From the NCBI GenBank assembly GCA_019635485.1, contig JAHBZL010000011.1:56988-120987 (forward strand): a stretch of 64,000 bases of DNA, written 5' to 3'. Every line of letters starts with the position of its first letter. Position 1 is the stretch's first letter. The notes under the pieces were generated by a model. It had not been told where the DNA came from. It saw nothing but the letters and a program-made list of their open reading frames with translations, and did not search any database. The position numbers and the translations under genes are program-made. Positions 1 through 64,000 of the stretch are shown here, piece by piece. This stretch comes from Piscinibacter sp. GTDB lineage: Bacteria; Pseudomonadota; Gammaproteobacteria; Burkholderiales; Burkholderiaceae_C.

Positions 1-198
1 GAACGCGTACCACGCCATGCCGCAGGCCAGCACCAGCAGCGACAGCGGGATCTCGTCGGCCTGCCAGCGCTCGTAGCGCGCCAGCCAGCCGAAGTAGCGC
101 TCGTGCAGCTCGAAGCCGACCGACAGCGCGTAGGCCGCGAGCGTCGCCAGCACGACGACGGCGAGGTCGCGCCGCCCGCGGACCTCAGGGGACGGCAC
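1..198 (-). CDS. Sensor histidine kinase-like membrane protein, N-terminal fragment
   Basis: The reading frame leaves the left edge of the window, so only about 66 residues are visible. It probably starts at a GTG (198-196) that overlaps the end of the upstream receptor gene by 14 bases. The fragment has a hydrophobic helix, a conserved-looking stretch containing the tyrosine/tryptophan motif RYERWQADE, and the start of a second hydrophobic helix. I recall this arrangement from membrane sensor kinases near PQQ alcohol dehydrogenase genes, but no kinase domain lies inside the window. It is the last visible gene of the minus-strand ABC transporter operon. A kinase assignment is an inference. 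Confidence 0.5.
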   Translation of the reverse strand, partial: MPSPEVRGRRDLAVVVLATLAAYALSVGFELHERYFGWLARYERWQADEIPLSLLVLACGMAWYAF

Positions 199-1177
199 GG
201 CTCAGCCCCATGCGTTCGACGTTGCGCCGCTCACGCGCGTACTCCTCGCGCAGCCAGGCCGCGTAGTCGGCCGGTCCGCGGTAGTCGAGTTCCTGGTCGT
301 ACTTGGCGATCTCCTGCACGAAGACCGGATCGAGCATCGCCTTGCGGAAGGCGTCGTGCAGGACCGTCACGATGGCCGGCGGCAGGCCGCGCGGCCCGCC
401 CAGCCCCCAGGGCGACATCGCGACGATCGGGAAGCCCAGCTCCTTCAGCGTCGGCACGGTCGGCCAGCGCCGCGACCGCTGGGCCGCGAAGGTGGCCAGC
501 AGGCGCAGCTGGCCGCCGTCGACGAAGGGCGCGAAGCCGGTCGAGTTGACGCCGGCCATCACCTGCGCGGTCTCGACCGCCAGCGTCAGCTCGGACGTGC
601 CCTTGTACGGCACGTGGATGTACTTCAGCCCGCGCCGGCTGAACAGCTCCTCGAGCACCACGTGCGGGGTGGTGCCGACGCCGTTGGTCGCGATGCTCAG
701 CTGCCCCGGCCGCGCGCGCGCGAACGCGAACAGGTCCTCCAGCTTGCGGAACGGGCTGGCCGCGGGCACCAGCACGCCGAAGGTGACGCCGGAGATCTGG
801 ATGATCGGCGTCACGTCGCGCACCGGGTCCCACAGCACCTTCTGCGTGTAGGGCACGCGCAGCACCGGCTGCGGGATCTGCGCGATCGTGTAGCCGTCGG
901 GCTCGGCGTTCTGCAGGATCGGCATCGCCAGCGTGCCGCCCGCGCCGCCACGGTTCTCGATCAGCACGCGCTGGCCGAGGTGCGCCCCGGCCAGCTCGGC
1001 CAGCACGCGCAGCGAGATGTCGGTGGCACCGCCGGCCGCCCAGGGCACCCAGAGCGTGATCGGCTTGCTCGGGAACGGGGCCTGCGCGAAGACCCGCCCC
1101 GGCGCCGCCGCGAGCGCGGCGGACGCGAACAGCAGCGCGCGTCGGCGCAGCGCGGCCGGTGGGAGCGTCGTCTTCAT
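185..1177 (-). CDS. Bug/TctC-type periplasmic tricarboxylate-binding protein
   Basis: The 330-residue protein has a signal peptide ending near residue 30 (VFAQA) and the classic Bug-family start of the mature protein, PFPSKPITLWVPWAAGG, followed by the bilobed solute-binding fold. Such proteins bind carboxylates or other small organic anions in the periplasm for tripartite tricarboxylate transporters. No TctA or TctB membrane gene is visible beside it, so it may serve as an orphan receptor. The start is set by the ATG that overlaps the upstream permease stop as ATGA. It belongs to the minus-strand operon divergent from xoxF. The ligand is unknown. Confidence 0.88.
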   Translation of the reverse strand: MKTTLPPAALRRRALLFASAALAAAPGRVFAQAPFPSKPITLWVPWAAGGATDISLRVLAELAGAHLGQRVLIENRGGAGGTLAMPILQNAEPDGYTIAQIPQPVLRVPYTQKVLWDPVRDVTPIIQISGVTFGVLVPAASPFRKLEDLFAFARARPGQLSIATNGVGTTPHVVLEELFSRRGLKYIHVPYKGTSELTLAVETAQVMAGVNSTGFAPFVDGGQLRLLATFAAQRSRRWPTVPTLKELGFPIVAMSPWGLGGPRGLPPAIVTVLHDAFRKAMLDPVFVQEIAKYDQELDYRGPADYAAWLREEYARERRNVERMGLSRAVP

Positions 1178-2109
1178 CCGCCGCCTCCGCGTTTCGTCAG
1201 CCCGCCAAAGCCGCGCTGCGGGTCGTAGCCCCAGCAGGCCACGCCGAAGAACAGCAGCCCGCAGCCGATCACCACCCACGGCGCCAGCCCCGGGTCCTTG
1301 CCGTACAGCGCGAAGCGGATCCACTCGACGGCGTAGGTGAACGGGTTGAAGCGGGCCAGCTGGTAGACCCACTCCGCGCCCGACTCCTCAAGCTTCCACA
1401 GCGGGTACAGCGCGGTGGACAGGAAGTACATCGGGAAGATGACGAAGTTCATCGTGCCGGCGAAGTTCTCCAGCTGCTTGATGTGCACCGACAGCAGCAG
1501 CCCCAGCGCGCCCAGCATCAGCGCGCCGGCCACCAGCGCCAGCAGCGCGTGCAGCGCGTCCAGCGTCAGCAGCGGCAGCGTGGTGCCGATGGCCAGCGCC
1601 ACCAGCACGAAGGCGAGCGCCTGCAGCGCCGACAGCAGCGCGGTCGCGCACAGCTTGCCGAACAGCAGCCAGGCGCGCGGCAGCGGCGCCGTCAGCAGCA
1701 GGCGCATCAGCCCCATCTCGCGGTCGTAGACCATCGCCAGCGAGGACTGCATGCCGTTGAACAGCAGCACCATGCCGACCAGCCCCGGCGCGATGTACAC
1801 GTCGTACGGGATGTAGGTGTCGTAGGGCTCGACGATCGCGACCCCGAACACGTTGCGGAAACCGGCAGCGAACACGGCCAGCCAGAGCAAGGGCCGCACC
1901 AGCGCCGAGACGAGCCGGCCGGTCTGCTGCGAGAACTTGAGCAGCTCGCGCAGCACGATCGCGCGCAGCGCCTGCAGGGCATGCAGGACGGCCCCTCGCT
2001 CGCGGCGTACCGCGAGCGATCCCCCCAGGGGATGCGGGCCGGCCTGGGGCGGCCCGGCGCCCGGCCCGCGCGCCCGGTCGCGGGTCCGATCTACGGTGTC
2101 GCCTTGCAT
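1174..2109 (-). CDS. ABC-2 type permease of the PQQ alcohol dehydrogenase-associated transporter (PedC-like)
   Basis: The predicted 311-residue inner-membrane protein has about six hydrophobic segments and the ABC-2 signature region (around YDREMGLMRLLLTAPL). It pairs with the ATPase encoded at 4261-5001. The ATG at 2109 overlaps the end of the upstream binding-protein gene by 19 bases. The first 45 or so residues are arginine/glycine/proline-rich and unlike a permease; the family-like sequence begins near ALQALRAIVLREL. No better in-frame ATG or GTG lies between, so the start is uncertain. The stop overlaps the Bug gene start, which indicates translational coupling. Confidence 0.85.
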   Translation of the reverse strand: MQGDTVDRTRDRARGPGAGPPQAGPHPLGGSLAVRRERGAVLHALQALRAIVLRELLKFSQQTGRLVSALVRPLLWLAVFAAGFRNVFGVAIVEPYDTYIPYDVYIAPGLVGMVLLFNGMQSSLAMVYDREMGLMRLLLTAPLPRAWLLFGKLCATALLSALQALAFVLVALAIGTTLPLLTLDALHALLALVAGALMLGALGLLLSVHIKQLENFAGTMNFVIFPMYFLSTALYPLWKLEESGAEWVYQLARFNPFTYAVEWIRFALYGKDPGLAPWVVIGCGLLFFGVACWGYDPQRGFGGLTKRGGGG

Positions 2110-3251
2110 GCCTTCTCCGGCGCGTCCGCGCCCAGCGTGTCGAGCACGTTGCTCGGGTGCAGGATGCCGTCCACCGGCGCCTGCGCGATCACGCCCTGCC
2201 CGTCGGTCAGCAGCAGCGGCTGGCGCAGCTGGCGGTCCCAGGCGCGGAAGCTCATCGCCACGCCCTTGGAACCGTCCAGCGGGAGCTTGGGCAGCGCCTG
2301 CGCCCAGGCCGCGGCCGGGCCCTTCGGCGCGCCCGCCGCCAGCGCCACCAGCGCCTTGCCGGCCAGCCAGGCGGTCCAGTCCTGCGCCGTCATCGGACGC
2401 TTGGCAGCGCGCGCGAAGCGGCGCGACACCTGCGGCGCACCATAACGCTCGAACTGCGCGTGCCAGGCCAGCGCCACCAGCCCGGCATCGCCGACCACCG
2501 GGCGCGGCAGCGCGGTGCGGTAAGGCAGCTGACGGGCGAACTCGCCGTCGCTGTCCACCACCCAGACGGCGTCGTAGCTGGCACCGCCCGTGAGCAGCAA
2601 CGGATTGGCCAGGTCACGCTCGCGCGGATCGGCCGAGAGCTTGAACGGCTTGCTGCCGACCACCTGCAGCCCGTAGCGCCGGATCGACGCCTGGGCGGTC
2701 GCCGCCCGGGTCTGGTCCGCCGCGCTCGGGCCGACGAGCAGCAACAACTTGCTCCATTTGCGTGACACCAGGTACTGCGCCAGCGCGTCGCTGCGCATGC
2801 GTTCGCTCGGCATCAGGTGGAACAGCCGCGCGCGGCAATCGGCGCCGCGCAGCCGGTCGGCGGCCTCGCTCAGGTTCAGCACCGGGATGCGCACGGCGTC
2901 GGTCACGGCCAGCAGCCAGCCGGCCGGCAGGTCGGCCAGCAGCACCGCCGCCCCGCCCTTTTCGGCCGCCTGGGCGGCGCTGCGCGCGGCCTCCAGGGAA
3001 GCAGCGGCCTGCGTGGCGAGCGCCACCTCGGCCTGCGCCGCCTCCAGTTCGAACCGGCCGTCCTCCAGCGCCAGCTGCAACGCCTGGTCGAGCGGGCCAC
3101 CCGGGTGACCCAGGTAGGCGCGCTCGACCTGCGTGCGCTCCATTCGCGGATCGTCGGCCGGCACCAGCAGCGTCGCCTTCAGCGGCAGCGCCGCGGCCGG
3201 CGCCAGGCATCCGGCCAGCAGCACCGCCAGGAAGGCACGGGAGGCCCTCAC
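2091..3251 (-). CDS. Periplasmic ABC substrate-binding-like protein, PQQ-dehydrogenase-associated
   Basis: The 386-residue protein starts at a GTG (3251), eight bases after the propeller gene stop, with a GAGGGG ribosome site just upstream. An N-terminal signal peptide (FLAVLLAGCLAPAAA) contains a cysteine, so it may be a lipoprotein. The rest resembles the branched-chain amino-acid-type receptor fold adapted in the PQQ alcohol-dehydrogenase ABC system. These receptors occur with a YVTN propeller and an ABC-2 exporter-like permease, which is unusual because ABC-2 systems normally export. The transported compound is unknown. It is encoded between the propeller and permease genes in one operon. 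Confidence 0.8.
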   Translation of the reverse strand: MRASRAFLAVLLAGCLAPAAALPLKATLLVPADDPRMERTQVERAYLGHPGGPLDQALQLALEDGRFELEAAQAEVALATQAAASLEAARSAAQAAEKGGAAVLLADLPAGWLLAVTDAVRIPVLNLSEAADRLRGADCRARLFHLMPSERMRSDALAQYLVSRKWSKLLLLVGPSAADQTRAATAQASIRRYGLQVVGSKPFKLSADPRERDLANPLLLTGGASYDAVWVVDSDGEFARQLPYRTALPRPVVGDAGLVALAWHAQFERYGAPQVSRRFARAAKRPMTAQDWTAWLAGKALVALAAGAPKGPAAAWAQALPKLPLDGSKGVAMSFRAWDRQLRQPLLLTDGQGVIAQAPVDGILHPSNVLDTLGADAPEKACKATP

Positions 3252-3259
3252 CCGACCCC

Positions 3260-4228
3260 TCACTCGACCACCACCACGCCGTAGGGCACGCGCCCGACCG
3301 GGATGCTCTTGATCGCCTTGGCGCCGGCCACGTCGACCACCGTGACGTCGTCGGACAGGCCGTTGACCACCCACAGGCGCGCCTCGGCCTTGTCGAGCGC
3401 GACGTTCCAGGCCCGCCGCCCCACCAGGACGAGGTCGGTCACCTTGCGCGCCGCGACGTCGACGAAGGCCACGTGGTTGGCCCGGCCCAGCGCGACGAAG
3501 GCACGCTTGCCGTCCTTCGTCAGCGTGATGCCGACCGGCGAGATGTCCTCGGCGCGCGCGCCCTTCACGGTGAACCGCAGCGTCGCGACCACCTCGTGGC
3601 TGGCGGTCGAGACGACACTCACGCTCGCGTCCAGCTCGTTCGTGACCCAGAGTTCCTTGCCGTCCGGCGTGATCGCCATGCGGCGCGGCCGCTTGCCGAC
3701 CTTGACGTTCCTGACCACCTTGCCCTGCGCCACGTCGATCACGTGCACGAGGCTGGCGACCTCGGAGGTCACGTACAGCGTCTTGCCGTCCGCGCTGACC
3801 TTCACGCCCTCCGGTTCCTGGCCGACCTTGATCGACTTCAGCACCTTGCCGGTGGCGGCATCGACGAAGCTGGCCTCGGCCTCGTCCTCGTTGGAGACGT
3901 AGATCGTCTTGCCGTCCGGCGACAGGTCGAAGGCCTCCGGCTCGTCGCCCAGCGGCAGGCGCCGCACCGCCTTGGCCGTGGCCGGATCGATCACGTCCGC
4001 CGCGTTGGAATCGGTGCAGGCCACCATCAGCAGCCCGTCGGGCATGCGCTGGAGGTGGCGGGCGCGCTTGCAGGTCGGCACAGTGCCCTTGACGGTCAGC
4101 GTCTGGGTGTCGATCAGCGTCAGCGCATCGTCCTTCTCGCTGCTGACCCAGGCGGTGCCCTGGGCGGTAGCCAGGGCCGAGCAGCCGGCCAGGCCGAGGG
4201 CGGCGGCGATGCGGCGGGGCGTCTTCAA
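3260..4228 (-). CDS. YVTN beta-propeller protein of the PQQ-associated ABC operon
   Basis: The 322-residue secreted protein has a signal peptide followed by repeated blades of the YVTN type, for example SPDGKTIYVSNEDE, SADGKTLYVTSE and TPDGKELWVTNE. It matches the beta-propeller family that accompanies PQQ-dependent catabolism. It starts at a TTG (4228) preceded by AAGGAG at good spacing; no ATG is available near the signal peptide. A periplasmic scaffold or sensor role is likely, but no catalytic residues are evident. A second, related propeller lies in the xoxF-side cluster at 11634-12581. Confidence 0.88.
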   Translation of the reverse strand: MKTPRRIAAALGLAGCSALATAQGTAWVSSEKDDALTLIDTQTLTVKGTVPTCKRARHLQRMPDGLLMVACTDSNAADVIDPATAKAVRRLPLGDEPEAFDLSPDGKTIYVSNEDEAEASFVDAATGKVLKSIKVGQEPEGVKVSADGKTLYVTSEVASLVHVIDVAQGKVVRNVKVGKRPRRMAITPDGKELWVTNELDASVSVVSTASHEVVATLRFTVKGARAEDISPVGITLTKDGKRAFVALGRANHVAFVDVAARKVTDLVLVGRRAWNVALDKAEARLWVVNGLSDDVTVVDVAGAKAIKSIPVGRVPYGVVVVE

Positions 4229-4260
4229 GCGTCGTTCTCCTTCTTCGCGTCGTCGTCGGA

Positions 4261-5001
4261 TCAGCTCGTGCGGGCGATGAAGCCGGCCTCGAGCGTGGCG
4301 CCGCCCAGCGCCGTCGTGACCTCGGCGGGCGCGCCGTCGGCCAGCAGCCGGCCCTTGTGCAGCACCAGCACACGGTCGGCATCGGCCGCCTCCTCGACCC
4401 AGTGGGTGGCCCACAGCACCGTGACGCCGCGCTCGCGGACGTCCGAATGCAGCGCGGCCAGCAGGTCCTGGCGCGACTTCGGGTCGAGTCCGACGGTGGC
4501 CTCGTCCATCAGCAGCACCGCGGGTTGGTGCAGCTGGGCCCGGATCAGTTCCACCTTGCGCCGGTTGCCGCCCGACAGCTCGCGCACCTTGCGGCCGAGC
4601 TGGTCCGAGAGTCCGAAGCGCGCGGCGCCGGCCGCGATGCGCTCGTCGGCCAGGGCACCGGGCAGGCCGTGCAGGTCCGCCTGGAACCGCAGGTTGCGCC
4701 GGATGCTGAGGTCGAGGTCCAGCGAGATCTGCTGGAACACCACGCCGATGTGGCGCAGCGCCGCCGACGACGCGTGGCGCAGCGAGTAGCCGGCCACCTC
4801 GACCTCGCCCTCGTCGGCGGCGAACAGGCCGGTCAGCACCTGGAACAGCGTCGACTTGCCCGCGCCGTTCGGCCCGAGCAGCGCCACGAAGCTCGCGGGC
4901 GCGAGATCGATCGACAGCGACTGCAGCGCGGCCTGCTTGCCGTAGCGCTTGGTCAAGGCCGAGATCCGCAGCATGGCCGGGGCGCTCACGGGTTCGCTCA
5001 T
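4261..5001 (-). CDS. ABC transporter ATP-binding protein, PQQ alcohol dehydrogenase system
   Basis: The 246-residue cytoplasmic ATPase has a Walker A motif (GPNGAGKST, about residue 43), a Q-loop region (VVFQQ), the signature LSGGNRRK, a Walker B (VLLMDEAT) and a switch histidine (WATHW). This is the ABC-2 exporter subclass that pairs with the permease at 1174-2109. It is the first gene of the minus-strand operon and starts at ATG 5001. Its promoter must lie in the 560-base region shared with xoxF. Known homologues sit beside PQQ alcohol dehydrogenases and are thought to move alcohol-related compounds, PQQ or another accessory; the substrate is unproven. Confidence 0.93.
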   Translation of the reverse strand: MSEPVSAPAMLRISALTKRYGKQAALQSLSIDLAPASFVALLGPNGAGKSTLFQVLTGLFAADEGEVEVAGYSLRHASSAALRHIGVVFQQISLDLDLSIRRNLRFQADLHGLPGALADERIAAGAARFGLSDQLGRKVRELSGGNRRKVELIRAQLHQPAVLLMDEATVGLDPKSRQDLLAALHSDVRERGVTVLWATHWVEEAADADRVLVLHKGRLLADGAPAEVTTALGGATLEAGFIARTS

Positions 5002-5203
5002 CGTTCGGTCGGTGCAGGCGTGCGCAAGATGTCGTGGACGATAACGGAGGTGGACGAGCAAGCGTCGGGCCCGGCCACGGCCCGCGATTGAAGGCGGTCG
5101 TGCGCGGCTCGGCAAGCGGGTGGATTCCCGCGTCGGGTCTTTGTCGGGCGGCTCGTTTCGACACGCCGGCCGTCGATGAAACACTCTGTGCCGATGTGGA
5201 TGC

Positions 5204-5235
5204 AACGCTTTTGGCGCACCCTGTCGCCAAGCGTT
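5204..5235. promoter_or_regulatory. Bulged inverted repeat in the xoxF upstream region
   Basis: The arms AACGCTTTTGGCG (5204-5216) and CGCCAAGCGTT (5225-5235) form an 11-base-pair stem with a two-base bulge and an eight-base loop. No run of T follows on either strand, so an operator or RNA hairpin fits better than a terminator. Confidence 0.45.
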
Positions 5236-5497
5236 TTCGGCGCGCCCGCGCGGGTGCCGCAGGTGTCGTTCGTGCCCCGTGCTTTCCCTATGAGGGCCAT
5301 CCCTAGTGACAGGCCACGAGCCGGCGCGGCGAGCCCGACTTTGAGGGGAAACCCATAGGCCTGCCGGTCGGCCGCCGTCAGGTCTCGCGCGTTGAGCACG
5401 GACCATGCGCCGCCCTGCAGCAACCCGGGCCGGCGGCGCGAACAAACCGGGCGCAGAAATTGCGGTTGCGGGGTCGCCGAGTTCATGAGGCCTCGTT

Positions 5498-5523
5498 CGG
5501 CAGCGACGTTCGCGACGCTGCCG
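5498..5523 (+). promoter_or_regulatory. Inverted repeat in the xoxF 5' leader
   Basis: CGGCAGCG (5498-5505) and CGCTGCCG (5516-5523) are exact inverted repeats around a ten-base loop. They end 38 bases before the xoxF start codon and leave the ribosome site free. It could stabilise the mRNA or bind a regulator. Confidence 0.45.
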
Positions 5524-5561
5524 CGTGGCCGGGCTCCGGTCACTTCAACAAGGAGACATCG

Positions 5562-7382
5562 ATGCGAATTCCTGGGCAATCCGGTCGGCACGCCTGGTCG
5601 CGGGTGGGGCTGGCTCTTCTCGCGCTGCCGGGCCTGGCGCTGGCGAACGCGGACGTCGAGAAGAACATCGCCAACGACAAGAACTGGGCGATGCAAGCGG
5701 GTGACATGTACAACCAGCGCTACAGCAAGCTCAAGCAGATCAACACCGGCAACGTCGGCAAGATGCAGGTGGCGTGGACCTTCTCCACCGGCGTGCTGCG
5801 CGGCCACGAGGGCTCGCCGCTGGTGATCGACGGCACGATGTACCTGCACTCGCCGTTCCCGAACAAGGTCTTCGCGATCGACCTCGACACGCAGAAGATC
5901 AAGTGGAAGTACGAGCCGAAGCAGGACCCGGCGGTGATCCCGCAGATGTGCTGCGACACGGTGAACCGCGGCCTGGCGTACGCCGAAGGCAAGGTGATCC
6001 TGCAGCAGGCCGATTCGATGCTGGTCGCGCTCGACGCCAAGACCGGCAAGATGGTCTGGAGCACGAAGAACGGCGACCCGAAGCTCGGCGCGGTGAACAC
6101 CAATGCGCCGCACGTCTTCAAGGACAAGGTCATCACCGGCATTTCCGGCGGCGAGTGGGGCGTGCGCGGCTTCATCGCGGCGTACAACCTCTCCGACGGC
6201 AAGCTGGCGTGGAAGGGTTACAGCGTCGGCCCGGACAACGAGATGCTGATCGACCCGGACAAGACCATGACCTGGACCGACGGCAAGCTCGCGCCGGTCG
6301 GCAAGGACTCGTCGCTCAAGACCTGGCAGGGTGACCAGTGGAAGATCGGCGGCGGCACGACGTGGGGCTGGTACAGCTACGACAAGGCGCTGAACCTGAT
6401 GTACTACGGCACCGGCAACCCGTCGACCTGGAACCCGGCGCAGCGCCCCGGTGACAACAAGTGGTCGATGACCATCTTCGCGCGCGACGTCGACACCGGC
6501 ATGGCCAAGTGGGTCTACCAGATGACGCCGTACGACGAGTGGGACTTCGACGGCATCAACGAGATGATCCTGGCGGACATCGACGTCAAGGGCAAGGCGA
6601 CCAAGGCGCTGGTGCACTTCGACCGCAACGGCTTCGCGTACACGATGGACCGCACCAACGGTGCTCTGCTCGTGGCCGAGAAGTACGACCCGAAGGTGAA
6701 CTGGGCCACGCACGTCGACATGAAGACGGGCCGCCCGCAGGTGGTCGCGAAGTACTCAACGGCCAAGAACGGTCCTGACGTCAACACCAAGGGCATCTGC
6801 CCGGCGGCGTTGGGCAGCAAGGACCAGCAGCCGGCCGCGTTCGACCCCGAGACCAAGCTCTTCTACGTGCCGACCAACCACGTCTGCATGGACTACGAGC
6901 CGTTCAAGGTCGAGTACACCGCCGGACAGCCGTACGTCGGTGCGACGCTGTCGATGTTCCCGGCCCCGGGCAGCCACGGCGGCATGGGCAACTACATCAC
7001 GTGGAATGCCGGCACCGGCAAGATCGTGCAGAGCAAGGCGGAGAAGTTCTCGGTGTGGAGCGGCGCGCTCAACACCGCGGGCGGTCTGTCCTGCTACGGC
7101 ACGCTCGAGGGCTACCTGAAGTGCGTCGACAAGAAGAACATCGAGAAGGAACTTTTCAAGTTCAAGACGCCCTCAGGGATCATCGGCAACGTGTTCTCCT
7201 ACGAGCACAAGGGCAAGCAGTACATCGGCGTGTTCTCGGGCATCGGCGGCTGGGCCGGCATCGGCATGGCCGCGGGTCTCGAGAAGGACACTGATGGCCT
7301 GGGCGCCGTGGGTGGCTACCGCGAGCTGAACCAGTACACCGAACTGGGCGGATCGCTGACCGTGTTTGCATTGCCGAACTGA
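5562..7382 (+). CDS. xoxF: Lanthanide-dependent PQQ methanol dehydrogenase XoxF
   Basis: The 606-residue precursor oxidises methanol (and probably formaldehyde) in the periplasm using PQQ and a rare-earth ion, passing electrons to cytochrome XoxG. A signal peptide of about 28 residues ends LALA. The PQQ-ring disulfide is the adjacent pair Cys130-Cys131 (MCCDTVNRG). The metal/catalytic motif reads [10 protein letters not shown], giving Asp328 and the extra Asp330 that marks lanthanide enzymes; calcium MxaF enzymes carry alanine there. Propeller tryptophan-docking repeats run throughout. The start follows AAGGAG at seven bases. It heads xoxFGJ. No small subunit gene is present, as expected for XoxF. 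Identification is very secure. Confidence 0.98.
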
Positions 7383-7397
7383 TCGGCTCGGGGACCA

Positions 7398-7465
7398 GGC
7401 GGGGGGCGGGCCCCCGCCGGCCCGGACTCTCGCGGGGGATGGCGCCCGACGGCACCGTCCCCCGC
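7398..7465 (+). other. Two strong RNA hairpins between xoxF and xoxG
   Basis: Two GC-rich stem-loops occupy the xoxF-xoxG gap. The first is GGCGGGGG (7398-7405) with CCCCCGCC (7411-7418), an eight-pair stem with a five-base loop. The second pairs 7432-7442 with 7455-7465, an 11-pair stem with one G-U pair, followed by only three T residues. They could protect the 3' end of xoxF mRNA or partly attenuate readthrough to xoxG. Confidence 0.6.
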
Positions 7466-7488
7466 TTTCACTAAGGATGATTCGAGAC

Positions 7489-7875
7489 ATGCTTCGGAAG
7501 TCATTGCTGGTCCTTGCCTGCCTTGCCGCCACCACGGCCGCCTTCGCCGACGACAAGCTGTACACCGTCGTGGACGGCTACAAGGTCGACCCGGAGACCA
7601 TGAAGGGCTTCCGCACCTGGCGGCAGGCCGCCTGCGACCGCTGCCACGGCGCCAACCAGGAAGGGCTGGTCGGGCCGTCGCTGGTGAACAGCCTGAAGAC
7701 GCTGACCAAGGAAGAGTTCATCAAGACCGTGCGCGACGGCCGGCTCGAGAAGGGCATGCAGAGCTTCGGCACGAGCAAGGTGGTGATGGACAACATCGAT
7801 CACCTGTACGCCTACCTGAAGGGGCGCTCGGACGGCGCGATCACGCGCGCCAAGGTCGAGCCCATCTCGCAATGA
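7489..7875 (+). CDS. xoxG: XoxG, c-type cytochrome electron acceptor of XoxF
   Basis: The 128-residue periplasmic monohaem cytochrome has a 20-residue signal peptide (ends AAFA), a haem site CDRCH (Cys49, Cys52, His53) and a likely axial Met90 in EKGMQSFG. It accepts electrons from XoxF. Of two in-frame ATGs (7477 and 7489) I chose the second: AAGGA lies about 11 bases before it, whereas it abuts the first. Its stop overlaps the xoxJ start as ATGA. Order and size match XoxG rather than the longer MxaG. Confidence 0.93.
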   Translation: MLRKSLLVLACLAATTAAFADDKLYTVVDGYKVDPETMKGFRTWRQAACDRCHGANQEGLVGPSLVNSLKTLTKEEFIKTVRDGRLEKGMQSFGTSKVVMDNIDHLYAYLKGRSDGAITRAKVEPISQ

Positions 7876-8729
7876 CGGCCACCTGCAGCCGCGTTGCACT
7901 GGCCGCGGCGCTGGCGCTGGCGGCCGCAGCCGCCCCGGCGCAGGATGCGCCGGCTGCGCGCCAGGCGCTGCGCGTCTGCCAGGACCCGAACAACCTGCCC
8001 TTCTCCAACACCCGCGGCGAGGGCATCGAGAACCGCATCGCCGAGGTGTTCGGCCAGGCGCTGAACCTGCCCGTCACGTACTACTCGTTCCCGCAGCGGC
8101 TCGCGTTCATCCGCAACACGCTGCGCTACAAGCTGCCCGGCCAGGACTATCCGTGCGACATCGTGATGGGCGTGCCGCTCGGCTTCGACCAGGTGTCGGT
8201 CACCAAGCCCTACTACCGCTCCACCTACGCCCTGGTGTTCGCGGAGGGCAAGGGCATGGACCAGGTGCGCACCGGCGATGATTTCCTCGCGCTCGAGCGC
8301 AGCAAGCTCGACTCGCTGCGCATCGGCATCTACGACCGCTCGCCGGCCTCGGAGTGGCTCAGCAAGCACGGCCTGGTCGAGCGTGGCGTGCCCTACAAGA
8401 TCATGAACGCCGACCCGGCGCAGTACCCCGGCGAGATCATCGAGCGGGATCTCGCGTCCGGCCAGATCGACGCCGCGATCGTCTGGGGTCCGATCGCCGG
8501 CTACTTCGCCAAGCGCGTCAAGACCCCGGCGCTGCGCGTCGTGCCGCTGAAGTCCGAGCCAGGCGTGAAGTTCGACTTCCAGATGGCGATGGGGGTGCGC
8601 TATGGCGAGCGCGAATGGAAGCAGCAGGTCGAGGGCCTGATCGCTGCCAAGCAGCCCGAGATCCAGGCGATCCTGCGCGAGTACGGTGTGCCGCTGGTCG
8701 ACGAGTCCTACGCCGCAGCCGGAAAGTGA
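7872..8729 (+). CDS. xoxJ: XoxJ, periplasmic binding protein of the XoxF system
   Basis: The 285-residue protein has a signal peptide and a type II solute-binding fold, with the family start ALRVCQDPNNLPFSN and the later QIDAAIVWGPIAGYFAK. XoxJ/MoxJ proteins are needed for XoxF maturation or activation; a large hydrophobic groove suggests interaction with the dehydrogenase rather than transport. Translation is coupled to xoxG by an ATGA overlap. The assignment is firm; the molecular function is known only in outline for the family. Confidence 0.93.
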   Translation: MTATCSRVALAAALALAAAAAPAQDAPAARQALRVCQDPNNLPFSNTRGEGIENRIAEVFGQALNLPVTYYSFPQRLAFIRNTLRYKLPGQDYPCDIVMGVPLGFDQVSVTKPYYRSTYALVFAEGKGMDQVRTGDDFLALERSKLDSLRIGIYDRSPASEWLSKHGLVERGVPYKIMNADPAQYPGEIIERDLASGQIDAAIVWGPIAGYFAKRVKTPALRVVPLKSEPGVKFDFQMAMGVRYGEREWKQQVEGLIAAKQPEIQAILREYGVPLVDESYAAAGK

Positions 8730-8754
8730 TCCGCTGGCGGTCCTGCCACGGCCC

Positions 8755-9735
8755 ATGAAATTCGCGTCCTGCCTGCTGACCGCCGCGCTGGCCCTGCCGG
8801 CCGCCGGCGGGGCGCGGGCGTCCGTCGCCGAGCCGGCCACCGTCGTGGCGCTGTCGGCCAGCGTGCTTCGCATCGAGGCGCCGCGCGAACTGGGCGGCTT
8901 CGCGATCGGCTCGGCAGTGGTGGTGGCGCCGGAACGTGTCGTGACCAACTGCCACGTGACGCGCGACGCGCGCGAGATCCAGGTCGTGCGCGGCGGTGCG
9001 CGCTGGCTGGCCACGGCCCAGGCCGCCGACGTGGAGCGCGACCTGTGCCTGCTGAAGGTGCCTGGCCTCGTCGCGACGCCGGTGCGGCTCGGGCGCACCG
9101 GCGAGCTGGCCATCGGCCAGCCGGTGGCCGCGCTCGGCTACACCGGCGGGGTCGGCCTGCAGACCAGCCGCGGCCGCGTGATCGAACTGCACCACCACGA
9201 CGGCGGCCGGGTGATCCAGTCGAGCAACTGGTTCAGTTCCGGAGCGAGCGGCGGCGGACTGTTCGATGCCGGCGGCGCGCTGCTGGGCGTCCTGACGTTC
9301 CGCCTGCGCGGCGGCGACGCGCACTACTTCGCCGCCCCGGTCGAATGGGTGCGCGACCTGCTCGACGAGCAACGCCACCAACCCTTTGCGGACATCGCGC
9401 CGCTGCGTTCGCGGCCGCCCGCCTACTGGCAGCAGCCGACGCGGACGCAGCCGCGCTTCCTGCGCGCTGCAGTACTGCAACGCGACGCCCAGTGGGGCGA
9501 ACTCGCGCTGCTGGCGCACGACTGGCTGCAGCGCGACGCCGACGACGCCGAACCCTGGCACCTGCTCGGCACGGCGCTGGAGCGGCTGGACCGGCCCTCG
9601 GAGGCCCGCATGGCACTCGAATGCTCGCTGCACCTGGCGCCAGCACACGGCACCGTGCGGGCGCAGCTCGAATCGCTGCGCGGCCGCATCGACGAACCCG
9701 CGGCGGCCGGCGGCTGCCGCCCCGATCGGCACTGA
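8755..9735 (+). CDS. Secreted trypsin-like serine protease with C-terminal helical repeats
   Basis: The 326-residue protein has a signal peptide and an S1C/trypsin-like domain with a full triad: His67 in VTNCHVT, Asp96 in VERDLCLL and Ser165 in SGASGGGLF. After about residue 240 comes a TPR-like helical tail. No PDZ domain is seen, unlike DegP/DegQ. It lies 25 bases after xoxJ and opens the run of accessory secreted proteins. A job in processing or quality control of the methanol-oxidation proteins is an inference from position only. Confidence 0.82.
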   Translation: MKFASCLLTAALALPAAGGARASVAEPATVVALSASVLRIEAPRELGGFAIGSAVVVAPERVVTNCHVTRDAREIQVVRGGARWLATAQAADVERDLCLLKVPGLVATPVRLGRTGELAIGQPVAALGYTGGVGLQTSRGRVIELHHHDGGRVIQSSNWFSSGASGGGLFDAGGALLGVLTFRLRGGDAHYFAAPVEWVRDLLDEQRHQPFADIAPLRSRPPAYWQQPTRTQPRFLRAAVLQRDAQWGELALLAHDWLQRDADDAEPWHLLGTALERLDRPSEARMALECSLHLAPAHGTVRAQLESLRGRIDEPAAAGGCRPDRH

Positions 9736-9741
9736 CTCACC

Positions 9742-10410
9742 ATGCGCGTACCGTGGACCGTCACCGCCCTGCTGATCGCCCTCGCGGCCGGGTCGGCGTC
9801 GGCCGCGGAGGACTTCTCCGCCGCCGAGCGGGCCATCTTCCTGACCAACCATCTCGCGACACTGAAGCCGCCCGTGACGCTGCGCTACACCTTCCGCAAG
9901 TCGGGCAGCCTGGAGGCCGGCTTCGAGGATCCGGTGGCCGTCCACCTGCGCGCCCAGCCCGACGGAGCCTGCTGCGCGGCCGCGGCCGAGTTCCTCGCCG
10001 GCCCGCGCCGGCTCAGCCTGCCGGACGTGGAGGCGGCGCAGGGCAACCCGGTGATCCTGTACTTCCTCGAGCGCGACATCCGCGAGATGAACCGGCTCAC
10101 GAAAGGCCAGGCCGCCTACTTCCGCAAGCGCATCCGGATGGCCGTCTACCGCGGCGCGACGGAGCAGGCGGTGCAGGTCGGCTACGGCGGAAAGACGATC
10201 GCGGCGCGCCAGTTCACGATCGCCCCCTACCTCGACGATCCGCTGCGCCCGCGCTTCGAGAAGCTGGCGGGCAAGACCTACGTCTTCACGCTGTCCGAGG
10301 CCGTGCCCGGCGGCGTCTACTCGGTGCGCGCACGCGTCGACGGCCCGTCCCCCGGCGCCCCGCTGCTGCTCGAGGAGATGCTCGTCGACGGCGCCACGCG
10401 CAACCCCTGA
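9742..10410 (+). CDS. Uncharacterised secreted protein of the xox cluster
   Basis: The 222-residue protein has a clear signal peptide (ends ASAAE near residue 23) and no membrane segment afterwards. I do not recognise the family. A CC pair lies in DGACCAAAAEF, and the rest looks like a mixed alpha/beta domain with a beta-rich C-terminus. It begins seven bases after the protease stop and is followed 13 bases later by a small cysteine-containing secreted protein, so it is almost certainly cotranscribed with the xox genes. Function unknown. Confidence 0.78.
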   Translation: MRVPWTVTALLIALAAGSASAAEDFSAAERAIFLTNHLATLKPPVTLRYTFRKSGSLEAGFEDPVAVHLRAQPDGACCAAAAEFLAGPRRLSLPDVEAAQGNPVILYFLERDIREMNRLTKGQAAYFRKRIRMAVYRGATEQAVQVGYGGKTIAARQFTIAPYLDDPLRPRFEKLAGKTYVFTLSEAVPGGVYSVRARVDGPSPGAPLLLEEMLVDGATRNP

Positions 10411-10423
10411 ACCCGACCACCCC

Positions 10424-10780
10424 ATGACCACCATCACCCGCTCGACCCTGCTTGCCTGCGTCCTGCTCGCCGCTGCCGGCCTGACCCGGGCGAACGACTT
10501 CCCGACCGTCGACCGCGTGCTCTACGTGCACGAGTGCATGCGCAACCACCCGGGCCCGCACTTCGAGATGGTCAACAAGTGCTCCTGCGCGCTCGACCGC
10601 CTCGCCGACGAGGTCAAGTACGAGGACTACGTGAGCATGTCCACGATCGCGAACGCGATCTCGATCGGCGGCGAGCGCGGCAACGATTTCCGCGACAACG
10701 AGACGCTCAAGCCGCAGCTGCAGCGCTGGCGCGGCCTGCAGGCCAAGGTGCAGAAGGCCTGCTTCATCGGGCCGCAGTAA
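10424..10780 (+). CDS. Small secreted four-cysteine protein of the xox cluster
   Basis: The 118-residue precursor has a signal peptide of about 23 residues and a mature part of about 95 residues. Its cysteines lie in HECMRN, NKCSCALD and KACF, enough for two disulfides. It is charged and soluble, with no haem motif and no similarity I can see to MxaI. The position among quinoprotein accessory genes suggests a periplasmic partner. Family and function are unknown. Confidence 0.75.
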   Translation: MTTITRSTLLACVLLAAAGLTRANDFPTVDRVLYVHECMRNHPGPHFEMVNKCSCALDRLADEVKYEDYVSMSTIANAISIGGERGNDFRDNETLKPQLQRWRGLQAKVQKACFIGPQ

Positions 10781-10797
10781 CGCCCCGGAGCCGCACG

Positions 10798-11637
10798 ATG
10801 GTCCCGGCCCTGCGCCGCCTCCTCGCCCTGCTCGCGCTGCTGTGGCTGCTGCCGCTCGCCGCGTCGGCCGCGACGCTGAAGCCCGACGACGACCCGGCCG
10901 CGAGCCCGGTGTGGCTGAAGGTGCGCGCCAGCCTGTTCGGCGACCGGCCGATCCGCGCGGCGCCGCCCGAACTGCTGCGTCTGGAGGCTCCATCCCGTGC
11001 CGTCGATGCGGCCGTGGTGCCGATCGCGATCCGCAGCCGGCCGCCGACCGGGGCCAGCTGGCACGTCAGCAAGCTGTACCTGGTGATCGACGCCAATCCG
11101 TCGCCGATCTCGGCGATCTTCGGTTTCACGCCGGACAGCGGGCGTGCCGACATCGAGACCCGTGTGCGCGTCGACGACTACTCGCACGTGCGGGCGATCG
11201 CCGAGACCAGCGACGGCCAGCTGCTGATGACCACCCGCTTCGTGAAGGCCTCCGGCGGCTGCTCCGCGCCGGCCGGTGCGGACGCGGTGGCGGCACAGGC
11301 CTCGCTCGGCCAGATGCGCTTCCGCATCGACGGTGACCTGAAGGGCCGCGAGCCGGTGCAGGCCCAGCTGGCCATCGAGCACCCCAACCACTCCGGGCTC
11401 GCGATGGACCAGGCCACGCGCCAGTACACGCCGGCCCATTACGTGCGCAAGATCGACGTCACCTACGCGGGCCGGCCGGTGCTGACGGCCGACGTCGACT
11501 TCTCGATGAGCGAGAACCCGAACTTCCGCTTCTACTTCGTGCCGCAGAGCGACGGCGGCGAGTTGCGTGCCACGGTGGTGGACTCGAGGGACCTGCGATT
11601 CGTCGCCGCCCAGGCGCTGCGCGACACGCCGAAATGA
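10798..11637 (+). CDS. Quinoprotein-associated SoxYZ-like carrier, copy 1
   Basis: The 279-residue secreted protein resembles a SoxY half (about 30-160) fused to a SoxZ half (about 170-275). In SoxY, sulfur intermediates ride on a cysteine in a GGC arm at the C-terminus; here the equivalent SGGCSAP (Cys155) sits at the junction of the two halves. Such fusions are known as quinoprotein dehydrogenase-associated carriers but their cargo is unproven. The ATG follows CCGGAG. The stop overlaps the next propeller gene as ATGA. A paralogue is encoded at 14131-14964. Confidence 0.85.
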   Translation: MVPALRRLLALLALLWLLPLAASAATLKPDDDPAASPVWLKVRASLFGDRPIRAAPPELLRLEAPSRAVDAAVVPIAIRSRPPTGASWHVSKLYLVIDANPSPISAIFGFTPDSGRADIETRVRVDDYSHVRAIAETSDGQLLMTTRFVKASGGCSAPAGADAVAAQASLGQMRFRIDGDLKGREPVQAQLAIEHPNHSGLAMDQATRQYTPAHYVRKIDVTYAGRPVLTADVDFSMSENPNFRFYFVPQSDGGELRATVVDSRDLRFVAAQALRDTPK

Positions 11638-12581
11638 GTCTCCAGCATGCCGCCGCCGCGCTGGGATTCGCCGTCGCGGCGGCCCAGGCTGCGCCGTTCG
11701 CCTACATCACCAACCAGGGCAGCCACGACGTTTCGGTGATCGACCTGGCGCGCGACGAAGTCGTGGCCACGGTGCCGGTCGGGCGCTCGCCGGCCGGCGT
11801 CGTCGCGTCGAGCCGTGCGGCCCGCGTGTACGTCTCCAACCCGGACGACCGCACGATCTCGGTGATCGACATGCGCACGCAGCGCCTGGTCGACACGCTG
11901 CCGGCGGGCGCCGGCCCGGTCGGCCTGGATGCCTCGCCCGACGGCACGCGCGTGTACGTCGCCGACTGGTACCGCAACCGCCTGCTGGTGCTGGACACGC
12001 AGCGGCGCGACGCGGCGCCGCTCGAGATCCCGGTCGGCCGCGCGCCGGCCGGCGTGGCGGCGGATCCGGACGGCCGCAGCGTCTACGTCGCCGAGCGCGA
12101 CGACGACAGCGTTGCGGTGGTCGACCTGGCGACGCGGCGCGTCCGCGCGCGTGTGGCGGTCGGCTCGCACCCGTTCGCGCTGCTGCTGGACGCGCCGCGG
12201 CAGCGCCTGTACGCACTGAACGTGCAGAGCGACGACGTGAGCGTGGTCGACCTGCGCACGCTGGCCGTCGCGGCGACGGTGAAGGTCGGCCGCGCACCCT
12301 ACGGCGCGGCGCTCGCGCGCGGCGGCGAACTGCTGTACGTGACCAACCAGCACGCCGACAGTGTCAGCGTGCTCGACGCCGGCTCGCTGCGCGTGCTGCG
12401 CACGCTGCCCGGCTTCGGCTACCCCGAAGGCATCGCGGCGCACGGCGACCGCGTCTACGTCGTCAACTGGATGGACGACGACGTCAGCGTGCTCGACGCG
12501 GCCAGCGGGCGCACGCTCGAACGCATCGCCGCCGGCCGCAACAGCCGCGGGTTCGGGGCCTTCATCGGTGCCCCGGACTGA
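11634..12581 (+). CDS. YVTN beta-propeller protein of the xox cluster
   Basis: The 315-residue secreted protein contains about seven YVTN-type blades (FAYITNQGSHDVSVID, RVYVSNPDDRTISVID, LLYVTNQHADSVSVLD and others), enough for one closed propeller. It has a signal peptide and no catalytic motif. It is coupled by ATGA to the upstream SoxYZ-like carrier. Its relation to the propeller in the divergent ABC operon suggests two copies of one scaffold type serving the same periplasmic system. Confidence 0.88.
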   Translation: MSLQHAAAALGFAVAAAQAAPFAYITNQGSHDVSVIDLARDEVVATVPVGRSPAGVVASSRAARVYVSNPDDRTISVIDMRTQRLVDTLPAGAGPVGLDASPDGTRVYVADWYRNRLLVLDTQRRDAAPLEIPVGRAPAGVAADPDGRSVYVAERDDDSVAVVDLATRRVRARVAVGSHPFALLLDAPRQRLYALNVQSDDVSVVDLRTLAVAATVKVGRAPYGAALARGGELLYVTNQHADSVSVLDAGSLRVLRTLPGFGYPEGIAAHGDRVYVVNWMDDDVSVLDAASGRTLERIAAGRNSRGFGAFIGAPD

Positions 12582-12621
12582 CGTTCCCCGACGATTTCGA
12601 CACCAACCCAGGAGACCCCGT

Positions 12622-13155
12622 ATGTCCTTCCCCTCCCGGCGCGCGCTGCTCGGCGGCGCGCTCGGCCTGCTGATCGCGGCCGGCGCCGCGGCGCACGGCC
12701 CGACGCGCCAGAAGGTGACCGAGCAGGTCACGATCGACGCCCCCGCCGCCAACGTGTGGGGGCGCATCCGCAACTTCGACGCACTGAAGGACTGGCACCC
12801 GGCCGTGGCCCAGAGCCCCGCCGACAAGGGCAACGAGGTGGGCTCGGTGCGCCAGCTCGAGCTGAAAGGCGGCGGCGCCCTGACCGAGACGCTCGAGGCC
12901 TACGACGACGCCAGGATGCGCTACAGCTACCGCGCCAAGAACGGCGGCGCGCTGCCGGTGACCAACTACACCTCGACGATCAGCGTGAAGGCGGATGGCA
13001 ACCGTTCCATCGTCGAGTGGCGCGGCGCGTTCTACCGCGGCTACCCGAACAACGATCCGCCGCCGGACCAGAACGACGAGGCCGCGGTGGCCGCTATCAC
13101 CGGCGTCTACCAGGCCGGGCTGGCGAACCTGAAGAAGATCGTCGAGGCGAAGTAG
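12622..13155 (+). CDS. MxaD-like SRPBCC periplasmic protein
   Basis: The 177-residue protein has a signal peptide with twin arginines (SRRALLGG) and an SRPBCC (START/Bet v1-like) domain, with VTIDAPAANVWGRIRNFDALKDWHP typical of the fold start. MxaD, a member of this family, is reported to aid electron transfer between methanol dehydrogenase and its cytochrome. Here it would serve XoxF-XoxG. The start follows CAGGAG at good spacing. It lies between the propeller and the metallo-beta-lactamase-fold gene. The MxaD assignment rests on fold and context. Confidence 0.8.
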   Translation: MSFPSRRALLGGALGLLIAAGAAAHGPTRQKVTEQVTIDAPAANVWGRIRNFDALKDWHPAVAQSPADKGNEVGSVRQLELKGGGALTETLEAYDDARMRYSYRAKNGGALPVTNYTSTISVKADGNRSIVEWRGAFYRGYPNNDPPPDQNDEAAVAAITGVYQAGLANLKKIVEAK

Positions 13156-13165
13156 GCAGCGCGCG

Positions 13166-14134
13166 ATGCGAGGCTGGTGGCGCGCCTGGCTGGCGCTTGT
13201 CGGGTTGGGGCTGCTCGCGGGCCTGGGCGGCTGCGCGAGCGTCGGGCTGCGCGGGCCGCGCCCGGTGGCCGTGGCCCCGGGCGTCTACATGGTCCCGGGT
13301 GCGCCGGGCGCGGCGGATGAGCACAACCTCGGCCGCATCGGCAACAGCGGCTTCATCGTCGGGCCGACCGGCGTGATCGCGGTCGACACCGGCACCTCGC
13401 GCGCGCACGGCGAGGCGCTGCTCGCCGCGATCGCGACCGTGACGGACCAACCGGTGCGCCTCGCGCTGGTCACCCACGTGCGGCCGGAGTTCCTGTTCGG
13501 CGGCACGGCCTTCCAGGCCCGCGGCATCCCGGTCGAGATGCACGCACGCAGCGCGACGCTGATGGCCTCGCGCTGCGAAACCTGCCTGAAGACGCTGCGC
13601 CAGACCGCCGGCGCCGCGGCGATGCAGGGCACGGTGGTCTACAAGCCGGACCGCACCTTCGAGGCCTCGTTCGAGACGACGCTGATCGGCCGCCCGGTGC
13701 GCGTGCTGCACTTCGGCCACTCCAGCGGGCCGGGCGACATCGCGGTGCTCGACGTCGGCAGCGGCGTGCTGTTCGCCGGCGGCCTGCTCGACGTGCAGCG
13801 TGTGCCCGACATCCAGGACAGCGACCTGCCCGGCTGGAAACGCGCGCTCGCCGCGCTGCGCGCGCTGCGGCCGGTCACCGTGGTGCCGGGGCACGGCCGG
13901 GCCGACGCCGGCGCCGCGACGATCGCGGCGGTCGATACCTATCTGCAGCGGCTCGAGGACAAGGTACGCTCGCTGGTGGAAGCGGGCGGTTCGCTGATCA
14001 ACGTCTCCGACGCCGCCGAGTTGCCGGACTACGAGCACTGGGACCAGTACGACATCATCCACCGCCGCAATGCCTCGGTGGCCTTCCTGCGCTTCGAACG
14101 CGAGCTGATCTTCAAGCCGGAGCCGACGCGATGA
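13166..14134 (+). CDS. Metallo-beta-lactamase-fold lipoprotein with degenerate metal site (quinoprotein relay hydrolase-like)
   Basis: The 322-residue protein has a lipoprotein-type signal (LGGC, Cys23) and a metallo-beta-lactamase fold resembling SoxH-like quinoprotein relay hydrolases. The metal motif THxHxDH is changed to THVRPEF: His104 remains, while the next three ligands are Arg106, Glu108 and Phe109. The bridging aspartate of FxGD is Gly206 (FAGGLL). His185 (FGHSSG) and His243 (PGHG) remain. A CETC pair (Cys137, Cys140) is present. It may be a binding or thiol protein rather than a zinc hydrolase. Its stop overlaps the next gene by four bases. Confidence 0.82.
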   Translation: MRGWWRAWLALVGLGLLAGLGGCASVGLRGPRPVAVAPGVYMVPGAPGAADEHNLGRIGNSGFIVGPTGVIAVDTGTSRAHGEALLAAIATVTDQPVRLALVTHVRPEFLFGGTAFQARGIPVEMHARSATLMASRCETCLKTLRQTAGAAAMQGTVVYKPDRTFEASFETTLIGRPVRVLHFGHSSGPGDIAVLDVGSGVLFAGGLLDVQRVPDIQDSDLPGWKRALAALRALRPVTVVPGHGRADAGAATIAAVDTYLQRLEDKVRSLVEAGGSLINVSDAAELPDYEHWDQYDIIHRRNASVAFLRFERELIFKPEPTR

Positions 14135-14964
14135 ACCTGCCCCGCCCCTCCCGCCGCCGCGCCCTCGGATGGCTCGCGGCCGCCGCCGCCCCCCTGCCCG
14201 CCTGGGCCGCAGAAGGCGGCCTGCCCTCGGCTCGCCACGAGGACTCCTCGCCCGAATGGGAGCGCCTCGCGGCCCGACTGTTCCCCGGCCGCACGCTGCG
14301 CGCCGGGCGCGACGTGGTGCAGCTCGTCGTGCCGCTGCGCGCCGCCTATGGCGCCTCGGTGCCGGTCAAGATCGTGTCGCAGCTGCCGCAGACGCCGCAG
14401 CGCTACGTGCGCAAGCTGTGGCTGGTGGTGGACAAGAACCCCTCCCCGGTGGCGGCGGTGCTCGACCTCAGCACGGAGATCGGACAGGCCGACTTCGAGA
14501 CCCGCCTGCGCGTCGACGAGTACAGCCACGTGCGCGTGGTCACCGAGCTGTCCGACGGCACGCTGCACACCGACTCGCGCTACGTGAAGACCTCCGGCGG
14601 CTGCTCCGCCCCGCCGAACCGCGAGGCGCTGCACCTGATCGGCAAGACCATCCTGAAGCTGCCCGCCGGTGTGCACCTGAACCAGCCGACCGCGGCGGAC
14701 GTGACGGTGGTGCATCCGAACGACACCGGCTTCGAGCTGAACCAGGTGACGGTGATGTACATCCCGCCGCACTTCGTGCGCTCGATCAAGGTCAGCTTCG
14801 CCGGCCGCAAGGTGTTCGACGCCGACCTGGACTTCTCCGTCAGCGAGAACCCCACGCTGCGCTTCAATTTTGTGCCGCACGGCGACGGCGAACTGCGCGC
14901 CGAGGTGACCGACTCGAAGGACGGCCACTTCGTCGGCACGCTCCCGGTGTCGGCCGCCACTTGA
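14131..14964 (+). CDS. Quinoprotein-associated SoxYZ-like carrier, copy 2
   Basis: The 277-residue protein has an SRRRALGWL signal that may direct Tat export. It is a fused SoxY/SoxZ-like protein with the carrier cysteine in TSGGCSAP (Cys158). It shares many blocks with copy 1 (VIDANPSP/VVDKNPSP, FSxSENPxxRFxFVP) and is clearly its paralogue. It sits between the metallo-beta-lactamase-fold lipoprotein and a CxxC thioredoxin-fold protein, an order reminiscent of sox thiol-carrier systems. The cargo is unknown; SoxXA, SoxB and SoxCD are not visible. Confidence 0.85.
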   Translation: MNLPRPSRRRALGWLAAAAAPLPAWAAEGGLPSARHEDSSPEWERLAARLFPGRTLRAGRDVVQLVVPLRAAYGASVPVKIVSQLPQTPQRYVRKLWLVVDKNPSPVAAVLDLSTEIGQADFETRLRVDEYSHVRVVTELSDGTLHTDSRYVKTSGGCSAPPNREALHLIGKTILKLPAGVHLNQPTAADVTVVHPNDTGFELNQVTVMYIPPHFVRSIKVSFAGRKVFDADLDFSVSENPTLRFNFVPHGDGELRAEVTDSKDGHFVGTLPVSAAT

Positions 14965-14972
14965 ACCTGCCG

Positions 14973-15500
14973 ATGCGGCGCCGCGACGCGTTTGCGCTGC
15001 CCCTGCTGCTCGCCGTGGCCGGGCCGGCGGCGGCGATCGGGCTGCCGCCGCGCTACGGCGCCACGGTGATCCGCCCGCAAGGCGCGCCCGAACGCTACGA
15101 GTTCGACCTCGGCGCCGCGCTGCAGCGCGCACGCGCCGAGAACAAGCGCCTGTACGTCTACCTCGGCGCCGACGACTGCCCGTTCTGCCGCAAGTACGAG
15201 GCCTTCCTCGACAAGAACGCCGACGCGCTGCTGCCGCACTTCCGCAAGGAATGGCTGCTCGTGGACCTGCGCAGCAGCCTGAAGGTGCAGGCGGACCGGC
15301 TGCGCTTCCGCATCGGCGAGCAGTCGTGGTCGTATGCCGAGTTCATGCGCCACCTGCGCGACGAGCGCGTCCGCCAGCTCGTCTACCCGAGCGTCTGGCT
15401 GTTCGACGGCGAGGGCCGCACACTGATGCAGATGCCGGCCGGCACCGGCACCTTCGAAACCGTGCCCGAACAGCTCGAGATCCTGCACCTCGAGAACTAG
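14973..15500 (+). CDS. Secreted thioredoxin-fold protein with CxxC (SoxW-like)
   Basis: The 175-residue precursor has a signal peptide (ends GPAAA) and a thioredoxin-like domain with the active site DDCPFCRKYE (Cys69, Cys72). The family recalls SoxW or small periplasmic reductases that keep a carrier cysteine reduced. The start is ATG 14973; an in-frame TTG at 14961 overlaps the previous stop and is possible. It lies right after the second SoxYZ-like carrier, so reduction of that carrier's cysteine is a reasonable guess. Confidence 0.85.
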   Translation: MRRRDAFALPLLLAVAGPAAAIGLPPRYGATVIRPQGAPERYEFDLGAALQRARAENKRLYVYLGADDCPFCRKYEAFLDKNADALLPHFRKEWLLVDLRSSLKVQADRLRFRIGEQSWSYAEFMRHLRDERVRQLVYPSVWLFDGEGRTLMQMPAGTGTFETVPEQLEILHLEN

Positions 15501-15589
15501 CACCAGCGCGCCGCGCCGCTTGACGCAACGCAACGGCGGCCCGCGCGGCGCTGCCGAGAATCCGGGCGACAGCGGCGAGGAGCGAGCGC

Positions 15590-16201
15590 ATGACGACGAA
15601 GTTCTGGGGCAGCCTGTGCGCCGCGCTGCTGTTCGTGCCGGCGGCCCGCGCGGCCGGCCACGACGAGGACCTGCAGGTGCAGCGCGCAGTGCAGGTCTGC
15701 GCGAGCTGCCATGGCGACTACGGCCGCAGCGCCGATTCGCGCTATCCCGCGCTGGCGGGCCAGACGCGCGACTACCTGATCCGCCAGCTGACCGACTTCC
15801 GCGAGCAGAAGCGCTCGGAGACGGACGTGCAGGCCTACATGTGGGGCATCTCCGCGCTGCTCAGCGACGCCACGATCGCCGGTCTGGCGGACTACTACGC
15901 GCGCCAGGAAGCGCGGCCCGGCGCGCCGGTTCAAGCAGGGCTGCAGGCCGACGGGCGCGCGATCTTCGAACGCGGCCTGCCGGCGCAGGGCGTGCGCGCC
16001 TGTGCCGCTTGCCACGGCCAGGGCGCGGAGGGCGCCGCCGGCTTCCCGCGCCTGGCCGGCCAGCATGCGGACTACCTCGTGCGCCAACTGAAGGCCTTCC
16101 GCACGCCGCTGCGCCCGCACGGCGTGGTGATGAAGAAGGAGACGCGGGCCCTGACCGAGGCGCAGATGCGCGCCGTGGCCAGCTACCTTCAGTCGCTCTG
16201 A
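15590..16201 (+). CDS. Dihaem c-type cytochrome, cytochrome c4-like
   Basis: The 203-residue secreted protein has two haem sites, CASCH (Cys37, Cys40, His41) and CAACH (Cys138, Cys141, His142), in duplicated domains. Each is followed by a PALAGQ/PRLAGQ-like motif typical of cytochrome c4/c553. It would move electrons from the periplasmic oxidation system to a terminal oxidase. A GAGGAG ribosome site precedes the ATG. Its 3' end overlaps the convergent pqqE gene by 13 bases. Confidence 0.9.
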   Translation: MTTKFWGSLCAALLFVPAARAAGHDEDLQVQRAVQVCASCHGDYGRSADSRYPALAGQTRDYLIRQLTDFREQKRSETDVQAYMWGISALLSDATIAGLADYYARQEARPGAPVQAGLQADGRAIFERGLPAQGVRACAACHGQGAEGAAGFPRLAGQHADYLVRQLKAFRTPLRPHGVVMKKETRALTEAQMRAVASYLQSL

Positions 16202-17331
16202 GCGGCGGCGAGCCGGCGCGATGCGGCTGGCTCGCGGAATACCAGCGGATGTTCGACCGGGGCCGTGGCGACATGCTCGCCGCGCTCGGCGCGTTCGACC
16301 GCTTCCTGCACGCGCGCGTGGTGCGGGCTCTTGCGGCACACCGGGTCGGCCGCGGCCGGGTCATGCGCGATCAGCCAGGCCTGGCAGCGGCAGCCGCCGA
16401 GGTCCTCTTCCTTGTGCTCGCAGCTCGCGCAGGGCTCCTTCATCCAGCCCGTGCCGCGGTAGCGGTTGAAGCCCTCGGACTCGAGCCAGATCTCGCGCAG
16501 CCCGGCCGAGCGCACGTTCGGGAAGCTCAGCCCCGGCAGCATCTTCGCGGTGTGGCAGGGCAGCGCGGTGCCGTCGGGCGTGACGGTCAGGAACATGCTG
16601 CCCCAGCCGTTGACGCACTTCTTCGCGCGGCCCTCGTGATAGTCCGGTGCGACGAAGAAGAGGCGCATGCGCTCGCCCAGCTTGCGCCGCCAGTCGTCGG
16701 TCACCGCCTCCGCGCGCACGAGCTGCTCGCGCGTGGGGAGCAGCTGGTCGCGGTTCAGGAAGGCCCACGAGTAGTACTGGGTGTTCGCGAGTTCCAGGTA
16801 CTCGGCGCCGAGTTCGGCAGCCATGCCGATGATGCGGTCGATGTGGTCGATGTTGAGCCGGTGGATGACGACGTTCATCACCATCGGCCAGCCTTGCGCC
16901 TTGATGATCTTCGCCACGCGGTTCTTGAGCTCGAAGGTCCGCGTGTGCGAGAGGAAGTCGTTCATCTCGCGCGTCGAGTCCTGGAACGACAGCTGCACGT
17001 GGTCCAGTCCGGCCGCCTTCAAGGCCGCGGCGCGCTGCTCGGTCAGCCCGACGCCGGAGGTCAGCAGGTTGGTGTAGTAGCCGAGGCGGCGCGCCTCGGC
17101 CACGATCACCTCGAGGTCGTCGCGCAGCAGCGGCTCGCCGCCGGACAGGCCGCACTGCACGGCACCGAGTTCGCGCCCCTCGCGCAGCACGCGCAGCCAG
17201 TCATCCGTCGACAGCTCCTCGGGCTGCGCCGCGAAGTCCAGCGGGTTGTAGCAGAACACGCAGTGCAGCGGGCACCGGTACGTGAGCTCGGCGAGCAACC
17301 ACAGCGGTGGCCCGATCGTCGCGCCGGTCAT
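16189..17331 (-). CDS. pqqE: PqqE, radical SAM PqqA cross-linking enzyme
   Basis: The 380-residue cytoplasmic enzyme links a glutamate and a tyrosine of PqqA, the first step of PQQ synthesis. It has the radical-SAM motif CPLHCVFC (Cys20, Cys24, Cys27), the SGGEPLLR motif, and a C-terminal SPASM region with cysteines for auxiliary iron-sulfur clusters (CVNGWG, PCHT, EPCASCEHKEEDLGGC). It starts four bases after pqqD and is the last gene of pqqABCDE. Confidence 0.97.
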   Translation of the reverse strand: MTGATIGPPLWLLAELTYRCPLHCVFCYNPLDFAAQPEELSTDDWLRVLREGRELGAVQCGLSGGEPLLRDDLEVIVAEARRLGYYTNLLTSGVGLTEQRAAALKAAGLDHVQLSFQDSTREMNDFLSHTRTFELKNRVAKIIKAQGWPMVMNVVIHRLNIDHIDRIIGMAAELGAEYLELANTQYYSWAFLNRDQLLPTREQLVRAEAVTDDWRRKLGERMRLFFVAPDYHEGRAKKCVNGWGSMFLTVTPDGTALPCHTAKMLPGLSFPNVRSAGLREIWLESEGFNRYRGTGWMKEPCASCEHKEEDLGGCRCQAWLIAHDPAAADPVCRKSPHHARVQEAVERAERGEHVATAPVEHPLVFREPAASRRLAAAQSD

Positions 17332-17335
17332 CGCC

Positions 17336-17605
17336 TCAATCCCAGACCAGCCAGCGCTGGCGGCCGGCCATCTCGACGAAGGCGTGCACGTCGCCTTCCA
17401 GTCCCGCTGCGCCGAAGGCCGACTCGAGCGCGCTGACGATGCCCGCCAGGTTGGCCTGCCCGTCGCAGCGTTTCATGATCTCCCCGGCGCTGCCGTTGAG
17501 CTTGACCATGCCCTCGGGATAGAGCAGCACGTAGGCTTCCTGGGCGGCTTCCCACTGCAGGCGCAGACCGGGAGCGACGCGCGGGCGGATGGCGGCGTCG
17601 ATCAT
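17336..17605 (-). CDS. pqqD: PqqD, PqqA-binding chaperone
   Basis: The 89-residue protein binds the PqqA peptide and presents it to PqqE. Family features include IRPRVAPGLRLQWE at the N-terminus, LLYPEGMVKLNGSAGEIM in the core and a helical C-terminus. It lies in order between pqqC and pqqE with four- and 28-base gaps. Length is normal. Confidence 0.95.
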   Translation of the reverse strand: MIDAAIRPRVAPGLRLQWEAAQEAYVLLYPEGMVKLNGSAGEIMKRCDGQANLAGIVSALESAFGAAGLEGDVHAFVEMAGRQRWLVWD

Positions 17606-17633
17606 GACCGCCCCTCGGCGAACGAGTGCGTTC

Positions 17634-18338
17634 TCACGGGTTCACCCCGTACTTCAGCGCCATCGCGTCGTTCATCGCCCAGAGGATGTCGAGCTTGAAC
17701 TGCAGCACTTCGAGCGCGCGCTCCTGCAGCGGCCGCGTCGTGAAGTGGTCCAGCGTGATCGCCAGGCCCTGCTCGACATCGCGCCGCGCCTGGCTGACGC
17801 GGTTGCGGAAGTAGGCCAGCCCGTCGGGCTCGATCCAGCGGTAGTGCTCGGGCCAGGTCGCCAGGCGCTGCTTGTGGATCTCCGGCGCGAACAGCTCGGT
17901 CAGCGACGAGCACACCGCCTCCTGCCACGGCGCGCGGCGCGCGAAGTTGACGTAGGCATCGACCGCGAAGCGCAGCGCGGGGATCACGTGGCGCTGGTCC
18001 TCGACCTCCGCGCGGGAGAGGCCGACCGCCTCGGCCAAGCGCAGCCAAGCCTCGATGCCGCCCGGATCCTTCACGCCGCCGATCTCGAAGCCGTCGTGGT
18101 CGAGGATGCGCTGCACCCAGCCGCGGCGCACCTCGCGGTCCGGGCAGTTGGACAGCACCGCCGCATCCTTCACCGGGATCGCGATCTGGTAGTAGAAGCG
18201 GTTCGCCACCCAGCCGCGCACCTGCTCCGGCGTGGCCTTGCCGGAGTTCAGCATCACGTTGAACGGGTGGTGGATGTGGTAGCTGCGGCCGCGCTCGCGC
18301 AGCTTGGCCTCGAATTCGTCGCGGGTCCAGGGCGTCAT
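17634..18338 (-). CDS. pqqC: PqqC, pyrroloquinoline-quinone synthase
   Basis: The 234-residue cofactor-free oxidase performs the final ring closure and eight-electron oxidation to PQQ. It belongs to the haem-oxygenase-like fold; conserved parts include RYYHHPF-type [24 protein letters not shown] and [11 protein letters not shown]. It starts four bases downstream of pqqB. Confidence 0.97.
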
Positions 18339-18342
18339 GGGC

Positions 18343-19263
18343 TCAGATCGTGATCGTCATGCCGTCCTCGCAGACCTCGATGCGGTGGCGCGCCAGTTGG
18401 GCGCGCTCCGCCGAGTCCTCGTCGAGGATGGGGTTGGTGTTGTTGACGTGGATGAGCAGGCGCCGCGTGCGCGCCGGCAAGCGATCCAGCCATTCGATCA
18501 TGCCGCCCGTGCCGGACTGCGGCAGGTGGCCGATGTCGCGCGCGGTCTTCTTCGACAGGCCGAGCCGGATCATCTCGTCGTCGGTCCAGAACGTGCCGTC
18601 GACCAGCACCGCATCGGCGCCGGCCATCAGGTCGAACAGGGCCGGCATGATCCCGCCGAGACCCGGCGCGTAGAACGCGCTGCGGCCGCTCGCCCGGTCG
18701 GCGATCAGCACGCCGATGTTGTCGCCCGGCACGGGCGCGTCGCGGTGCGGCGAGTACGGGGCGGCCTTGCTGTCCAGCGCGACGGCGCGCAGCGTCAGAC
18801 CGTCCGCGCCGCTCACTTCGAACGGCGTGCCGTCGGGCACGATGCGCTCGCGCCGCACGCCGCAGTAGTGGCCGAGCACCCGCAGCACCGGATTGCCCTG
18901 GCTCAGGTCCTGCTCGACCGGATCGGTGCACCACAGCGGCAGCGGCGAACCGCGTTCGCGCAGCATGAACAGCCCGGTGGCATGGTCGACCTGGCCGTCC
19001 ATCAGCACCACGCCGGCGATCGCCGTGTCGCGCACGGCGCGCGCCGGCTGCAACGCCGGGTTGGAACGGATCTGTTCGAGGATGTCCGGCGAGGCGTTGA
19101 AGAGCACGCCGTCGACGGCCGCATCACCGCGCACGAAGATCGAGGACTGCGTGCGCGACCTCGCGCGCACCGCACCGCTGCGCACGCCGGCGCAGTTGCG
19201 GCAGTTGCAGTTCCACTGCGGGAAGCCGCCGCCGGCGGCCGAGCCGAGCACCGTGATTCGCAT
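18343..19263 (-). CDS. pqqB: PqqB, metallo-beta-lactamase-fold PQQ biosynthesis protein
   Basis: The 306-residue protein has the typical start [16 protein letters not shown] and the metallo-beta-lactamase-like motif [12 protein letters not shown]. It carries CxCxxC cysteines (NCNCRNC). PqqB is proposed to hydroxylate the cross-linked Glu-Tyr intermediate. It lies 57 bases after pqqA in the operon. Confidence 0.96.
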
Positions 19264-19320
19264 GGTTCAGACGCCGGAGCCGCCGCGCGGTGCGAGACCG
19301 GCGGCGGCATCGCTTCCGCC

Positions 19321-19395
19321 TCAGCGGGCGGCGACGTACATCGTGATTTCGAAGCCGAAGCGGAAGTCGGTGGCGGTCGGGGTTTGCCAGGTCAT
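19321..19395 (-). CDS. pqqA: PqqA, PQQ precursor peptide
   Basis: This 24-codon gene encodes the ribosomal peptide from which PQQ is cut. The cross-linked residues are Glu16 and Tyr20, in the conserved FEITMY segment. An AAGGAG ribosome site lies seven bases before the ATG. It is first in the operon and separated from pqqB by 57 bases. Confidence 0.95.
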   Translation of the reverse strand: MTWQTPTATDFRFGFEITMYVAAR

Positions 19396-19433
19396 GGAGC
19401 GTCTCCTTGGGGTCACACGCGGCGCCGGACGGT

Positions 19434-19463
19434 CGCCACGGGGATGTTCGTCATCCCGTGGCG
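19434..19463. promoter_or_regulatory. Hairpin or operator upstream of pqqA
   Basis: CGCCACGGGGATG (19434-19446) and CATCCCGTGGCG (19452-19463) form a 12-pair stem with one bulged G and a five-base loop, 39 bases before the pqqA start codon. No T run follows on either strand, so a regulator site or an mRNA leader hairpin is likelier than a terminator. Confidence 0.5.
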
Positions 19464-19504
19464 CATCGTCACGCCACGGCCGCGCCGGCAACAGGCCCCG
19501 GACC

Positions 19505-19542
19505 ATGATTCGCGCCTCATGATTTTCATGATTCGAGGCGCG
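19505..19542. promoter_or_regulatory. ATGATT-rich inverted repeat between pqqA and the divergent hydrolase gene
   Basis: The word ATGATT occurs three times (19505, 19519, 19528) and TCATGA twice. The cluster lies mostly inside an eight-base inverted repeat CGCGCCTC (19511-19518) / GAGGCGCG (19535-19542). It is AT-rich against a very GC-rich background and sits where divergent promoters should be. Confidence 0.45.
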
Positions 19543-19567
19543 GGGGCAGCCGATACCATCGGGTGCC

Positions 19568-20473
19568 ATGCCCGTGCCGCCGACCTTGTACGACGACCCG
19601 CCGCTGCTGGAGCGGCATGCGCTGCCGGTCGGCGACGGCCATGTGCTCGACGTGCAGGTGCGCGGCCGGCCCGACGGCATCGCGGCGCTGGTGCTGCATG
19701 GCGGCCCGGGCAGCGGCTGCTCGCCGCTGCTGCGGCGCTTCTTCGATGCGCGCCGCTACCGCGTGATCAGTGTCGACCAGCGCGGCGCCGGCGCCAGCAC
19801 GCCGCGCGGCGCTGTGGCGCACAACAACACCGGGACGCTGCTGGCGGATCTGCGCCGGCTGCGCGAAGCGCTCGGCATCGAGCGATGGCTGGTGGTCGGC
19901 GGGTCGTGGGGTGCGACCCTGGCGATCGCGCACGCGGCCGACGCACCGCACGCGGTGGCCGGCCTGCTGCTGCGCGCCGTGTTCCTGGCTCGGCGCGAGG
20001 ACATCGACGCCTTCGCCGCAGCCGCCGACCTGGACCTGGCCGCGCTCACCGACGCGCTGCACGGCATGGACGCCGAGGCCGCGCGCCGCGCCGCGCGTCG
20101 CTGGTGGCAGGCGGAACAGATGCTCGCCGGGTCCGCGGTTCCCACCCCCGCCGAGTCCCCGGACCTGGATGCGCTGGTGGACCGCTACCGCGTGCAGAGC
20201 CACTACCTGCGCCACGACTGTTTCCTGAGCGCCCCGCCGCTGCTCGAACGCTGCGCGACGCTGGCGCCGGTGCCGACGCTGCTGCTGCACGGCACGGCCG
20301 ACCGCGTCTGCCCGCCGGCCGGTGCACGGGCCCTGCAAGAACGCCTGCCGCACGCCGCGCTGCGCTGGATCGATGGCGCCGGGCACGATCCGACCCACCC
20401 CGCGATGGCGGCCGCGATGGTCGAGGCCCTGGACCGCTATGCCGAGGCCGGGCGTTTCGGGGATGCCGCATGA
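19568..20473 (+). CDS. Alpha/beta hydrolase, proline iminopeptidase-like
   Basis: The 301-residue cytoplasmic protein has the S33 peptidase layout: oxyanion motif HGGPGSG, nucleophile elbow GGSWGATLA, acid in GTADRVCPP and histidine in GAGHDP. Members remove N-terminal proline or act as general hydrolases. It is divergent from pqqA and overlaps the following kinase gene by four bases. A role in trimming the PqqA-derived product is conceivable, since no pqqF/G protease is visible here, but this is speculation. Confidence 0.85.
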   Translation: MPVPPTLYDDPPLLERHALPVGDGHVLDVQVRGRPDGIAALVLHGGPGSGCSPLLRRFFDARRYRVISVDQRGAGASTPRGAVAHNNTGTLLADLRRLREALGIERWLVVGGSWGATLAIAHAADAPHAVAGLLLRAVFLARREDIDAFAAAADLDLAALTDALHGMDAEAARRAARRWWQAEQMLAGSAVPTPAESPDLDALVDRYRVQSHYLRHDCFLSAPPLLERCATLAPVPTLLLHGTADRVCPPAGARALQERLPHAALRWIDGAGHDPTHPAMAAAMVEALDRYAEAGRFGDAA

Positions 20474-21834
20474 CGCTGCGGCTGAAGATCAACCTGATCG
20501 TCGGTGCGTTGACCGTGTTGTTCACGCTCGCCGTCGTGGCACTGCAGCTGCGCAGCATGCGCGATTCGGTGCAGGAGGAGGTGGTGGCGGCCAACCGTGT
20601 CGCCGCGCAGCTGCTCAACCGCACGGCCTGGCGCTACGCCGCGCAGGGCACGCCGGCGATGCTGGCGTTCCTGCAGGGGGTCGGCCGCGTCCGCTCGAAC
20701 GACATCACCCTCTTCGACGCGCAGGGCCAGGAGCTGTACCGCTCGCCGCCGTCGCCCTACAAGGCGGGGCGCGATGCGCCGCCCTGGTTCGAGGCGCTGA
20801 TCGCGCCCTCGCCCTCCGTGCAATCGATCGAGTTCCCGGACGGCAAGCTGGAGGTGCGCTCGAACGCCTCGCGCGCTGCGGTCGACGCCTGGGACTACCT
20901 GTTCTGGCTGGTCAGCGGCGCGCTGCTGATGCTGGTGGTGGTGAACGCCGCGGTGTTCTGGCTCGTCGGTCGCACCGTGCGCCCGTTCGGCCAGATCGTC
21001 GGCGCCCTCAACGAACTGCAGGCGGGCCGCTTCGACGCCGCCCTGCCGCCGCTGCCCGGGCGCGAGGCCGGCGCGATCGGCGCCGCGTTCAACCGCATGG
21101 TCGGCGAACTGCGGGGCCACATCGAGACCGAGCGCCGCGCGGCCCGTGCCGAGGCGCAGCTGCACGACAGCCGCGAGCTGACGCGCTGGATCGACCAGCA
21201 TGTCGAGCAGGAGCGGCGCATGATCGCGCGCGAGCTGCACGACGAACTGGGCCAGTCGGTGACCGCGATGCGCAGCATGGCGCTCTCGATCGCGCAGCGC
21301 GCCGCGCGCGACCCGGCCGTGGAGCAGGCCGCGCGCGTGATCGCCGAGGAGTCCTCGCGCCTGTACGACGCGATGCACGGCATCATCCCGCGGCTGACGC
21401 CGCTGGTGCTGGACAACTTCGGGCTCGCCGAGGCGCTCGACGAACTGGTCGAGCGCACGCGACGCAGCCAGCCCGGGGTGACGATCGAGACGCGGCTCGT
21501 GTTGCCCGAAACGCCGCTGCCGCCGGAGGTGGCGCTGACGCTGTACCGGGCTGTGCAGGAGGGCATCACCAATGCGCTGCGGCACGGCCAGGCGCGGCGG
21601 CTGCAGCTGGAGCTGCACGTGGGACCCGGCGACGTGCGCCTCGAGCTGCGGGACGACGGCAGCGGGTTGCCGGCCGAGGGCTGGCAACGCCCGGGCCACT
21701 ATGGCCTGCGCTGGCTGGCCGAGCGGGTCGAGACCCTGCATGGCGAGCTGCGCATCGAACCGGCCGCTCCGCGCGGCGTGCGCCTGGGCGTGCGCGTGCC
21801 ATTGCCCGCAGCCGCCGCCGTGGAGAGCCGATGA
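20470..21834 (+). CDS. NarX/UhpB-type sensor histidine kinase
   Basis: The 454-residue membrane kinase has an N-terminal transmembrane helix, a periplasmic sensor of about 120 residues, a second helix (residues about 140-165), a HAMP linker, the HisKA_3 motif with phospho-acceptor His in ARELHDELGQS, and an HATPase_c domain (N-box GITNALRHGQA, G-box DDGSGL). It overlaps both neighbours by four bases and pairs with the NarL-type regulator downstream. Proximity to pqq suggests control of PQQ or methanol-oxidation genes; the signal is unknown. Confidence 0.93.
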   Translation: MTLRLKINLIVGALTVLFTLAVVALQLRSMRDSVQEEVVAANRVAAQLLNRTAWRYAAQGTPAMLAFLQGVGRVRSNDITLFDAQGQELYRSPPSPYKAGRDAPPWFEALIAPSPSVQSIEFPDGKLEVRSNASRAAVDAWDYLFWLVSGALLMLVVVNAAVFWLVGRTVRPFGQIVGALNELQAGRFDAALPPLPGREAGAIGAAFNRMVGELRGHIETERRAARAEAQLHDSRELTRWIDQHVEQERRMIARELHDELGQSVTAMRSMALSIAQRAARDPAVEQAARVIAEESSRLYDAMHGIIPRLTPLVLDNFGLAEALDELVERTRRSQPGVTIETRLVLPETPLPPEVALTLYRAVQEGITNALRHGQARRLQLELHVGPGDVRLELRDDGSGLPAEGWQRPGHYGLRWLAERVETLHGELRIEPAAPRGVRLGVRVPLPAAAAVESR

Positions 21835-22463
21835 CGACCCGCGTGATGCTCGTCGACGACCATGCGCTGGTGCGCATGGGGTTCCGCATGCTGCTGGCCG
21901 ATGCCGCCGTCGAGGTGGTCGCCGAGCTCGACAGCGGCGAACAGGCCTGCGCCGAATACGCGCGGGTGAAGCCCGACGTCGTCGTGATGGACATCTCGAT
22001 GCCCGGCATGGGCGGGCTGGAAGCGGTGCGGCGCCTCCTCGCGCAGGACCCGAAGGCACGCATCCTGGTGCTCTCGGCCCACGAGGACAACGCGCACCCG
22101 CGCCGCGTGCTGCGTGCCGGCGCGCTGGGCTACCTGACCAAGCGCAGTGCGCCGGAGGCACTGATCAGCGCGGTCGGCGCCGTGGCGGCCGGCGAGGCCT
22201 ATGTCGACGCGCAGACCGCCCGGGCGCTGGCGATGGCCCAGGTCAAGGGCGAAACGAGCCCGGCGGAGGCCCTGTCGGAACGCGAGTTCTCGGTCTTCAT
22301 CCAGCTCGCGCGCGGGCAGAGCGTCGCCCAGATCGCCGAGAACCTGAAGCTCTCGCCCAGCACCGTCGGCACACACCTGTACCACGTCAAGCAGAAGCTG
22401 GGCGCCGGCAACCAGTCCGAGCTGACGCTGATCGCCCTGCAATGGGGGCTGATCCAGATTTGA
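21831..22463 (+). CDS. NarL/LuxR-type response regulator
   Basis: The 210-residue regulator has a receiver domain (acidic pocket VDDH, phospho-acceptor Asp in VVVMDISMPG, switch and Lys in GYLTKRSAPEA) and a LuxR-type helix-turn-helix (LSEREFSVFIQLARGQSVAQIAENL). It is coupled by ATGA to the kinase gene. NarL-family regulators of this kind control PQQ alcohol dehydrogenases in pseudomonads, which supports but does not prove a similar role here. Confidence 0.94.
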   Translation: MTTRVMLVDDHALVRMGFRMLLADAAVEVVAELDSGEQACAEYARVKPDVVVMDISMPGMGGLEAVRRLLAQDPKARILVLSAHEDNAHPRRVLRAGALGYLTKRSAPEALISAVGAVAAGEAYVDAQTARALAMAQVKGETSPAEALSEREFSVFIQLARGQSVAQIAENLKLSPSTVGTHLYHVKQKLGAGNQSELTLIALQWGLIQI

Positions 22464-22480
22464 CCCCGAAACACCCCGCA

Positions 22481-22500
22481 ATTCAGGGTTAACCCCTAAT
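22481..22500. promoter_or_regulatory. Palindrome just upstream of the sigma-54-type promoter
   Basis: The 20-base stretch is centred on the perfect ten-base palindrome GGGTTAACCC (22486-22495), with outer ATT...AAT also matching. It abuts the -24 element of the promoter at 22502. It could be an activator or repressor site. Confidence 0.45.
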
Positions 22501-22501
22501 C

Positions 22502-22517
22502 TGGCACGCCCGTTGCG
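22502..22517 (+). promoter_or_regulatory. Sigma-54 (RpoN) promoter for the M48 peptidase gene
   Basis: TGGCACGCCCGTTGCG matches the RpoN consensus TGGCACG-N4-TTGC, with GG (22503-22504) and GC (22515-22516) exactly ten bases apart. It lies 53 bases before the peptidase ATG. A sigma-54 activator is encoded at 39434-41467. Confidence 0.75.
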
Positions 22518-22570
22518 TTGCACCCCTGCCAAGATGCCTCGGCCCCCGAGGTGCCCCAGCGAGGTGCGAA

Positions 22571-23203
22571 ATGCGTTGGCTGCAACTGACATTTCTGGTC
22601 TTGGCCCTGGCCCCCTCGGCACGCGCCGAGGACATCGTCGACGTTTTGCGTCGCTCCCAGCAGGCGCGGCTGGAGGCCCTGCCCGGCGCGGATCCGACCA
22701 GTCCGCGCGCCGCATTGCTGCAGCGCAGCTTCGCCACGCTGCTGCAGGCCCAGCCCGGGCTGCCGCCGGTCGACCTGCGCGTGATCACCGGCCCGGTGAT
22801 CGCCGAAACGGTGCATGGCCACATCGTGCTGGCCAACGAACGACTGGCCGACCTGCCCGAGGGCGAGCGGCTGTTCGTGCTGGCCCACGAACTCGGCCAC
22901 GTGGCCCAGCAGCACTGGCTGCAGATGGCGATGGTCTACCAGAAGTGGGTGCCCGGCGAAGTCACGCCCGAGCAGACCGACGCCGTCGCCGGCCGGCTCG
23001 GCCGTGACGCCTCGCAGCTGGCGCATCGCCAGGAATTCGAGGCCGATGCCTTCGCACTGCGCCTGCTGCGCCGCGTGGGTCACGACCCGGCGGTCGCGGT
23101 GGACGCCTTCATGCACCTGGGCATGACGCAGGACACCGCCACCCACCCCGGCACGCGCAAGCGGGTCGCGCTGGTGCGCGCGACGCTGGCCGGGGCCGAA
23201 TGA
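22571..23203 (+). CDS. Secreted M48-family zinc metalloprotease
   Basis: The 210-residue protein has a signal peptide (ends SARAED) and the zinc protease motif AHELGHVAQQH with the distal glutamate in EFEADAFAL. It lacks the long TPR domain of BepA and the membrane helices of HtpX, so it is a minimal periplasmic M48 peptidase. It follows the two-component system but has its own sigma-54-type promoter. The substrate is unknown. Confidence 0.9.
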   Translation: MRWLQLTFLVLALAPSARAEDIVDVLRRSQQARLEALPGADPTSPRAALLQRSFATLLQAQPGLPPVDLRVITGPVIAETVHGHIVLANERLADLPEGERLFVLAHELGHVAQQHWLQMAMVYQKWVPGEVTPEQTDAVAGRLGRDASQLAHRQEFEADAFALRLLRRVGHDPAVAVDAFMHLGMTQDTATHPGTRKRVALVRATLAGAE

Positions 23204-23726
23204 CTCGGCCCAGCGCTCCCAACGAGCAAGACTGACGGGCCGCTTCCGGCGCCCGTTGCGGTCTTTCGCGTCCGACCGCTCACTCGACGACAGGAGAAGG
23301 TCGCGCCAGGCGGCCCCTGCCGCGACCGGGCACCGGTTGCGGTCTGCCACGAAGCTCGGTGGTGCTGGCCGAGCCGAGCCCGGGTGGGCGGCGGCGCGCG
23401 TGGAGGGCGCCGAGGAGCGCAGGCCGCGTGGCCCGCGCGCGCCAGCGCGCCACGTGATCTGACTGGTCGCCGACTGTTTGAGCGCAGCGAACGCAGTGAG
23501 CGAAGCGAGTTGGGCGACAGGGCCGCGCGGCCGAGCACCGCAGGGCAGTCGCAGCGAAGCGAAGACCGCCCGGGTCCGCGCGCCGACGCCCGTCCGGGCG
23601 CGGCTCGGCCCGCTCGAACACCCGCAGGAAGCAGAGGTCCAAAGACCGCAACGGGCCGTTAGGCGACTCCGATGCCAGGCAGCCGACAACGAAGCCGCGT
23701 GAGCGGCAAGGTGCCCGTGACTCGGT
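23204..23726. repeat. Repeat-rich noncoding region with terminal inverted repeats
   Basis: This 523-base gap contains no credible gene. The 15-base word CCCGTTGCGGTCTTT occurs at 23252-23266 and again, exactly inverted, at 23641-23655, so the two copies bracket about 400 bases. A degenerate direct copy (CCGGTTGCGGTCTG) is at 23333-23346, and an inverted AAGACCGC is at 23562-23569. A GAGCGAAGCGAG-type purine-rich string lies near 23480-23510. It resembles a REP-like or non-autonomous element. No transposase or target-site duplication was seen. Confidence 0.6.
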
Positions 23727-24836
23727 TCAGGCCGCGACGCGGAACGAGCCCATCGACTCGCCGAGCCGGCCGGACTGTTCGCGCAGCGATTGCGCAGCCG
23801 CGGCCAGCTGCTCGACGAGCGCGGCGTTCTGCTGCGTCACCGTATCGATCTGGCCGATTGCGGCGTTGATCTGGGCGATCCCCTGCCCCTGGGACTGGCC
23901 GGCATCGGCGATCACGCCGATCAGCTGGGACACCTTCTGCACGCTGGAGAGGATCTCCTGCATCTGGCCGCCGGCCTCGTCGACCAGCTTGGAGCCGGCC
24001 TCGACGCGGGCCGACGAGTCGCCAATCAGCGTCTTGATCTCGCGCGCCGCCGTCGAGCTGCGCTGCGCCAGCGCGCGCACCTCGGAGGCCACCACCGCAA
24101 AGCCGCGGCCGTGCTCGCCGGCGCGCGCCGCCTCGACGGCCGCGTTCAGGGCCAGGATGTTGGTCTGGAAGGCGATGCCATCGATCACACCGATGATTTC
24201 GCCGATGCGCGTCGCGCTGTGGTTGATCTCGCCCATGCGGGACACCACCTGCTGCATGGTCTGCGCGCCGCGCTCGGCAACGCGGCTGGACTGCACGACG
24301 ACCTCGCGGGCTTCCTGCGTCGTGCGCGCGGTCTCCTGCACCGAGCCGGCGAGTTGCTGCATCGAACTCGCGGTCTGCTGCAGTGCGCCGGCCTGGCTTT
24401 CGGTGCGCGAGGAGAGGTCGCTGTTGCCGGTGGCGATCTCGGCGGACGCGGTGCCGACGCCGTCGGCCGTCTGGCGCACGTCCAGCACCATGCCGCGCAG
24501 CTTCTTGCGCATTGAATTCAGTTCGTAGCGCAGCCAGGAGATCTCGTCCTTGCCGGGCGACTCGATCTTGGTCTCCAGGTCGCCGCCGGCGATGCGGATG
24601 ACACATTGCACCGTCGGCTCGACGCTCGCCTTGATGCTGCCCGCGACCGCCCAGGCGGCGAACAGGCCGAAGCCGGCCACCAGCGCGGTCGCCACCGCCA
24701 GGCCGCCAGCCATGCCGGCCGTGCCATGCTGCAGGGCCCACACGCCGGTCCCGCCGAGACCCACCGTGGCCACCACCATGCTCGTGAATCCGATCACGAC
24801 CCGTTTCACCAGGCTGACCTTGCGAAGCCATTCCAT
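23727..24836 (-). CDS. Methyl-accepting chemotaxis protein
   Basis: The 369-residue chemoreceptor has two closely spaced transmembrane helices near the N-terminus (about residues 15-65), almost no periplasmic ligand domain, a HAMP-like linker and a full signalling domain. The hairpin tip reads IDGIAFQTNILALNAAVEAARAGE. The short ectodomain implies cytoplasmic, membrane-proximal or partner-based sensing. It has its own FliA-like promoter and stands alone. The C-terminus lacks an NWETF-type tether. Confidence 0.94.
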   Translation of the reverse strand: MEWLRKVSLVKRVVIGFTSMVVATVGLGGTGVWALQHGTAGMAGGLAVATALVAGFGLFAAWAVAGSIKASVEPTVQCVIRIAGGDLETKIESPGKDEISWLRYELNSMRKKLRGMVLDVRQTADGVGTASAEIATGNSDLSSRTESQAGALQQTASSMQQLAGSVQETARTTQEAREVVVQSSRVAERGAQTMQQVVSRMGEINHSATRIGEIIGVIDGIAFQTNILALNAAVEAARAGEHGRGFAVVASEVRALAQRSSTAAREIKTLIGDSSARVEAGSKLVDEAGGQMQEILSSVQKVSQLIGVIADAGQSQGQGIAQINAAIGQIDTVTQQNAALVEQLAAAAQSLREQSGRLGESMGSFRVAA

Positions 24837-24892
24837 GTCACTGTCTCCTCGAGAGCACCCGAGCCCTGCGGCCCGGCACCGTTCCTGGGGGC

Positions 24893-24920
24893 ATATCGGC
24901 CCGGTCCGGCCGTGACTTGA
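24893..24920 (-). promoter_or_regulatory. Sigma-28 (FliA)-like promoter for the chemoreceptor gene
   Basis: Read on the minus strand, TCAAGTCA (24920-24913) and GCCGATAT (24900-24893) are separated by 12 bases. The -10 matches GCCGATAA at seven of eight positions; the -35 is weaker. This fits flagellar-regulon control of a chemoreceptor. Confidence 0.55.
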
Positions 24921-24934
24921 ATCGGTGCGCCCCC

Positions 24935-25597
24935 TCAAGGTGCATCGATCACGGTCCAGCCGTGACGCAATGCGTGCTCGCGCAGGATCGGGTCCGGTCG
25001 CACCGCGACCGGGTCGGTCACGGCCTGCAGCAGCGGCAGGTCGCTCGCGGAGTCGGAATAGAACCAGGAGCGCTCGAAGTCCTGCAGCGCAGCTGGCGGC
25101 GTGCCGTCGGCCAGCCAGGCCTGCACCCGCGTCACCTTGTGGGCGCGGAAACACGGCAGTCCGTCGATCTCTCCGGTCAGGCGTCCGGCGGCACGCTGCG
25201 CCTCGGTTGCCACGACCGCCCCAATGCCGAACGCACGCGCGAACGGCTCGGCGATGAACCGGGTGGTGGCCGTGACCAGCGCGCAGCGGTCGCCGGCGTC
25301 GCGGTGACGGGCCACCAGCGATTGCATCGCCGCCGGCAGCTGCGGCGCGATCGAGCGCTCGAACCCGGCCAGCCAATCCGCCAGCCGGCCCGGTTCGAAG
25401 GCCGCGAGCGGCGCGACGCTGGCGCGGTGCATCGCATGGATGTCCAGCGTGCCGGCCACGTACTGGCGGCAATAGCCGAGGTAGCGCTCCTCGGCGTCAG
25501 CCGGCAAGGCCCCGCGCTCGACGAGGAAGCGGGTCCACGCCATGCCGCTGTCGAACGGGATCAGCGTGTGGTCGAGGTCGAACAGCGCCAGGTTCAT
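24935..25597 (-). CDS. HAD-IB family phosphatase
   Basis: The 220-residue protein has the HAD nucleophile motif FDLDHTLIPFD, motif II in LVTATTRF, the lysine in the KVTRVQAW region and motif III in YSDSASDLPLL. It resembles SerB-like phosphatases of the PGP/HAD-IB class. It is coupled to pabBC by an ATGA overlap. The substrate is unknown; a phosphorylated cofactor precursor is possible given the neighbours. Confidence 0.88.
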   Translation of the reverse strand: MNLALFDLDHTLIPFDSGMAWTRFLVERGALPADAEERYLGYCRQYVAGTLDIHAMHRASVAPLAAFEPGRLADWLAGFERSIAPQLPAAMQSLVARHRDAGDRCALVTATTRFIAEPFARAFGIGAVVATEAQRAAGRLTGEIDGLPCFRAHKVTRVQAWLADGTPPAALQDFERSWFYSDSASDLPLLQAVTDPVAVRPDPILREHALRHGWTVIDAP

Positions 25598-27423
25598 GCA
25601 TGCGCCGGCTGCAGCAGGCGCGCGCGCAGCGCGCCACGCAGCGCGTTGCAGACGACGATCGCCTCGGCACGCTGCAGGTCGGCCCGGTCGAGCCGGCGTT
25701 CGGCGGCCGCCCAGGCCGGGTCATCGAGCAGCACGCCGCGCATCACCCCGGGCAAGGCGCCGTCGGCCAGCGGCGGTGTCCACCAGCGGCCGTCCAGTTG
25801 CAGCAACACCGAGCTGCGGCCACCCTCGACCAGCCAGCCGCCGGTGCTGAAGAACAGGCTGTCGAACGCACCGGCAGCTTCCGCGGCACGCACGCCGTCG
25901 TCGTAGACCTGCCGCCGCGTGGTCTTGTGCGCACGCAGCGGGTCGTGCAACGGCAGCCGCGTGTCCGCGATCCGCAAGGTCACCTCGCCGTCCGGCAGCG
26001 GCGCGAGCGGCGCGTGCTGCAGCGTCAGGCGACCGTCGTGCGCGAGCGCGAGGCGCAGCCGACGCGCCGTGCCACGGCACTGCGCCGCGCCGTTCTGCAA
26101 GGCCGTGCGCGCCGCATCGGCATCGAACGCGAAGCCGAGCGCGCGGGCACTGCGCTGCAGCCGGGCCAGGTGGCGCGACAGGTGCGGGAGTTCGCCCCGT
26201 GCGGTGGCCAGCACGGTCTCGAACAGCTCGAAGCCCGGGTCGAGCCCGGTCAGGAAGCGGGCCTTGAGGCGGCATTCCTCGTACTCGTCGGCCGCCACGC
26301 TGTCCTGCACGATGCCGGCGCCGATGCCCAGCCGCAGCGGCCGGGTGCCCTCGGCCTCGGCGCCGAGCACCAGCGTGCGGATCGCCACGGAGAGGCAGAA
26401 GTCGCCCAGCACCCGGTCGGCCGGCGGCGCATCGACCCAGCCGATCGCACCGCAGTACAGGCCCCGCGGCGTGCTCTCGAGACCGGCGATCAGCTCCATC
26501 GTGTGGTGCTTGGGCGCGCCGGTGATCGAGCCGCAGGGGAACAGCGCGCGCAGCAGTGCCGGGAAGTCGACCTCCGGCCGCAGCCGGGCCTGCACCGTGG
26601 AAGTCATCTGGAACACCGTCGCGTAAGGCTCGATCACGAACAGCTCGGGAACCCGGACCGAGCCGATGCACGCGACCCGGCCGAGGTCGTTGCGCAGCAG
26701 GTCGACGATCATCAGGTTCTCGGCGCGGTTCTTGATGTCCAGCGACAGCAGGCGCGCGGTCTCGCTGTCGCCCTCCGGCGCGGGCATGCGCGACGCGGTG
26801 CCCTTCATCGGCCGCGCGGTCGCGACGCCGTCCACCACCTGCACGAACAGCTCCGGCGAGAGCGACAGCACGCACGCCCCTTCGGGCAGGGCGATCAGGG
26901 CGCCGAAGGCGACCGGCTGGCGCGCCCGCAACGCCCGGTACAGCGCGGCCGCCGGACCGTAGGCGCGCCCGTGCAGCCGGTAGGTGTAGTTGACCTGGTA
27001 GGTCTCGCCGTCGGCGATCGCCGCGTGGATGCGCGCGATCGCCTGCGTGAACGCGTCGCGCGTCACGCTCGGCTGCAGGTCCAGCGTGCCGCAGGGGCCG
27101 TCCGCGCCCGGCTGCGCGGCAAGCCAGTCGTCGACCTGCGGCCGCGACAGGTGGTCGAGCGCGCCGAACATCAGCACGCGCAGCGCCGCGTCGCGGTCAC
27201 GTTCGAGCGCGCCGGCACGTTGCAGCCTGGCGCCCCATTCGTAGTCGGCCAGCAGCAGCGCGTGCAGCCCGGCGCGCTGGTCGGCCTCGACGCGCTGCCA
27301 GACCGCGTCCAGCTGCGCCGGATCGACGCAGCGGTGCTCGCGCACGAAGCCGGTGTAGAGGCGGCTGGTGGGCCGCTCGTCGCTCGCGTACCGATCGTCT
27401 AGGAGCGCGAATGCCGTATCCAT
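25594..27423 (-). CDS. pabBC: Fused aminodeoxychorismate synthase component I / 4-amino-4-deoxychorismate lyase
   Basis: The 609-residue fusion makes p-aminobenzoate from chorismate. The N-terminal PabB domain (to about residue 350) has SLSPELFV, PMKGTASR, DLLRNDLGRV and GSITGAPKHHTMELI motifs. The C-terminal PabC domain is a class IV aminotransferase-like lyase (FELFETVLA). p-Aminobenzoate feeds folate and also methanopterin, where it is joined to ribose by MptG (encoded at 47682). That link could explain its location in the H4MPT region. Confidence 0.94.
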   Translation of the reverse strand: MDTAFALLDDRYASDERPTSRLYTGFVREHRCVDPAQLDAVWQRVEADQRAGLHALLLADYEWGARLQRAGALERDRDAALRVLMFGALDHLSRPQVDDWLAAQPGADGPCGTLDLQPSVTRDAFTQAIARIHAAIADGETYQVNYTYRLHGRAYGPAAALYRALRARQPVAFGALIALPEGACVLSLSPELFVQVVDGVATARPMKGTASRMPAPEGDSETARLLSLDIKNRAENLMIVDLLRNDLGRVACIGSVRVPELFVIEPYATVFQMTSTVQARLRPEVDFPALLRALFPCGSITGAPKHHTMELIAGLESTPRGLYCGAIGWVDAPPADRVLGDFCLSVAIRTLVLGAEAEGTRPLRLGIGAGIVQDSVAADEYEECRLKARFLTGLDPGFELFETVLATARGELPHLSRHLARLQRSARALGFAFDADAARTALQNGAAQCRGTARRLRLALAHDGRLTLQHAPLAPLPDGEVTLRIADTRLPLHDPLRAHKTTRRQVYDDGVRAAEAAGAFDSLFFSTGGWLVEGGRSSVLLQLDGRWWTPPLADGALPGVMRGVLLDDPAWAAAERRLDRADLQRAEAIVVCNALRGALRARLLQPAHA

Positions 27424-27430
27424 CGCGATT

Positions 27431-27515
27431 CAAGCGGCCGCCGCGGTCCGGCTCCGCCGGTCCGCTGGCGGCGCCCCCCTGGGGGGGAGGCGCCGCAGCC
27501 GCTTCCGGGGGGGAG
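27431..27515. repeat. GC-rich intergenic hairpin element
   Basis: The gap between the fae paralogue and pabBC contains GCGGCGCC (27468-27475) paired with GGCGCCGC (27489-27496) around C6/G7 runs, flanked by tandem GGTCCGGCTCCGCCGG-type sequence. I recall such elements as common intergenic repeats in Burkholderiales. It may terminate or attenuate transcription into pabBC. Confidence 0.55.
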
Positions 27516-27520
27516 CCGTC

Positions 27521-28051
27521 TCACGACCAGTCGTCCATGTCGTGCTTGATCTTGTGCCGGTTCGCGATCAGTTCCTCGACCGAGGGCTCGTTGGCCAGCG
27601 CGCGCCGCAGCGCCAGCTTGGTGGCTTCGTAGTTGGTGCGGTACATGTCCTTCTTGTCGAGGTTCGGGTCCGTCGCGCAACGCGGGTCGATCCACACCAG
27701 GCTGATGATGCACAGCTCGTTGGCGATCGCCTTCGGGATGATGCCCTCGATCAGGCAGTCGACCACCGCATCGGCCGTCGCGCTCTGCACGACGCCGCCG
27801 AACAGGTCGATGTTGGCCATGTCCTTCAGCGTCACCTTGGGCACGAGCATGGTCGCCGGCCGCACCAGCTGGTTGCAGGCACGGATCGCGAACATCGCGG
27901 TGTGGCCCTTGCTCTGCGCCATCATGTTGGCGAAGGCCTGGCCCACCGGGCCGCTGGTGCGGCCGATCAGGACCTCGGGCATCGCGTCGGTGAACTGGCC
28001 GTCGCGGGCGAGCACGGTGGCCTCGCCGGCGTGGAAGAGGTAGTCGTTCAT
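27521..28051 (-). CDS. Formaldehyde-activating enzyme paralogue lacking the catalytic histidine
   Basis: The 176-residue protein aligns with Fae (FANMMAQSKGHTAMFAI against [18 protein letters not shown]), so it shares the fold. The position of the conserved catalytic histidine (AHIDLIIG in Fae) is methionine here (Met24 in AMPEVLIG). Such Fae homologues occur in several methylotrophs with unsettled roles. It is encoded 50 bases downstream of fhcC. No Shine-Dalgarno sequence is seen; the leader is a CT-rich tandem repeat. Loss of normal Fae catalysis is an inference. Confidence 0.9.
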   Translation of the reverse strand: MNDYLFHAGEATVLARDGQFTDAMPEVLIGRTSGPVGQAFANMMAQSKGHTAMFAIRACNQLVRPATMLVPKVTLKDMANIDLFGGVVQSATADAVVDCLIEGIIPKAIANELCIISLVWIDPRCATDPNLDKKDMYRTNYEATKLALRRALANEPSVEELIANRHKIKHDMDDWS

Positions 28052-28068
28052 GTCGTGGTGGCAGTGAG

Positions 28069-28096
28069 AGAGAAGAGAGAAGAGAGAAGAGAGAAG
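28069..28096. repeat. Heptanucleotide tandem repeat (AGAGAAG)x4
   Basis: Four perfect copies of AGAGAAG (plus-strand reading) fill the gap between fhcC and the fae paralogue. On the coding strand they form a CT-rich leader ending 18 bases before the start codon. A single related unit occurs at about 33584-33597. Slippage could change leader length. Confidence 0.85.
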
Positions 28097-28101
28097 AAGG
28101 A

Positions 28102-28893
28102 TCAGCGCAGCGTGATCAGATCACCCTTGCCGCCCGCGGCCAGGTCGCCCAGGCGGCGTTGGATGCGCCGCCGCGGCAGGTCGGCGAACGCTCCGCCGTG
28201 GCGGGCCAGGTCACGCGCGAGCAGTTGCCAGAAGACCGGCGCCTCGGCGACCGCCGGCACGAAGGTGGGCGCATCGGCCGGCGCGGGCCCGGCGAACACC
28301 ACGCTGCCGCGCCGCATGCCGTAGCCGGCGTGCGCTCCGCAGCGGCCGGCCAGCGCGATCGTGCCGGCCACCATGCGCGAGGCGAGGAAATCTCCGGCAT
28401 CGCCGAACAGCAGCAGGCTGCCGCGCCGCATGCGGTCGCCGCAGCGCGCGCCGGCCCGGCCACGCACGACCAGCGTGCCGCCGCGCATGCCGTCCATGCT
28501 GCCGGGCAGCGTGCTGGCGGCGAAGTCGCCGACGCTGCCGTCGATGTGCAACGTGCCGCCGGCCATCTCGCAGGCGACCAGATCGCGCGCGTCGCCCTTC
28601 ACGTGCAGTTCGCCGGCGCGCATGCATGCGCCTGCATAGTCGCCGGCCGGACCATCGACCACCAGCGAGCCGCCGTCCATCTGCCAGCCGATGCGATCGC
28701 AGCGGGACAGGTCACCCTCGAACACCAGCCGGTCGTCGGCACGCGGCGTGACGGCGAAGAACTCGCCCAGTGGCGCGAGGCGCCTGCCATGGCCGATGGC
28801 GGTCCGCGCCGGATCGGCGATGCCCGGCAGCACGCCGCGCAGGTCCAGGCGCAGCGCGGGAGGCTGCCGCAGGCGCAGGGTCCAGCCGCTCAT
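28102..28893 (-). CDS. fhcC: Formyltransferase/hydrolase complex subunit C
   Basis: The 263-residue subunit consists largely of repeated glycine-rich turns (GGTLHIDGSVGDFAAS, RRGSLLLFGDAGDFLAS), the beta-helix fold shared with FwdC/FmdC and the glutamate synthase C-terminal domain. Fhc converts formyl-H4MPT to formate through methylofuran. It starts within the fhcD stop (ATGA overlap) and is the last fhc gene of fhcBADC. Confidence 0.95.
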   Translation of the reverse strand: MSGWTLRLRQPPALRLDLRGVLPGIADPARTAIGHGRRLAPLGEFFAVTPRADDRLVFEGDLSRCDRIGWQMDGGSLVVDGPAGDYAGACMRAGELHVKGDARDLVACEMAGGTLHIDGSVGDFAASTLPGSMDGMRGGTLVVRGRAGARCGDRMRRGSLLLFGDAGDFLASRMVAGTIALAGRCGAHAGYGMRRGSVVFAGPAPADAPTFVPAVAEAPVFWQLLARDLARHGGAFADLPRRRIQRRLGDLAAGGKGDLITLR

Positions 28894-29801
28894 CGCGCCT
28901 CCCCGCCGGGCAGCCGGTGCAGGTGGAAGTGGAACGGCCCGAGCTTGCCGCCGTAGTTGCCGGCCGAGATGCGCAGCAGGCCACCGGCCTCGCCCTGCGC
29001 GACACCGGCCTCGATGCCGGCGCGCATCGCGGCCGCGACATCCCCCTCCGTCAGCCCGTCGATCACGATCTCCATCACGCAGCGCGTCTGCGCCGTCAGT
29101 TCGCTGCGGCCGACCAGGCCCACGAGGCTGGGGCAGAACGCGTCGTTCGTCGAGGCGCCGAGCGAGGCGTACTTGCTGCCGACCTTGGAGCCCGAGCGCA
29201 CGACGCCACCGGGGAACGGCATGATCACGTTGGGCAGTTGCTGCATCGCCGCCACCGCCGCCTCCGCGGCAGCGAGCGCGGCATCGGTGTCGCGCGCCAG
29301 CAGCAGCAGGTTGCCGCCGCCGACGCCCTTGACCACCGCGGTGGTTTCCTGCGCGACGAACTCGCCGTCCATCACCGGCACGCGCCAGTAGCGCACGCCG
29401 CCGATCACCTTGCTGATCTGCCAGCCGTCCCCGAAGAAGCGCAGGTTCCGGCCCAGCGCCACCGCCTCGCCCTCGGCGATCCCGGCGAACACCGCGGTGG
29501 TCGGGCAGGTCAGCACGCACTGGCCGACCCGCCGCTCGATCTGCTTGGCGAGTTCCTTGCCCGACATCGCGAAGATCAGCACCGCGATGCCGGGACGGCC
29601 GTCCGGCGTCTCGTCCGGCCCGAGCACGCGCTCGATGCCGGCCTCGCAGCCGCAGGCGATCACCGAGGTCGCGAAGCCCGTCGCGGCGACGGCCGCGTGG
29701 CGCGCCCAGGTCGGGTTGTGCGCGGTGATCACGAGCCGCGTCGCCTTCATCGGGAAGGCCTCGGCGAAGGTGTCGTCGATCGCGACGCCGTTGCGGATCA
29801 T
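28890..29801 (-). CDS. fhcD: Formylmethanofuran-H4MPT formyltransferase subunit
   Basis: The 303-residue Ftr-like subunit transfers the formyl group from formyl-H4MPT to methylofuran. Family features include IDDTFAEAFPMKATRLVITA at the start and PTTAVFAG plus GGVVRSGSKVGSKY inside. Length is typical. It overlaps both fhcA and fhcC by four bases. Confidence 0.96.
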   Translation of the reverse strand: MIRNGVAIDDTFAEAFPMKATRLVITAHNPTWARHAAVAATGFATSVIACGCEAGIERVLGPDETPDGRPGIAVLIFAMSGKELAKQIERRVGQCVLTCPTTAVFAGIAEGEAVALGRNLRFFGDGWQISKVIGGVRYWRVPVMDGEFVAQETTAVVKGVGGGNLLLLARDTDAALAAAEAAVAAMQQLPNVIMPFPGGVVRSGSKVGSKYASLGASTNDAFCPSLVGLVGRSELTAQTRCVMEIVIDGLTEGDVAAAMRAGIEAGVAQGEAGGLLRISAGNYGGKLGPFHFHLHRLPGGEAR

Positions 29802-31489
29802 GCGTCGCCTCCCGCGAAGCAGGCGGTGGGCAGCAGGCGCCCGCCGTTGCAGCAGCGGCACAGCTCGTCGTGCGTGATCGCGACGTTCTCGAAGCGCATC
29901 GCGCCGCGCTCCTCCCAGTGGCGGCGCAGCGTCTTCTCGATCAGCGGGTCGTGGTCGGGCTCGACGAAATGCGTGCCGCCCACCGGCGTCGCCGTGACGC
30001 GGCCGGATTGCGCGACCAGCACACCGTCCTTGAACACGAACTCGGGCGTACGGAACATCGCCTCGCGATCGGGCTGCTCGCGGTACACCGCGATGTCGGC
30101 CGCCGCGCCGATGCCGAGCTGCCCGCGGTCCGTGAGGCCGAGCAGCCGGGCCGGCGCGGCGCGCGTCAGGATCGCCACCTCGTCGAGCGTCAGTTCGCGC
30201 GTGATCGAGCGCAGCGCGCAGTTCGCCGCGACCTCGGGGTGCAGCTTGGCGAGCTGTTCCTCGCGGAAGCTGCGGTCCATCAGCAGGCGGATCAGGTGCG
30301 GGTAGCTCGTGAACGGCCCGCCGTTCGGATGATCGGTGGTCAGCACCACCTGCCAGGGGTTGCGCACGAGCAGGAAGATCTCCAGCCCGATCACCCATTG
30401 CAGCGCGTTGACGTAGCTCTGCTCGCGGTAGCGGAACGGCACCACGCCGCAGCCGGCCATCAGCTCGATGTCCGCCCCGACCCACTTGCGCGGGTTCGCG
30501 AGGCCGCTCTGTGCGAACTGGCGCATCGTGTCGCCCGACGCGGTGACGGTCTGGCCGAACATGATCTGGCCGACATCGATCGAGATCTGCGGGTTCGCGT
30601 TGACCGCCTCGGCGAGCTGCAGCGCCGCCGACGAGAACTTCTTCGGCCCTTCGGTGCCGTAGGCGTGGAACTGGATGTGCGTCAGATGCGCCGGCAGGCC
30701 CTCGAGCGCGGCGATGGTCTCCAGCGTCGAGCGGATGTTGCCCGCCACGCCGAGGTTGCTGCCATGGATGTGCAGCGGGTGCGGCACGCCGAGCTCCTTC
30801 AGCGCGCGGGCCAGCGCGTGCACCACCTGGCGCGGCGTGACCTGCCACCGGACATGCGGTTCGTCGACGTCGAGCTTGCGCTGGTTGAACTTGAAGGCCG
30901 ATATGCCGCCCGGGTTGACCACCTTCACGCCCATCGCCTTGCTGGCGCGCAGGGTCCAGGCGGTGTAGTCGCGCAGCTGGTCGAAGTTCCTCAGGTCCGG
31001 CCCGCCCTGCGCGAGCAGCTCGAGGAACAGCTCGTCGTTGCCGAGCATCACGTAGGCGCCGTGGTCCAGCACCGGCACGTCGCCCATCTCCATGTGCGCA
31101 TGGCGGGCGTTGCTCGGCACCATCGCCGGCTCGAACGCGGCGGTGTAGCCCATCTCGACGTAGCGGTAGCCGGTGGCCAGCGTGCCGGGGGTGCAGAAGC
31201 CGCAGGACGCCAGCTCGAGCGGGTTGGCCGGCAACGGCAGCGGCTCCGCGCCGGCGCGATGGTCTTCGGCCATCAGCATGCGCGCGAGGTTCACCTTGCC
31301 GCCGCCGATGTGCGTGTGCAGGTCGATGCCGCCGGCCATCACCACGCAGCCGGTGGCGTCGATCTCGCGTTCGAAGCGCTCGCCGGCCACCGGCGCGACG
31401 ATGCGGCCGTCGCGCACGGCCACGTCGCGCACGCCGCTGCCGCCGATCGGATCGACCACGCTGCCACTGCGCAACACGAAGCTGCTCAT
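29798..31489 (-). CDS. fhcA: Formyltransferase/hydrolase complex subunit A
   Basis: The 563-residue amidohydrolase-like subunit hydrolyses formyl-methylofuran to formate. The metal-binding HxH lies in GGIDLHTHIGGGKVNLAR, and further histidines are in HPLHIHGSNLG and THIQFHAYG. It overlaps fhcB and fhcD by four bases each, showing tight coupling. Family length and motifs are intact. Confidence 0.96.
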   Translation of the reverse strand: MSSFVLRSGSVVDPIGGSGVRDVAVRDGRIVAPVAGERFEREIDATGCVVMAGGIDLHTHIGGGKVNLARMLMAEDHRAGAEPLPLPANPLELASCGFCTPGTLATGYRYVEMGYTAAFEPAMVPSNARHAHMEMGDVPVLDHGAYVMLGNDELFLELLAQGGPDLRNFDQLRDYTAWTLRASKAMGVKVVNPGGISAFKFNQRKLDVDEPHVRWQVTPRQVVHALARALKELGVPHPLHIHGSNLGVAGNIRSTLETIAALEGLPAHLTHIQFHAYGTEGPKKFSSAALQLAEAVNANPQISIDVGQIMFGQTVTASGDTMRQFAQSGLANPRKWVGADIELMAGCGVVPFRYREQSYVNALQWVIGLEIFLLVRNPWQVVLTTDHPNGGPFTSYPHLIRLLMDRSFREEQLAKLHPEVAANCALRSITRELTLDEVAILTRAAPARLLGLTDRGQLGIGAAADIAVYREQPDREAMFRTPEFVFKDGVLVAQSGRVTATPVGGTHFVEPDHDPLIEKTLRRHWEERGAMRFENVAITHDELCRCCNGGRLLPTACFAGGDA

Positions 31490-32718
31490 GGCTGCCCCTC
31501 GGCCGCCGGAGACATCGGCCGCAATGCCTGCAGCAGCTGCTGCGCGACCTGCGCCACCGTGGGCAGCGTGTCGGGCCGCGCGGCCGTCAGCGGCATCAGC
31601 ACGGTGCCGTCGGTGCGGAACAGGTGGCCGTCGCATCCGATGCCCGGCGTCGCGACCGGGATGAACACGCTGGTCCGGCCGGGCCGGCGGCATGCCGCGG
31701 CAAGCGCCGGGTGGCCTAGCACGACGAGCGGCAACGCGGTCGCCGGCGGCGCGGCCTCGGCGTCGAAGCTCGCCACCCAGAGCAGCGCGTCGACCGCGCC
31801 GCCGGCCAGCAGCGCGGCGCTGTCGTAGGCCAGCGGCTCATGCTCCAGGCCGCGCGGCCCGGCGCGGCTGCGCAGAGGCAGCCCCGACAGCCAGGTGAAG
31901 ACCTGGTTCGCCGTCGCCGCGCCCTGCCCGCCGCCGACCCACAGCGCGGCTGCGCGCGTGGTCCGGTTCAGTTCGCCGACGATGCGGTGCACCGCCTCGA
32001 TCAGCAACGCGCCCTGTGCCGGCAGGCGCGCCGGCGCGCCGACCAGCACCGCGTACTTCGCGGCCTGGAGCCGCTGCGCCAGGCCCTGCAGGGCCGGCGC
32101 AGCCTCGACGATGCGCTCGGCCAGCAACGCGGCCAGCACGCCCAGCGTATCGAACAGGTCGCCCTGCAGGGGCAGCGCCCCGGCGGCCGGCCCGCCGAGT
32201 TCGATCACCTCGCGTGCCGGGCCGTTCGGATCGCCGATGCCGCAGCGCGCGCGGATCAACGGGGCCAGTTCGTCCGGCGCGCCGCCGACGAACACGATCA
32301 CGTCGGCCCGTGTGCGCACCTCGGCAAGCGTCGTCGTGAACTGGCCGCGGTCCTGCAGCGCGCGCAGGCCCTGCATCAGCGCCGATCCGCCCGCCGCATC
32401 GGCGATCGCGCCGGTGGCGCAGGCGAGCGGGTACAGCGCGCGCGCGCCGGCGACATCGGTGCCGAGCCCGGCGAAGAGCGGCTGGGCGCTGGCCGCGAGC
32501 ACCCGCGCGGCCGCGGCGATGGCGTCTTCCAGACTGGCCGGCCGGCCGTCGACCTCGGGAGCCACCGGCGCCGGCACGCTGTCGAACCAGGCCAGGCTGC
32601 GGCGCGCGCGCAGGCAGTCCGCCCCGTCGGGTTCCAGCGTGCGCTCGCCCGCGCGCACGCCGAGGTGGTCACAGGCCAGGGGGCAGAACGGGCAGGTCCA
32701 GGCGGCGAAAGGCGTCAT
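31486..32718 (-). CDS. fhcB: Formyltransferase/hydrolase complex subunit B
   Basis: The 410-residue subunit is related to the catalytic subunit of tungsten/molybdenum formylmethanofuran dehydrogenase but serves a hydrolytic complex in bacteria. The N-terminal cysteines (CPFCPLAC, then DCLRAR) recall the iron-sulfur motif of the archaeal ancestor. I start it at ATG 32718 (TPFAAWTCPFC); an upstream in-frame ATG at 32775 gives an arginine-rich, unlikely extension. It heads the fhcBADC operon. Confidence 0.93.
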   Translation of the reverse strand: MTPFAAWTCPFCPLACDHLGVRAGERTLEPDGADCLRARRSLAWFDSVPAPVAPEVDGRPASLEDAIAAAARVLAASAQPLFAGLGTDVAGARALYPLACATGAIADAAGGSALMQGLRALQDRGQFTTTLAEVRTRADVIVFVGGAPDELAPLIRARCGIGDPNGPAREVIELGGPAAGALPLQGDLFDTLGVLAALLAERIVEAAPALQGLAQRLQAAKYAVLVGAPARLPAQGALLIEAVHRIVGELNRTTRAAALWVGGGQGAATANQVFTWLSGLPLRSRAGPRGLEHEPLAYDSAALLAGGAVDALLWVASFDAEAAPPATALPLVVLGHPALAAACRRPGRTSVFIPVATPGIGCDGHLFRTDGTVLMPLTAARPDTLPTVAQVAQQLLQALRPMSPAAEGQP

Positions 32719-32799
32719 GCAGCCTCGGGGACGCAATCCATGTGCCATTCGCATGGCGTGGCGCCGCCACGGCAACCCGCGCCGCTGGCGGCCAAAACT

Positions 32800-32814
32800 G
32801 CCACACAGTGTGGC
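32800..32814. promoter_or_regulatory. Palindrome upstream of fhcB
   Basis: GCCACACAGTGTGGC is a perfect inverted repeat centred on one base, 82 bases before the fhcB start and inside the 157-base gap after the hisA-like gene. It could be an operator of the fhc operon. The stem is too short for a convincing terminator. Confidence 0.4.
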
Positions 32815-32875
32815 GATTCCGGCCGCCGCGGCCGCGTCAGCGCGGCGCGGCGGGCGCCTGGGGCGGTGGCACGAA

Positions 32876-33571
32876 TCATGATCGGCGATCGATCATGCCG
32901 TCCCCGATCCGCCCGTCGTGCAGCGCACTGGCCACCAGCCACGCATGGGCGCCCGCCGCGGCGGCGCGCTGCAGGTCCGCGGCATCGCGGATGCCGCCGG
33001 CCCCGATCAGCCGCGCGGACGGCGCACGTTGCTGCACCGCACACAAGGTGTCGAGGTCCGGACCGCTGTCCGCACCGACACGTTCGAGCGTCATGACGAT
33101 CACGCGCTCGGGCCAATGCTGCGGTGCGTCCCAACAGCCGGCCGGATCGAGCCGGCGGCCATCGCGCCGGTCCAGCGACAGCAGCGAGTCGCGCGGCAGC
33201 CCGTGGACCGAACGCAGCGATTCGCTGCCGAACACCGGGATGACGCGCGCCCCCGCCGGCCCGAGTGCGGCACGCAGTGCCGCGGCGGAACCCGGGTCGG
33301 CGAATCCGGCATCCAGCCACAGCTCGATGTCGGGCAACGCCTGCAACACCCGTTGCAGCACGTCTTGCTGGGGCGCGCCGCCGAGCAGCGCATCCAGGTC
33401 GGCGGCATACAGGTGGCGCGCGCCGGCACGACGGCACAACGCCTCGGCGACGGTCACCGGGTCGCTGCCGGCGCACAGCGTCGAGACGATCGGCCGGTAG
33501 TCCTGGCGCGCGCCCCGCACCGCACGGACCACCTCGCCCCGCATCAGATCGATCACCGGAACCAGCATCAT
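32876..33571 (-). CDS. HisA/HisF-superfamily protein of the C1-cofactor cluster
   Basis: The 231-residue TIM-barrel protein begins MLVPVIDLMRGEVVRA like HisA, and has IELWLDAGFADPG and LIGAGGIRDAADL phosphate-binding turns. It is not in a histidine operon. HisA-like proteins of this type accompany H4MPT/methylofuran genes in methylotrophs. A cofactor-synthesis role is likely but unproven. It is divergent from the ATP-grasp gene with only 30 bases between starts. Two ATGs in tandem make the start certain within one codon. Confidence 0.82.
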   Translation of the reverse strand: MMLVPVIDLMRGEVVRAVRGARQDYRPIVSTLCAGSDPVTVAEALCRRAGARHLYAADLDALLGGAPQQDVLQRVLQALPDIELWLDAGFADPGSAAALRAALGPAGARVIPVFGSESLRSVHGLPRDSLLSLDRRDGRRLDPAGCWDAPQHWPERVIVMTLERVGADSGPDLDTLCAVQQRAPSARLIGAGGIRDAADLQRAAAAGAHAWLVASALHDGRIGDGMIDRRS

Positions 33572-33601
33572 GGCGGACTGCAGGGAAGAGAGAAGAACGG
33601 T

Positions 33602-34558
33602 ATGAGGATGCCGATGAGGCGGGTGTTCGTCTACGAGTATCTCAGCGGCGGCGGCACGGTGGAGGACGATCCGCACGCCGCAGCCGAGTTGCTCCCGATG
33701 GGCTTGGCGATGCGTGACGCGATGGTGCTGGACCTGCTGTGCGTGGACGATTGTGCCGTGAGCGTGGCTGCCGGCCCGGCTGCGCCGGCCGGCTTCCCCG
33801 GCGCGCTCCCGCTGGCCCCGGCGCTCGGCGAGACGCCGCAGGACTTCGTCGCGCGCCAGGCGGCCGCCCACGACATGGTGTGGCTGGTCGCGCCGGAGAC
33901 AGGCGGCCTGCTCGCGCAGCTGGCACGGCGCGTGGCGCCGGACCGCTGGCTGGGCTGCGAGCCCGCGACGATCGCGCTGGCAGCGAGCAAGCGGGCCACC
34001 GTCGAGCACCTCGCGGCGCGCGCCGTGCCGACGCCGCTGGCCTGGCACGACGACCCGTCGGTGCGGCGCTGGATCGTGAAGCCCGACGACGGCACCGGCG
34101 CGCTCGAGGGCCGCGTGCACGCGGACCGCGGCGCGGCCGACCGCGACCGCGACGCGCGCGGACCGTCCGCCTGCCTGGAACCCTGGATCGACGGCGAGGC
34201 GCTCAGCCTGTCGATGCTGTGCCGCGCCGGCCGGGCCGACCTGCTCGGCGTGAACCGCCAGCATGTCGAGATCGGGGCGGACGGCGCACTGCGCTTCGCC
34301 GGCGTCGACGTGAACGTGATTCCGTCGGACGACCCGCGCCGGCCGGCGCTGGCGGCCCTCGCCACCGAGGTCGCGCGGGCCCTGCCGGGGCTGCGCGGCT
34401 TCGTCGGCATCGACCTCGTCTGGCACGCCGGGCACGGCCCGGTGCTCATCGAGATCAACCCGCGCGTGACCAGCGCCTACGTCGGCCTGTCGGCATCGCT
34501 CGGACGCAACGTCGCGGCCGCGCTGCTGGACGCGCACCGGGAGACCGTCGGTGGCTGA
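33602..34558 (+). CDS. ATP-grasp ligase, MfnD-like (methylofuran synthesis)
   Basis: The 318-residue protein has an ATP-grasp fold, with RRWIVKPDDGTGALEG in the ATP site and LIEINPRVTSAYVGLS as the metal/catalytic strand. In methanogens MfnD joins glutamate to tyramine; in methylotrophs the homologue is expected to add glutamate to the tyrosine-derived part of methylofuran. Three in-frame ATGs (33602, 33608, 33614) are possible starts. Its stop overlaps the next gene, consistent with an mfnD-mfnF-mfnE unit. Confidence 0.82.
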   Translation: MRMPMRRVFVYEYLSGGGTVEDDPHAAAELLPMGLAMRDAMVLDLLCVDDCAVSVAAGPAAPAGFPGALPLAPALGETPQDFVARQAAAHDMVWLVAPETGGLLAQLARRVAPDRWLGCEPATIALAASKRATVEHLAARAVPTPLAWHDDPSVRRWIVKPDDGTGALEGRVHADRGAADRDRDARGPSACLEPWIDGEALSLSMLCRAGRADLLGVNRQHVEIGADGALRFAGVDVNVIPSDDPRRPALAALATEVARALPGLRGFVGIDLVWHAGHGPVLIEINPRVTSAYVGLSASLGRNVAAALLDAHRETVGG

Positions 34559-35612
34559 GCCGGTGGTCGTCGGCTGGGACATCGGCGGCGCCCACGTGAA
34601 GGCCGCCCGTCTGGCGGGCGGCCGGGTGCAGGACGTCGCGCAATGGCCCTGCCCGCTCTGGCAGGGCACCGAACACCTCGAGCATGGGCTGGCCCAGGCC
34701 GCCGCGCGCTGGCCGGGTCTGGCGCGCGCGCGACACGCCGTGACGATGACCGGCGAGATGGTCGACCTGTTCGCGCACCGGGAGGATGGCGTGCGGCGCA
34801 TCGCCGCCCTGATGGCCCGGGCCGTGCCGGCGCCGCGCTTCTTCGCCGGCGACGCCGGCTGGTGCGGCGCCGACACCGCGGCGACCCACTGGCCGCACAT
34901 CGCATCGGCCAACTGGCTGGCCGCCGCGCGGCACTGTGCGCGCGCGCTGCCCGACATGGCGGGCATGCTGGTCGACATCGGCAGCACCACGACCGACCTG
35001 ATCGCCTTCGAGGCCGGCCGCGTGCCGACCCCGAGCCGCAGCGACGTGCAGCGCCTGGCCAGCGGCGAGCTGGTCTACCAGGGCGTGGTGCGCACGCCGC
35101 TGTGCGCGCTGGCGCGCCGCATTCCCTGGCGCGGCGAACGGCTGAACGTGATGAACGAGTTCTTTGCGACCACGGCCGACGTCTACCGGCTGACCGGCGA
35201 ACTCGCCGCGGCGCACGACCAGCAACCCAGCGCCGACGACGCGCCGAAGGACGCCGGGCACACCCGCATGCGGCTGGCCCGCATGATCGGGCTCGACGCG
35301 CGCGACGCGGGCGAGGACGAGTGGCTCGGATTCGCACGGGCCTGGCGCGCCCAGCAGCTGGGCGAGCTGCGCGGCCAGCTCGACCGCGTGCTCGCCGGGC
35401 GGCCGGGCTCACCCGTGCCGCAGGTGCTGGTGGCTGCCGGCTGCGGGGCCTTCCTGGTGCCCGAGCTGCTGCCCCCCGGAGCGCGTGCGCTGGCCTACGG
35501 CCGCGACGTGGCCCGCTTGGCGGATGGTGTGCCGCCCGCGACCGCGGACTGGGCCGCGGTGTGCGCGCCGGCGGTGGCCGTCGCGGCGCTCGCCGACGAG
35601 GAAACACGCTGA
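34551..35612 (+). CDS. Hydantoinase/oxoprolinase-like protein, MfnF-like
   Basis: The 353-residue ASKHA-fold protein starts at GTG 34551, overlapping the ATP-grasp stop by eight bases. ATP-site motifs VVGWDIGGAHVKAA and MLVDIGSTTTDLIAF are present. MfnF in methanogens couples the furan and the glutamyl-tyramine parts of methanofuran; the bacterial homologue should do the same for methylofuran. The order mfnD-mfnF-mfnE and close coupling support this. Confidence 0.83.
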   Translation: MAEPVVVGWDIGGAHVKAARLAGGRVQDVAQWPCPLWQGTEHLEHGLAQAAARWPGLARARHAVTMTGEMVDLFAHREDGVRRIAALMARAVPAPRFFAGDAGWCGADTAATHWPHIASANWLAAARHCARALPDMAGMLVDIGSTTTDLIAFEAGRVPTPSRSDVQRLASGELVYQGVVRTPLCALARRIPWRGERLNVMNEFFATTADVYRLTGELAAAHDQQPSADDAPKDAGHTRMRLARMIGLDARDAGEDEWLGFARAWRAQQLGELRGQLDRVLAGRPGSPVPQVLVAAGCGAFLVPELLPPGARALAYGRDVARLADGVPPATADWAAVCAPAVAVAALADEETR

Positions 35613-36214
35613 TGTGGATCGTCAAGCTCGGCGGCAGCCTGAACGGCGACCCGTTGCTGCCGGAGTGGCTGGAGCTGCTGGACCGGCTGGGCGGCGGCCG
35701 CGTCACCGTGGTCTGCGGTGGCGGCAGCTTCGCCGACGAGGTGCGGCGCGCCCAGACCCACTGGCAGTTCGACGACCTCGCGGCGCACAACATGGCGGTG
35801 CTCGCGATGGCGCAGACTGCCTACCTGTGCCACGGCCTGCACCCCACGCTGCGCCTGGTGCGCAGCAACGACGAGATCCGGCAGGTGCTGCACGGCGGCC
35901 ACACCGGGCTGTGGCTGCCCTACGACGGCATGCGCCAGGAGGCCGACGCGTCGACCCACTGGGACCAGACCTCCGACAGCATGGCGCTCGACCTCGCGCG
36001 ACAGCTCAACGCGGAGCGCCTCGTGGTGGTGAAGTCCTGCGAGGTCAACCCGCAGGCGAGCCTGTCCGACCTCGGCGAGACCGGCGTGCTCGATCGGCGC
36101 TTCGCCGGCCTGGCGCGCGGCGTCGCGTTCCCGATCGACGTGATTCACAAGGGGGAACTGGCCCGGATGCGCTCGCTGCTGCTCGGCGCCGACCGCGGCG
36201 CGATGGGCGCCTGA
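35612..36214 (+). CDS. Amino-acid-kinase-family protein, MfnE-like
   Basis: The 200-residue kinase-fold protein begins WIVKLGGSL and has VTVVCGGGSFADEVR, both typical of the amino acid kinase family. MfnE phosphorylates the aminomethylfuran phosphate intermediate to a diphosphate before coupling. It shares one base with the mfnF-like gene. Its 3' end overlaps the convergent mfnB gene by 70 bases. Confidence 0.85.
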   Translation: MWIVKLGGSLNGDPLLPEWLELLDRLGGGRVTVVCGGGSFADEVRRAQTHWQFDDLAAHNMAVLAMAQTAYLCHGLHPTLRLVRSNDEIRQVLHGGHTGLWLPYDGMRQEADASTHWDQTSDSMALDLARQLNAERLVVVKSCEVNPQASLSDLGETGVLDRRFAGLARGVAFPIDVIHKGELARMRSLLLGADRGAMGA

Positions 36215-36891
36215 GCGGCCCGCAGCGCGTCGCGCAGGTCCGCCAGGCAGCGCGCGTCCAGCGCCGCATCCCGCTCGCCGATGCAGACCGCGCTGCGGAA
36301 GCCCGCGAAGTCCGGCGCCAGGCCGGCCAGGCGCGGCAGGTGCTTGTTGCGCAGCGCCCCCGCGAGCCCGACCATGGCGCCGCTGCCACGCACCCGCGTC
36401 ACGAAGCGCGAGAGGGCGAGCACCGAGACCCGGTCGAACAGGCAGCCCGCATGCTTGTCGGCGGTATCCGCCATCAGGCCCGGGAAGCCCAGCGCGATCG
36501 CGTGATCGACGAGCGCATCGTCCAGCCCGCCGTCGGCCACGAACACCGGCACGATCGCCGGCCCGAGCGCGGCCAGGTCGTCGAGCACCGGGCGCGCCTC
36601 GGGCTCGCGCGTGATGCCGACCTTGACGTAGGTGACCCCGCACGCGGCCACGGCCGCGACGCGGCGCGCGATCTCGAGGCGCTCCGACATCGGCAGGTCG
36701 CCGATCGTCGCGCTGACCGGGACCTCGATGCCGCGCGCACGCAGCGCCGCGACGATGGCACGGATCGTCGCCACGGGCAGGCCGCCCAGCGCGCCCTGCC
36801 CCGGCTCCTTCAGGTCGATGAAATCGGCACCGCCGCGGGCCGCGACCAGCGCCTCCTCGACGCTGCGCACGCTGACCAGCAGGCGGATCAT
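36145..36891 (-). CDS. mfnB: (5-formylfuran-3-yl)methyl phosphate synthase, MfnB
   Basis: The 248-residue TIM-barrel enzyme makes the furan ring of methylofuran from two glyceraldehyde-3-phosphates. Family motifs are RLLVSVRSVEEALVAARGGA, DFIDLKEPGQGALGG and a lysine in VKVGIT. About ten C-terminal residues beyond the usual length are encoded antisense to the mfnE-like gene. It overlaps the DUF447 gene by four bases. Confidence 0.92.
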   Translation of the reverse strand: MIRLLVSVRSVEEALVAARGGADFIDLKEPGQGALGGLPVATIRAIVAALRARGIEVPVSATIGDLPMSERLEIARRVAAVAACGVTYVKVGITREPEARPVLDDLAALGPAIVPVFVADGGLDDALVDHAIALGFPGLMADTADKHAGCLFDRVSVLALSRFVTRVRGSGAMVGLAGALRNKHLPRLAGLAPDFAGFRSAVCIGERDAALDARCLADLRDALRAAQAPIAPRSAPSSSERIRASSPL

Positions 36892-37469
36892 CGTGCAGCC
36901 TCCGCCGCCCGCGCCTGGTGCCGCTCCACCGCCTCGCGCAACCAGCCCCAGGCCTCGCGCTCACCGGCGCCGGCGGTCTTGTCGATCGCGATCTGCAGGT
37001 AGGCCATCTCGCGTTCGATCTTCTCCGGCGGCAGCATGTGCAGGCGGCTGACCAGCACCGCGCCCTCGACCACCGCCGCCTGCGCGCGATTCATTCCGGC
37101 GAACGTGGAATGCGTTGCCTCGTGCACGCGCTCGAGGTGCAGCACGGGGCGCTGCGGCTCGTCCAGGTGTTCGGCCAGGCGCAACTCGACGTGGCTCAGC
37201 GCGCAGGCCAGACGCACGCCGGGGATGCGCTCGGCCGGCAGCGTCGCCCAGTCGCGCCGGCCGGTCACGCAGCCGGCGAAGACACGGCCGTCGACCACGA
37301 TGTTCAGCACCGCGTGGCCGCTGCCCAGGATGTTGTCCAGCGTCGCCGACGGCTTGAAGGGCATCAGCACCACGCGGCCCGACTGGTAGCGCACGCCCAT
37401 CGGGGCGACATGCGGACTGCCGGCGGAGGACACGGTGGTCACCACCGCTTCGAAGATCTGGTCGTTCAT
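36888..37469 (-). CDS. DUF447-family protein of the H4MPT cluster
   Basis: The 193-residue protein belongs to the DUF447 family, which has a split-barrel flavin-reductase-like fold (QIFEAVVTTVSSAGSPHVAPMGVRY; later a helical C-terminal part). It is conserved in H4MPT-using bacteria and archaea and thought to act in cofactor synthesis. It overlaps both neighbouring genes by four bases. Exact reaction unknown. Confidence 0.87.
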   Translation of the reverse strand: MNDQIFEAVVTTVSSAGSPHVAPMGVRYQSGRVVLMPFKPSATLDNILGSGHAVLNIVVDGRVFAGCVTGRRDWATLPAERIPGVRLACALSHVELRLAEHLDEPQRPVLHLERVHEATHSTFAGMNRAQAAVVEGAVLVSRLHMLPPEKIEREMAYLQIAIDKTAGAGEREAWGWLREAVERHQARAAEAAR

Positions 37470-38842
37470 CGTCGTGTCGTGCCCGGGGCGCACCAGGCGT
37501 TCAGGTCCTCGCCCTCCGCCTCGACGGCACAGCCCCAATCCAGCGGCTGATCCTGCACGTAGCGCTTGCCGAGCCGCCAGGCCAGCTCCGCATGTGCAAG
37601 TTCCACGCCCATGTAGAAGGCGTGCGCGGCGTCGTTCTCCAGGCCGAGCTGCGGCCACAGCTCGAACGCGCCCTGGCCGAGGCGCAGGCCGTCGCGGTTG
37701 TAAACGTGCAGCCCGGCCGTCGACACCTGCACGCGGAAGTTCGGATCTCGCACCTGCGCCGCGGTGGCGGCGATCTCGTCCGGCGAATCCGGGAACGGAT
37801 GCTTGGCGTGCACGGTCATCAGCGCGTCCGACATCCCCTTGGGCAGCGCGCGCTGGCGCGCGGCCGCATGCATGATGCGGCGCGCCCAGTCGGCCTCGCG
37901 CACGGCCCGGCGCGCATGCGCGCTGACCTGCGTGGTCAGCACCGCGGCAACGTCCAGCTCGGCGCAGATGCCGAACAGCAGCGCGTTGATGCCCGAGGTG
38001 TCGGCCTCGGTCAGCTCGGTCAGGTTGCCGATGCCCATCATGATCGGCGCCTGCGGAAAGCGCTCGCGCAGCCGGTGGTAGCGCACGATCGACGCCGTCA
38101 GCCCGAACGGGATCGGGTCGAGGATGGGATCGGCGAGGAAGGCCCGCCCGCGCGCCGCGAGCGCCTCGACGGCCGCATGCAGCGACGCCTCGTCGTGCGG
38201 CGTGCGCGGCACCAGCACCGGCGTCGACGCCACCTCGTCGGCGATCCACAGCGTGTCCAGCTGCAGACTGAGCAGGTAGTCGGCCCCGGCGCGCCCACCG
38301 CGCAGCAGTTCCTGCGCGTCCATCGAATCCACGCTGACGGCGAAGCCTTCGGCCTTCAGCGCCCGCACCGCGTCCTCGAGGTGCGGGAACGGCGTCTCGG
38401 GCAGCCCACCCAGGTCGATCACGTCGGCGCCGTCGCGCCGCAGCGCATGCGCCCGCGCGACGATCGCCGCCAGCTCCAGGCGCGGCGCGTCCACGATCTC
38501 CGCGAAGATCGCCACCGAATGCTCGCGCAGGTCGACCGGCTGGGCTGCGCGGTCGAAGAAGCGCGGCAGGTCCTTCAGTTCCTCCGGGCCGCGCTGCACC
38601 GGCATGCCGAAGTGCGCCGCGAGCGATTCCAGGTCGCCGCGGCAGCGGCCGGGCACGATGATGCGCTGCGCCTGCACCGGCCGCTCGACGCGCCGGCGGA
38701 TCATGTCGGCCGTCATCAGCGCGGCGACCTGCAGGCCGATCTCGCGCACCTCCCAGCTGAACGGCGGATCGTCCAGGCCGGCGAGCACCTTCTCCAGCTG
38801 CGGCTGCGCCAGCCGCCCGGTCAGGAAGACGATGTGTTCCAC
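37466..38842 (-). CDS. Dihydropteroate synthase-like protein of the H4MPT cluster
   Basis: The 458-residue protein has an N-terminal domain of unknown function (about 1-130) and a dihydropteroate-synthase-like barrel with RRDGADVIDLGGLPE and MMGIGNLTELTEADTSG. By analogy with methanogens it may condense the pterin with the ribofuranosyl-aminobenzene phosphate made by MptG. I start it at GTG 38842, within the end of the flavoprotein gene; an ATG at 38902 would add 20 unrelated residues. The stop overlaps the DUF447 gene. Confidence 0.83.
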   Translation of the reverse strand: MEHIVFLTGRLAQPQLEKVLAGLDDPPFSWEVREIGLQVAALMTADMIRRRVERPVQAQRIIVPGRCRGDLESLAAHFGMPVQRGPEELKDLPRFFDRAAQPVDLREHSVAIFAEIVDAPRLELAAIVARAHALRRDGADVIDLGGLPETPFPHLEDAVRALKAEGFAVSVDSMDAQELLRGGRAGADYLLSLQLDTLWIADEVASTPVLVPRTPHDEASLHAAVEALAARGRAFLADPILDPIPFGLTASIVRYHRLRERFPQAPIMMGIGNLTELTEADTSGINALLFGICAELDVAAVLTTQVSAHARRAVREADWARRIMHAAARQRALPKGMSDALMTVHAKHPFPDSPDEIAATAAQVRDPNFRVQVSTAGLHVYNRDGLRLGQGAFELWPQLGLENDAAHAFYMGVELAHAELAWRLGKRYVQDQPLDWGCAVEAEGEDLNAWCAPGTTRR

Positions 38843-39501
38843 GCCAGCGACAGTTCGTTCAATCTCACGTCCAGGGCAGACTCGAGTTCCGCCGGCGAAC
38901 ACACGACCCGGCAGAACTCGATCTCGCGCAGCCGGTCGACGTTGTCGAGTTCCAGGCGGCGCGGCCTGAGGGTGACCCAGTCGTGCGGCGACTTCGTCAC
39001 CACCACCGGCTCGGTGTCACAGGCAAAGACGATGCCCGGGATGCCGAGCTTGCCGGCCTGCGCGAACATGTTGGTCGGCAGCGTGTCGCTGATGCCGACC
39101 ACGCACTTGGCCACGGTGTTGCTGGTCGCCGGCGCCACCACCACCGTGTGGTAGATGTCCTCGTACAGCATGCCCACCGGCACGGCGCTCGCGGTCTTGT
39201 CGCGCACGAGGCGGAATCCGGGGGCGAAGCGCGCCTTCAGGTCCTCGAGCCGTATGCCATAGATGCCCAGCACTTCCTCGCCGGCATCGGAGAGGAACAG
39301 GTCGAGCGCCGGCAGCCGCTGCGCCAGCGCCATCGATTCCTCGAGGAAGTGCCCGGAACCGGTGATGCACCACGCGAAGCGCGATCGCGCCGCGACGGCG
39401 GCGTTGTCGAGCCCGGACCCGGACGCGCGCGGACTACTCGGGGTGAGAGACCTCGATGTGGAGCTTGTGGAGCTTGCGGTAGAGGGTGTTGCGGCTGACA
39501 T
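38821..39501 (-). CDS. Flavoprotein, dihydromethanopterin reductase-like (DmrB-like)
   Basis: The protein has a flavodoxin-like flavoprotein domain (AWCITGSGHFLEESM, VVVAPATSNTVAKCVVGISD, LPTNMFAQAGKLG). DmrB-type proteins reduce dihydromethanopterin to H4MPT. The family sequence begins about 40 residues in (RFAWCITGSGH). No ATG, GTG or TTG in this frame lies between the upstream stop (39434) and that core, so the nearest normal start is ATG 39501, inside the activator gene. Either the overlap is real or a rare start is used. Confidence 0.8.
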   Translation of the reverse strand: MSAATPSTASSTSSTSRSLTPSSPRASGSGLDNAAVAARSRFAWCITGSGHFLEESMALAQRLPALDLFLSDAGEEVLGIYGIRLEDLKARFAPGFRLVRDKTASAVPVGMLYEDIYHTVVVAPATSNTVAKCVVGISDTLPTNMFAQAGKLGIPGIVFACDTEPVVVTKSPHDWVTLRPRRLELDNVDRLREIEFCRVVCSPAELESALDVRLNELSLAWNTSSS

Positions 39502-41467
39502 CGAGCGCCTTGGCGACGTTGCTCACGTTCCAGCGGTGCTGTTCGAGCAATTGGAGCAGAACCTGGCGTTCGTTGGCCTGGATAGGGTTGAGCTTGACCG
39601 GCAGGGCCGCCTCCGGCGCCGGCTCGGCGGCGGCGCGCGCCGGGGCCGCCGGTGCGGCCGGCAACGGGCTGGGCGCGGCGGCGTGCTGCAGCGACGGCAG
39701 ATGTTCGCGCGTGATCGGGCGGCCGTCGGCCAGCGCGGCGGCGGTGCGCAGCACGTGGCGCAGCTGGCGCAGGTTGCCGGGCCAGGGGTGCTCGAGCAGC
39801 AGCTTCTCGGCGTCCGCGCCGAGCGTGCCGGTGCCGCCGGACTCGGCGGCCAGCACATGGGCGATCAGTTCGCGCTTGTCGCCGCGCTCGCGCAGCGGCG
39901 GCAGCAGCAGCTCGATGCCGGCCAGGCGGTAGTACAGGTCCTCGCGGAAGCGCCCTTCGCGCACGCGCTGCGGCAGGTGCTGGTGGCTCGCGCTGATCAG
40001 CTGGAAGTCCACCGCGTGCGTCTCCTCGGTGCCCAGCGGCGTGACCTGACGTTCGTCGAGCACGCGCAGCAGGCGGGCCTGCAGCTCGAGCGGCATGTCG
40101 GCGATCTCGTCGAGGAACAGCGTGCCGCCGTCGGCCTGCAGGATCTTGCCGCGCCGCCCGGTGCGCTGCGCGCCGGTGAAGGCGCCGGCGCGGTAGCCGA
40201 ACAGCTCGGACTCGATCAGCGTCTCGGGCAGGCTGGCGCAGTTGACCGCGACGAAGGCCCCGCCGGCGTGCGGGCTGGCCTCGTGCACCGCGCGTGCGAA
40301 CACCTCCTTGCCCGAGCCGGTCTCGCCACAGAGCAGCACCGGCGTCTGGCGGGCGATCACGCGCTTGGCGGTGTCGAGGTGGGCGACCAGGCGCGTGTCC
40401 TTGAAGATCGACGCCGGCGCGGCGGCAGCACGCGGCGCGGCTGTCCGCGCCGGGGCGCGTTGCGGCGGCGCCTGCAGCGCGGGCACGTCGACGGCGCCCA
40501 CGCCGGGCGCCGAGCGCACCAGGCCCGGCGTCTTGGCGTCGGAAGCCGGCCGGCGCGCCACCGCGAAGAAGCGCAGCGCGGCATTGGCCCGGTAGGTCAC
40601 GACCGGGTGGAACGACGAGGACATGCTCCGCTGCAGCATGTCCTCCAGCGAGGTCTGGAACAGGTCCTCGATCTTCTGCGCGCGGATCTCGTCCATCGAC
40701 GGCAGGCCGAGCTGGAACAGCGCGCTGCGGTTGGCGGCGAGGATGCGCCCGTCGTCGCCGACCGCGAGCTTGCCCTCGTGCAGCGTGTAGACGAACTCCG
40801 GCCGGCTGTGGAAATGCAGCGGGTGGGCGTTGCGATAGCGGGCGTCGATCAGGCGGTTCTCGATCATGCGCGCCGTCATGCCCAGCAGCACCAGCAGGTG
40901 CTGCTGCATCAGGCTCGAGCGGCTGGTCACGTCCAGCACCGCGGCGATCTCGCCGGACGGGTCGTACACCGGCACCGCCGAGCAGGTCAGCTGCGTGAAC
41001 TGGGTGTAGAAGTGGTCCTCGCGCCGCACCGACACCGGGCCGCCGGCCGCGAGGCAAGTGCCCATTCCGTTCGTGCCGGCGTCGGTCTCGCTCCACTTGC
41101 CGCCCACGCGCAGGCCCAGCGGGCCGACCTCGGCGGCGAACTCCGGCGACGACACCATGTGCACGATCACGCCGTCGGTATCGGTCAGCACGACCGCGGT
41201 CTCGACGTCGGCCAGCTGCTGGTACAGCGTGGTCATCTCGTAGCGCGCGCAGGCGATCACGTCCGCGTGGCGGGCGCGGCGCTCTTCCAGCTCGACCCGG
41301 TTGATGAACACCGGGTCGTGCGGCTTGGCCGGGTGCAGCCGGTACTCGTTGACGCAGCGGCCCCAGGACTGGGCCACGACGTCGCTGCCCAGGTCCGGGC
41401 GGCCGCTGCGCACCAGTTCCAGGATGCGATCGGCGTGGCGGTGGGCTTCCCGCATGGTCAAGGTCAT
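39434..41467 (-). CDS. Sigma-54-dependent activator, AcoR-like
   Basis: The 677-residue regulator has an N-terminal GAF-type sensor (GKWSETDAGTNGMGTCLA), a PAS-like region, an AAA+ domain with Walker A GETGSGKE, the sigma-54-contact motif GAFTGA and LDEIADMP, and a C-terminal Fis-type helix-turn-helix (NVSNVAKALDVSRNTLYRKL). GAF-type activators of this class sense small metabolites. I start it at ATG 41467; an upstream ATG adds an implausible tail. It leads an operon of cofactor genes. Two copies of a 17-base palindrome lie in its upstream region. Confidence 0.93.
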   Translation of the reverse strand: MTLTMREAHRHADRILELVRSGRPDLGSDVVAQSWGRCVNEYRLHPAKPHDPVFINRVELEERRARHADVIACARYEMTTLYQQLADVETAVVLTDTDGVIVHMVSSPEFAAEVGPLGLRVGGKWSETDAGTNGMGTCLAAGGPVSVRREDHFYTQFTQLTCSAVPVYDPSGEIAAVLDVTSRSSLMQQHLLVLLGMTARMIENRLIDARYRNAHPLHFHSRPEFVYTLHEGKLAVGDDGRILAANRSALFQLGLPSMDEIRAQKIEDLFQTSLEDMLQRSMSSSFHPVVTYRANAALRFFAVARRPASDAKTPGLVRSAPGVGAVDVPALQAPPQRAPARTAAPRAAAAPASIFKDTRLVAHLDTAKRVIARQTPVLLCGETGSGKEVFARAVHEASPHAGGAFVAVNCASLPETLIESELFGYRAGAFTGAQRTGRRGKILQADGGTLFLDEIADMPLELQARLLRVLDERQVTPLGTEETHAVDFQLISASHQHLPQRVREGRFREDLYYRLAGIELLLPPLRERGDKRELIAHVLAAESGGTGTLGADAEKLLLEHPWPGNLRQLRHVLRTAAALADGRPITREHLPSLQHAAAPSPLPAAPAAPARAAAEPAPEAALPVKLNPIQANERQVLLQLLEQHRWNVSNVAKALDVSRNTLYRKLHKLHIEVSHPE

Positions 41468-41480
41468 CGATGTCTCCGCT

Positions 41481-41497
41481 ACGATGCGAGCCCGCGT
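41481..41497. promoter_or_regulatory. Operator-like repeat, copy 1
   Basis: ACGATGCGAGCCCGCGT matches copy 2 at 41570-41586 in 15 of 17 positions. It lies 14 bases upstream of the activator start codon, and the two copies are 89 bases apart. It also overlaps a terminator-like stem (41490-41512). Confidence 0.6.
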
Positions 41498-41512
41498 CCG
41501 GCGGGCCTTTTT
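41490..41512 (+). terminator. Terminator-like hairpin in the folB leader
   Basis: GCCCGC (41490-41495) pairs with GCGGGC (41501-41506), followed by CTTTTT. On the plus strand this reads as a short rho-independent terminator, but no plus-strand gene lies upstream. It could attenuate a long folB transcript or be coincidental. Confidence 0.4.
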
Positions 41513-41569
41513 CCCGATTGTGGTGGCGCGCTGCAGCCCGGGGCACCCGGGAAACACCCGTGCCATGCC

Positions 41570-41586
41570 ACGATGCGGGCCCGCAT
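41570..41586. promoter_or_regulatory. Operator-like repeat, copy 2
   Basis: ACGATGCGGGCCCGCAT contains the perfect 14-base palindrome ATGCGGGCCCGCAT (41573-41586). It lies between the divergent activator and folB genes and is the better copy of the repeat. Confidence 0.6.
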
Positions 41587-41628
41587 TTTGCAGCCGCGAG
41601 CAGCCGACTTTACGCCCGGAGACAACGC

Positions 41629-42105
41629 TTGAGCCCGATCAATCCCCGCCCCGAGCCCCTCGACGCTGCGCGAGCCGAGGCGCCGCTCGACCTGATCTTC
41701 ATCGAGGGCTTCACCGGCGAGACGGTGATCGGCATCCACACCAGCGAACTCCACCAGGCCCAGCCGATCGTGATCGACCTGCATGCGGGCGTCCCGCGCG
41801 CACGCGCCTGCGACACCGACCGCATCGGCGACACGATCGACTACAGCGTCGTCCGCGAACGCCTGCACCGGCTGCTGCGCGAGCACCGGCTGCAGTTGCT
41901 GGAAGCGTTCGCCGAGGCGGTGGCCGACATCCTGCTCGACGAGTTCGGCGCGCACTGGGTGCGCGTGAAGGTCGTCAAGCCGCGCAAGTTCGAGGATGTG
42001 CAGGCGGTCGGCGTGCAGATCGAACGGTTCGCTCCGGAGCGCCCGCGCACGGCGGCGGCGGTGCTGCACCTGATCGGCAGCGGGATGGTGCCCGGTACGC
42101 GCTGA
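41629..42105 (+). CDS. folB: Dihydroneopterin aldolase-like protein
   Basis: The 158-residue FolB-family protein (LDLIFIEGFTGETVIGIHTSE, DTIDYSVVRERL, VKVVKPRKFEDVQAVGVQIER) cleaves dihydroneopterin to the hydroxymethylpterin used in folate and methanopterin. I start it at TTG 41629, which has CGGAG eight bases upstream and directly precedes the family sequence; a longer ATG start would add 53 unlikely residues. It is divergent from the sigma-54 activator inside the H4MPT region. Confidence 0.85.
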   Translation: MSPINPRPEPLDAARAEAPLDLIFIEGFTGETVIGIHTSELHQAQPIVIDLHAGVPRARACDTDRIGDTIDYSVVRERLHRLLREHRLQLLEAFAEAVADILLDEFGAHWVRVKVVKPRKFEDVQAVGVQIERFAPERPRTAAAVLHLIGSGMVPGTR

Positions 42106-42136
42106 ACGCGCCCACTACGCAGCGCGCGCGCACGAC

Positions 42137-42163
42137 AAAAAACCGACCGGACGAGCCGGTCGG
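42137..42163 (-). terminator. Rho-independent terminator of fae
   Basis: On the minus strand CCGACCGG (42163-42156) and CCGGTCGG (42150-42143) form an eight-pair stem with a five-base loop followed by six T residues. It lies 57 bases after the fae stop. Confidence 0.85.
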
Positions 42164-42219
42164 CGATCCCTCTCAACCCTCTGTCCGAAGCAGCGCAGCC
42201 GCGAGGCTGCGCGTCGAAC

Positions 42220-42729
42220 TCATTTCGCCTGGAAGGGGTGCGCGACGCTGCCCTTCTTGGCCACCACCTCGGCGGCGGTCGGCGATCCGGCGACGGCACG
42301 CTGGATCGACTCACGCACGGCGCGATAGTTGTAGTCCTGGATCTTCTTGTCGTCTTCAGCCAGCCAGTGGATGAAGACGCCGACGCAGATGAACAGGTTG
42401 TCGGCCTCGGCGGCCGGGATCGTGCCGTCCTCGACGCTGTCGGCCACCGCCATGGCGACCGCGCGTTGCGCCGGACCGAACATCTGCACCGCCTGCTTGG
42501 CGCCCTTGATCGTGACCTTGTTGAACATCACCGTGGACGGCTTGGTCAGCAGGTTCGGCGCCACCACCGCCAGCAGCGACGTGAAGCCGTCCTTGTTGTT
42601 GGTCAGCGCGTTGGCGAAAGCCGTTTCGGCCGCCGAGCCGCGTGGCCCGATGATCAGGTCGATGTGGGCAACCTCGTTGCCGTCGCCGACGAGCGACTCG
42701 CCGACCATCATGCGATCAATCTTTGCCAT
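42220..42729 (-). CDS. fae: Formaldehyde-activating enzyme
   Basis: The 169-residue enzyme condenses formaldehyde with H4MPT to methylene-H4MPT, linking XoxF to the cytoplasmic pathway. The conserved segment [17 protein letters not shown] with the catalytic histidine (His22) is intact. [33 protein letters not shown] and AHPF near the end are also typical. CAGGAG precedes the ATG. A GTGTCGACAC palindrome (42764-42773) lies 35 bases upstream. It is the last gene before the terminator. Confidence 0.98.
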
Positions 42730-42805
42730 GGCTTTGCAATCTCCTGTGGTGTGGTTCTGGGGGGTGTCGACACACTGGCCATGAACCAGCGCGTCCATCC
42801 CAGTA

Positions 42806-43693
42806 TCACTTTCCATGCCACGCCGCGTCGTGGTCCGCGCGCAACGCCGCGAGCAGCAAGGTGGCGACCGTCAGATCGGCGCTGGTTCCCGGGTTGATGC
42901 GCTGCGCCTTGAGTTCCTCGTCCCAGGCGGCGAATCCGGGGTCGTCCTGCGGCCGCGCCTGACCCTGCCATGCTTGCGCCGCGCGCATGACAGTGTGTGC
43001 CACGGCCTCGCCGTGTTTTCGAACAATGTGTGAATCGGGCCAGCCGGCCAGCCAGTGCAGGTAGACACGCAGGACCGCCTCCGTCAGGGTCGGCGAAACC
43101 GTTGTCGCATCGGCCGCGGCCATGAGTGAAAACCCTTGCGGCAGCAGCGTGGCGGCGGTGTCGAAGAGCTCGGCGAATCCGCCGGCGTACTGCCGCGCGA
43201 TCAGGTCCCGATCGGCGGCCAGGCGCATCGCCGCACGCAGGCCGACGCTGGGGTCGGTGCGCACGTCCTGCGCCGGCGCATCGCCCAATCCGCCTGGACG
43301 GGCCTGCACGATGGCCCGGAAGGTTGCCCGTGCATCGTCGAGATCGAGCCGGTCCAGCGTCTCGTCCAGTGCCGGGCGCAGGCCGCCCGCGCCGGCCGCT
43401 TCGAAGGCCGCCCCGAGCGGCGCGCACAGCAGCACGATGCCGAGGTTGGTGTTGCAGCCTACCCGTGCCCAGCTGGCCGCGACGGCGCCCTCGATGCGCC
43501 GCCCGACCGGCGCACCCGGCTCGAACAGCGGCCCGGCCGCGGCCTCGGCGCTGTCGACGAACTGCGCCGCCTGCATGCCATGCCCCGGCGACGCCACGCT
43601 CACGTTGCCCGGCTTGCGCACCGCGACATCCAGCCGGCAGGCCGCCCGGAAAGCGGTACGGGCGTGCGCGACGCGTGCCTCGACGCCGTTCAT
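42806..43693 (-). CDS. Triphosphoribosyl-dephospho-CoA synthase-family protein (CitG/MdcB-like)
   Basis: The 295-residue all-helical protein has CitG-family motifs ([54 protein letters not shown]). In H4MPT clusters this family occurs without citrate or malonate decarboxylase genes, so its substrate is probably a cofactor intermediate. It overlaps the upstream RimK-like gene by four bases. Confidence 0.87.
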
Positions 43694-44613
43694 GCGCGCC
43701 GGGCCGTCGCGGCCTGCGCGAGCTTGCGGTCCAGCAGGTCGTCGACCAGCGCCCGCGCGATGCCGAACGGCGTCACGCGCTGCAGCCCCTGCCATGCCGC
43801 CACGCCGTTCACTTCGATGACCAACGGCCCTTCCTCGCTGGGCATCAGGTCGATGCCGGCGTAGTCCATCCCGAGCGCATGCGCGGCGTCCTGCGCCAGC
43901 CGCACCAGCTCCGGCGTCAGTTCGGCGCGCGCCACCTGGGCGCCCTGTGCGACGTTGTGCACCCAGTGCGTGCTGACACGCCGCATCGCCGTCAGCGCGC
44001 GCCCGCCGACCACCAGCACGCGCCAGTCGAAGCCGGGCGCCGCGACCGGCGGCACGAAGCGCTGCAGGTAGGCGACGCCGCCATACGCCGGCTGCAGCGG
44101 CGGCAGTGCGTGGAAGGTGCCGTCGGCCTGCCCGACGCGCTGCAACCCCCGACCCTGCGAGCCGAACAGCGGCTTGAGGACCAGCGCATGACCGGCTGCG
44201 GCCTCGCGCATCACGATCCGCTGGGCCTGCGCGGCCGACTCGACCGCCCAGGTCGGCGGGCAGGGCACGCCGGCGGCGTGCAGCAACAGCGAGGTCATCG
44301 ACTTGTCGACACTGCGCTCGATCGCCCGCGCATCGTTGTAGACCGGCACGCCCAGTTCGCGCAACGCGTGCAGCACGCCGAGCCGGCGCGTCACCTGCTC
44401 GAAGCTGCCGCCTGCGATGCCGCGCACCAGCACTGCATCGGGCAGCTCGCGGCCGAAGCCGGGCAGCGCGAGGCCGTGCCAGGCGGCCGTGGTGTCGATG
44501 CGGCAGTCGGCCAGGTCCAGGCAGCGGCCGACGGCGCCGCGTGCGCGCAGAGCGGCCTGCAGCTGGCGCGTGTGCCAGCCGATCTCGTCGGTCGCGATCG
44601 CGATGCGGGTCAC
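43690..44613 (-). CDS. RimK-like ATP-grasp ligase of the H4MPT cluster
   Basis: The 307-residue ligase starts at GTG 44613 (GTGA overlap with mch). ATP-grasp features are SVDKSMTSLLLHAAGVPCPPT, ALVLKPLFGSQGRGL and VIEVNGVAAWQGLQ. It resembles glutamate ligases that extend tetrahydromethanopterin (MptN-like), so it may add an amino acid to the bacterial cofactor. Substrate unproven. Confidence 0.85.
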   Translation of the reverse strand: MTRIAIATDEIGWHTRQLQAALRARGAVGRCLDLADCRIDTTAAWHGLALPGFGRELPDAVLVRGIAGGSFEQVTRRLGVLHALRELGVPVYNDARAIERSVDKSMTSLLLHAAGVPCPPTWAVESAAQAQRIVMREAAAGHALVLKPLFGSQGRGLQRVGQADGTFHALPPLQPAYGGVAYLQRFVPPVAAPGFDWRVLVVGGRALTAMRRVSTHWVHNVAQGAQVARAELTPELVRLAQDAAHALGMDYAGIDLMPSEEGPLVIEVNGVAAWQGLQRVTPFGIARALVDDLLDRKLAQAATARRA

Positions 44614-45614
44614 GGGCCCTCGAACCAGAGCCGCTGCAGCAACCCCATGTCGAGCGCGCCGGCATGCCAGGTGCGCCCGGTGTCGACGTTGCTGACCCAG
44701 ACCTCCGCCGGCGCGAACAGCGCCGGGTCGATCTTGTAGAAGTCGTACTCGACGTCCTTGAAAATCTCGGCGAACGAGCGCCCGTAGTCGCGCGAGTTGC
44801 GCGACGGCAGGCGTTGCGCGAGGTCACGTGCCGCGTCGTCGCTACCGCGCACGCTCAGGTGCACGCGGCCGCCGTACAGGATCGCGTCGTTCGTGCGCCC
44901 CATCGCCTGCACGCCGTCCGGGCTCGGCGCCGGCAGCGGCGCGCTGGCGACGCCGTCGACGACGTCGCCGAGCGCGAAGCCGAGCTCGTGGGCCTTGTGC
45001 AGCGCCACCTCAAGCACGCGGGCGACGACCTGGGTTGTGCCGGCGGGGCTGGTGGTCGGCGTCAGCACCACGGTCAGCGCATGCGCCGCGAGGCCGCAGT
45101 CGCGCAGCACCTTCTCGAGCACCACGCGCGGCGGTACGCGGTCGACCTCCAGCACGAGTACGCCCTGCTCGGCCTGATCGCGGTAGCCGAGTTCGGCGAA
45201 CAGTGGCTCCTTCGCGGCCAGGGCGCGCGCCGGGCCGGACCCGAGCGCGAAGAACTTCTTGCCGCCCGTCTCCTCCTTGCTGGCCGCGAGGCTCCAGCCC
45301 GCGTACTGGCTCGCCAGGCAGGCCAGCACCGGCTGCGAGCTGTGCACCTCCAGCCAGCTGGGCCAGCCGTCCACCGCCCCGCTGCGCAGGGCGACACGGC
45401 CGAAGCCGCCCAGGCAGATCTCGCCGATGAGCAGCCCGGCCGCCACGCTGCCCGGCACGCCGATGCCGGCATCGACGATGCGCGGCCCGAGCGCGTCGCG
45501 CTGCACCGCCACGCGCAGGGCCGGCGCGTCGTCCACCAGCCGCTCGACCAGCGGCATCGCCTGCCGGTTCACGCTCAGGCCTGCGCCGGCCAGCGGCGCC
45601 AGGGGTTCGCTCAT
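44610..45614 (-). CDS. mch: Methenyl-H4MPT cyclohydrolase
   Basis: The 334-residue enzyme converts methenyl-H4MPT to formyl-H4MPT. Family blocks include LSVNRQAMPLVERL, DAGIGVPGSVAAG, SKEETGGKKFFALGSGPARAL and MGRTNDAILYGG. Length is normal for bacterial Mch. It overlaps both neighbours by four bases in the mtdB-mch operon. Confidence 0.97.
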   Translation of the reverse strand: MSEPLAPLAGAGLSVNRQAMPLVERLVDDAPALRVAVQRDALGPRIVDAGIGVPGSVAAGLLIGEICLGGFGRVALRSGAVDGWPSWLEVHSSQPVLACLASQYAGWSLAASKEETGGKKFFALGSGPARALAAKEPLFAELGYRDQAEQGVLVLEVDRVPPRVVLEKVLRDCGLAAHALTVVLTPTTSPAGTTQVVARVLEVALHKAHELGFALGDVVDGVASAPLPAPSPDGVQAMGRTNDAILYGGRVHLSVRGSDDAARDLAQRLPSRNSRDYGRSFAEIFKDVEYDFYKIDPALFAPAEVWVSNVDTGRTWHAGALDMGLLQRLWFEGP

Positions 45615-46744
45615 GCCATCGTCTCCAGGGTGGCTGTCAGCGCCGTGCGGCGCCGGGCCAATTGTTCTCGAACCGCGGCCGGGCTGGTGCCGGCCGCGCC
45701 GACGCTGCAGACCGGATCGCCCGCAGCACAGTGCTGGTCGCCATCGGGCAGGTCGTGCAGGTCGGGTTCGGCCGCCAGCCGGTCACGCAAGCCCTGCCCG
45801 ACACGCAACGCGACCGGTGCATGGACGACCGCCTGGCCGCGCGGCGCCGCCGGCGGCCGCACCGGCTCGGGCAGGCGACCGTCACGGCAGGCCTGCAGGT
45901 GAGCCGCCATCGGCCCTGGCGCTCCGATCCGGGCATAGAGCGCCAGGCTGGCCGGCGGCCGGGGGTTGACCTCGAGCACCTGGACCTGCCCGCCGTCGAG
46001 CAGGAAGTCCAGGCTGCCGAGGCCACGCAGCCCGAAGCGCGCGGTGAGCGCCGCGACGGCCCGCTCGACGTCCGCACGCACCGCGGGCGCGACCGGCACG
46101 GGACCGATCACGCCCGCGAACAGGAATGGCCGGTCGCCCTGCGGCCGCACCAGCAGTTCGTTGCAGCCGAGCACGACCGCGTGCGTGCCGTTGGCGACGA
46201 AGGTCGCCGACATCGGCAGGCCGGCCACTTCCCGCTGCAGGTAGCTGCCTGCCGGCAGCTCCAGCGTCGCGAAGGGTCCGGCGCGCCGGATGTGCCCGCC
46301 GCCACAGCCGGTCGAATCCTTCAGCAGCCAGCCGGGCCGGTCGGCCGGCCCATCGTGGCAGACCGGCGGGTGGGCGATGCCGGCTGCATCCAGCGCGGCG
46401 AAGAAGGTTCGCGGGTCGCGCACCTGCCGCATCGTCATGGCATCGTTGCCGATCAGCGGCAGGCGGCGCGCTCCCGCTTCCAGCAGGTCCGGCCGGCCCT
46501 CGAAGCCGCCGCCGTAGACCCAGCCCTGCACCTCCCCGTGTTCAGCCAGCCGGTCGAGCGTGGCCAGAAACCGGTCTGCATCGACTTCCAGGGTAACGGC
46601 CGATCCCAGCGGATACCACTCGCGCGCGACGGCCCGCGTATCGCGGTCGCCGAACAGATCCAGCGCGATGACCTCGTGGCCGTCGCGGGCCGCCGCCTCG
46701 GCGAGCACCCGCGCCGACAGCGCCGCGACGGCGAGGCGGCTCAC
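45611..46744 (-). CDS. ATP-grasp protein of the mtdB-mch cluster
   Basis: The 377-residue protein starts at GTG 46744, overlapping the mtdB stop. An N-terminal Rossmann-like domain (ALSARVLAEAAARDGHEVIALD) precedes an ATP-grasp domain (GWLLKDSTGCGGGHIR, LGSLDFLLDGGQVQVLEVNPRPPA). It is conserved between mtdB and mch in methylotrophs and likely acts in H4MPT synthesis, but its reaction is not known to me. Confidence 0.85.
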   Translation of the reverse strand: MSRLAVAALSARVLAEAAARDGHEVIALDLFGDRDTRAVAREWYPLGSAVTLEVDADRFLATLDRLAEHGEVQGWVYGGGFEGRPDLLEAGARRLPLIGNDAMTMRQVRDPRTFFAALDAAGIAHPPVCHDGPADRPGWLLKDSTGCGGGHIRRAGPFATLELPAGSYLQREVAGLPMSATFVANGTHAVVLGCNELLVRPQGDRPFLFAGVIGPVPVAPAVRADVERAVAALTARFGLRGLGSLDFLLDGGQVQVLEVNPRPPASLALYARIGAPGPMAAHLQACRDGRLPEPVRPPAAPRGQAVVHAPVALRVGQGLRDRLAAEPDLHDLPDGDQHCAAGDPVCSVGAAGTSPAAVREQLARRRTALTATLETMA

Positions 46745-47655
46745 TGCCTGGCCGACGATTCGGCGAGGAACGCGCGCGCCGTCGCGAAGGCCTCGGCGAA
46801 GCCGAGCGTCACCGCCTTCTCGGCTTCGCGCATCTGCACCAGCAGGCGGTGCTGCGTCTGGTACTTGACGTTGCCCACCGCGAGCGCTCCGATGCCGACC
46901 GCGGCCGTCCCGGCCAGCGGCTTCGCGTCGTCCATCACGCCGACGCCGGCGATGCCCTCGGGCGGCACCGCATTCACGTCGGCGGCCACCTTCATCGAGG
47001 ATGCCGAGGCAAGGTCCTCGGCCGACACCACCTGCACGCCGGCGGCCGCGCAGGCCAGCACGACATCGGCCGCCGCAAGCGAGGTCCGCACCGCGGCCCG
47101 GTCGCCGCCGGAAACGCCGTGCATCGTCACTGCGAAGCGCGAGCCGGTCTCGCGAGCCGCCTGCTCGGCCACGTCGATGCCGTTGCGGCTCGACAGCGAC
47201 ACCGCCGCCCCTGCCTGCGCGGCGATCACGCCGGCGATGCGTCCGACGGGCCCCGTGCCGCCCAGGATCAGCACGCGCTGCCCGTCCAGGCCGTGCCGGT
47301 GCTGTTTCAGGAGCGCCGCCTCGACGCAAGCCACCATCGCCGCGGCGGTGGTGTAGGCGCCGCTCGGATCGGCCATCAGCGACACGACGAAGGGCTTGAC
47401 CATCGCGCCCTTGGCCCGTTCGAGCATGTCCGCCGCGAGCAGCGCATCGCGGCCGCCGATGAAGATGCCGGTGCGCTGCACGCCCTTCGGCCCGCGCGAG
47501 AAGATGGCGTCCTGCGTCAGCCCGGTGACGCTCTCCGCGCCGACCTCGCAGTACGGCACGACGATCTGGTAGCCGGCGTCGGCGGCCATGTTGATGTCGA
47601 ACGGGCTCATCTGCCGGCCCGGCGTGAACATGTGCAGGATGTAGGGGCGTTCCAT
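46741..47655 (-). CDS. mtdB: NAD(P)-dependent methylene-H4MPT dehydrogenase
   Basis: The 304-residue enzyme oxidises methylene-H4MPT to methenyl-H4MPT. Typical features are ILHMFTPGRQMSPFDINMAADAG with the split FTP and SPFD motifs, KPFVVSLMADPSGAYTTAAA and the dinucleotide-binding GGTGPVGRIAG. This is MtdB-like rather than tetrahydrofolate-preferring FolD. It starts 26 bases after mptG. Confidence 0.96.
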   Translation of the reverse strand: MERPYILHMFTPGRQMSPFDINMAADAGYQIVVPYCEVGAESVTGLTQDAIFSRGPKGVQRTGIFIGGRDALLAADMLERAKGAMVKPFVVSLMADPSGAYTTAAAMVACVEAALLKQHRHGLDGQRVLILGGTGPVGRIAGVIAAQAGAAVSLSSRNGIDVAEQAARETGSRFAVTMHGVSGGDRAAVRTSLAAADVVLACAAAGVQVVSAEDLASASSMKVAADVNAVPPEGIAGVGVMDDAKPLAGTAAVGIGALAVGNVKYQTQHRLLVQMREAEKAVTLGFAEAFATARAFLAESSARQ

Positions 47656-47681
47656 GGGGGAGTCCGAAAACGAGGGAATCG

Positions 47682-48707
47682 TCAGGGTGCGGACAGGCCG
47701 CCGAGCCATGCCCCGCGGTCGAGGCCGCGCACGACCTGCAGCACGAGCGAAGCTTCCACCGCGCCGGCGGCGCGCGCCGATTCGATCAGCGCCTGGGCGC
47801 GGGCCGGGGAGTCGACGATCGCGAAGCCGGTCGGGCCCCACGAGCTCTGCCCGAGCGCCACCGGCGCCTCATGACGGGCGGCCAGCCAGTGCATCAGGCG
47901 CGCGACGGAGGGACTGGTCCAGGGGCTGCCGCCCTGCGCCGGCGCGAAATGGTCGCCGAGGACCTGCTGGACCGCGTTCAGGCCGGCCGCGAAGCCCGCG
48001 AAGTCCGCCTGCGCGGCACCGGGCAGCAGGCGCATCAGCACCTGATGGCAGATCTCGGCCGCGCCCGCGCGCGGCAGCGACGGCAACGCGGCGATGGCCT
48101 CGCGCTCTTCGGCGCCGGAGAGGCCGCGCCGCGTCGGCTCGAGCACGACGATGATGTGCCAGTCCTGCGGCCACACCAGGCGCGCGAGCAAGGGCGCGGG
48201 CATTCCATTCGCTGCCGGGCCGCCGTCGACCAGCAGGCCGCCGAGGTCGAAGCCTGCGATGCCGATGCCCGAGCGCAGCCCGCGGCCGAGCCAGCGGGCC
48301 AGCGTCGGCGTGTCGACCTCCAGCGCGTGACAGGCAGCGAATGCGCGGCCGACCGCGAGCGCGAGCTGCGTGCCCGAACCGAAACCCGCATGGACCGGCA
48401 AGGCGCGGCGCAGGCGCAGTTGCAAGGGTTCGGTGCGGCCGGTCTCGCGCCGCATCCGCTGCAGCCAGTCGACCGCCCGGGCGAGTTCGGCCTCGCCGTC
48501 CTGCGTGTCGGCCTGCCACTGGTCCGTGCGCGCCCGGCGCAGTTCGACCTCGGTCTCGAAGCCGTCGATCACGAGTCCGATGCTGCCGAAGCGCCGCCCC
48601 AGGGTGCCCGCCGGGTCCAGGAAGCCCAGATGCAGGCGACCGGGCGCGCGCACGCTCGCCCCGGCCTGCACGGCCGGTCGCGTGGGGGCGCTCGTCATGG
48701 CATTCAT
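47682..48707 (-). CDS. mptG: Beta-ribofuranosylaminobenzene 5'-phosphate synthase
   Basis: The roughly 341-residue GHMP-kinase-superfamily enzyme joins p-aminobenzoate to phosphoribosyl pyrophosphate with loss of CO2, the first committed step of methanopterin synthesis. Motifs include APGRLHLGFLDPAG and ALPVHAGFGSGTQLALAVGRAF. The ATG at 48707 is likely; another in-frame ATG lies nine bases later and an unlikely one at 48800. It heads the mtdB-mch-fae transcription unit. Confidence 0.93.
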   Translation of the reverse strand: MNAMTSAPTRPAVQAGASVRAPGRLHLGFLDPAGTLGRRFGSIGLVIDGFETEVELRRARTDQWQADTQDGEAELARAVDWLQRMRRETGRTEPLQLRLRRALPVHAGFGSGTQLALAVGRAFAACHALEVDTPTLARWLGRGLRSGIGIAGFDLGGLLVDGGPAANGMPAPLLARLVWPQDWHIIVVLEPTRRGLSGAEEREAIAALPSLPRAGAAEICHQVLMRLLPGAAQADFAGFAAGLNAVQQVLGDHFAPAQGGSPWTSPSVARLMHWLAARHEAPVALGQSSWGPTGFAIVDSPARAQALIESARAAGAVEASLVLQVVRGLDRGAWLGGLSAP

Positions 48708-48851
48708 CGACGTTCTGCGGGCCGGGTCATGCGCGTTGTCATCCGCATTGAATAGCAAGGCCCGTTCCGCGCACGCCAATGCGTGCACGACGCGCCGCAA
48801 GCCCGTACCTGTCCCGGGTTGGGGACATTGTGTCAGCGCAGGCCGCCGACT

Positions 48852-49244
48852 TCAGTCGTACTTGAGGTACTTGAAGCGCGGATCGTCCGGCGTGCCTTCG
48901 AGCACCGCGCCGTCTTCACGGCCGGGCTGCCACATCAGCACCTCTTCGATCTTCGCGGCCAACGCGAAGTCCTTGTCGGTGACGCCCTTGGCGGCGTGGT
49001 TCATCAGCTTCACCGTCACGAACGCGTAGGACACCGTCAGGTCGGGATGGTGCCAGGCCGCCTCGGCGAGGTGGCCGACGGTGTTGACCACCATCAGCGT
49101 GCCTTTCCATCCGCTGGTCTTGAACTTCCGCCGGATCCAGCCGTCCTCGAGGTACCACCGCGGCAGTTCCGCCTTCAGGCGGGCCTCGATCTCTTCGGCC
49201 GTGTAGACCTCGTCGGCCGTCGTCTTGCGTCGCCATTGCGCCAT
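48852..49244 (-). CDS. Pterin-4a-carbinolamine dehydratase-like protein
   Basis: The 130-residue protein has the PCD/DcoH fold with the active-site string AAWHHPDLTV and KLMNHAAKGVTDKD. No phenylalanine hydroxylase gene is beside it. In methylotrophs such proteins occur with H4MPT genes and may act on a pterin intermediate. It starts downstream of a terminator and could be the first gene of the large minus-strand H4MPT operon, 144 bases ahead of mptG. Confidence 0.88.
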   Translation of the reverse strand: MAQWRRKTTADEVYTAEEIEARLKAELPRWYLEDGWIRRKFKTSGWKGTLMVVNTVGHLAEAAWHHPDLTVSYAFVTVKLMNHAAKGVTDKDFALAAKIEEVLMWQPGREDGAVLEGTPDDPRFKYLKYD

Positions 49245-49290
49245 GTCGCGCTCCTTCTGTCCCGGCACGCTACCCCGGAATGACCGCCCA

Positions 49291-49325
49291 AAAGACAAAC
49301 CCCTCCCGACCGTAGGTGGGAGGGG
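49291..49325 (-). terminator. Rho-independent terminator of ubiD
   Basis: On the minus strand CCCCTCCC (49325-49318) pairs with GGGAGGGG (49307-49300) around a ten-base loop, followed by TTTGTCTTT. It lies 161 bases after the ubiD stop and separates ubiD from the pterin dehydratase gene. Confidence 0.75.
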
Positions 49326-49408
49326 CGGGTGGCTGACGCCACCGTTCCGGGGCTCCGGAGGTAGAAGGTCCGGGGCTCCTGGCGCGCAGGGACTGCGCCA
49401 TTCAGGAT

Positions 49409-49422
49409 GCCTGCATGCAGGC
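49409..49422. other. Palindrome in the ubiD 3' region
   Basis: GCCTGCATGCAGGC is a perfect 14-base palindrome in the 242-base gap between ubiD and the pterin dehydratase gene. No gene is seen in the gap. Function unknown. Confidence 0.4.
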
Positions 49423-49485
49423 ACTTGAACCTTAGGTCAGCGCGCGCGCGAGTTCAAGCGCAGGAACCCCGCACGAATCCTCTTG

Positions 49486-51045
49486 TCATGTGGACTGCTT
49501 CATGATCTTCGCGATCACGTCGGCCACACGCCGTTCGACCTGCTCGTCCATGCGGATTGCCCGACCCCACTCGCGGTCGGTCTCTCCGGGCCACTTGTTC
49601 GTCGCGTCCAGCCCCATCTTGCCGCCCAGCCCGCTGACGGGCGACGCGAAGTCGAGGTAGTCGATCGGCGTCTGGCCGACCAGCGTGGTGTCGCGCACCG
49701 GGTCGACCCGCGTGGTGATGGCCCAGATCACCTCCTCCCAGCGGCGGATGTCGACGTCGTCGTCGGTCACGACGATGAACTTGGTGTACATGAACTGGCG
49801 CAGGAAGCTCCACAGGCCGAACATCAGGCGCTTGGCGTGGCCCGGATAGCTCTTGCGGATGCTGATGATCGCCATGCGGTAGCTGCAGCCCTCCGGCGGC
49901 AGGTAGAAGTCGACGATCTCCGGAAACTGCTTCTGCAGGATCGGCACGAACACCTCGTTCAGCGCGACGCCGAGCACGGCCGGTTCGTCCGGCGGCTTGC
50001 CGGTGTAGGTCGAGTGGTAGATCGCGTCGCGGCGGTGCGTCAGGCGGCGCACCTCGAAGACCGGGAACCAGTCCTGTTCGTTGTAGTAGCCCGTGTGGTC
50101 GCCGAACGGCCCCTCGAGCGCGTGCAGATAGCCGCCGATCTCCTTCAGCGGCACGCCGTGCTCGCTGTGGCCGCTCCAGCCGGCCTCTGCCGGCGGAATG
50201 TGCCCCTCCAGCACGAACTCGGCGTGGGCCGGCACCTGCAGCATCCGGCCCGCGTCGCCGACAGCGGCATCGGTGACCTCGGTGCGACTGCCGCGCAACA
50301 GGCCGGCGAACTGGTACTCGGACAGGGTGTCGGGCACCGGCGTCACGGCTCCCAGCATGGTGGCCGGGTCGGCGCCGAGCGCGACGGCGAGAGGGAACGG
50401 CTGCCCCGGCTGTGCGCGGGCGAACTCGCGGAAGTCGAGCGCCCCGCCGCGGTGAGCGAGCCAGCGCATGATCACCTGGCACGCGCCGATCACCTGCTGC
50501 CGGTAGATCCCCAGGTTCTGGCGCGTGCGCGGCGCCGGCCCGCTCTGCGGGCCACGGGTGATCACGAGCCCCCAGGTGATCAGCGGCCCGGCGTCGCCGG
50601 GCCAGCAGGTCTGGACCGGCAGGCGCGTCAGATCGACGTCCGCCCCCTCCAGGATCTCCTCGCGGCAAGGCGCCCGCTTCAGGGTCGAGGGCTTCATGTC
50701 CCACAGCGCCTTGGCCATCTGGAGCAGCTTGCCGGCATCCCGCAGGCCCTTCGGCGGCTCGGGCTCCTTGAGGCTGGCGAGCAACAGTCCGACCTCGCGC
50801 AACTCCCCTGTTTCGGTGGCGCCCATGCCGAGCGCGACCCGACGGGCCGTGCCGAACAGGTTCGCCAGCACCGGGAACGTGTAACCGTCAGGCTTTTCGA
50901 ACAGTAATGCCGGGCCGCCCTGGCGCAGGACAAAGTCACTGACCGCTGTCATCTCGAGCCGCGCCGAGACTGGCTCCGTGACTCGCCGCAGTTCGCCGGC
51001 GTTCTCCAGGCCCGCCAGGAAGTCTCGAAGATCGCGGTACTTCAT
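49486..51045 (-). CDS. ubiD: UbiD-family decarboxylase
   Basis: The 519-residue prenylated-flavin-dependent decarboxylase acts on octaprenyl-hydroxybenzoate in ubiquinone synthesis. Typical blocks are [69 protein letters not shown] and [17 protein letters not shown]-like residues near the C-terminus. Length matches UbiD. It is transcribed alone from a divergent promoter region shared with the lytic transglycosylase. Confidence 0.96.
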
Positions 51046-51068
51046 ATCAATTCGTAATTACATTGAAG

Positions 51069-51108
51069 TTTCATAACCTTGACTGGTTATGAAAGGCGTT
51101 TCTAGAAT
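51069..51108 (+). promoter_or_regulatory. Sigma-70-like promoter with overlapping inverted repeat, ubiD/transglycosylase gap
   Basis: TTTCATAACC (51069-51078) and GGTTATGAAA (51085-51094) form a perfect ten-base inverted repeat. The six bases between them, TTGACT, are a near-perfect -35 for a plus-strand promoter whose -10, TAGAAT (51103-51108), lies 18 bases on. A repressor bound to the repeat would block this promoter. The repeat also sits 24 bases upstream of the ubiD start. Confidence 0.6.
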
Positions 51109-51327
51109 CCCGCCGTCTTCGCTCGAACAAGGGATAACCCGCATCCCGAACCGTGGGGATGGCAGGCGGAAGTGAACGCTGCCAGAGTCGGCCAGGAGGG
51201 TCGACACCCGACCAGGCCAGGCGGATCCGCCGCCGGCCAGGAGCCGAAGAATATCGCTGCCGACAGGAGCAGGCCGCCCCCAAGGCCTGACGCACCCGAA
51301 CGCAGCGACGGAGCCACAGGAGTTATT

Positions 51328-52206
51328 GTGCAAATGCTTCGACGATGGTGCTCGGCAGCCGCCAGTTCGGCTGCAGTGTTCGTCAAGGACGTGGGACATG
51401 GCCTGCTCGAGGTCTGCCACAACACGCTGGCGCTGATCGGCCTGCTGATCGTGGCGACGGTCGTGTTCACGCTCGGCCGTCCCGAGCTGCGGCATGCGGC
51501 CGAGGAAAAGATGTTCGGCTGGCTGCAGACGCGCTACGAGGCGCGCGCCGATCCCGCCGAGCTGCTCGCCGCCCAACTGCGCGAGCGCGGCGCGGTGGCC
51601 CGCGCCACCGCAGCCGACCCGCGCGAACTCACCCGACAGCAGGCCGCGGTCGCCAACTGGATCTCGCGCCGCTACCGCGTCGCGCCGGAGCCGATCAGCC
51701 GGCTCGTCAAGGAGGCCTGGCAGGTCGGTGAACGCGCCGGCATCGAGCCGACGCTGATCCTCGCCGTGATGGCCATCGAGTCCAGCTTCAACCCCTTCGC
51801 GCAGAGTTCGGTGGGCGCGCAGGGCCTGATGCAGGTCATGACCAAGGTGCACGACGACAAGTACACGGCCTTCGGCGGCACGCATGCCGCCTTCGACCCG
51901 GTGACCAACCTGCGCGTCGGCGTGCAGGTGCTGAAGGAGTGCATCCAGCGCGCCGGCAGTCTGGAAGCCGGTCTGCGCTACTACGTCGGCGCGGCGAATC
52001 TCGACGACGACGGCGGCTACGCCGACAAGGTGCTGGCCGAGCAGAACCACCTGCGCCAGGTGGCCGGCGGTCGCAGCGTGCCGTTCAACGCCACGATCAT
52101 GACGGTCTCGGCACCGGCCCCCGCGTCGGCCCCGGCGCCGGCGGCGACCACCGACGCCAACTCGGGGGAGAAGCCCCGGGCCGAGCGGGTCGCCCTGCTT
52201 CGCTGA
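51328..52206 (+). CDS. Membrane-anchored lytic murein transglycosylase
   Basis: The 292-residue protein has one N-terminal membrane segment (LALIGLLIVATVVFTL) and an SLT-type transglycosylase domain with catalytic Glu in AVMAIESSFNPFAQS and the GAQGLMQVM motif. The C-terminal tail is alanine/proline-rich. I start at GTG 51328, which has ACAGGAG five bases upstream; ATG 51334 is the alternative. It cuts peptidoglycan glycan strands in the periplasm. Confidence 0.9.
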   Translation: MQMLRRWCSAAASSAAVFVKDVGHGLLEVCHNTLALIGLLIVATVVFTLGRPELRHAAEEKMFGWLQTRYEARADPAELLAAQLRERGAVARATAADPRELTRQQAAVANWISRRYRVAPEPISRLVKEAWQVGERAGIEPTLILAVMAIESSFNPFAQSSVGAQGLMQVMTKVHDDKYTAFGGTHAAFDPVTNLRVGVQVLKECIQRAGSLEAGLRYYVGAANLDDDGGYADKVLAEQNHLRQVAGGRSVPFNATIMTVSAPAPASAPAPAATTDANSGEKPRAERVALLR

Positions 52207-52233
52207 GCGCGACGCTCCGCTACACTTCCACCA

Positions 52234-52341
52234 CCGCGCGACTGGCGATGCGGCCCCGCCCTGGGGCCTGAGGTGGTGAACCACCGGGGAGCGCGGCCGG
52301 CAAGGCGCTCTCGCCTGCCGAACGAGCCGTTCGCCTGGGCA
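52234..52341 (+). ncRNA. ZTP (pfl) riboswitch
   Basis: The glyA leader contains the conserved ZTP-aptamer pieces in order: GACTGGCGA (52240-52248), GGTGG...CCACCGGGGAGCG (52272-52293) and CCGTTCGCCTGGGCA (52327-52341). ZTP accumulates when 10-formyl-tetrahydrofolate is short; the riboswitch then raises glyA expression. The aptamer ends 65 bases before the glyA ATG. Confidence 0.9.
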
Positions 52342-52406
52342 GCCCTGCGACCGCGTTCCGTGCGCGGCCGGCCCCCGGGGACATCCGCTGACGAGGACTG
52401 CCAGTC

Positions 52407-53654
<1,248 letters not shown>

Positions 53655-53673
53655 GGCGCGGCCCGCCGCCGCC

Positions 53674-54117
53674 ATGCGCTGCCCGTTCTGCGCCCACGAG
53701 GACACGCAGGTCGTCGAGACCCGCGAGTCCGACGAGGGCGACGTGGTGCGCCGGCGGCGGCGCTGCCAGCACTGCGACAAGCGCTTCACCACCTACGAGC
53801 GCGCCGAGATCGCGCTGCCCTCCGTCGTCAAGAAGGACGGCAACCGCGAGGAATTCCACCTCGCGAAGCTGCGCGGCTCGATGACGCTGGCGCTGCGCAA
53901 GCGGCCGGTCAGCGTCGAGCAGATCGACGCGGCGGTCGAGCGCATCCAGGACAAGCTGCTCAACAGCGGCGCCAAGGAGGTCCCCTCCACCCGCCTGGGC
54001 GAGCTGGTGATGCGTGAACTCAAGCGCATCGACAAGGTGGCCTACGTGCGCTTCGCGTCGGTGTACCGCAGCTTCGAGGACGTCGACGAGTTCCGCCAGC
54101 TGATCCGGGACATCTGA
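53674..54117 (+). CDS. nrdR: Transcriptional repressor NrdR
   Basis: The 147-residue regulator of ribonucleotide reductase genes has the N-terminal zinc ribbon (CPFC at Cys3/Cys6 and CQHC at Cys31/Cys34) and an ATP-cone domain ([13 protein letters not shown]). It follows glyA by 19 bases, a common gene pair. Length is normal. Confidence 0.97.
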
Positions 54118-54328
54118 CGCCGGTCGGGCGTTCGGTCCCTGCGGACTGAACTCCCGCCGCACGGACCGCGCGCATGCCGGCGGGCCGGCCACCCCCCTTC
54201 CACCCCCGCCCGGGGGATCCCGCCGCCGGGGGCACCGCGACGGGGAGCGGCCCTTCGCCCCCGAGCGGGACGCGCCGCGCGGCGCGGATTCCTAGAGTCG
54301 GTGCATTCGTTCCACACGGAGGATGCAC

Positions 54329-54856
54329 ATGCAGGACAGCCGATCACAACGCGGCCTCAGCCTGGTCGAGATGACCCTGGCGGTGGGCCTGAGCGCCGTC
54401 ATCGCCGGGCTCGCGGCGCCGAACCTTCGTCACGTGCTGGACCTGCGCCGCCTCGACGGCGCGGCCACGCAGCTCGCCACCGACCTGCAGTTCGCACGCG
54501 GCGAAGCACTGGCCCGCAACCAGCCCGTGCGAATGAGCTGGAACGCCGCCGAGGGCTGCTACCTTGTCCACACCGGCAACGCGGCCGACTGCCGCTGCGC
54601 CGCGGCGTCCGCCCCGATCTGCGCCAACGGCGCGCGGGTCCTGCGCAGGGCGGCGTGGGACGCGAGTGACCGGCTCGCGCTGCAGTCCGGCACCACGTCG
54701 ATCCTGTTCGACCCGCGCCACGGCACCGCCACGCCAAGCGCCACGCTGCGCATCGTCGCCGACGACGGCCGCGCGATCCACCACGTCGTCAACGTGATGG
54801 GCCGCCTGCGCTCCTGCACCCCGCTGGGCGCCGTGCCCGGCTACCGCGCCTGCTGA
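54329..54856 (+). CDS. FimT/GspH-type minor pseudopilin
   Basis: The 175-residue protein has a type III prepilin leader cut after the glycine in QRG|LSLVEMTLAVGL with Glu5, a hydrophobic helix and a GspH/FimT-like domain with several cysteines. The second of two in-frame ATGs is preferred because GGAGG lies at proper distance. It is first of five minor-pilin genes. About 210 bases upstream of it hold no gene. Confidence 0.9.
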   Translation: MQDSRSQRGLSLVEMTLAVGLSAVIAGLAAPNLRHVLDLRRLDGAATQLATDLQFARGEALARNQPVRMSWNAAEGCYLVHTGNAADCRCAAASAPICANGARVLRRAAWDASDRLALQSGTTSILFDPRHGTATPSATLRIVADDGRAIHHVVNVMGRLRSCTPLGAVPGYRAC

Positions 54857-54868
54857 GGAGGACTAGGC

Positions 54869-55309
54869 ATGAACACCCCCTGCACCCAGGCCGGCTTCAC
54901 GTTCATCGAGCTGCTGGCCGTGCTGTCGGTCGCCGGCGTGCTGTCCGGCATCGCCTGGCCGTCGTTCCAGGGCGCGCTGCACAAGGCACGCCGCGCCGAC
55001 GCGCTGGTCGCGCTGACCCAGGCACAGGCTGCCCAGGAGCGCTGGCGCTTCAACCAGCGCGCCTACGGCACGCTGGCGCAGATCGGCCTGTCCGGCATCG
55101 CCCCCGGCGGTCACTACACGATGGCGGTGCTCGAGGCCGACACGGACCGCTACGTCCTGCAGGCCCTTGCAATCGGCGCACAGGCCGGCGACCGGGCCTG
55201 CCGTGTCCTGCAACTGACGGTGGACGGCGCGCAGGTGACACGTGCGTCCGGCCGCGACGAGCAGGCCGCCAACGATGCCGCGGCCAACCGCCGCTGCTGG
55301 TCGCTGTGA
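54869..55309 (+). CDS. PilE-like type IV minor pilin
   Basis: The 146-residue protein has the prepilin motif QAG|FTFIELLAVLSVAGVL and a PilE-like globular part ending with a cysteine pair (RACRVLQL, RRCWSL) that could close the D-region loop. It lies 12 bases after the FimT-like gene. Confidence 0.88.
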   Translation: MNTPCTQAGFTFIELLAVLSVAGVLSGIAWPSFQGALHKARRADALVALTQAQAAQERWRFNQRAYGTLAQIGLSGIAPGGHYTMAVLEADTDRYVLQALAIGAQAGDRACRVLQLTVDGAQVTRASGRDEQAANDAAANRRCWSL

Positions 55310-55986
55310 GCGCGCTGCGCACCGGCCGGGAGCGCGGGCTCTCGCTCGTCGAGCTGATGGTGGGGCTCGCCGTCGGCATGGTCGTCGTGGCCGCGGCAGT
55401 GAGCCTGTTCGCCGCGCAGACCCGCGAGCATCGGCGCACGGCGGCCGAACTGCGCCTGATGCAGGAACTGCGCGGCGCCACGGATCTCGTCGCCCGCGAT
55501 CTGCGGCGCGCCGGCCATTGGGGCGACGCCGCGGCGGGCCTGTGGGCGGCAGCCGCGTCCACGCCGTCTGCCAACCCTTATGCCGCGTTCGTGCCGGTAA
55601 CCGGTGCCGCGACGTCGGCGGCCTACAGCTACTCGCGCGACGCGACCGAGAACCACCTGCGCGACAGCAACGAGCAGTTCGGCCTGCGCCTGCGCAGCGG
55701 CGTCGTGGAACTCCAGCTCGGCGCCGGCAACTGGCAGGCGCTGACCGACGCCGGGTCGATGACCGTCACCACGTTCGAGATCCGGCCGCACCTGAGGGAG
55801 TTGCCGCTGCTGGCGCACTGCCCGCGGCCCTGCCCGGTCGGGGTCGACTGCACCCCACGGCTGCAGCAGCGCAGCCTGGCCGTGCACATCGCGGCGCAAG
55901 CCACCGGTGATCCCTCCGTGCAGCGCCAGCTCGACGCGGAGGTGCAGCTGCGCAATCCCGTCGTGCTCGGCTCTTGCCCTGCCTGA
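55306..55986 (+). CDS. PilW-like minor pilin
   Basis: The 226-residue protein starts at GTG 55306, overlapping the PilE-like stop. The prepilin motif is ERG|LSLVELMVGLAVGMVV. The globular part has cysteine-containing segments (LLAHCPRPCPVGVDC) and matches PilW in size and order. It is part of the pilus-tip/initiation complex. Confidence 0.9.
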   Translation: MSALRTGRERGLSLVELMVGLAVGMVVVAAAVSLFAAQTREHRRTAAELRLMQELRGATDLVARDLRRAGHWGDAAAGLWAAAASTPSANPYAAFVPVTGAATSAAYSYSRDATENHLRDSNEQFGLRLRSGVVELQLGAGNWQALTDAGSMTVTTFEIRPHLRELPLLAHCPRPCPVGVDCTPRLQQRSLAVHIAAQATGDPSVQRQLDAEVQLRNPVVLGSCPA

Positions 55987-56002
55987 TGCAAGGAGACCCG
56001 GA

Positions 56003-57031
56003 ATGAACACCTGCCCCATCTCGCAGCGCGGCGCCACCACGGTGATCGTCACGCTCGCGCTGCTCGCCGCCACGCTGCTGATGCTGCTGGCGGCCAACCG
56101 CCAGCTGCTGCTCGAACTGCGCCTGTCGGGCAACCAGGTGCGTTCGGCCGAAGCCTTCGAGGCGGCGGATGCCGGCCTCGACTGGGCCGGTGCGATGCTC
56201 AACGGCGCCCTGCCGGCCGGTGCCGACTGCCGTCCGGCGCCCGCGCCCGCGCCGACCTTCCGCGAGCGCTACCTGGCCATCGACGCCACGCACATCACGC
56301 CGCGGCCGGCCGCGGATGGCGGCCCGCGCGTCGCGCGCTGTGCGCACGACGGCGCGACCTGGCACTGCACCTGCCCCGACGACGCCGGGACACTGCCGGC
56401 GCCGCATGGCCCGTCCTTCGCCGTTCGATTCGCGGATGCTGGCCGGCCCGGCGTCGTGCGGGTGGTGGTCGACGGCGATGGCCCGCCCGACGCCGTGGCC
56501 CGGCACGAGACGCTGCTGACTCTGCAGCCGGCACTCGCCAGCCCGCCGCCGACGGCCCTGACGCTGCGCGACCCGGCGCTGCCGCCGCAACACTTCTTCG
56601 CCGGCCTCTTCGGCCTGTCCCGCGCTGCCTGGGCCGCGCAGCCGACGGTGGCCCGCCTCGACTGCCGCGGCGACTGCGGTGCGGCCCTGGCGCCGGCCAT
56701 CGGGCCGGATGTGCGGCAGCCGCTCGTCTACGTCGACGGCGACCTGCTGCTGCGCGGTCCGCTCGCCCTCGGCACCGCCGAGCGCCCGGTGCTGCTCGTC
56801 GTGGCGGGCCGGCTGCGCATCGAAGGGGCCGTCGACCTGCAAGGCGCCGCCTATGCCGCCGACGTCTCCTGGTCCGCACCGACCGGAGCCTGGCGTGGCG
56901 CGCTGATGACCGAAGGCGGCGCCGCCGGCGTGGGCACGCTCGACCTGGTCCACGATGCCACCGTGCTGCAACGGCTGCGATCGCAGCAAGGCAGCTTCGT
57001 CCCGGTGCCCGGCAGCTGGCGCGACTTCTGA
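56003..57031 (+). CDS. PilX-like minor pilin, long form
   Basis: The 342-residue protein has a PilX-like N-terminus (QRGATTVIVTLALLAATLLMLLAANRQ) without the canonical Glu5, and SGNQVRSAEAFEAADAGLDWA as in PilX. The C-terminal 200 residues extend far beyond usual PilX length and include a beta-rich LVYVDGDLLLRGPL...LLVVAGRLRIEGAVDL region. AGGAGA precedes the ATG. Confidence 0.85.
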   Translation: MNTCPISQRGATTVIVTLALLAATLLMLLAANRQLLLELRLSGNQVRSAEAFEAADAGLDWAGAMLNGALPAGADCRPAPAPAPTFRERYLAIDATHITPRPAADGGPRVARCAHDGATWHCTCPDDAGTLPAPHGPSFAVRFADAGRPGVVRVVVDGDGPPDAVARHETLLTLQPALASPPPTALTLRDPALPPQHFFAGLFGLSRAAWAAQPTVARLDCRGDCGAALAPAIGPDVRQPLVYVDGDLLLRGPLALGTAERPVLLVVAGRLRIEGAVDLQGAAYAADVSWSAPTGAWRGALMTEGGAAGVGTLDLVHDATVLQRLRSQQGSFVPVPGSWRDF

Positions 57032-57045
57032 GAAGGGGCAACACC

Positions 57046-57450
57046 ATGGCATCCCATCGCGGTTTCGGCCTCGTCGAGGCGCTGATCGGCCTGCTGGTGC
57101 TGACGCTCGGCCTGCTGGCCGTGCTGCGCGCCCAACCGGAGTGGCGCCGGCAGGCCGAGGTGGCCCGCCAGCGCAGCGAGGCACTGCGCCTGGCACAGGC
57201 CGAACTGGAACGGCTGCGCGCCGCCCCCGCCGCACCGATGCCCGGCGAGAGCCTGATCGACGACCCCGCATCGAGCACGGCCTACCGGCTGCAGCGCGAG
57301 GTCGATGGCGGGAGCTGGCCGGGCATCGTTTCGCTCACGGTCACGGCAACCTGGACCGATCACGGCGGCCAGCCCCAGCAGGTGCGCCTGCCGACACTGC
57401 GTGCGACGCTCGATCCAGTGCTGGCCGGCGTGGCGGTGCTGCCGCGCTGA
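57046..57450 (+). CDS. PilV-like minor pilin
   Basis: The 134-residue protein has the prepilin motif SHRG|FGLVEALIGLLVLTLGLLAV with Glu5 and a short globular part. It is last of the minor-pilin set, 17 bases ahead of ribD. No pilY1 gene is seen in the cluster. Confidence 0.88.
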   Translation: MASHRGFGLVEALIGLLVLTLGLLAVLRAQPEWRRQAEVARQRSEALRLAQAELERLRAAPAAPMPGESLIDDPASSTAYRLQREVDGGSWPGIVSLTVTATWTDHGGQPQQVRLPTLRATLDPVLAGVAVLPR

Positions 57451-57467
57451 TCGCGCAGAATGCGCCG

Positions 57468-58583
57468 ATGCCCGATCCCGCTGCAGCCGACGACCCGATG
57501 CTCGAAGCCCTGGCGCTGGCGCGCGAAGGCTTCGGCCTGACCGAACCGAATCCGCGCGTGGGCTGCGTGATCGTCGCGCCGGACGGCCGGGTGATCGGGC
57601 GCGGCCACACCCAGCAGGCCGGCGGCCCGCATGCCGAGGTGATGGCGCTGCGCGATGCCGCCGCACACGCCGAATCGGTGCGCGGGGCGACCGTGCACGT
57701 GACGCTCGAGCCCTGCGCCCACCACGGCCGCACGCCGCCCTGCTGCGACGCGCTGATCGCCGCCGGCGTCGGCCGCGTCGTGATGGCCGTCGAGGATCCG
57801 TTCCCGCAGGTCGCCGGCCAGGGGGCCGCCCGGCTGCGCGCGGCCGGCATCGAGGTCATCGAAGGGCCGCATGCCGAGGCCGCGCGCGAGCTGAACCTCG
57901 GTTTCTTCTCGCGCGTGCTGCGCGGCCGGCCCTGGCTGCGCCTGAAGGTCGCCGTCTCGCTGGACGGCCGCACCGCCCTGCCCAACGGTGTGAGCCAGTG
58001 GATCACCGGCCCGGCGGCGCGCGCCGACGGCCACGCCTGGCGCAAGCGCGCCAGCGCGGTGATGACGGGCGTCGGCACGGTGCTGGACGACAACCCGCGC
58101 CTGGACGTGCGGCTGGTCGAGACGCCGCGCCAGCCGCTGCGGGTGGTCGTCGACTCGCGTCTCGAGACCCCGCCGGCCGCGCGGCTGCTCGACCCGCCGG
58201 GACCGGTGCTGGTCTACGCCGCCCAGCCTGACGCGGCGCGCGAAGCGGGGCTGCGCGATCGCGGGGCCGAGGTGGCGTTCCAGCCCGGCGCCGGCGGCAA
58301 GGTCGACCTGGGGGCCATGCTCGCGGACCTGGCCCGGCGCGGCGTCAACGAACTGCACGTCGAAGCCGGCCACAAGCTGAACGGCTCGCTGGTGCGCGAG
58401 GGCCTGGTCGACGAGTTCCTCGTCTACATGGCGCCGCGGCTGCTCGGGCAGGGCCGCGAACTGGCCGCGTTCGGCCCGCTCGAGCGGCTCGACCAGTCGC
58501 TCGACCTGCGCTGGGTCGACGTGCATCCGGTCGGTGACGACCTGCGCCTGATCGCCCGGCCCGCCGGGCGCGAGCACTTCTGA
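57468..58583 (+). CDS. ribD: RibD, bifunctional riboflavin deaminase/reductase
   Basis: The 371-residue enzyme deaminates and then reduces the pyrimidine intermediate of riboflavin synthesis. The deaminase domain has GGPHAEVMAL and the zinc motif PCAHHGRTPPC; the reductase domain (from about residue 150) has LKVAVSLDGRTALPNG and GVGTVLDDNPRL. It begins 17 bases after the pilin genes and leads ribD-E-BX-H-nusB. Confidence 0.96.
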   Translation: MPDPAAADDPMLEALALAREGFGLTEPNPRVGCVIVAPDGRVIGRGHTQQAGGPHAEVMALRDAAAHAESVRGATVHVTLEPCAHHGRTPPCCDALIAAGVGRVVMAVEDPFPQVAGQGAARLRAAGIEVIEGPHAEAARELNLGFFSRVLRGRPWLRLKVAVSLDGRTALPNGVSQWITGPAARADGHAWRKRASAVMTGVGTVLDDNPRLDVRLVETPRQPLRVVVDSRLETPPAARLLDPPGPVLVYAAQPDAAREAGLRDRGAEVAFQPGAGGKVDLGAMLADLARRGVNELHVEAGHKLNGSLVREGLVDEFLVYMAPRLLGQGRELAAFGPLERLDQSLDLRWVDVHPVGDDLRLIARPAGREHF

Positions 58584-58629
58584 CGCCTGCGCGACGACGC
58601 GGTCGCGGGCCGCCTGCGACAATCGCCCC

Positions 58630-59259
58630 ATGTTCACCGGCATCATCAGCGGCGTCGGCCGCATCGAAGACGTGCGACCGCTCGGCGCCGACGCGAGCCA
58701 CGGCCGCCGACTGGTCGTGCAGGCCCCCGCGGGCTACCTGGATGACGTGGCCCTGGGCGACAGCATCGCGCTGAACGGCGCCTGCATGACCGTCACCAGC
58801 CTGGAGCTCGACACGGGCCGCTTCGGCATCGACATCTCGGCCGAGAGCCTGGCCCGGACCGCCGGGCTCGGCGAACCGGGGCCGGTCAACCTCGAGAAGG
58901 CGCTGCGCGCCAACGACCGCCTCGGCGGGCACCTCGTCAGCGGCCACGTCGACGGCATCGGCACGGTGGTCTTCTTCGAACCGGTCGGCGAGTCGTGGGA
59001 ACTGCGCATCAGCGCGCCACCGCCGCTGGCACGCTTCCTGGCCTACAAGGGCTCGATCACGGTCAACGGCGTCAGCCTGACGGTCAACCGCGTCACCGAC
59101 CTCGAGCGCTCGTGCGAGTTCAGCATCAACCTGATCCCGCACACGCTGCAGAACACCACGCTCGGCACGCTGCGTGCGGACCAGGCCGTCAACCTCGAGA
59201 TCGACCTGATCGCGCGCTACGTCGAGCGCATGCTGGGCGGCTCGCTGCCCCGCCCCTAG
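58630..59259 (+). CDS. ribE: Riboflavin synthase
   Basis: The 209-residue trimeric enzyme (ribC in E. coli naming) dismutates two lumazines to riboflavin. It has the duplicated lumazine-binding domains starting MFTGIISGVGRIED and a second copy from LGGHLVSGHVDGIG, with SLTVNRV near the end. Length is typical. Confidence 0.96.
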   Translation: MFTGIISGVGRIEDVRPLGADASHGRRLVVQAPAGYLDDVALGDSIALNGACMTVTSLELDTGRFGIDISAESLARTAGLGEPGPVNLEKALRANDRLGGHLVSGHVDGIGTVVFFEPVGESWELRISAPPPLARFLAYKGSITVNGVSLTVNRVTDLERSCEFSINLIPHTLQNTTLGTLRADQAVNLEIDLIARYVERMLGGSLPRP

Positions 59260-59297
59260 ACCCCGGCGGGACGGGACCCGCCACCTACAATCCGCGC

Positions 59298-60395
59298 ATG
59301 TCGATCTCCCCGATTCCCGAGCTCGTCGCCGAGCTCGCCGCCGGCCGCATGGTCATCCTCGTCGACGAGGAGGATCGCGAGAACGAGGGCGACCTCGTGC
59401 TGGCCGCCGACCATGTCACGCCGGAGGCGATCAACTTCATGGCGAAGTTCGGGCGCGGCCTGATCTGCCTGACGCTGACGCGCGAGCGCTGCGAGCGCCT
59501 GCACCTGACGCCGATGGCGGCACGCAACGGCCAGAAGACCGGCACCGCGTTCACCGTCTCGATCGAGGCCGCCGAAGGCGTCACGACCGGCATCTCGGCG
59601 GCGGACCGGGCGCGCACCGTGCAGGCCGCGGTGGGCCGCCACGCGCAGCCGAGCGACCTGGTGCAGCCTGGCCACATCTTCCCGCTGCAGGCGCAGGACG
59701 GCGGCGTGCTGATGCGCGCCGGGCACACCGAGGCCGGCTGCGACCTGGCCGGCATGGCCGGGCTGACGCCCGCCGCGGTGATCTGCGAGGTGATGAAGGA
59801 CGACGGCACGATGGCACGCCTGCCCGACCTCGTCGAGTTCGCCCGCGAGCACCGGCTGAAGATCGGCACCATCGCCGACCTGATCGAGTACCGCAGCCGC
59901 AACGAGTCGCTGATCGAACGCGTCGCGCAGCGGCGCATGCAGACGCCGCAGGGCGAGTTCGACTGCAGCGCCTACCGCGACCGCACCGGCGGCCTGCACC
60001 TCGCGCTGACGCGCGGCCAGTGGGGCGAGAGCGACGAGGTGCTGGTGCGCGTGCACGAGCCGCTGTCGGTGCTCGACCTGCTCGATGCCGGGCGCTGCGG
60101 CCATTCGTGGCCGCTGCCGAAGGCCCTCGAGGCCATCCAGGCCAGCCCGCGCGGTGCCGCACTGCTGCTGAACTGCGGCGAAGCCGCCGCCGCGCTGCTG
60201 CCGCAGCTGGCCGAGGGGCGGCTCGAGCCCGCGCCCGCGCGCGGCCAGATGGACCTGCGCACCTACGGCGTCGGCGCGCAGATCCTGCGCGACCTCGGCA
60301 TCGCGCGGATGCGCCTGCTGGGCAGCCCGCGGCGCATGCCCAGCATGACCGGCTACGGCCTCGAGGTCACCGGCTTCGTGGCGCCCGACGCCTAG
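59298..60395 (+). CDS. ribBX: DHBP synthase with degenerate RibA-like domain (RibBX type)
   Basis: The 365-residue protein has a complete N-terminal RibB domain (MVILVDEEDRENEGDLV, HTEAGCDLAGMAG) that makes dihydroxybutanone phosphate. The C-terminal half aligns with GTP cyclohydrolase II but lacks the zinc cysteine cluster (CHSE...CDCG) and the substrate arginine region, so it cannot be a normal RibA. This matches the RibBX hybrids known in proteobacteria. A separate RibA should exist elsewhere. Confidence 0.9.
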   Translation: MSISPIPELVAELAAGRMVILVDEEDRENEGDLVLAADHVTPEAINFMAKFGRGLICLTLTRERCERLHLTPMAARNGQKTGTAFTVSIEAAEGVTTGISAADRARTVQAAVGRHAQPSDLVQPGHIFPLQAQDGGVLMRAGHTEAGCDLAGMAGLTPAAVICEVMKDDGTMARLPDLVEFAREHRLKIGTIADLIEYRSRNESLIERVAQRRMQTPQGEFDCSAYRDRTGGLHLALTRGQWGESDEVLVRVHEPLSVLDLLDAGRCGHSWPLPKALEAIQASPRGAALLLNCGEAAAALLPQLAEGRLEPAPARGQMDLRTYGVGAQILRDLGIARMRLLGSPRRMPSMTGYGLEVTGFVAPDA

Positions 60396-60407
60396 GGAGA
60401 ATCACAC

Positions 60408-60872
60408 ATGCAAGACGCCGACAAGGGCGGCGGCGATGAACTCGATGGGCAGGACCTGCGCATCGGCATCGTCCAGGCCCGCTTCAACGCCGCGATCACC
60501 GACAAGCTCGCCGAGTGCTGCCTGGCCGAGCTGCGCGCGCTCGGCGTGGCCGAGCGCCACATCCGCCACGTCCGCGTGCCGGGTGCGCTGGAGGTGCCGC
60601 TGGCGCTGCTCGCGCTCGCCGACAGCGACGACTACGACGCACTGATCGCACTGGGTTGCATCATCCGCGGCGAGACCTACCATTTCGAACTGGTCGCCAA
60701 CGAAAGCGGCGCCGGCGTCACGCGCGTGTCGCTGGACCACCAGATCCCGATCGCCAACGCCATCCTCACGGTCGAGAACGAGGCGCAGGCCTGGGCCCGC
60801 GCCGAGGAGAAGGGGCGCGACGCGGCACGGGTGGCGATCGAGATGGCGAGCCTGCTGGAAGACCTGTCATGA
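60408..60872 (+). CDS. ribH: 6,7-dimethyl-8-ribityllumazine synthase
   Basis: The 154-residue enzyme joins the two riboflavin precursors. Motifs are [29 protein letters not shown] and [17 protein letters not shown]. It follows ribBX by 12 bases and overlaps nusB by four. Confidence 0.97.
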
Positions 60873-61360
60873 GCGACGCTCCGGTCAAGAAGCGCCCGAA
60901 GCCGCCGGGCAAGCGCGCGCCGTCGGCGCGCCGGCGCGCGCGCGAGGCGGCCCTGCAGGGGCTGTACCAGTGGCTGCTCGGCGGGGCCGAGCCCGGCGTG
61001 ATCGATGCACACATGCGCGAGCAGGACGGCTTCGCCGAGTGTGACGCGGTGCACTTCGATGCGCTGCTGCACGGCTGCATCGCCGACGCCGCCGCGATCG
61101 ACGCCGTGCTCGCCGCCCACGTGGACCGCAAGACCAGCGAGCTCTCGCCGATCGAGCACGGCGTGCTGATGATCGGCGTGTACGAGCTGCAGCACTGCCT
61201 GGACGTGCCGTACAAGGTGGCCATCAACGAGGCCGTCGAGCTGGCCAAGAGCTTCGGCGGCACCGACGGCCACAAGTACGTCAACGGCGTGCTCGACAAG
61301 GCCGCGGCGGAGCTGCGGCCCGCCGAGGTGCAGGCGGCACGGGCCGCGCCACGGCGTTGA
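60869..61360 (+). CDS. nusB: Transcription antitermination factor NusB
   Basis: The 163-residue RNA-binding protein supports rRNA antitermination. Typical parts are [19 protein letters not shown] and the C-terminal [29 protein letters not shown]. It is coupled to ribH by ATGA, a common arrangement. Confidence 0.96.
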
Positions 61361-62559
61361 AGACCGCGCGCCGGCTCGATCACATCGAGCCCTTCTACGT
61401 GATGGAGTGCGCCAAGGCGGCCAGCGAGCTGGCGCGCTCCCCGGTCTGCGACCCGGCGGCCGGCGGCCGGCCGATGATCTTCCTGAACATCGGCGAGCCC
61501 GACTTCACCGCGCCGCCGCTGGTGCGCGAGGCCGCCGAGCGCGCGCTGCGCGCCGGCCGCACCCAGTACACCGACGCCACCGGCATCGCACCGCTGCGCG
61601 AGCGCATCGCCGCCTGGTACCAGACCCGCTTCGGGCTCGACATCGCGCCGTCGCGCATCGTCGTCACCGCCGGCGCGTCGGCCGCGCTGCAGCTGGCCTG
61701 CCTGGCGCTGATCGACCGCGACGACGAGGTGCTGCTGCCCGACCCCAGTTACCCCTGCAACCGGCATTTCGTCGCCGCGGCCGAGGGCCGGCCGGTGCTG
61801 TTGCCGGCCGGGGCGTCGCAGCGCTTCCAGCTCGACGCCGCCGGCGTCGAGGCGGCGTGGACGGCGCGCACGCGCGGCGTGCTGCTGGCCTCGCCGTCGA
61901 ACCCGACCGGCACGTCGATCGACCCGGCCGAGATGGGCCGCATCGTGCGCGCGGTGCGCGCGCGCGGCGGCTTCACCCTGGTCGACGAGATCTACCTGGG
62001 CCTGAGCTACGACGAACGCTTCGGCCACAGCGCGCTGGCGCACGGCGTCGGGCACGGCGACGACGTGATCTCCATCAACAGCTTCTCGAAGTACTTCTCG
62101 ATGACCGGCTGGCGCCTCGGCTGGCTGGTGCTGCCGCCGGCGCTGGTGCCGGCGGTCGAGAAGCTGGCGCAGAACCTGTTCATCTGCGCCTCGACGATCG
62201 CGCAGCAGGCGGCGCTGGCCTGCTTCGAGCCCGAGTCGATCGCCGAGTACGAACGCCGGCGGCAGGAGTTCCGGGCGCGCCGCGACCTCGTCGTGCCGGC
62301 GCTGAATGCCATGGGCCTGACCGTGCCGGTGCTGCCGGACGGCGCGTTCTACGCCTGGGCCGACTGCTCGGCGCACACGGCCAGCAGCTGGGATTTCGTG
62401 TTCGAGGCGATGCGCGCGGCGCAGGTCGCGCTGACGCCCGGACGCGACTTCGGCCACCACGGCAGCGAACGCTGGCTGCGCCTCTCGTACGCCAATTCGC
62501 TGCCGCAATTGCAGGAAGCCCTGTCGCGCCTGGACACCTGGCTGTTGCGCCGGTCGTGA
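61357..62559 (+). CDS. PLP-dependent class I/II aminotransferase
   Basis: The 400-residue fold-type I aminotransferase starts at TTG 61357, overlapping the nusB stop. Features are the [22 protein letters not shown]-terminal block, [13 protein letters not shown], the aspartate in [10 protein letters not shown] and the PLP lysine in [15 protein letters not shown]. It resembles aspartate/alanine aminotransferases; the substrate cannot be fixed from sequence. Confidence 0.9.
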
Positions 62560-62605
62560 ACCTGTCCCGCCACCGGGCCCCCGGTTGGTGAGCGTGTGTT
62601 AACAG

Positions 62606-62627
62606 GCACCGGCCGACCGGGCTTTTT
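62606..62627 (+). terminator. Possible terminator after the aminotransferase gene
   Basis: GCACCGG (62606-62612) and CCGGGC (62617-62622) can form a short stem with one mismatch and a four-base loop, followed by five T residues. It would end the ribD-nusB-aminotransferase transcript. Confidence 0.5.
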
Positions 62628-62665
62628 CACGCATTCGCCGCCAAGGGCTGCACTAAGCTGCCGCA

Positions 62666-64000
<1,335 letters not shown>

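Follow-up and report, generated by a model that had tools for sequence, protein, structure and literature searches.

What a group of exported proteins rich in conserved cysteines does beside a lanthanide-type methanol dehydrogenase is the question raised by ten genes that directly follow xoxFGJ in a 64,000-nucleotide stretch of a Piscinibacter sp. contig (hereafter, the window). Fused SoxYZ-like carriers (TIGR04557) and their link to PQQ dehydrogenases are already known, and the quinoprotein-associated SoxYZ system to which they belong is common beside lanthanide dehydrogenases, but we found no reaction assigned to it. What is new in this locus is its MBL-fold lipoprotein, which, judging from its sequence, is unlikely to be a zinc hydrolase; it falls into a third SoxH-like clade, which has no name.

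Comparable systems appear in passages of a 2026 review (PMC12997753), which place a fused SoxYZ-like carrier and a SoxH-like protein by a PQQ dehydrogenase in the ped cluster of Pseudomonas putida (PP_2666/PP_2677/PP_2678) and in Methylorubrum extorquens (META1p1703-1705), the latter with a thioredoxin-like gene as in the window. The same passages report a proposed role in maturation/redox or PQQ protection for both counterparts, and minimal effects of P. putida mutations on alcohols, without lanthanides. The review lists a rhodanese-like protein there, together with a SoxH-like zinc metallohydrolase; in the window we find instead a CxxC relative that lacks the zinc site, two carriers and two exported proteins of unnamed families, here called U118 and Q222. 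Passages of a further paper (PMC7391723) mention neither SoxYZ nor thioredoxin.

A recurrent cluster of exported cysteine proteins

The ten genes occupy positions 8755-16201 of the plus strand (Table 1), with intergenic gaps of at most 89 bp (25, 6, 13, 17, -4, 40, 10, -4, 8 and 89 bp from XoxJ onward), and the N-termini of their products, judged by eye, appear exported. This agrees with a reading made from the sequence alone, which had described ten closely spaced same-strand genes behind xoxJ; the duplicated carrier, propeller, protease and dihaem cytochrome that it named were all recovered as family matches, and both carriers exceed the curated cut-off of a named quinoprotein-associated family.

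Table 1. Features around xoxF in the window (start sites of the ten ORFs from 8755 to 16201 refined by eye).
Feature	Position	Strand	Evidence
ABC substrate-binding protein, propeller, ABC ATPase, PQQ-alcohol-dehydrogenase type, divergent	2091..5088	-	TIGR03864 319.7 bits, over cut-off; TIGR03863 358.8 bits, under cut-off 413.6; propeller recognised by eye
XoxF, PQQ methanol/ethanol dehydrogenase	5562..7382	+	TIGR03075 718.6 bits, cut-off 480; vicinal Cys pair; WDFDG lanthanide-type motif
XoxG, c-type cytochrome	7489..7875	+	TIGR03874 56.6 bits, under cut-off; follows xoxF; one CxxCH
XoxJ, periplasmic binding-like protein	7872..8729	+	TIGR03871 290.9 bits, cut-off 212
Trypsin-like protease, C-terminal TPR-like part	8755..9735	+	PF13365 (Trypsin_2) 89.4 bits; TPR models under cut-off
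Q222, 222-aa exported protein, unnamed family	9742..10410	+	no credible Pfam/NCBIfam match
U118, 118-aa exported helical protein, unnamed family	10424..10780	+	Cys pattern C...CxC...C
SoxYZa, fused SoxYZ-like carrier, copy a, GGC arm	10798..11637	+	TIGR04557 262.9 bits, cut-off 140
YVTN-type beta-propeller	11634..12581	+	TIGR02276 repeats; TIGR03866 221.8 bits, under cut-off 287.3
START/SRPBCC-fold protein ("MxaD-like" in the sequence-only reading)	12622..13155	+	PF10604 (Polyketide_cyc2) 117.4 bits
MBL_B, MBL-fold lipoprotein without zinc site, with CxxC	13166..14134	+	PF00753 (Lactamase_B) 43.3 bits
SoxYZb, fused SoxYZ-like carrier, copy b	14131..14964	+	TIGR04557 227.2 bits, cut-off 140
Thioredoxin-like protein, CPFC	14973..15500	+	Thioredoxin_7 24.0 bits, gathering 27
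Dihaem cytochrome c	15590..16201	+	PF00034 65.7 bits; two CxxCH
pqqE, pqqD, pqqC, pqqB, convergent	16189..19263	-	four NCBIfam equivalogs over cut-off

We compared the window with 80 named loci fetched by their SoxYZ genes. XoxF is present in 51 of these 81 loci, U118 in 64 and MBL_B in 58, and the gene order is repeated across many betaproteobacterial loci, with the protease, Q222 and U118 following xoxJ in many of them; other SoxYZ loci among those fetched carry few or none of the remaining cluster genes. Since the order recurs together with XoxF, U118 and MBL_B, the cluster reflects more than chance.

The thiol theme of the sequence-only reading is strengthened by the conservation of cysteines. 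Each carrier joins SoxY and SoxZ domains (PF13501 and PF08770) in one chain, and its single arm cysteine is invariant in 122/122 sequences. Four cysteines are kept in all 76 U118 relatives, two in all 38 protease relatives, and a CxxC in all 23 thioredoxin-like proteins; the window member of the last family falls below the Thioredoxin_7 gathering score, and all 21 members of its alignment match that model with E values no higher than 0.01, the lowest being 2.5e-8. The thioredoxin-like gene occurs only where a second SoxYZ exists (23/23 loci), and SoxYZb copies beside it require three label changes on the carrier tree (mean of 21.4 for shuffled labels), which makes a single duplication behind these copies likely. 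A carrier with one cysteine would also fit an acyl or a C1 cargo.

U118 and Q222 gave no credible sequence match in Pfam or the PDB (for Q222, none in the PDB at E 1), and no Pfam or NCBIfam model matched them. The U118 model is confident (pLDDT 91.6) and found no fold match in the PDB (best E 0.75). Q222 was detected in 20 of 250 genomes, all of which also encode U118.

Linkage with PQQ dehydrogenases

The sequence-only reading had made its proposal depend on conserved linkage with xoxF, and this linkage holds at the genome level. About 58-59 of the 250 genomes scored over the fused-SoxYZ cut-off; removal of 10 whose only matches had a stop between SoxY and SoxZ left 48, and 46 of these have a PQQ alcohol dehydrogenase over cut-off, versus 13 of the 202 genomes without fused SoxYZ. 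At closer range, of the 79 places with fused SoxYZ, only 28 have a listed dehydrogenase within 15 kb; the count was taken on draft contigs, and no more than a few dehydrogenases were scored in any one genome.

The window XoxF carries WDFDG and MCCDT motifs; its TIGR03075 score, its vicinal cysteines and the second Asp of WDxD, which we take to be a mark of this type, place it among the lanthanide-type enzymes. Dehydrogenases linked to SoxYZ are of this type in 66/66 cases, against 33/40 unlinked ones, but the linked set was collected with a XoxF profile and its figure is therefore biased, so that an association with lanthanide-type enzymes is only suggestive. The vicinal cysteine pair was considered as an explanation of the association and ruled out, since it is present in all 106 dehydrogenases compared, including the 40 without linked SoxYZ.

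An MBL-fold protein without zinc ligands

The sequence-only reading had listed an MBL-fold lipoprotein, and the fold stands: the predicted model (pLDDT 96.4) shows the alpha-beta/beta-alpha arrangement, PF00753 matches, and Foldseek retrieves MBL folds, the best being an MBL superfamily protein of Burkholderia cenocepacia (PDB 8d2z, E 1.1e-22, TM 0.80, 23% identity). MBL_B shares its fold and its kind of neighbourhood with the quinoprotein relay system zinc metallohydrolases 2 and 1 (TIGR04559 and TIGR04558), to whose clades it is related, but it stays under both cut-offs (190.9 bits against 280, and 180.1 against 300) and its zinc motif is gone. At the seven ligand positions it has H R E F S G H, while TIGR04559-type proteins (MBL_2) have H H D H H D H in 54/54 sequences. 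Two of the seven ligands are kept by none of the 62 MBL_B proteins aligned, and conversely a CxxC is present in 62/62 MBL_B and 0/54 MBL_2; two MBL_B and one MBL_2 fragments, too short, were dropped from this alignment. Three of the four TIGR04558-type proteins (MBL_1) retain only four of the seven ligands. In a tree of 64 rows, each of the three groups falls on one side of a branch, with support of 100/97 to 100/100. Given this ligand loss, we reject the idea that the window protein works as a zinc thioesterase. The CxxC of thioredoxins lies at the N-terminus of a helix. In the MBL_B model it is formed by C115 and C118 and lies inside a helix (residues 105-126), so its redox activity is uncertain.

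MBL_B was found in 32 of the 250 genomes at 250 bits or more, a line set at a visible gap in the scores (252 to 234 bits); members that have diverged may be among the matches at 225-234 bits. All 32 genomes have fused SoxYZ, and 9 of them lack U118. Among 299 genomes drawn over the phylum, scores above 250 bits were confined to two genomes of the genus itself, and the seven that reached 229-244 bits turned out, on inspection, to be of the zinc type. Searches of open-licence papers listed none that describes a CxxC form of the protein lacking zinc.

The zinc-competent paralogue MBL_2 is present in 49 of the 81 loci. No TIGR04559 match over cut-off was detected in the window's own genome, which is 84% complete, or in any of 12 checked relatives without MBL_2 in its slot, while all four control relatives with MBL_2 in the slot gave one; the own genome does encode a TIGR04558-type MBL protein at another locus. 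With zinc ligands lost from MBL_B and no TIGR04559 match over cut-off in the genome, the hydrolase step of a carrier cycle fails in this cluster; a carrier cycle was among the suggestions of the sequence-only reading. Loci without MBL_2 mostly have the thioredoxin-like gene (15/18, versus 7/40 loci with MBL_2); of the three exceptions, L038 and L082 are cut contigs and L093 is real. The idea that this gene compensates for the loss was dropped, because the two traits change only three and four times on the tree, with two independent pairs, and their coincidence does not amount to independent support.

A possible thiol exchange and its alternatives

We tentatively favour, as quite possible, an operon accessory to XoxF in which a periplasmic SoxYZ thiol carrier would be emptied by thiol-disulfide exchange. 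The ten genes would serve the lanthanide-type dehydrogenase, with the fused SoxYZ and its one arm cysteine as core; the likely partners in removing the adduct are the thioredoxin-like protein, with its CxxC, and MBL_B, which would descend from a zinc hydrolase. In relatives, the zinc-competent sister MBL_2 would add a hydrolytic route, apparently lost in the window clade. The cargo would probably be a sulfur or disulfide adduct that otherwise attacks PQQ or the cysteines of XoxF. What we infer from these patterns is that the CxxC motifs are redox-active and exchange with the arm of SoxYZ, what the cargo is, and that the set acts on XoxF. In a fuller version, an MBL-fold zinc hydrolase would have turned into a thiol-disulfide protein with a CxxC, which unloads a SoxYZ-type carrier by exchange and not hydrolysis within a periplasmic thiol relay dedicated to a lanthanide methanol dehydrogenase, and the new cysteine families U118 and Q222 would take part. 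We regard this version as somewhat doubtful.

The carriers resemble the Sox carrier SoxYZ (TIGR04488, TIGR04490) in their SoxY and SoxZ domains and arm cysteine, and the genome encodes SoxB (869.5 bits) and a split SoxYZ on another contig, so they might feed the host's own thiosulfate-oxidising enzymes. The sequence-only reading had described the thiol set as one without SoxXA/B/CD; this holds for the cluster alone, SoxB being encoded elsewhere in the genome. The window carriers differ from the Sox carrier in being fused in one chain with an internal GGCSAP arm, in scoring under both Sox cut-offs and in having no SoxB beside them. Residual Sox activity of this kind is most improbable: across the 250 genomes, SoxB occurs in 23/48 with and 96/202 without fused SoxYZ (odds ratio 1.02, p 1.0), and 16 of the 32 MBL_B genomes have none, figures on which we reject dependence on Sox.

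A C1 carrier cycle would be a protein-bound glutathione route: formaldehyde from XoxF would form an S-hydroxymethyl adduct on the SoxYZ arm, XoxF would oxidise this adduct to the S-formyl thioester, from which formate would be freed by an MBL hydrolase. It draws on the single-thiol carrier, on the ligand-complete MBL_2 beside SoxYZ in many relatives, on a Roseobacter xoxF5 cluster drawn, in a passage of PMC5934484, with soxH, adhI and gfa of the glutathione-formaldehyde route, and on the own genome, at its 84% completeness, giving no match over cut-off to S-formylglutathione hydrolase (TIGR02821). With the hydrolase gone from the window clade, although a TIGR04558-type protein persists elsewhere in the genome, the idea is weaker here, and the conserved CxxC and thioredoxin-like partner fit no clear step; we consider it improbable. 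Also unlikely, in our view, is a set of folding or maturation chaperones for XoxF, with the thioredoxin-like protein, MBL_B and U118 making or repairing its cysteine pairs and the protease acting in quality control. XoxF indeed has conserved cysteines (CC in 66/66, two further positions in 62/66 and two more in 46/66), the protease, Q222 and U118 follow xoxJ as noted, and two genomes (G056, G119) combine Q222, U118 and a PQQ dehydrogenase without fused SoxYZ. But all dehydrogenases compared have the vicinal pair, whether or not SoxYZ is linked to them, which means that making it does not in general require a dedicated set, and the SoxYZ carrier is left unexplained.

For MBL_B proteins, the label 'metallo-hydrolase' would mislead. 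Their clade is defined by a swap, zinc ligands out and CxxC in, and the zinc paralogue appears to have been lost in nature; together, the two make it testable whether the carrier is emptied by hydrolysis or by thiol exchange. Two exported families, U118 and Q222, are now tied to XoxF, and the conserved operon, with its exported cysteine proteins, suggests that thiol-disulfide chemistry serves this enzyme.

Layout and recurrence of the cluster

The ten open reading frames of the sequence-only reading are present on a single strand, with -4 to 89 bp between neighbours, counted from xoxJ. Because two junctions are 4-bp overlaps (SoxYZa/propeller and MBL/SoxYZb, SoxYZa and SoxYZb being the two fused carriers), translational coupling is suggested there. 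The products taken to be secreted have, by eye, exported-looking N-termini, and the window's MBL protein carries a lipobox-like LGGC; a crude pattern finds such a motif in 31 of 64 matches to its clade, MBL_B.

We annotated a named set of 80 loci, retrieved with the SoxYZ alignment and betaproteobacterial for the most part by title, and a further 20 neighbourhoods, 19 from the order Burkholderiales plus a second locus of the window's own genome. Judged by SoxYZ, Piscinibacter species are the nearest named relatives. The genes recur in the order xoxF-xoxG-xoxJ-(protease)-Q222-U118-(MBL_2)-SoxYZ-(propeller-MxaD-like)-MBL_B-(SoxYZb-thioredoxin-like)-(cytochrome), faced in several loci by pqqEDCB. 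What recurs beside XoxF is an operon that combines a carrier bearing a single thiol, two proteins with CxxC and an MBL protein that has lost its zinc site. A second SoxYZ accompanies the thioredoxin-like gene in 23/23 cases, and this gene is found in 23 of the 25 two-carrier loci. In L031 (Piscinibacter aquaticus) the cluster genes xoxG, xoxJ, U118, MBL_B and pqqC appear split in two, perhaps by sequencing frameshifts.

Features, their presence among 81 loci (80 plus the window; counts biased because SoxYZ served as query, some loci ending at contig edges and some carrying SoxYZ and little else) and conserved cysteines (rows of sufficient length only)
Feature	Coordinates	Loci	Cysteines
Cluster behind xoxFGJ, + strand	8755-16201
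XoxF		51	vicinal pair, 66/66
XoxJ			two, 64/64
Protease		28	two, 38/38
Q222 (222-aa protein)	9742-10410	42	vicinal Cys-Cys in 36/51 relatives, as in XoxF
U118 (118-aa protein)	10424-10780	64	four, 76/76
MBL_2 (TIGR04559 zinc type)		49	two of its own, positions differing from MBL_B, 54/54
SoxYZ			one, 122/122
Propeller		28
MxaD-like		31
MBL_B	13166-14134	58	two, 62/62
Thioredoxin-like		23	two, 23/23
Contig C2 (L001, L109, L116)	~26900-36200
Contig C7 (L026)	86001-105900

Both window SoxYZ proteins pass TIGR04557; the propeller is TIGR03866-like, yet under that cut-off. Family recognition of the thioredoxin-like protein is weak, and a search at E 0.001 gave no relative of solved structure for it. 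For Q222 and U118 we found no credible Pfam or NCBIfam match (single members only, E 0.016 or worse) and no solved relative by sequence search at E 1; the U118 model is confident (pLDDT 91.6) and has five helices, and no PDB entry matches its fold (best hit at E 0.75).

A zinc-less MBL-fold clade

The MBL fold proposed for the lipoprotein is supported by the model of the window protein (pLDDT 96.4), but a zinc-hydrolase type is not: zinc ligands are lost and the cut-offs of both TIGR04558 and TIGR04559 are missed. Our alignment held 62 MBL_B, 54 MBL_2 and four MBL_1 (TIGR04558 type) sequences after removal of three fragments, two of MBL_B and one of MBL_2. All seven metal-site positions are intact in MBL_2 (54/54), whereas MBL_B retains them in 40, 0, 15, 11, 0, 5 and 42 of 62 rows, with at most four of seven in any row. 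CxxC, which sits within helix 105-126 of the window model, occurs in 62/62 MBL_B, 0/54 MBL_2 and 0/4 MBL_1, and in the tree each group is confined to one side of a branch (support at least 100/97).

The window and its near relatives have no MBL_2 in the slot between U118 and SoxYZ. When whole genomes were searched, no TIGR04559 match exceeded the cut-off in the window's own genome (5.0 Mb, 84% complete, the window lying on one contig) or in 12/12 relatives without MBL_2 in the slot, a group that includes MAGs whose completeness is unknown; as a control, 4/4 genomes with MBL_2 in the slot gave a match. Elsewhere in the own genome, L026 carries a second PQQ dehydrogenase, another fused SoxYZ and an MBL_1, and so varies the theme in its own way.

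Co-occurrence with the dehydrogenase and with Sox

Across 250 genomes of the order, a less biased sample than the SoxYZ-fetched loci, fused SoxYZ is found in 48. The expected co-occurrence was observed, with a PQQ dehydrogenase over cut-off in 46/48 of these genomes versus 13/202 of the others, p values on such counts overstating the evidence because the genomes are related; a listed dehydrogenase lies within 15 kb for only 28 of 79 SoxYZ places. MBL_B occurs in 32 genomes, all with fused SoxYZ and nine without U118, U118 in 29 (27 with a dehydrogenase) and Q222 in 20, all with U118. Since G056 and G119 (Q222, U118 and dehydrogenase) and G143 (U118) lack fused SoxYZ, U118 and Q222 track XoxF rather than the carrier. 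At seven loci of Methyloversatilis and similar bacteria (L074, L075, L079, L080, L083, L086, L090), MBL_2-SoxYZ is followed by divergent U118 and MBL_B; these two are still side by side there, and XoxF is absent from the fetched flanks. U118-like ORFs (76-82 bits) near MBL_2 and SoxYZ at L121 and L123-L127, in the same phylum outside the order, mean that the range of U118 seems to extend past the order.

Fused SoxYZ is independent of SoxB, which occurs in 119/250 genomes overall and in 23/48 with fused SoxYZ (odds ratio 1.02). The window's own genome has a Sox-type set on contig C2, with separate SoxB, split SoxYZ and a SoxH-like MBL with intact HxHxDH. The lanthanide-type D-x-D motif is present in 66/66 dehydrogenases within loci versus 33 of 40 unlinked ones drawn from 108 listed. 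The vicinal cysteine pair occurs in 106/106, linked and unlinked, so the remark in a review that the SoxYZ set accompanies adjacent-cysteine enzymes (PMC12997753) has no discriminating power here.

A proposed thiol-exchange reading of the carrier

The SoxYZ carrier and its tie to quinoproteins are already known; within the open-licence literature searched we found neither the zinc-less CxxC clade, nor the apparent zinc-paralogue loss in the window's clade, nor the independence of fused SoxYZ from SoxB, and queries not aimed at U118 and Q222 as such did not meet these families. We propose that the SoxYZ carrier would take up an adduct, which MBL_B and the thioredoxin-like protein would strip by thiol exchange; in relatives, MBL_2 might offer an additional route for its removal. 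The C1 cycle, one of the options in the sequence-only reading, ranks below thiol exchange because a sulfur or disulfide adduct suits reductive off-loading better than a formyl group. Thiol-based maturation of XoxF, put forward there as well, is a serious rival. Section 15 of the review (PMC12997753) proposes disulfide formation, cofactor stabilization or shielding of PQQ from sulfur nucleophiles; relative to that section, thiol exchange comes nearest to PQQ protection, and would add to it a concrete off-loading step.
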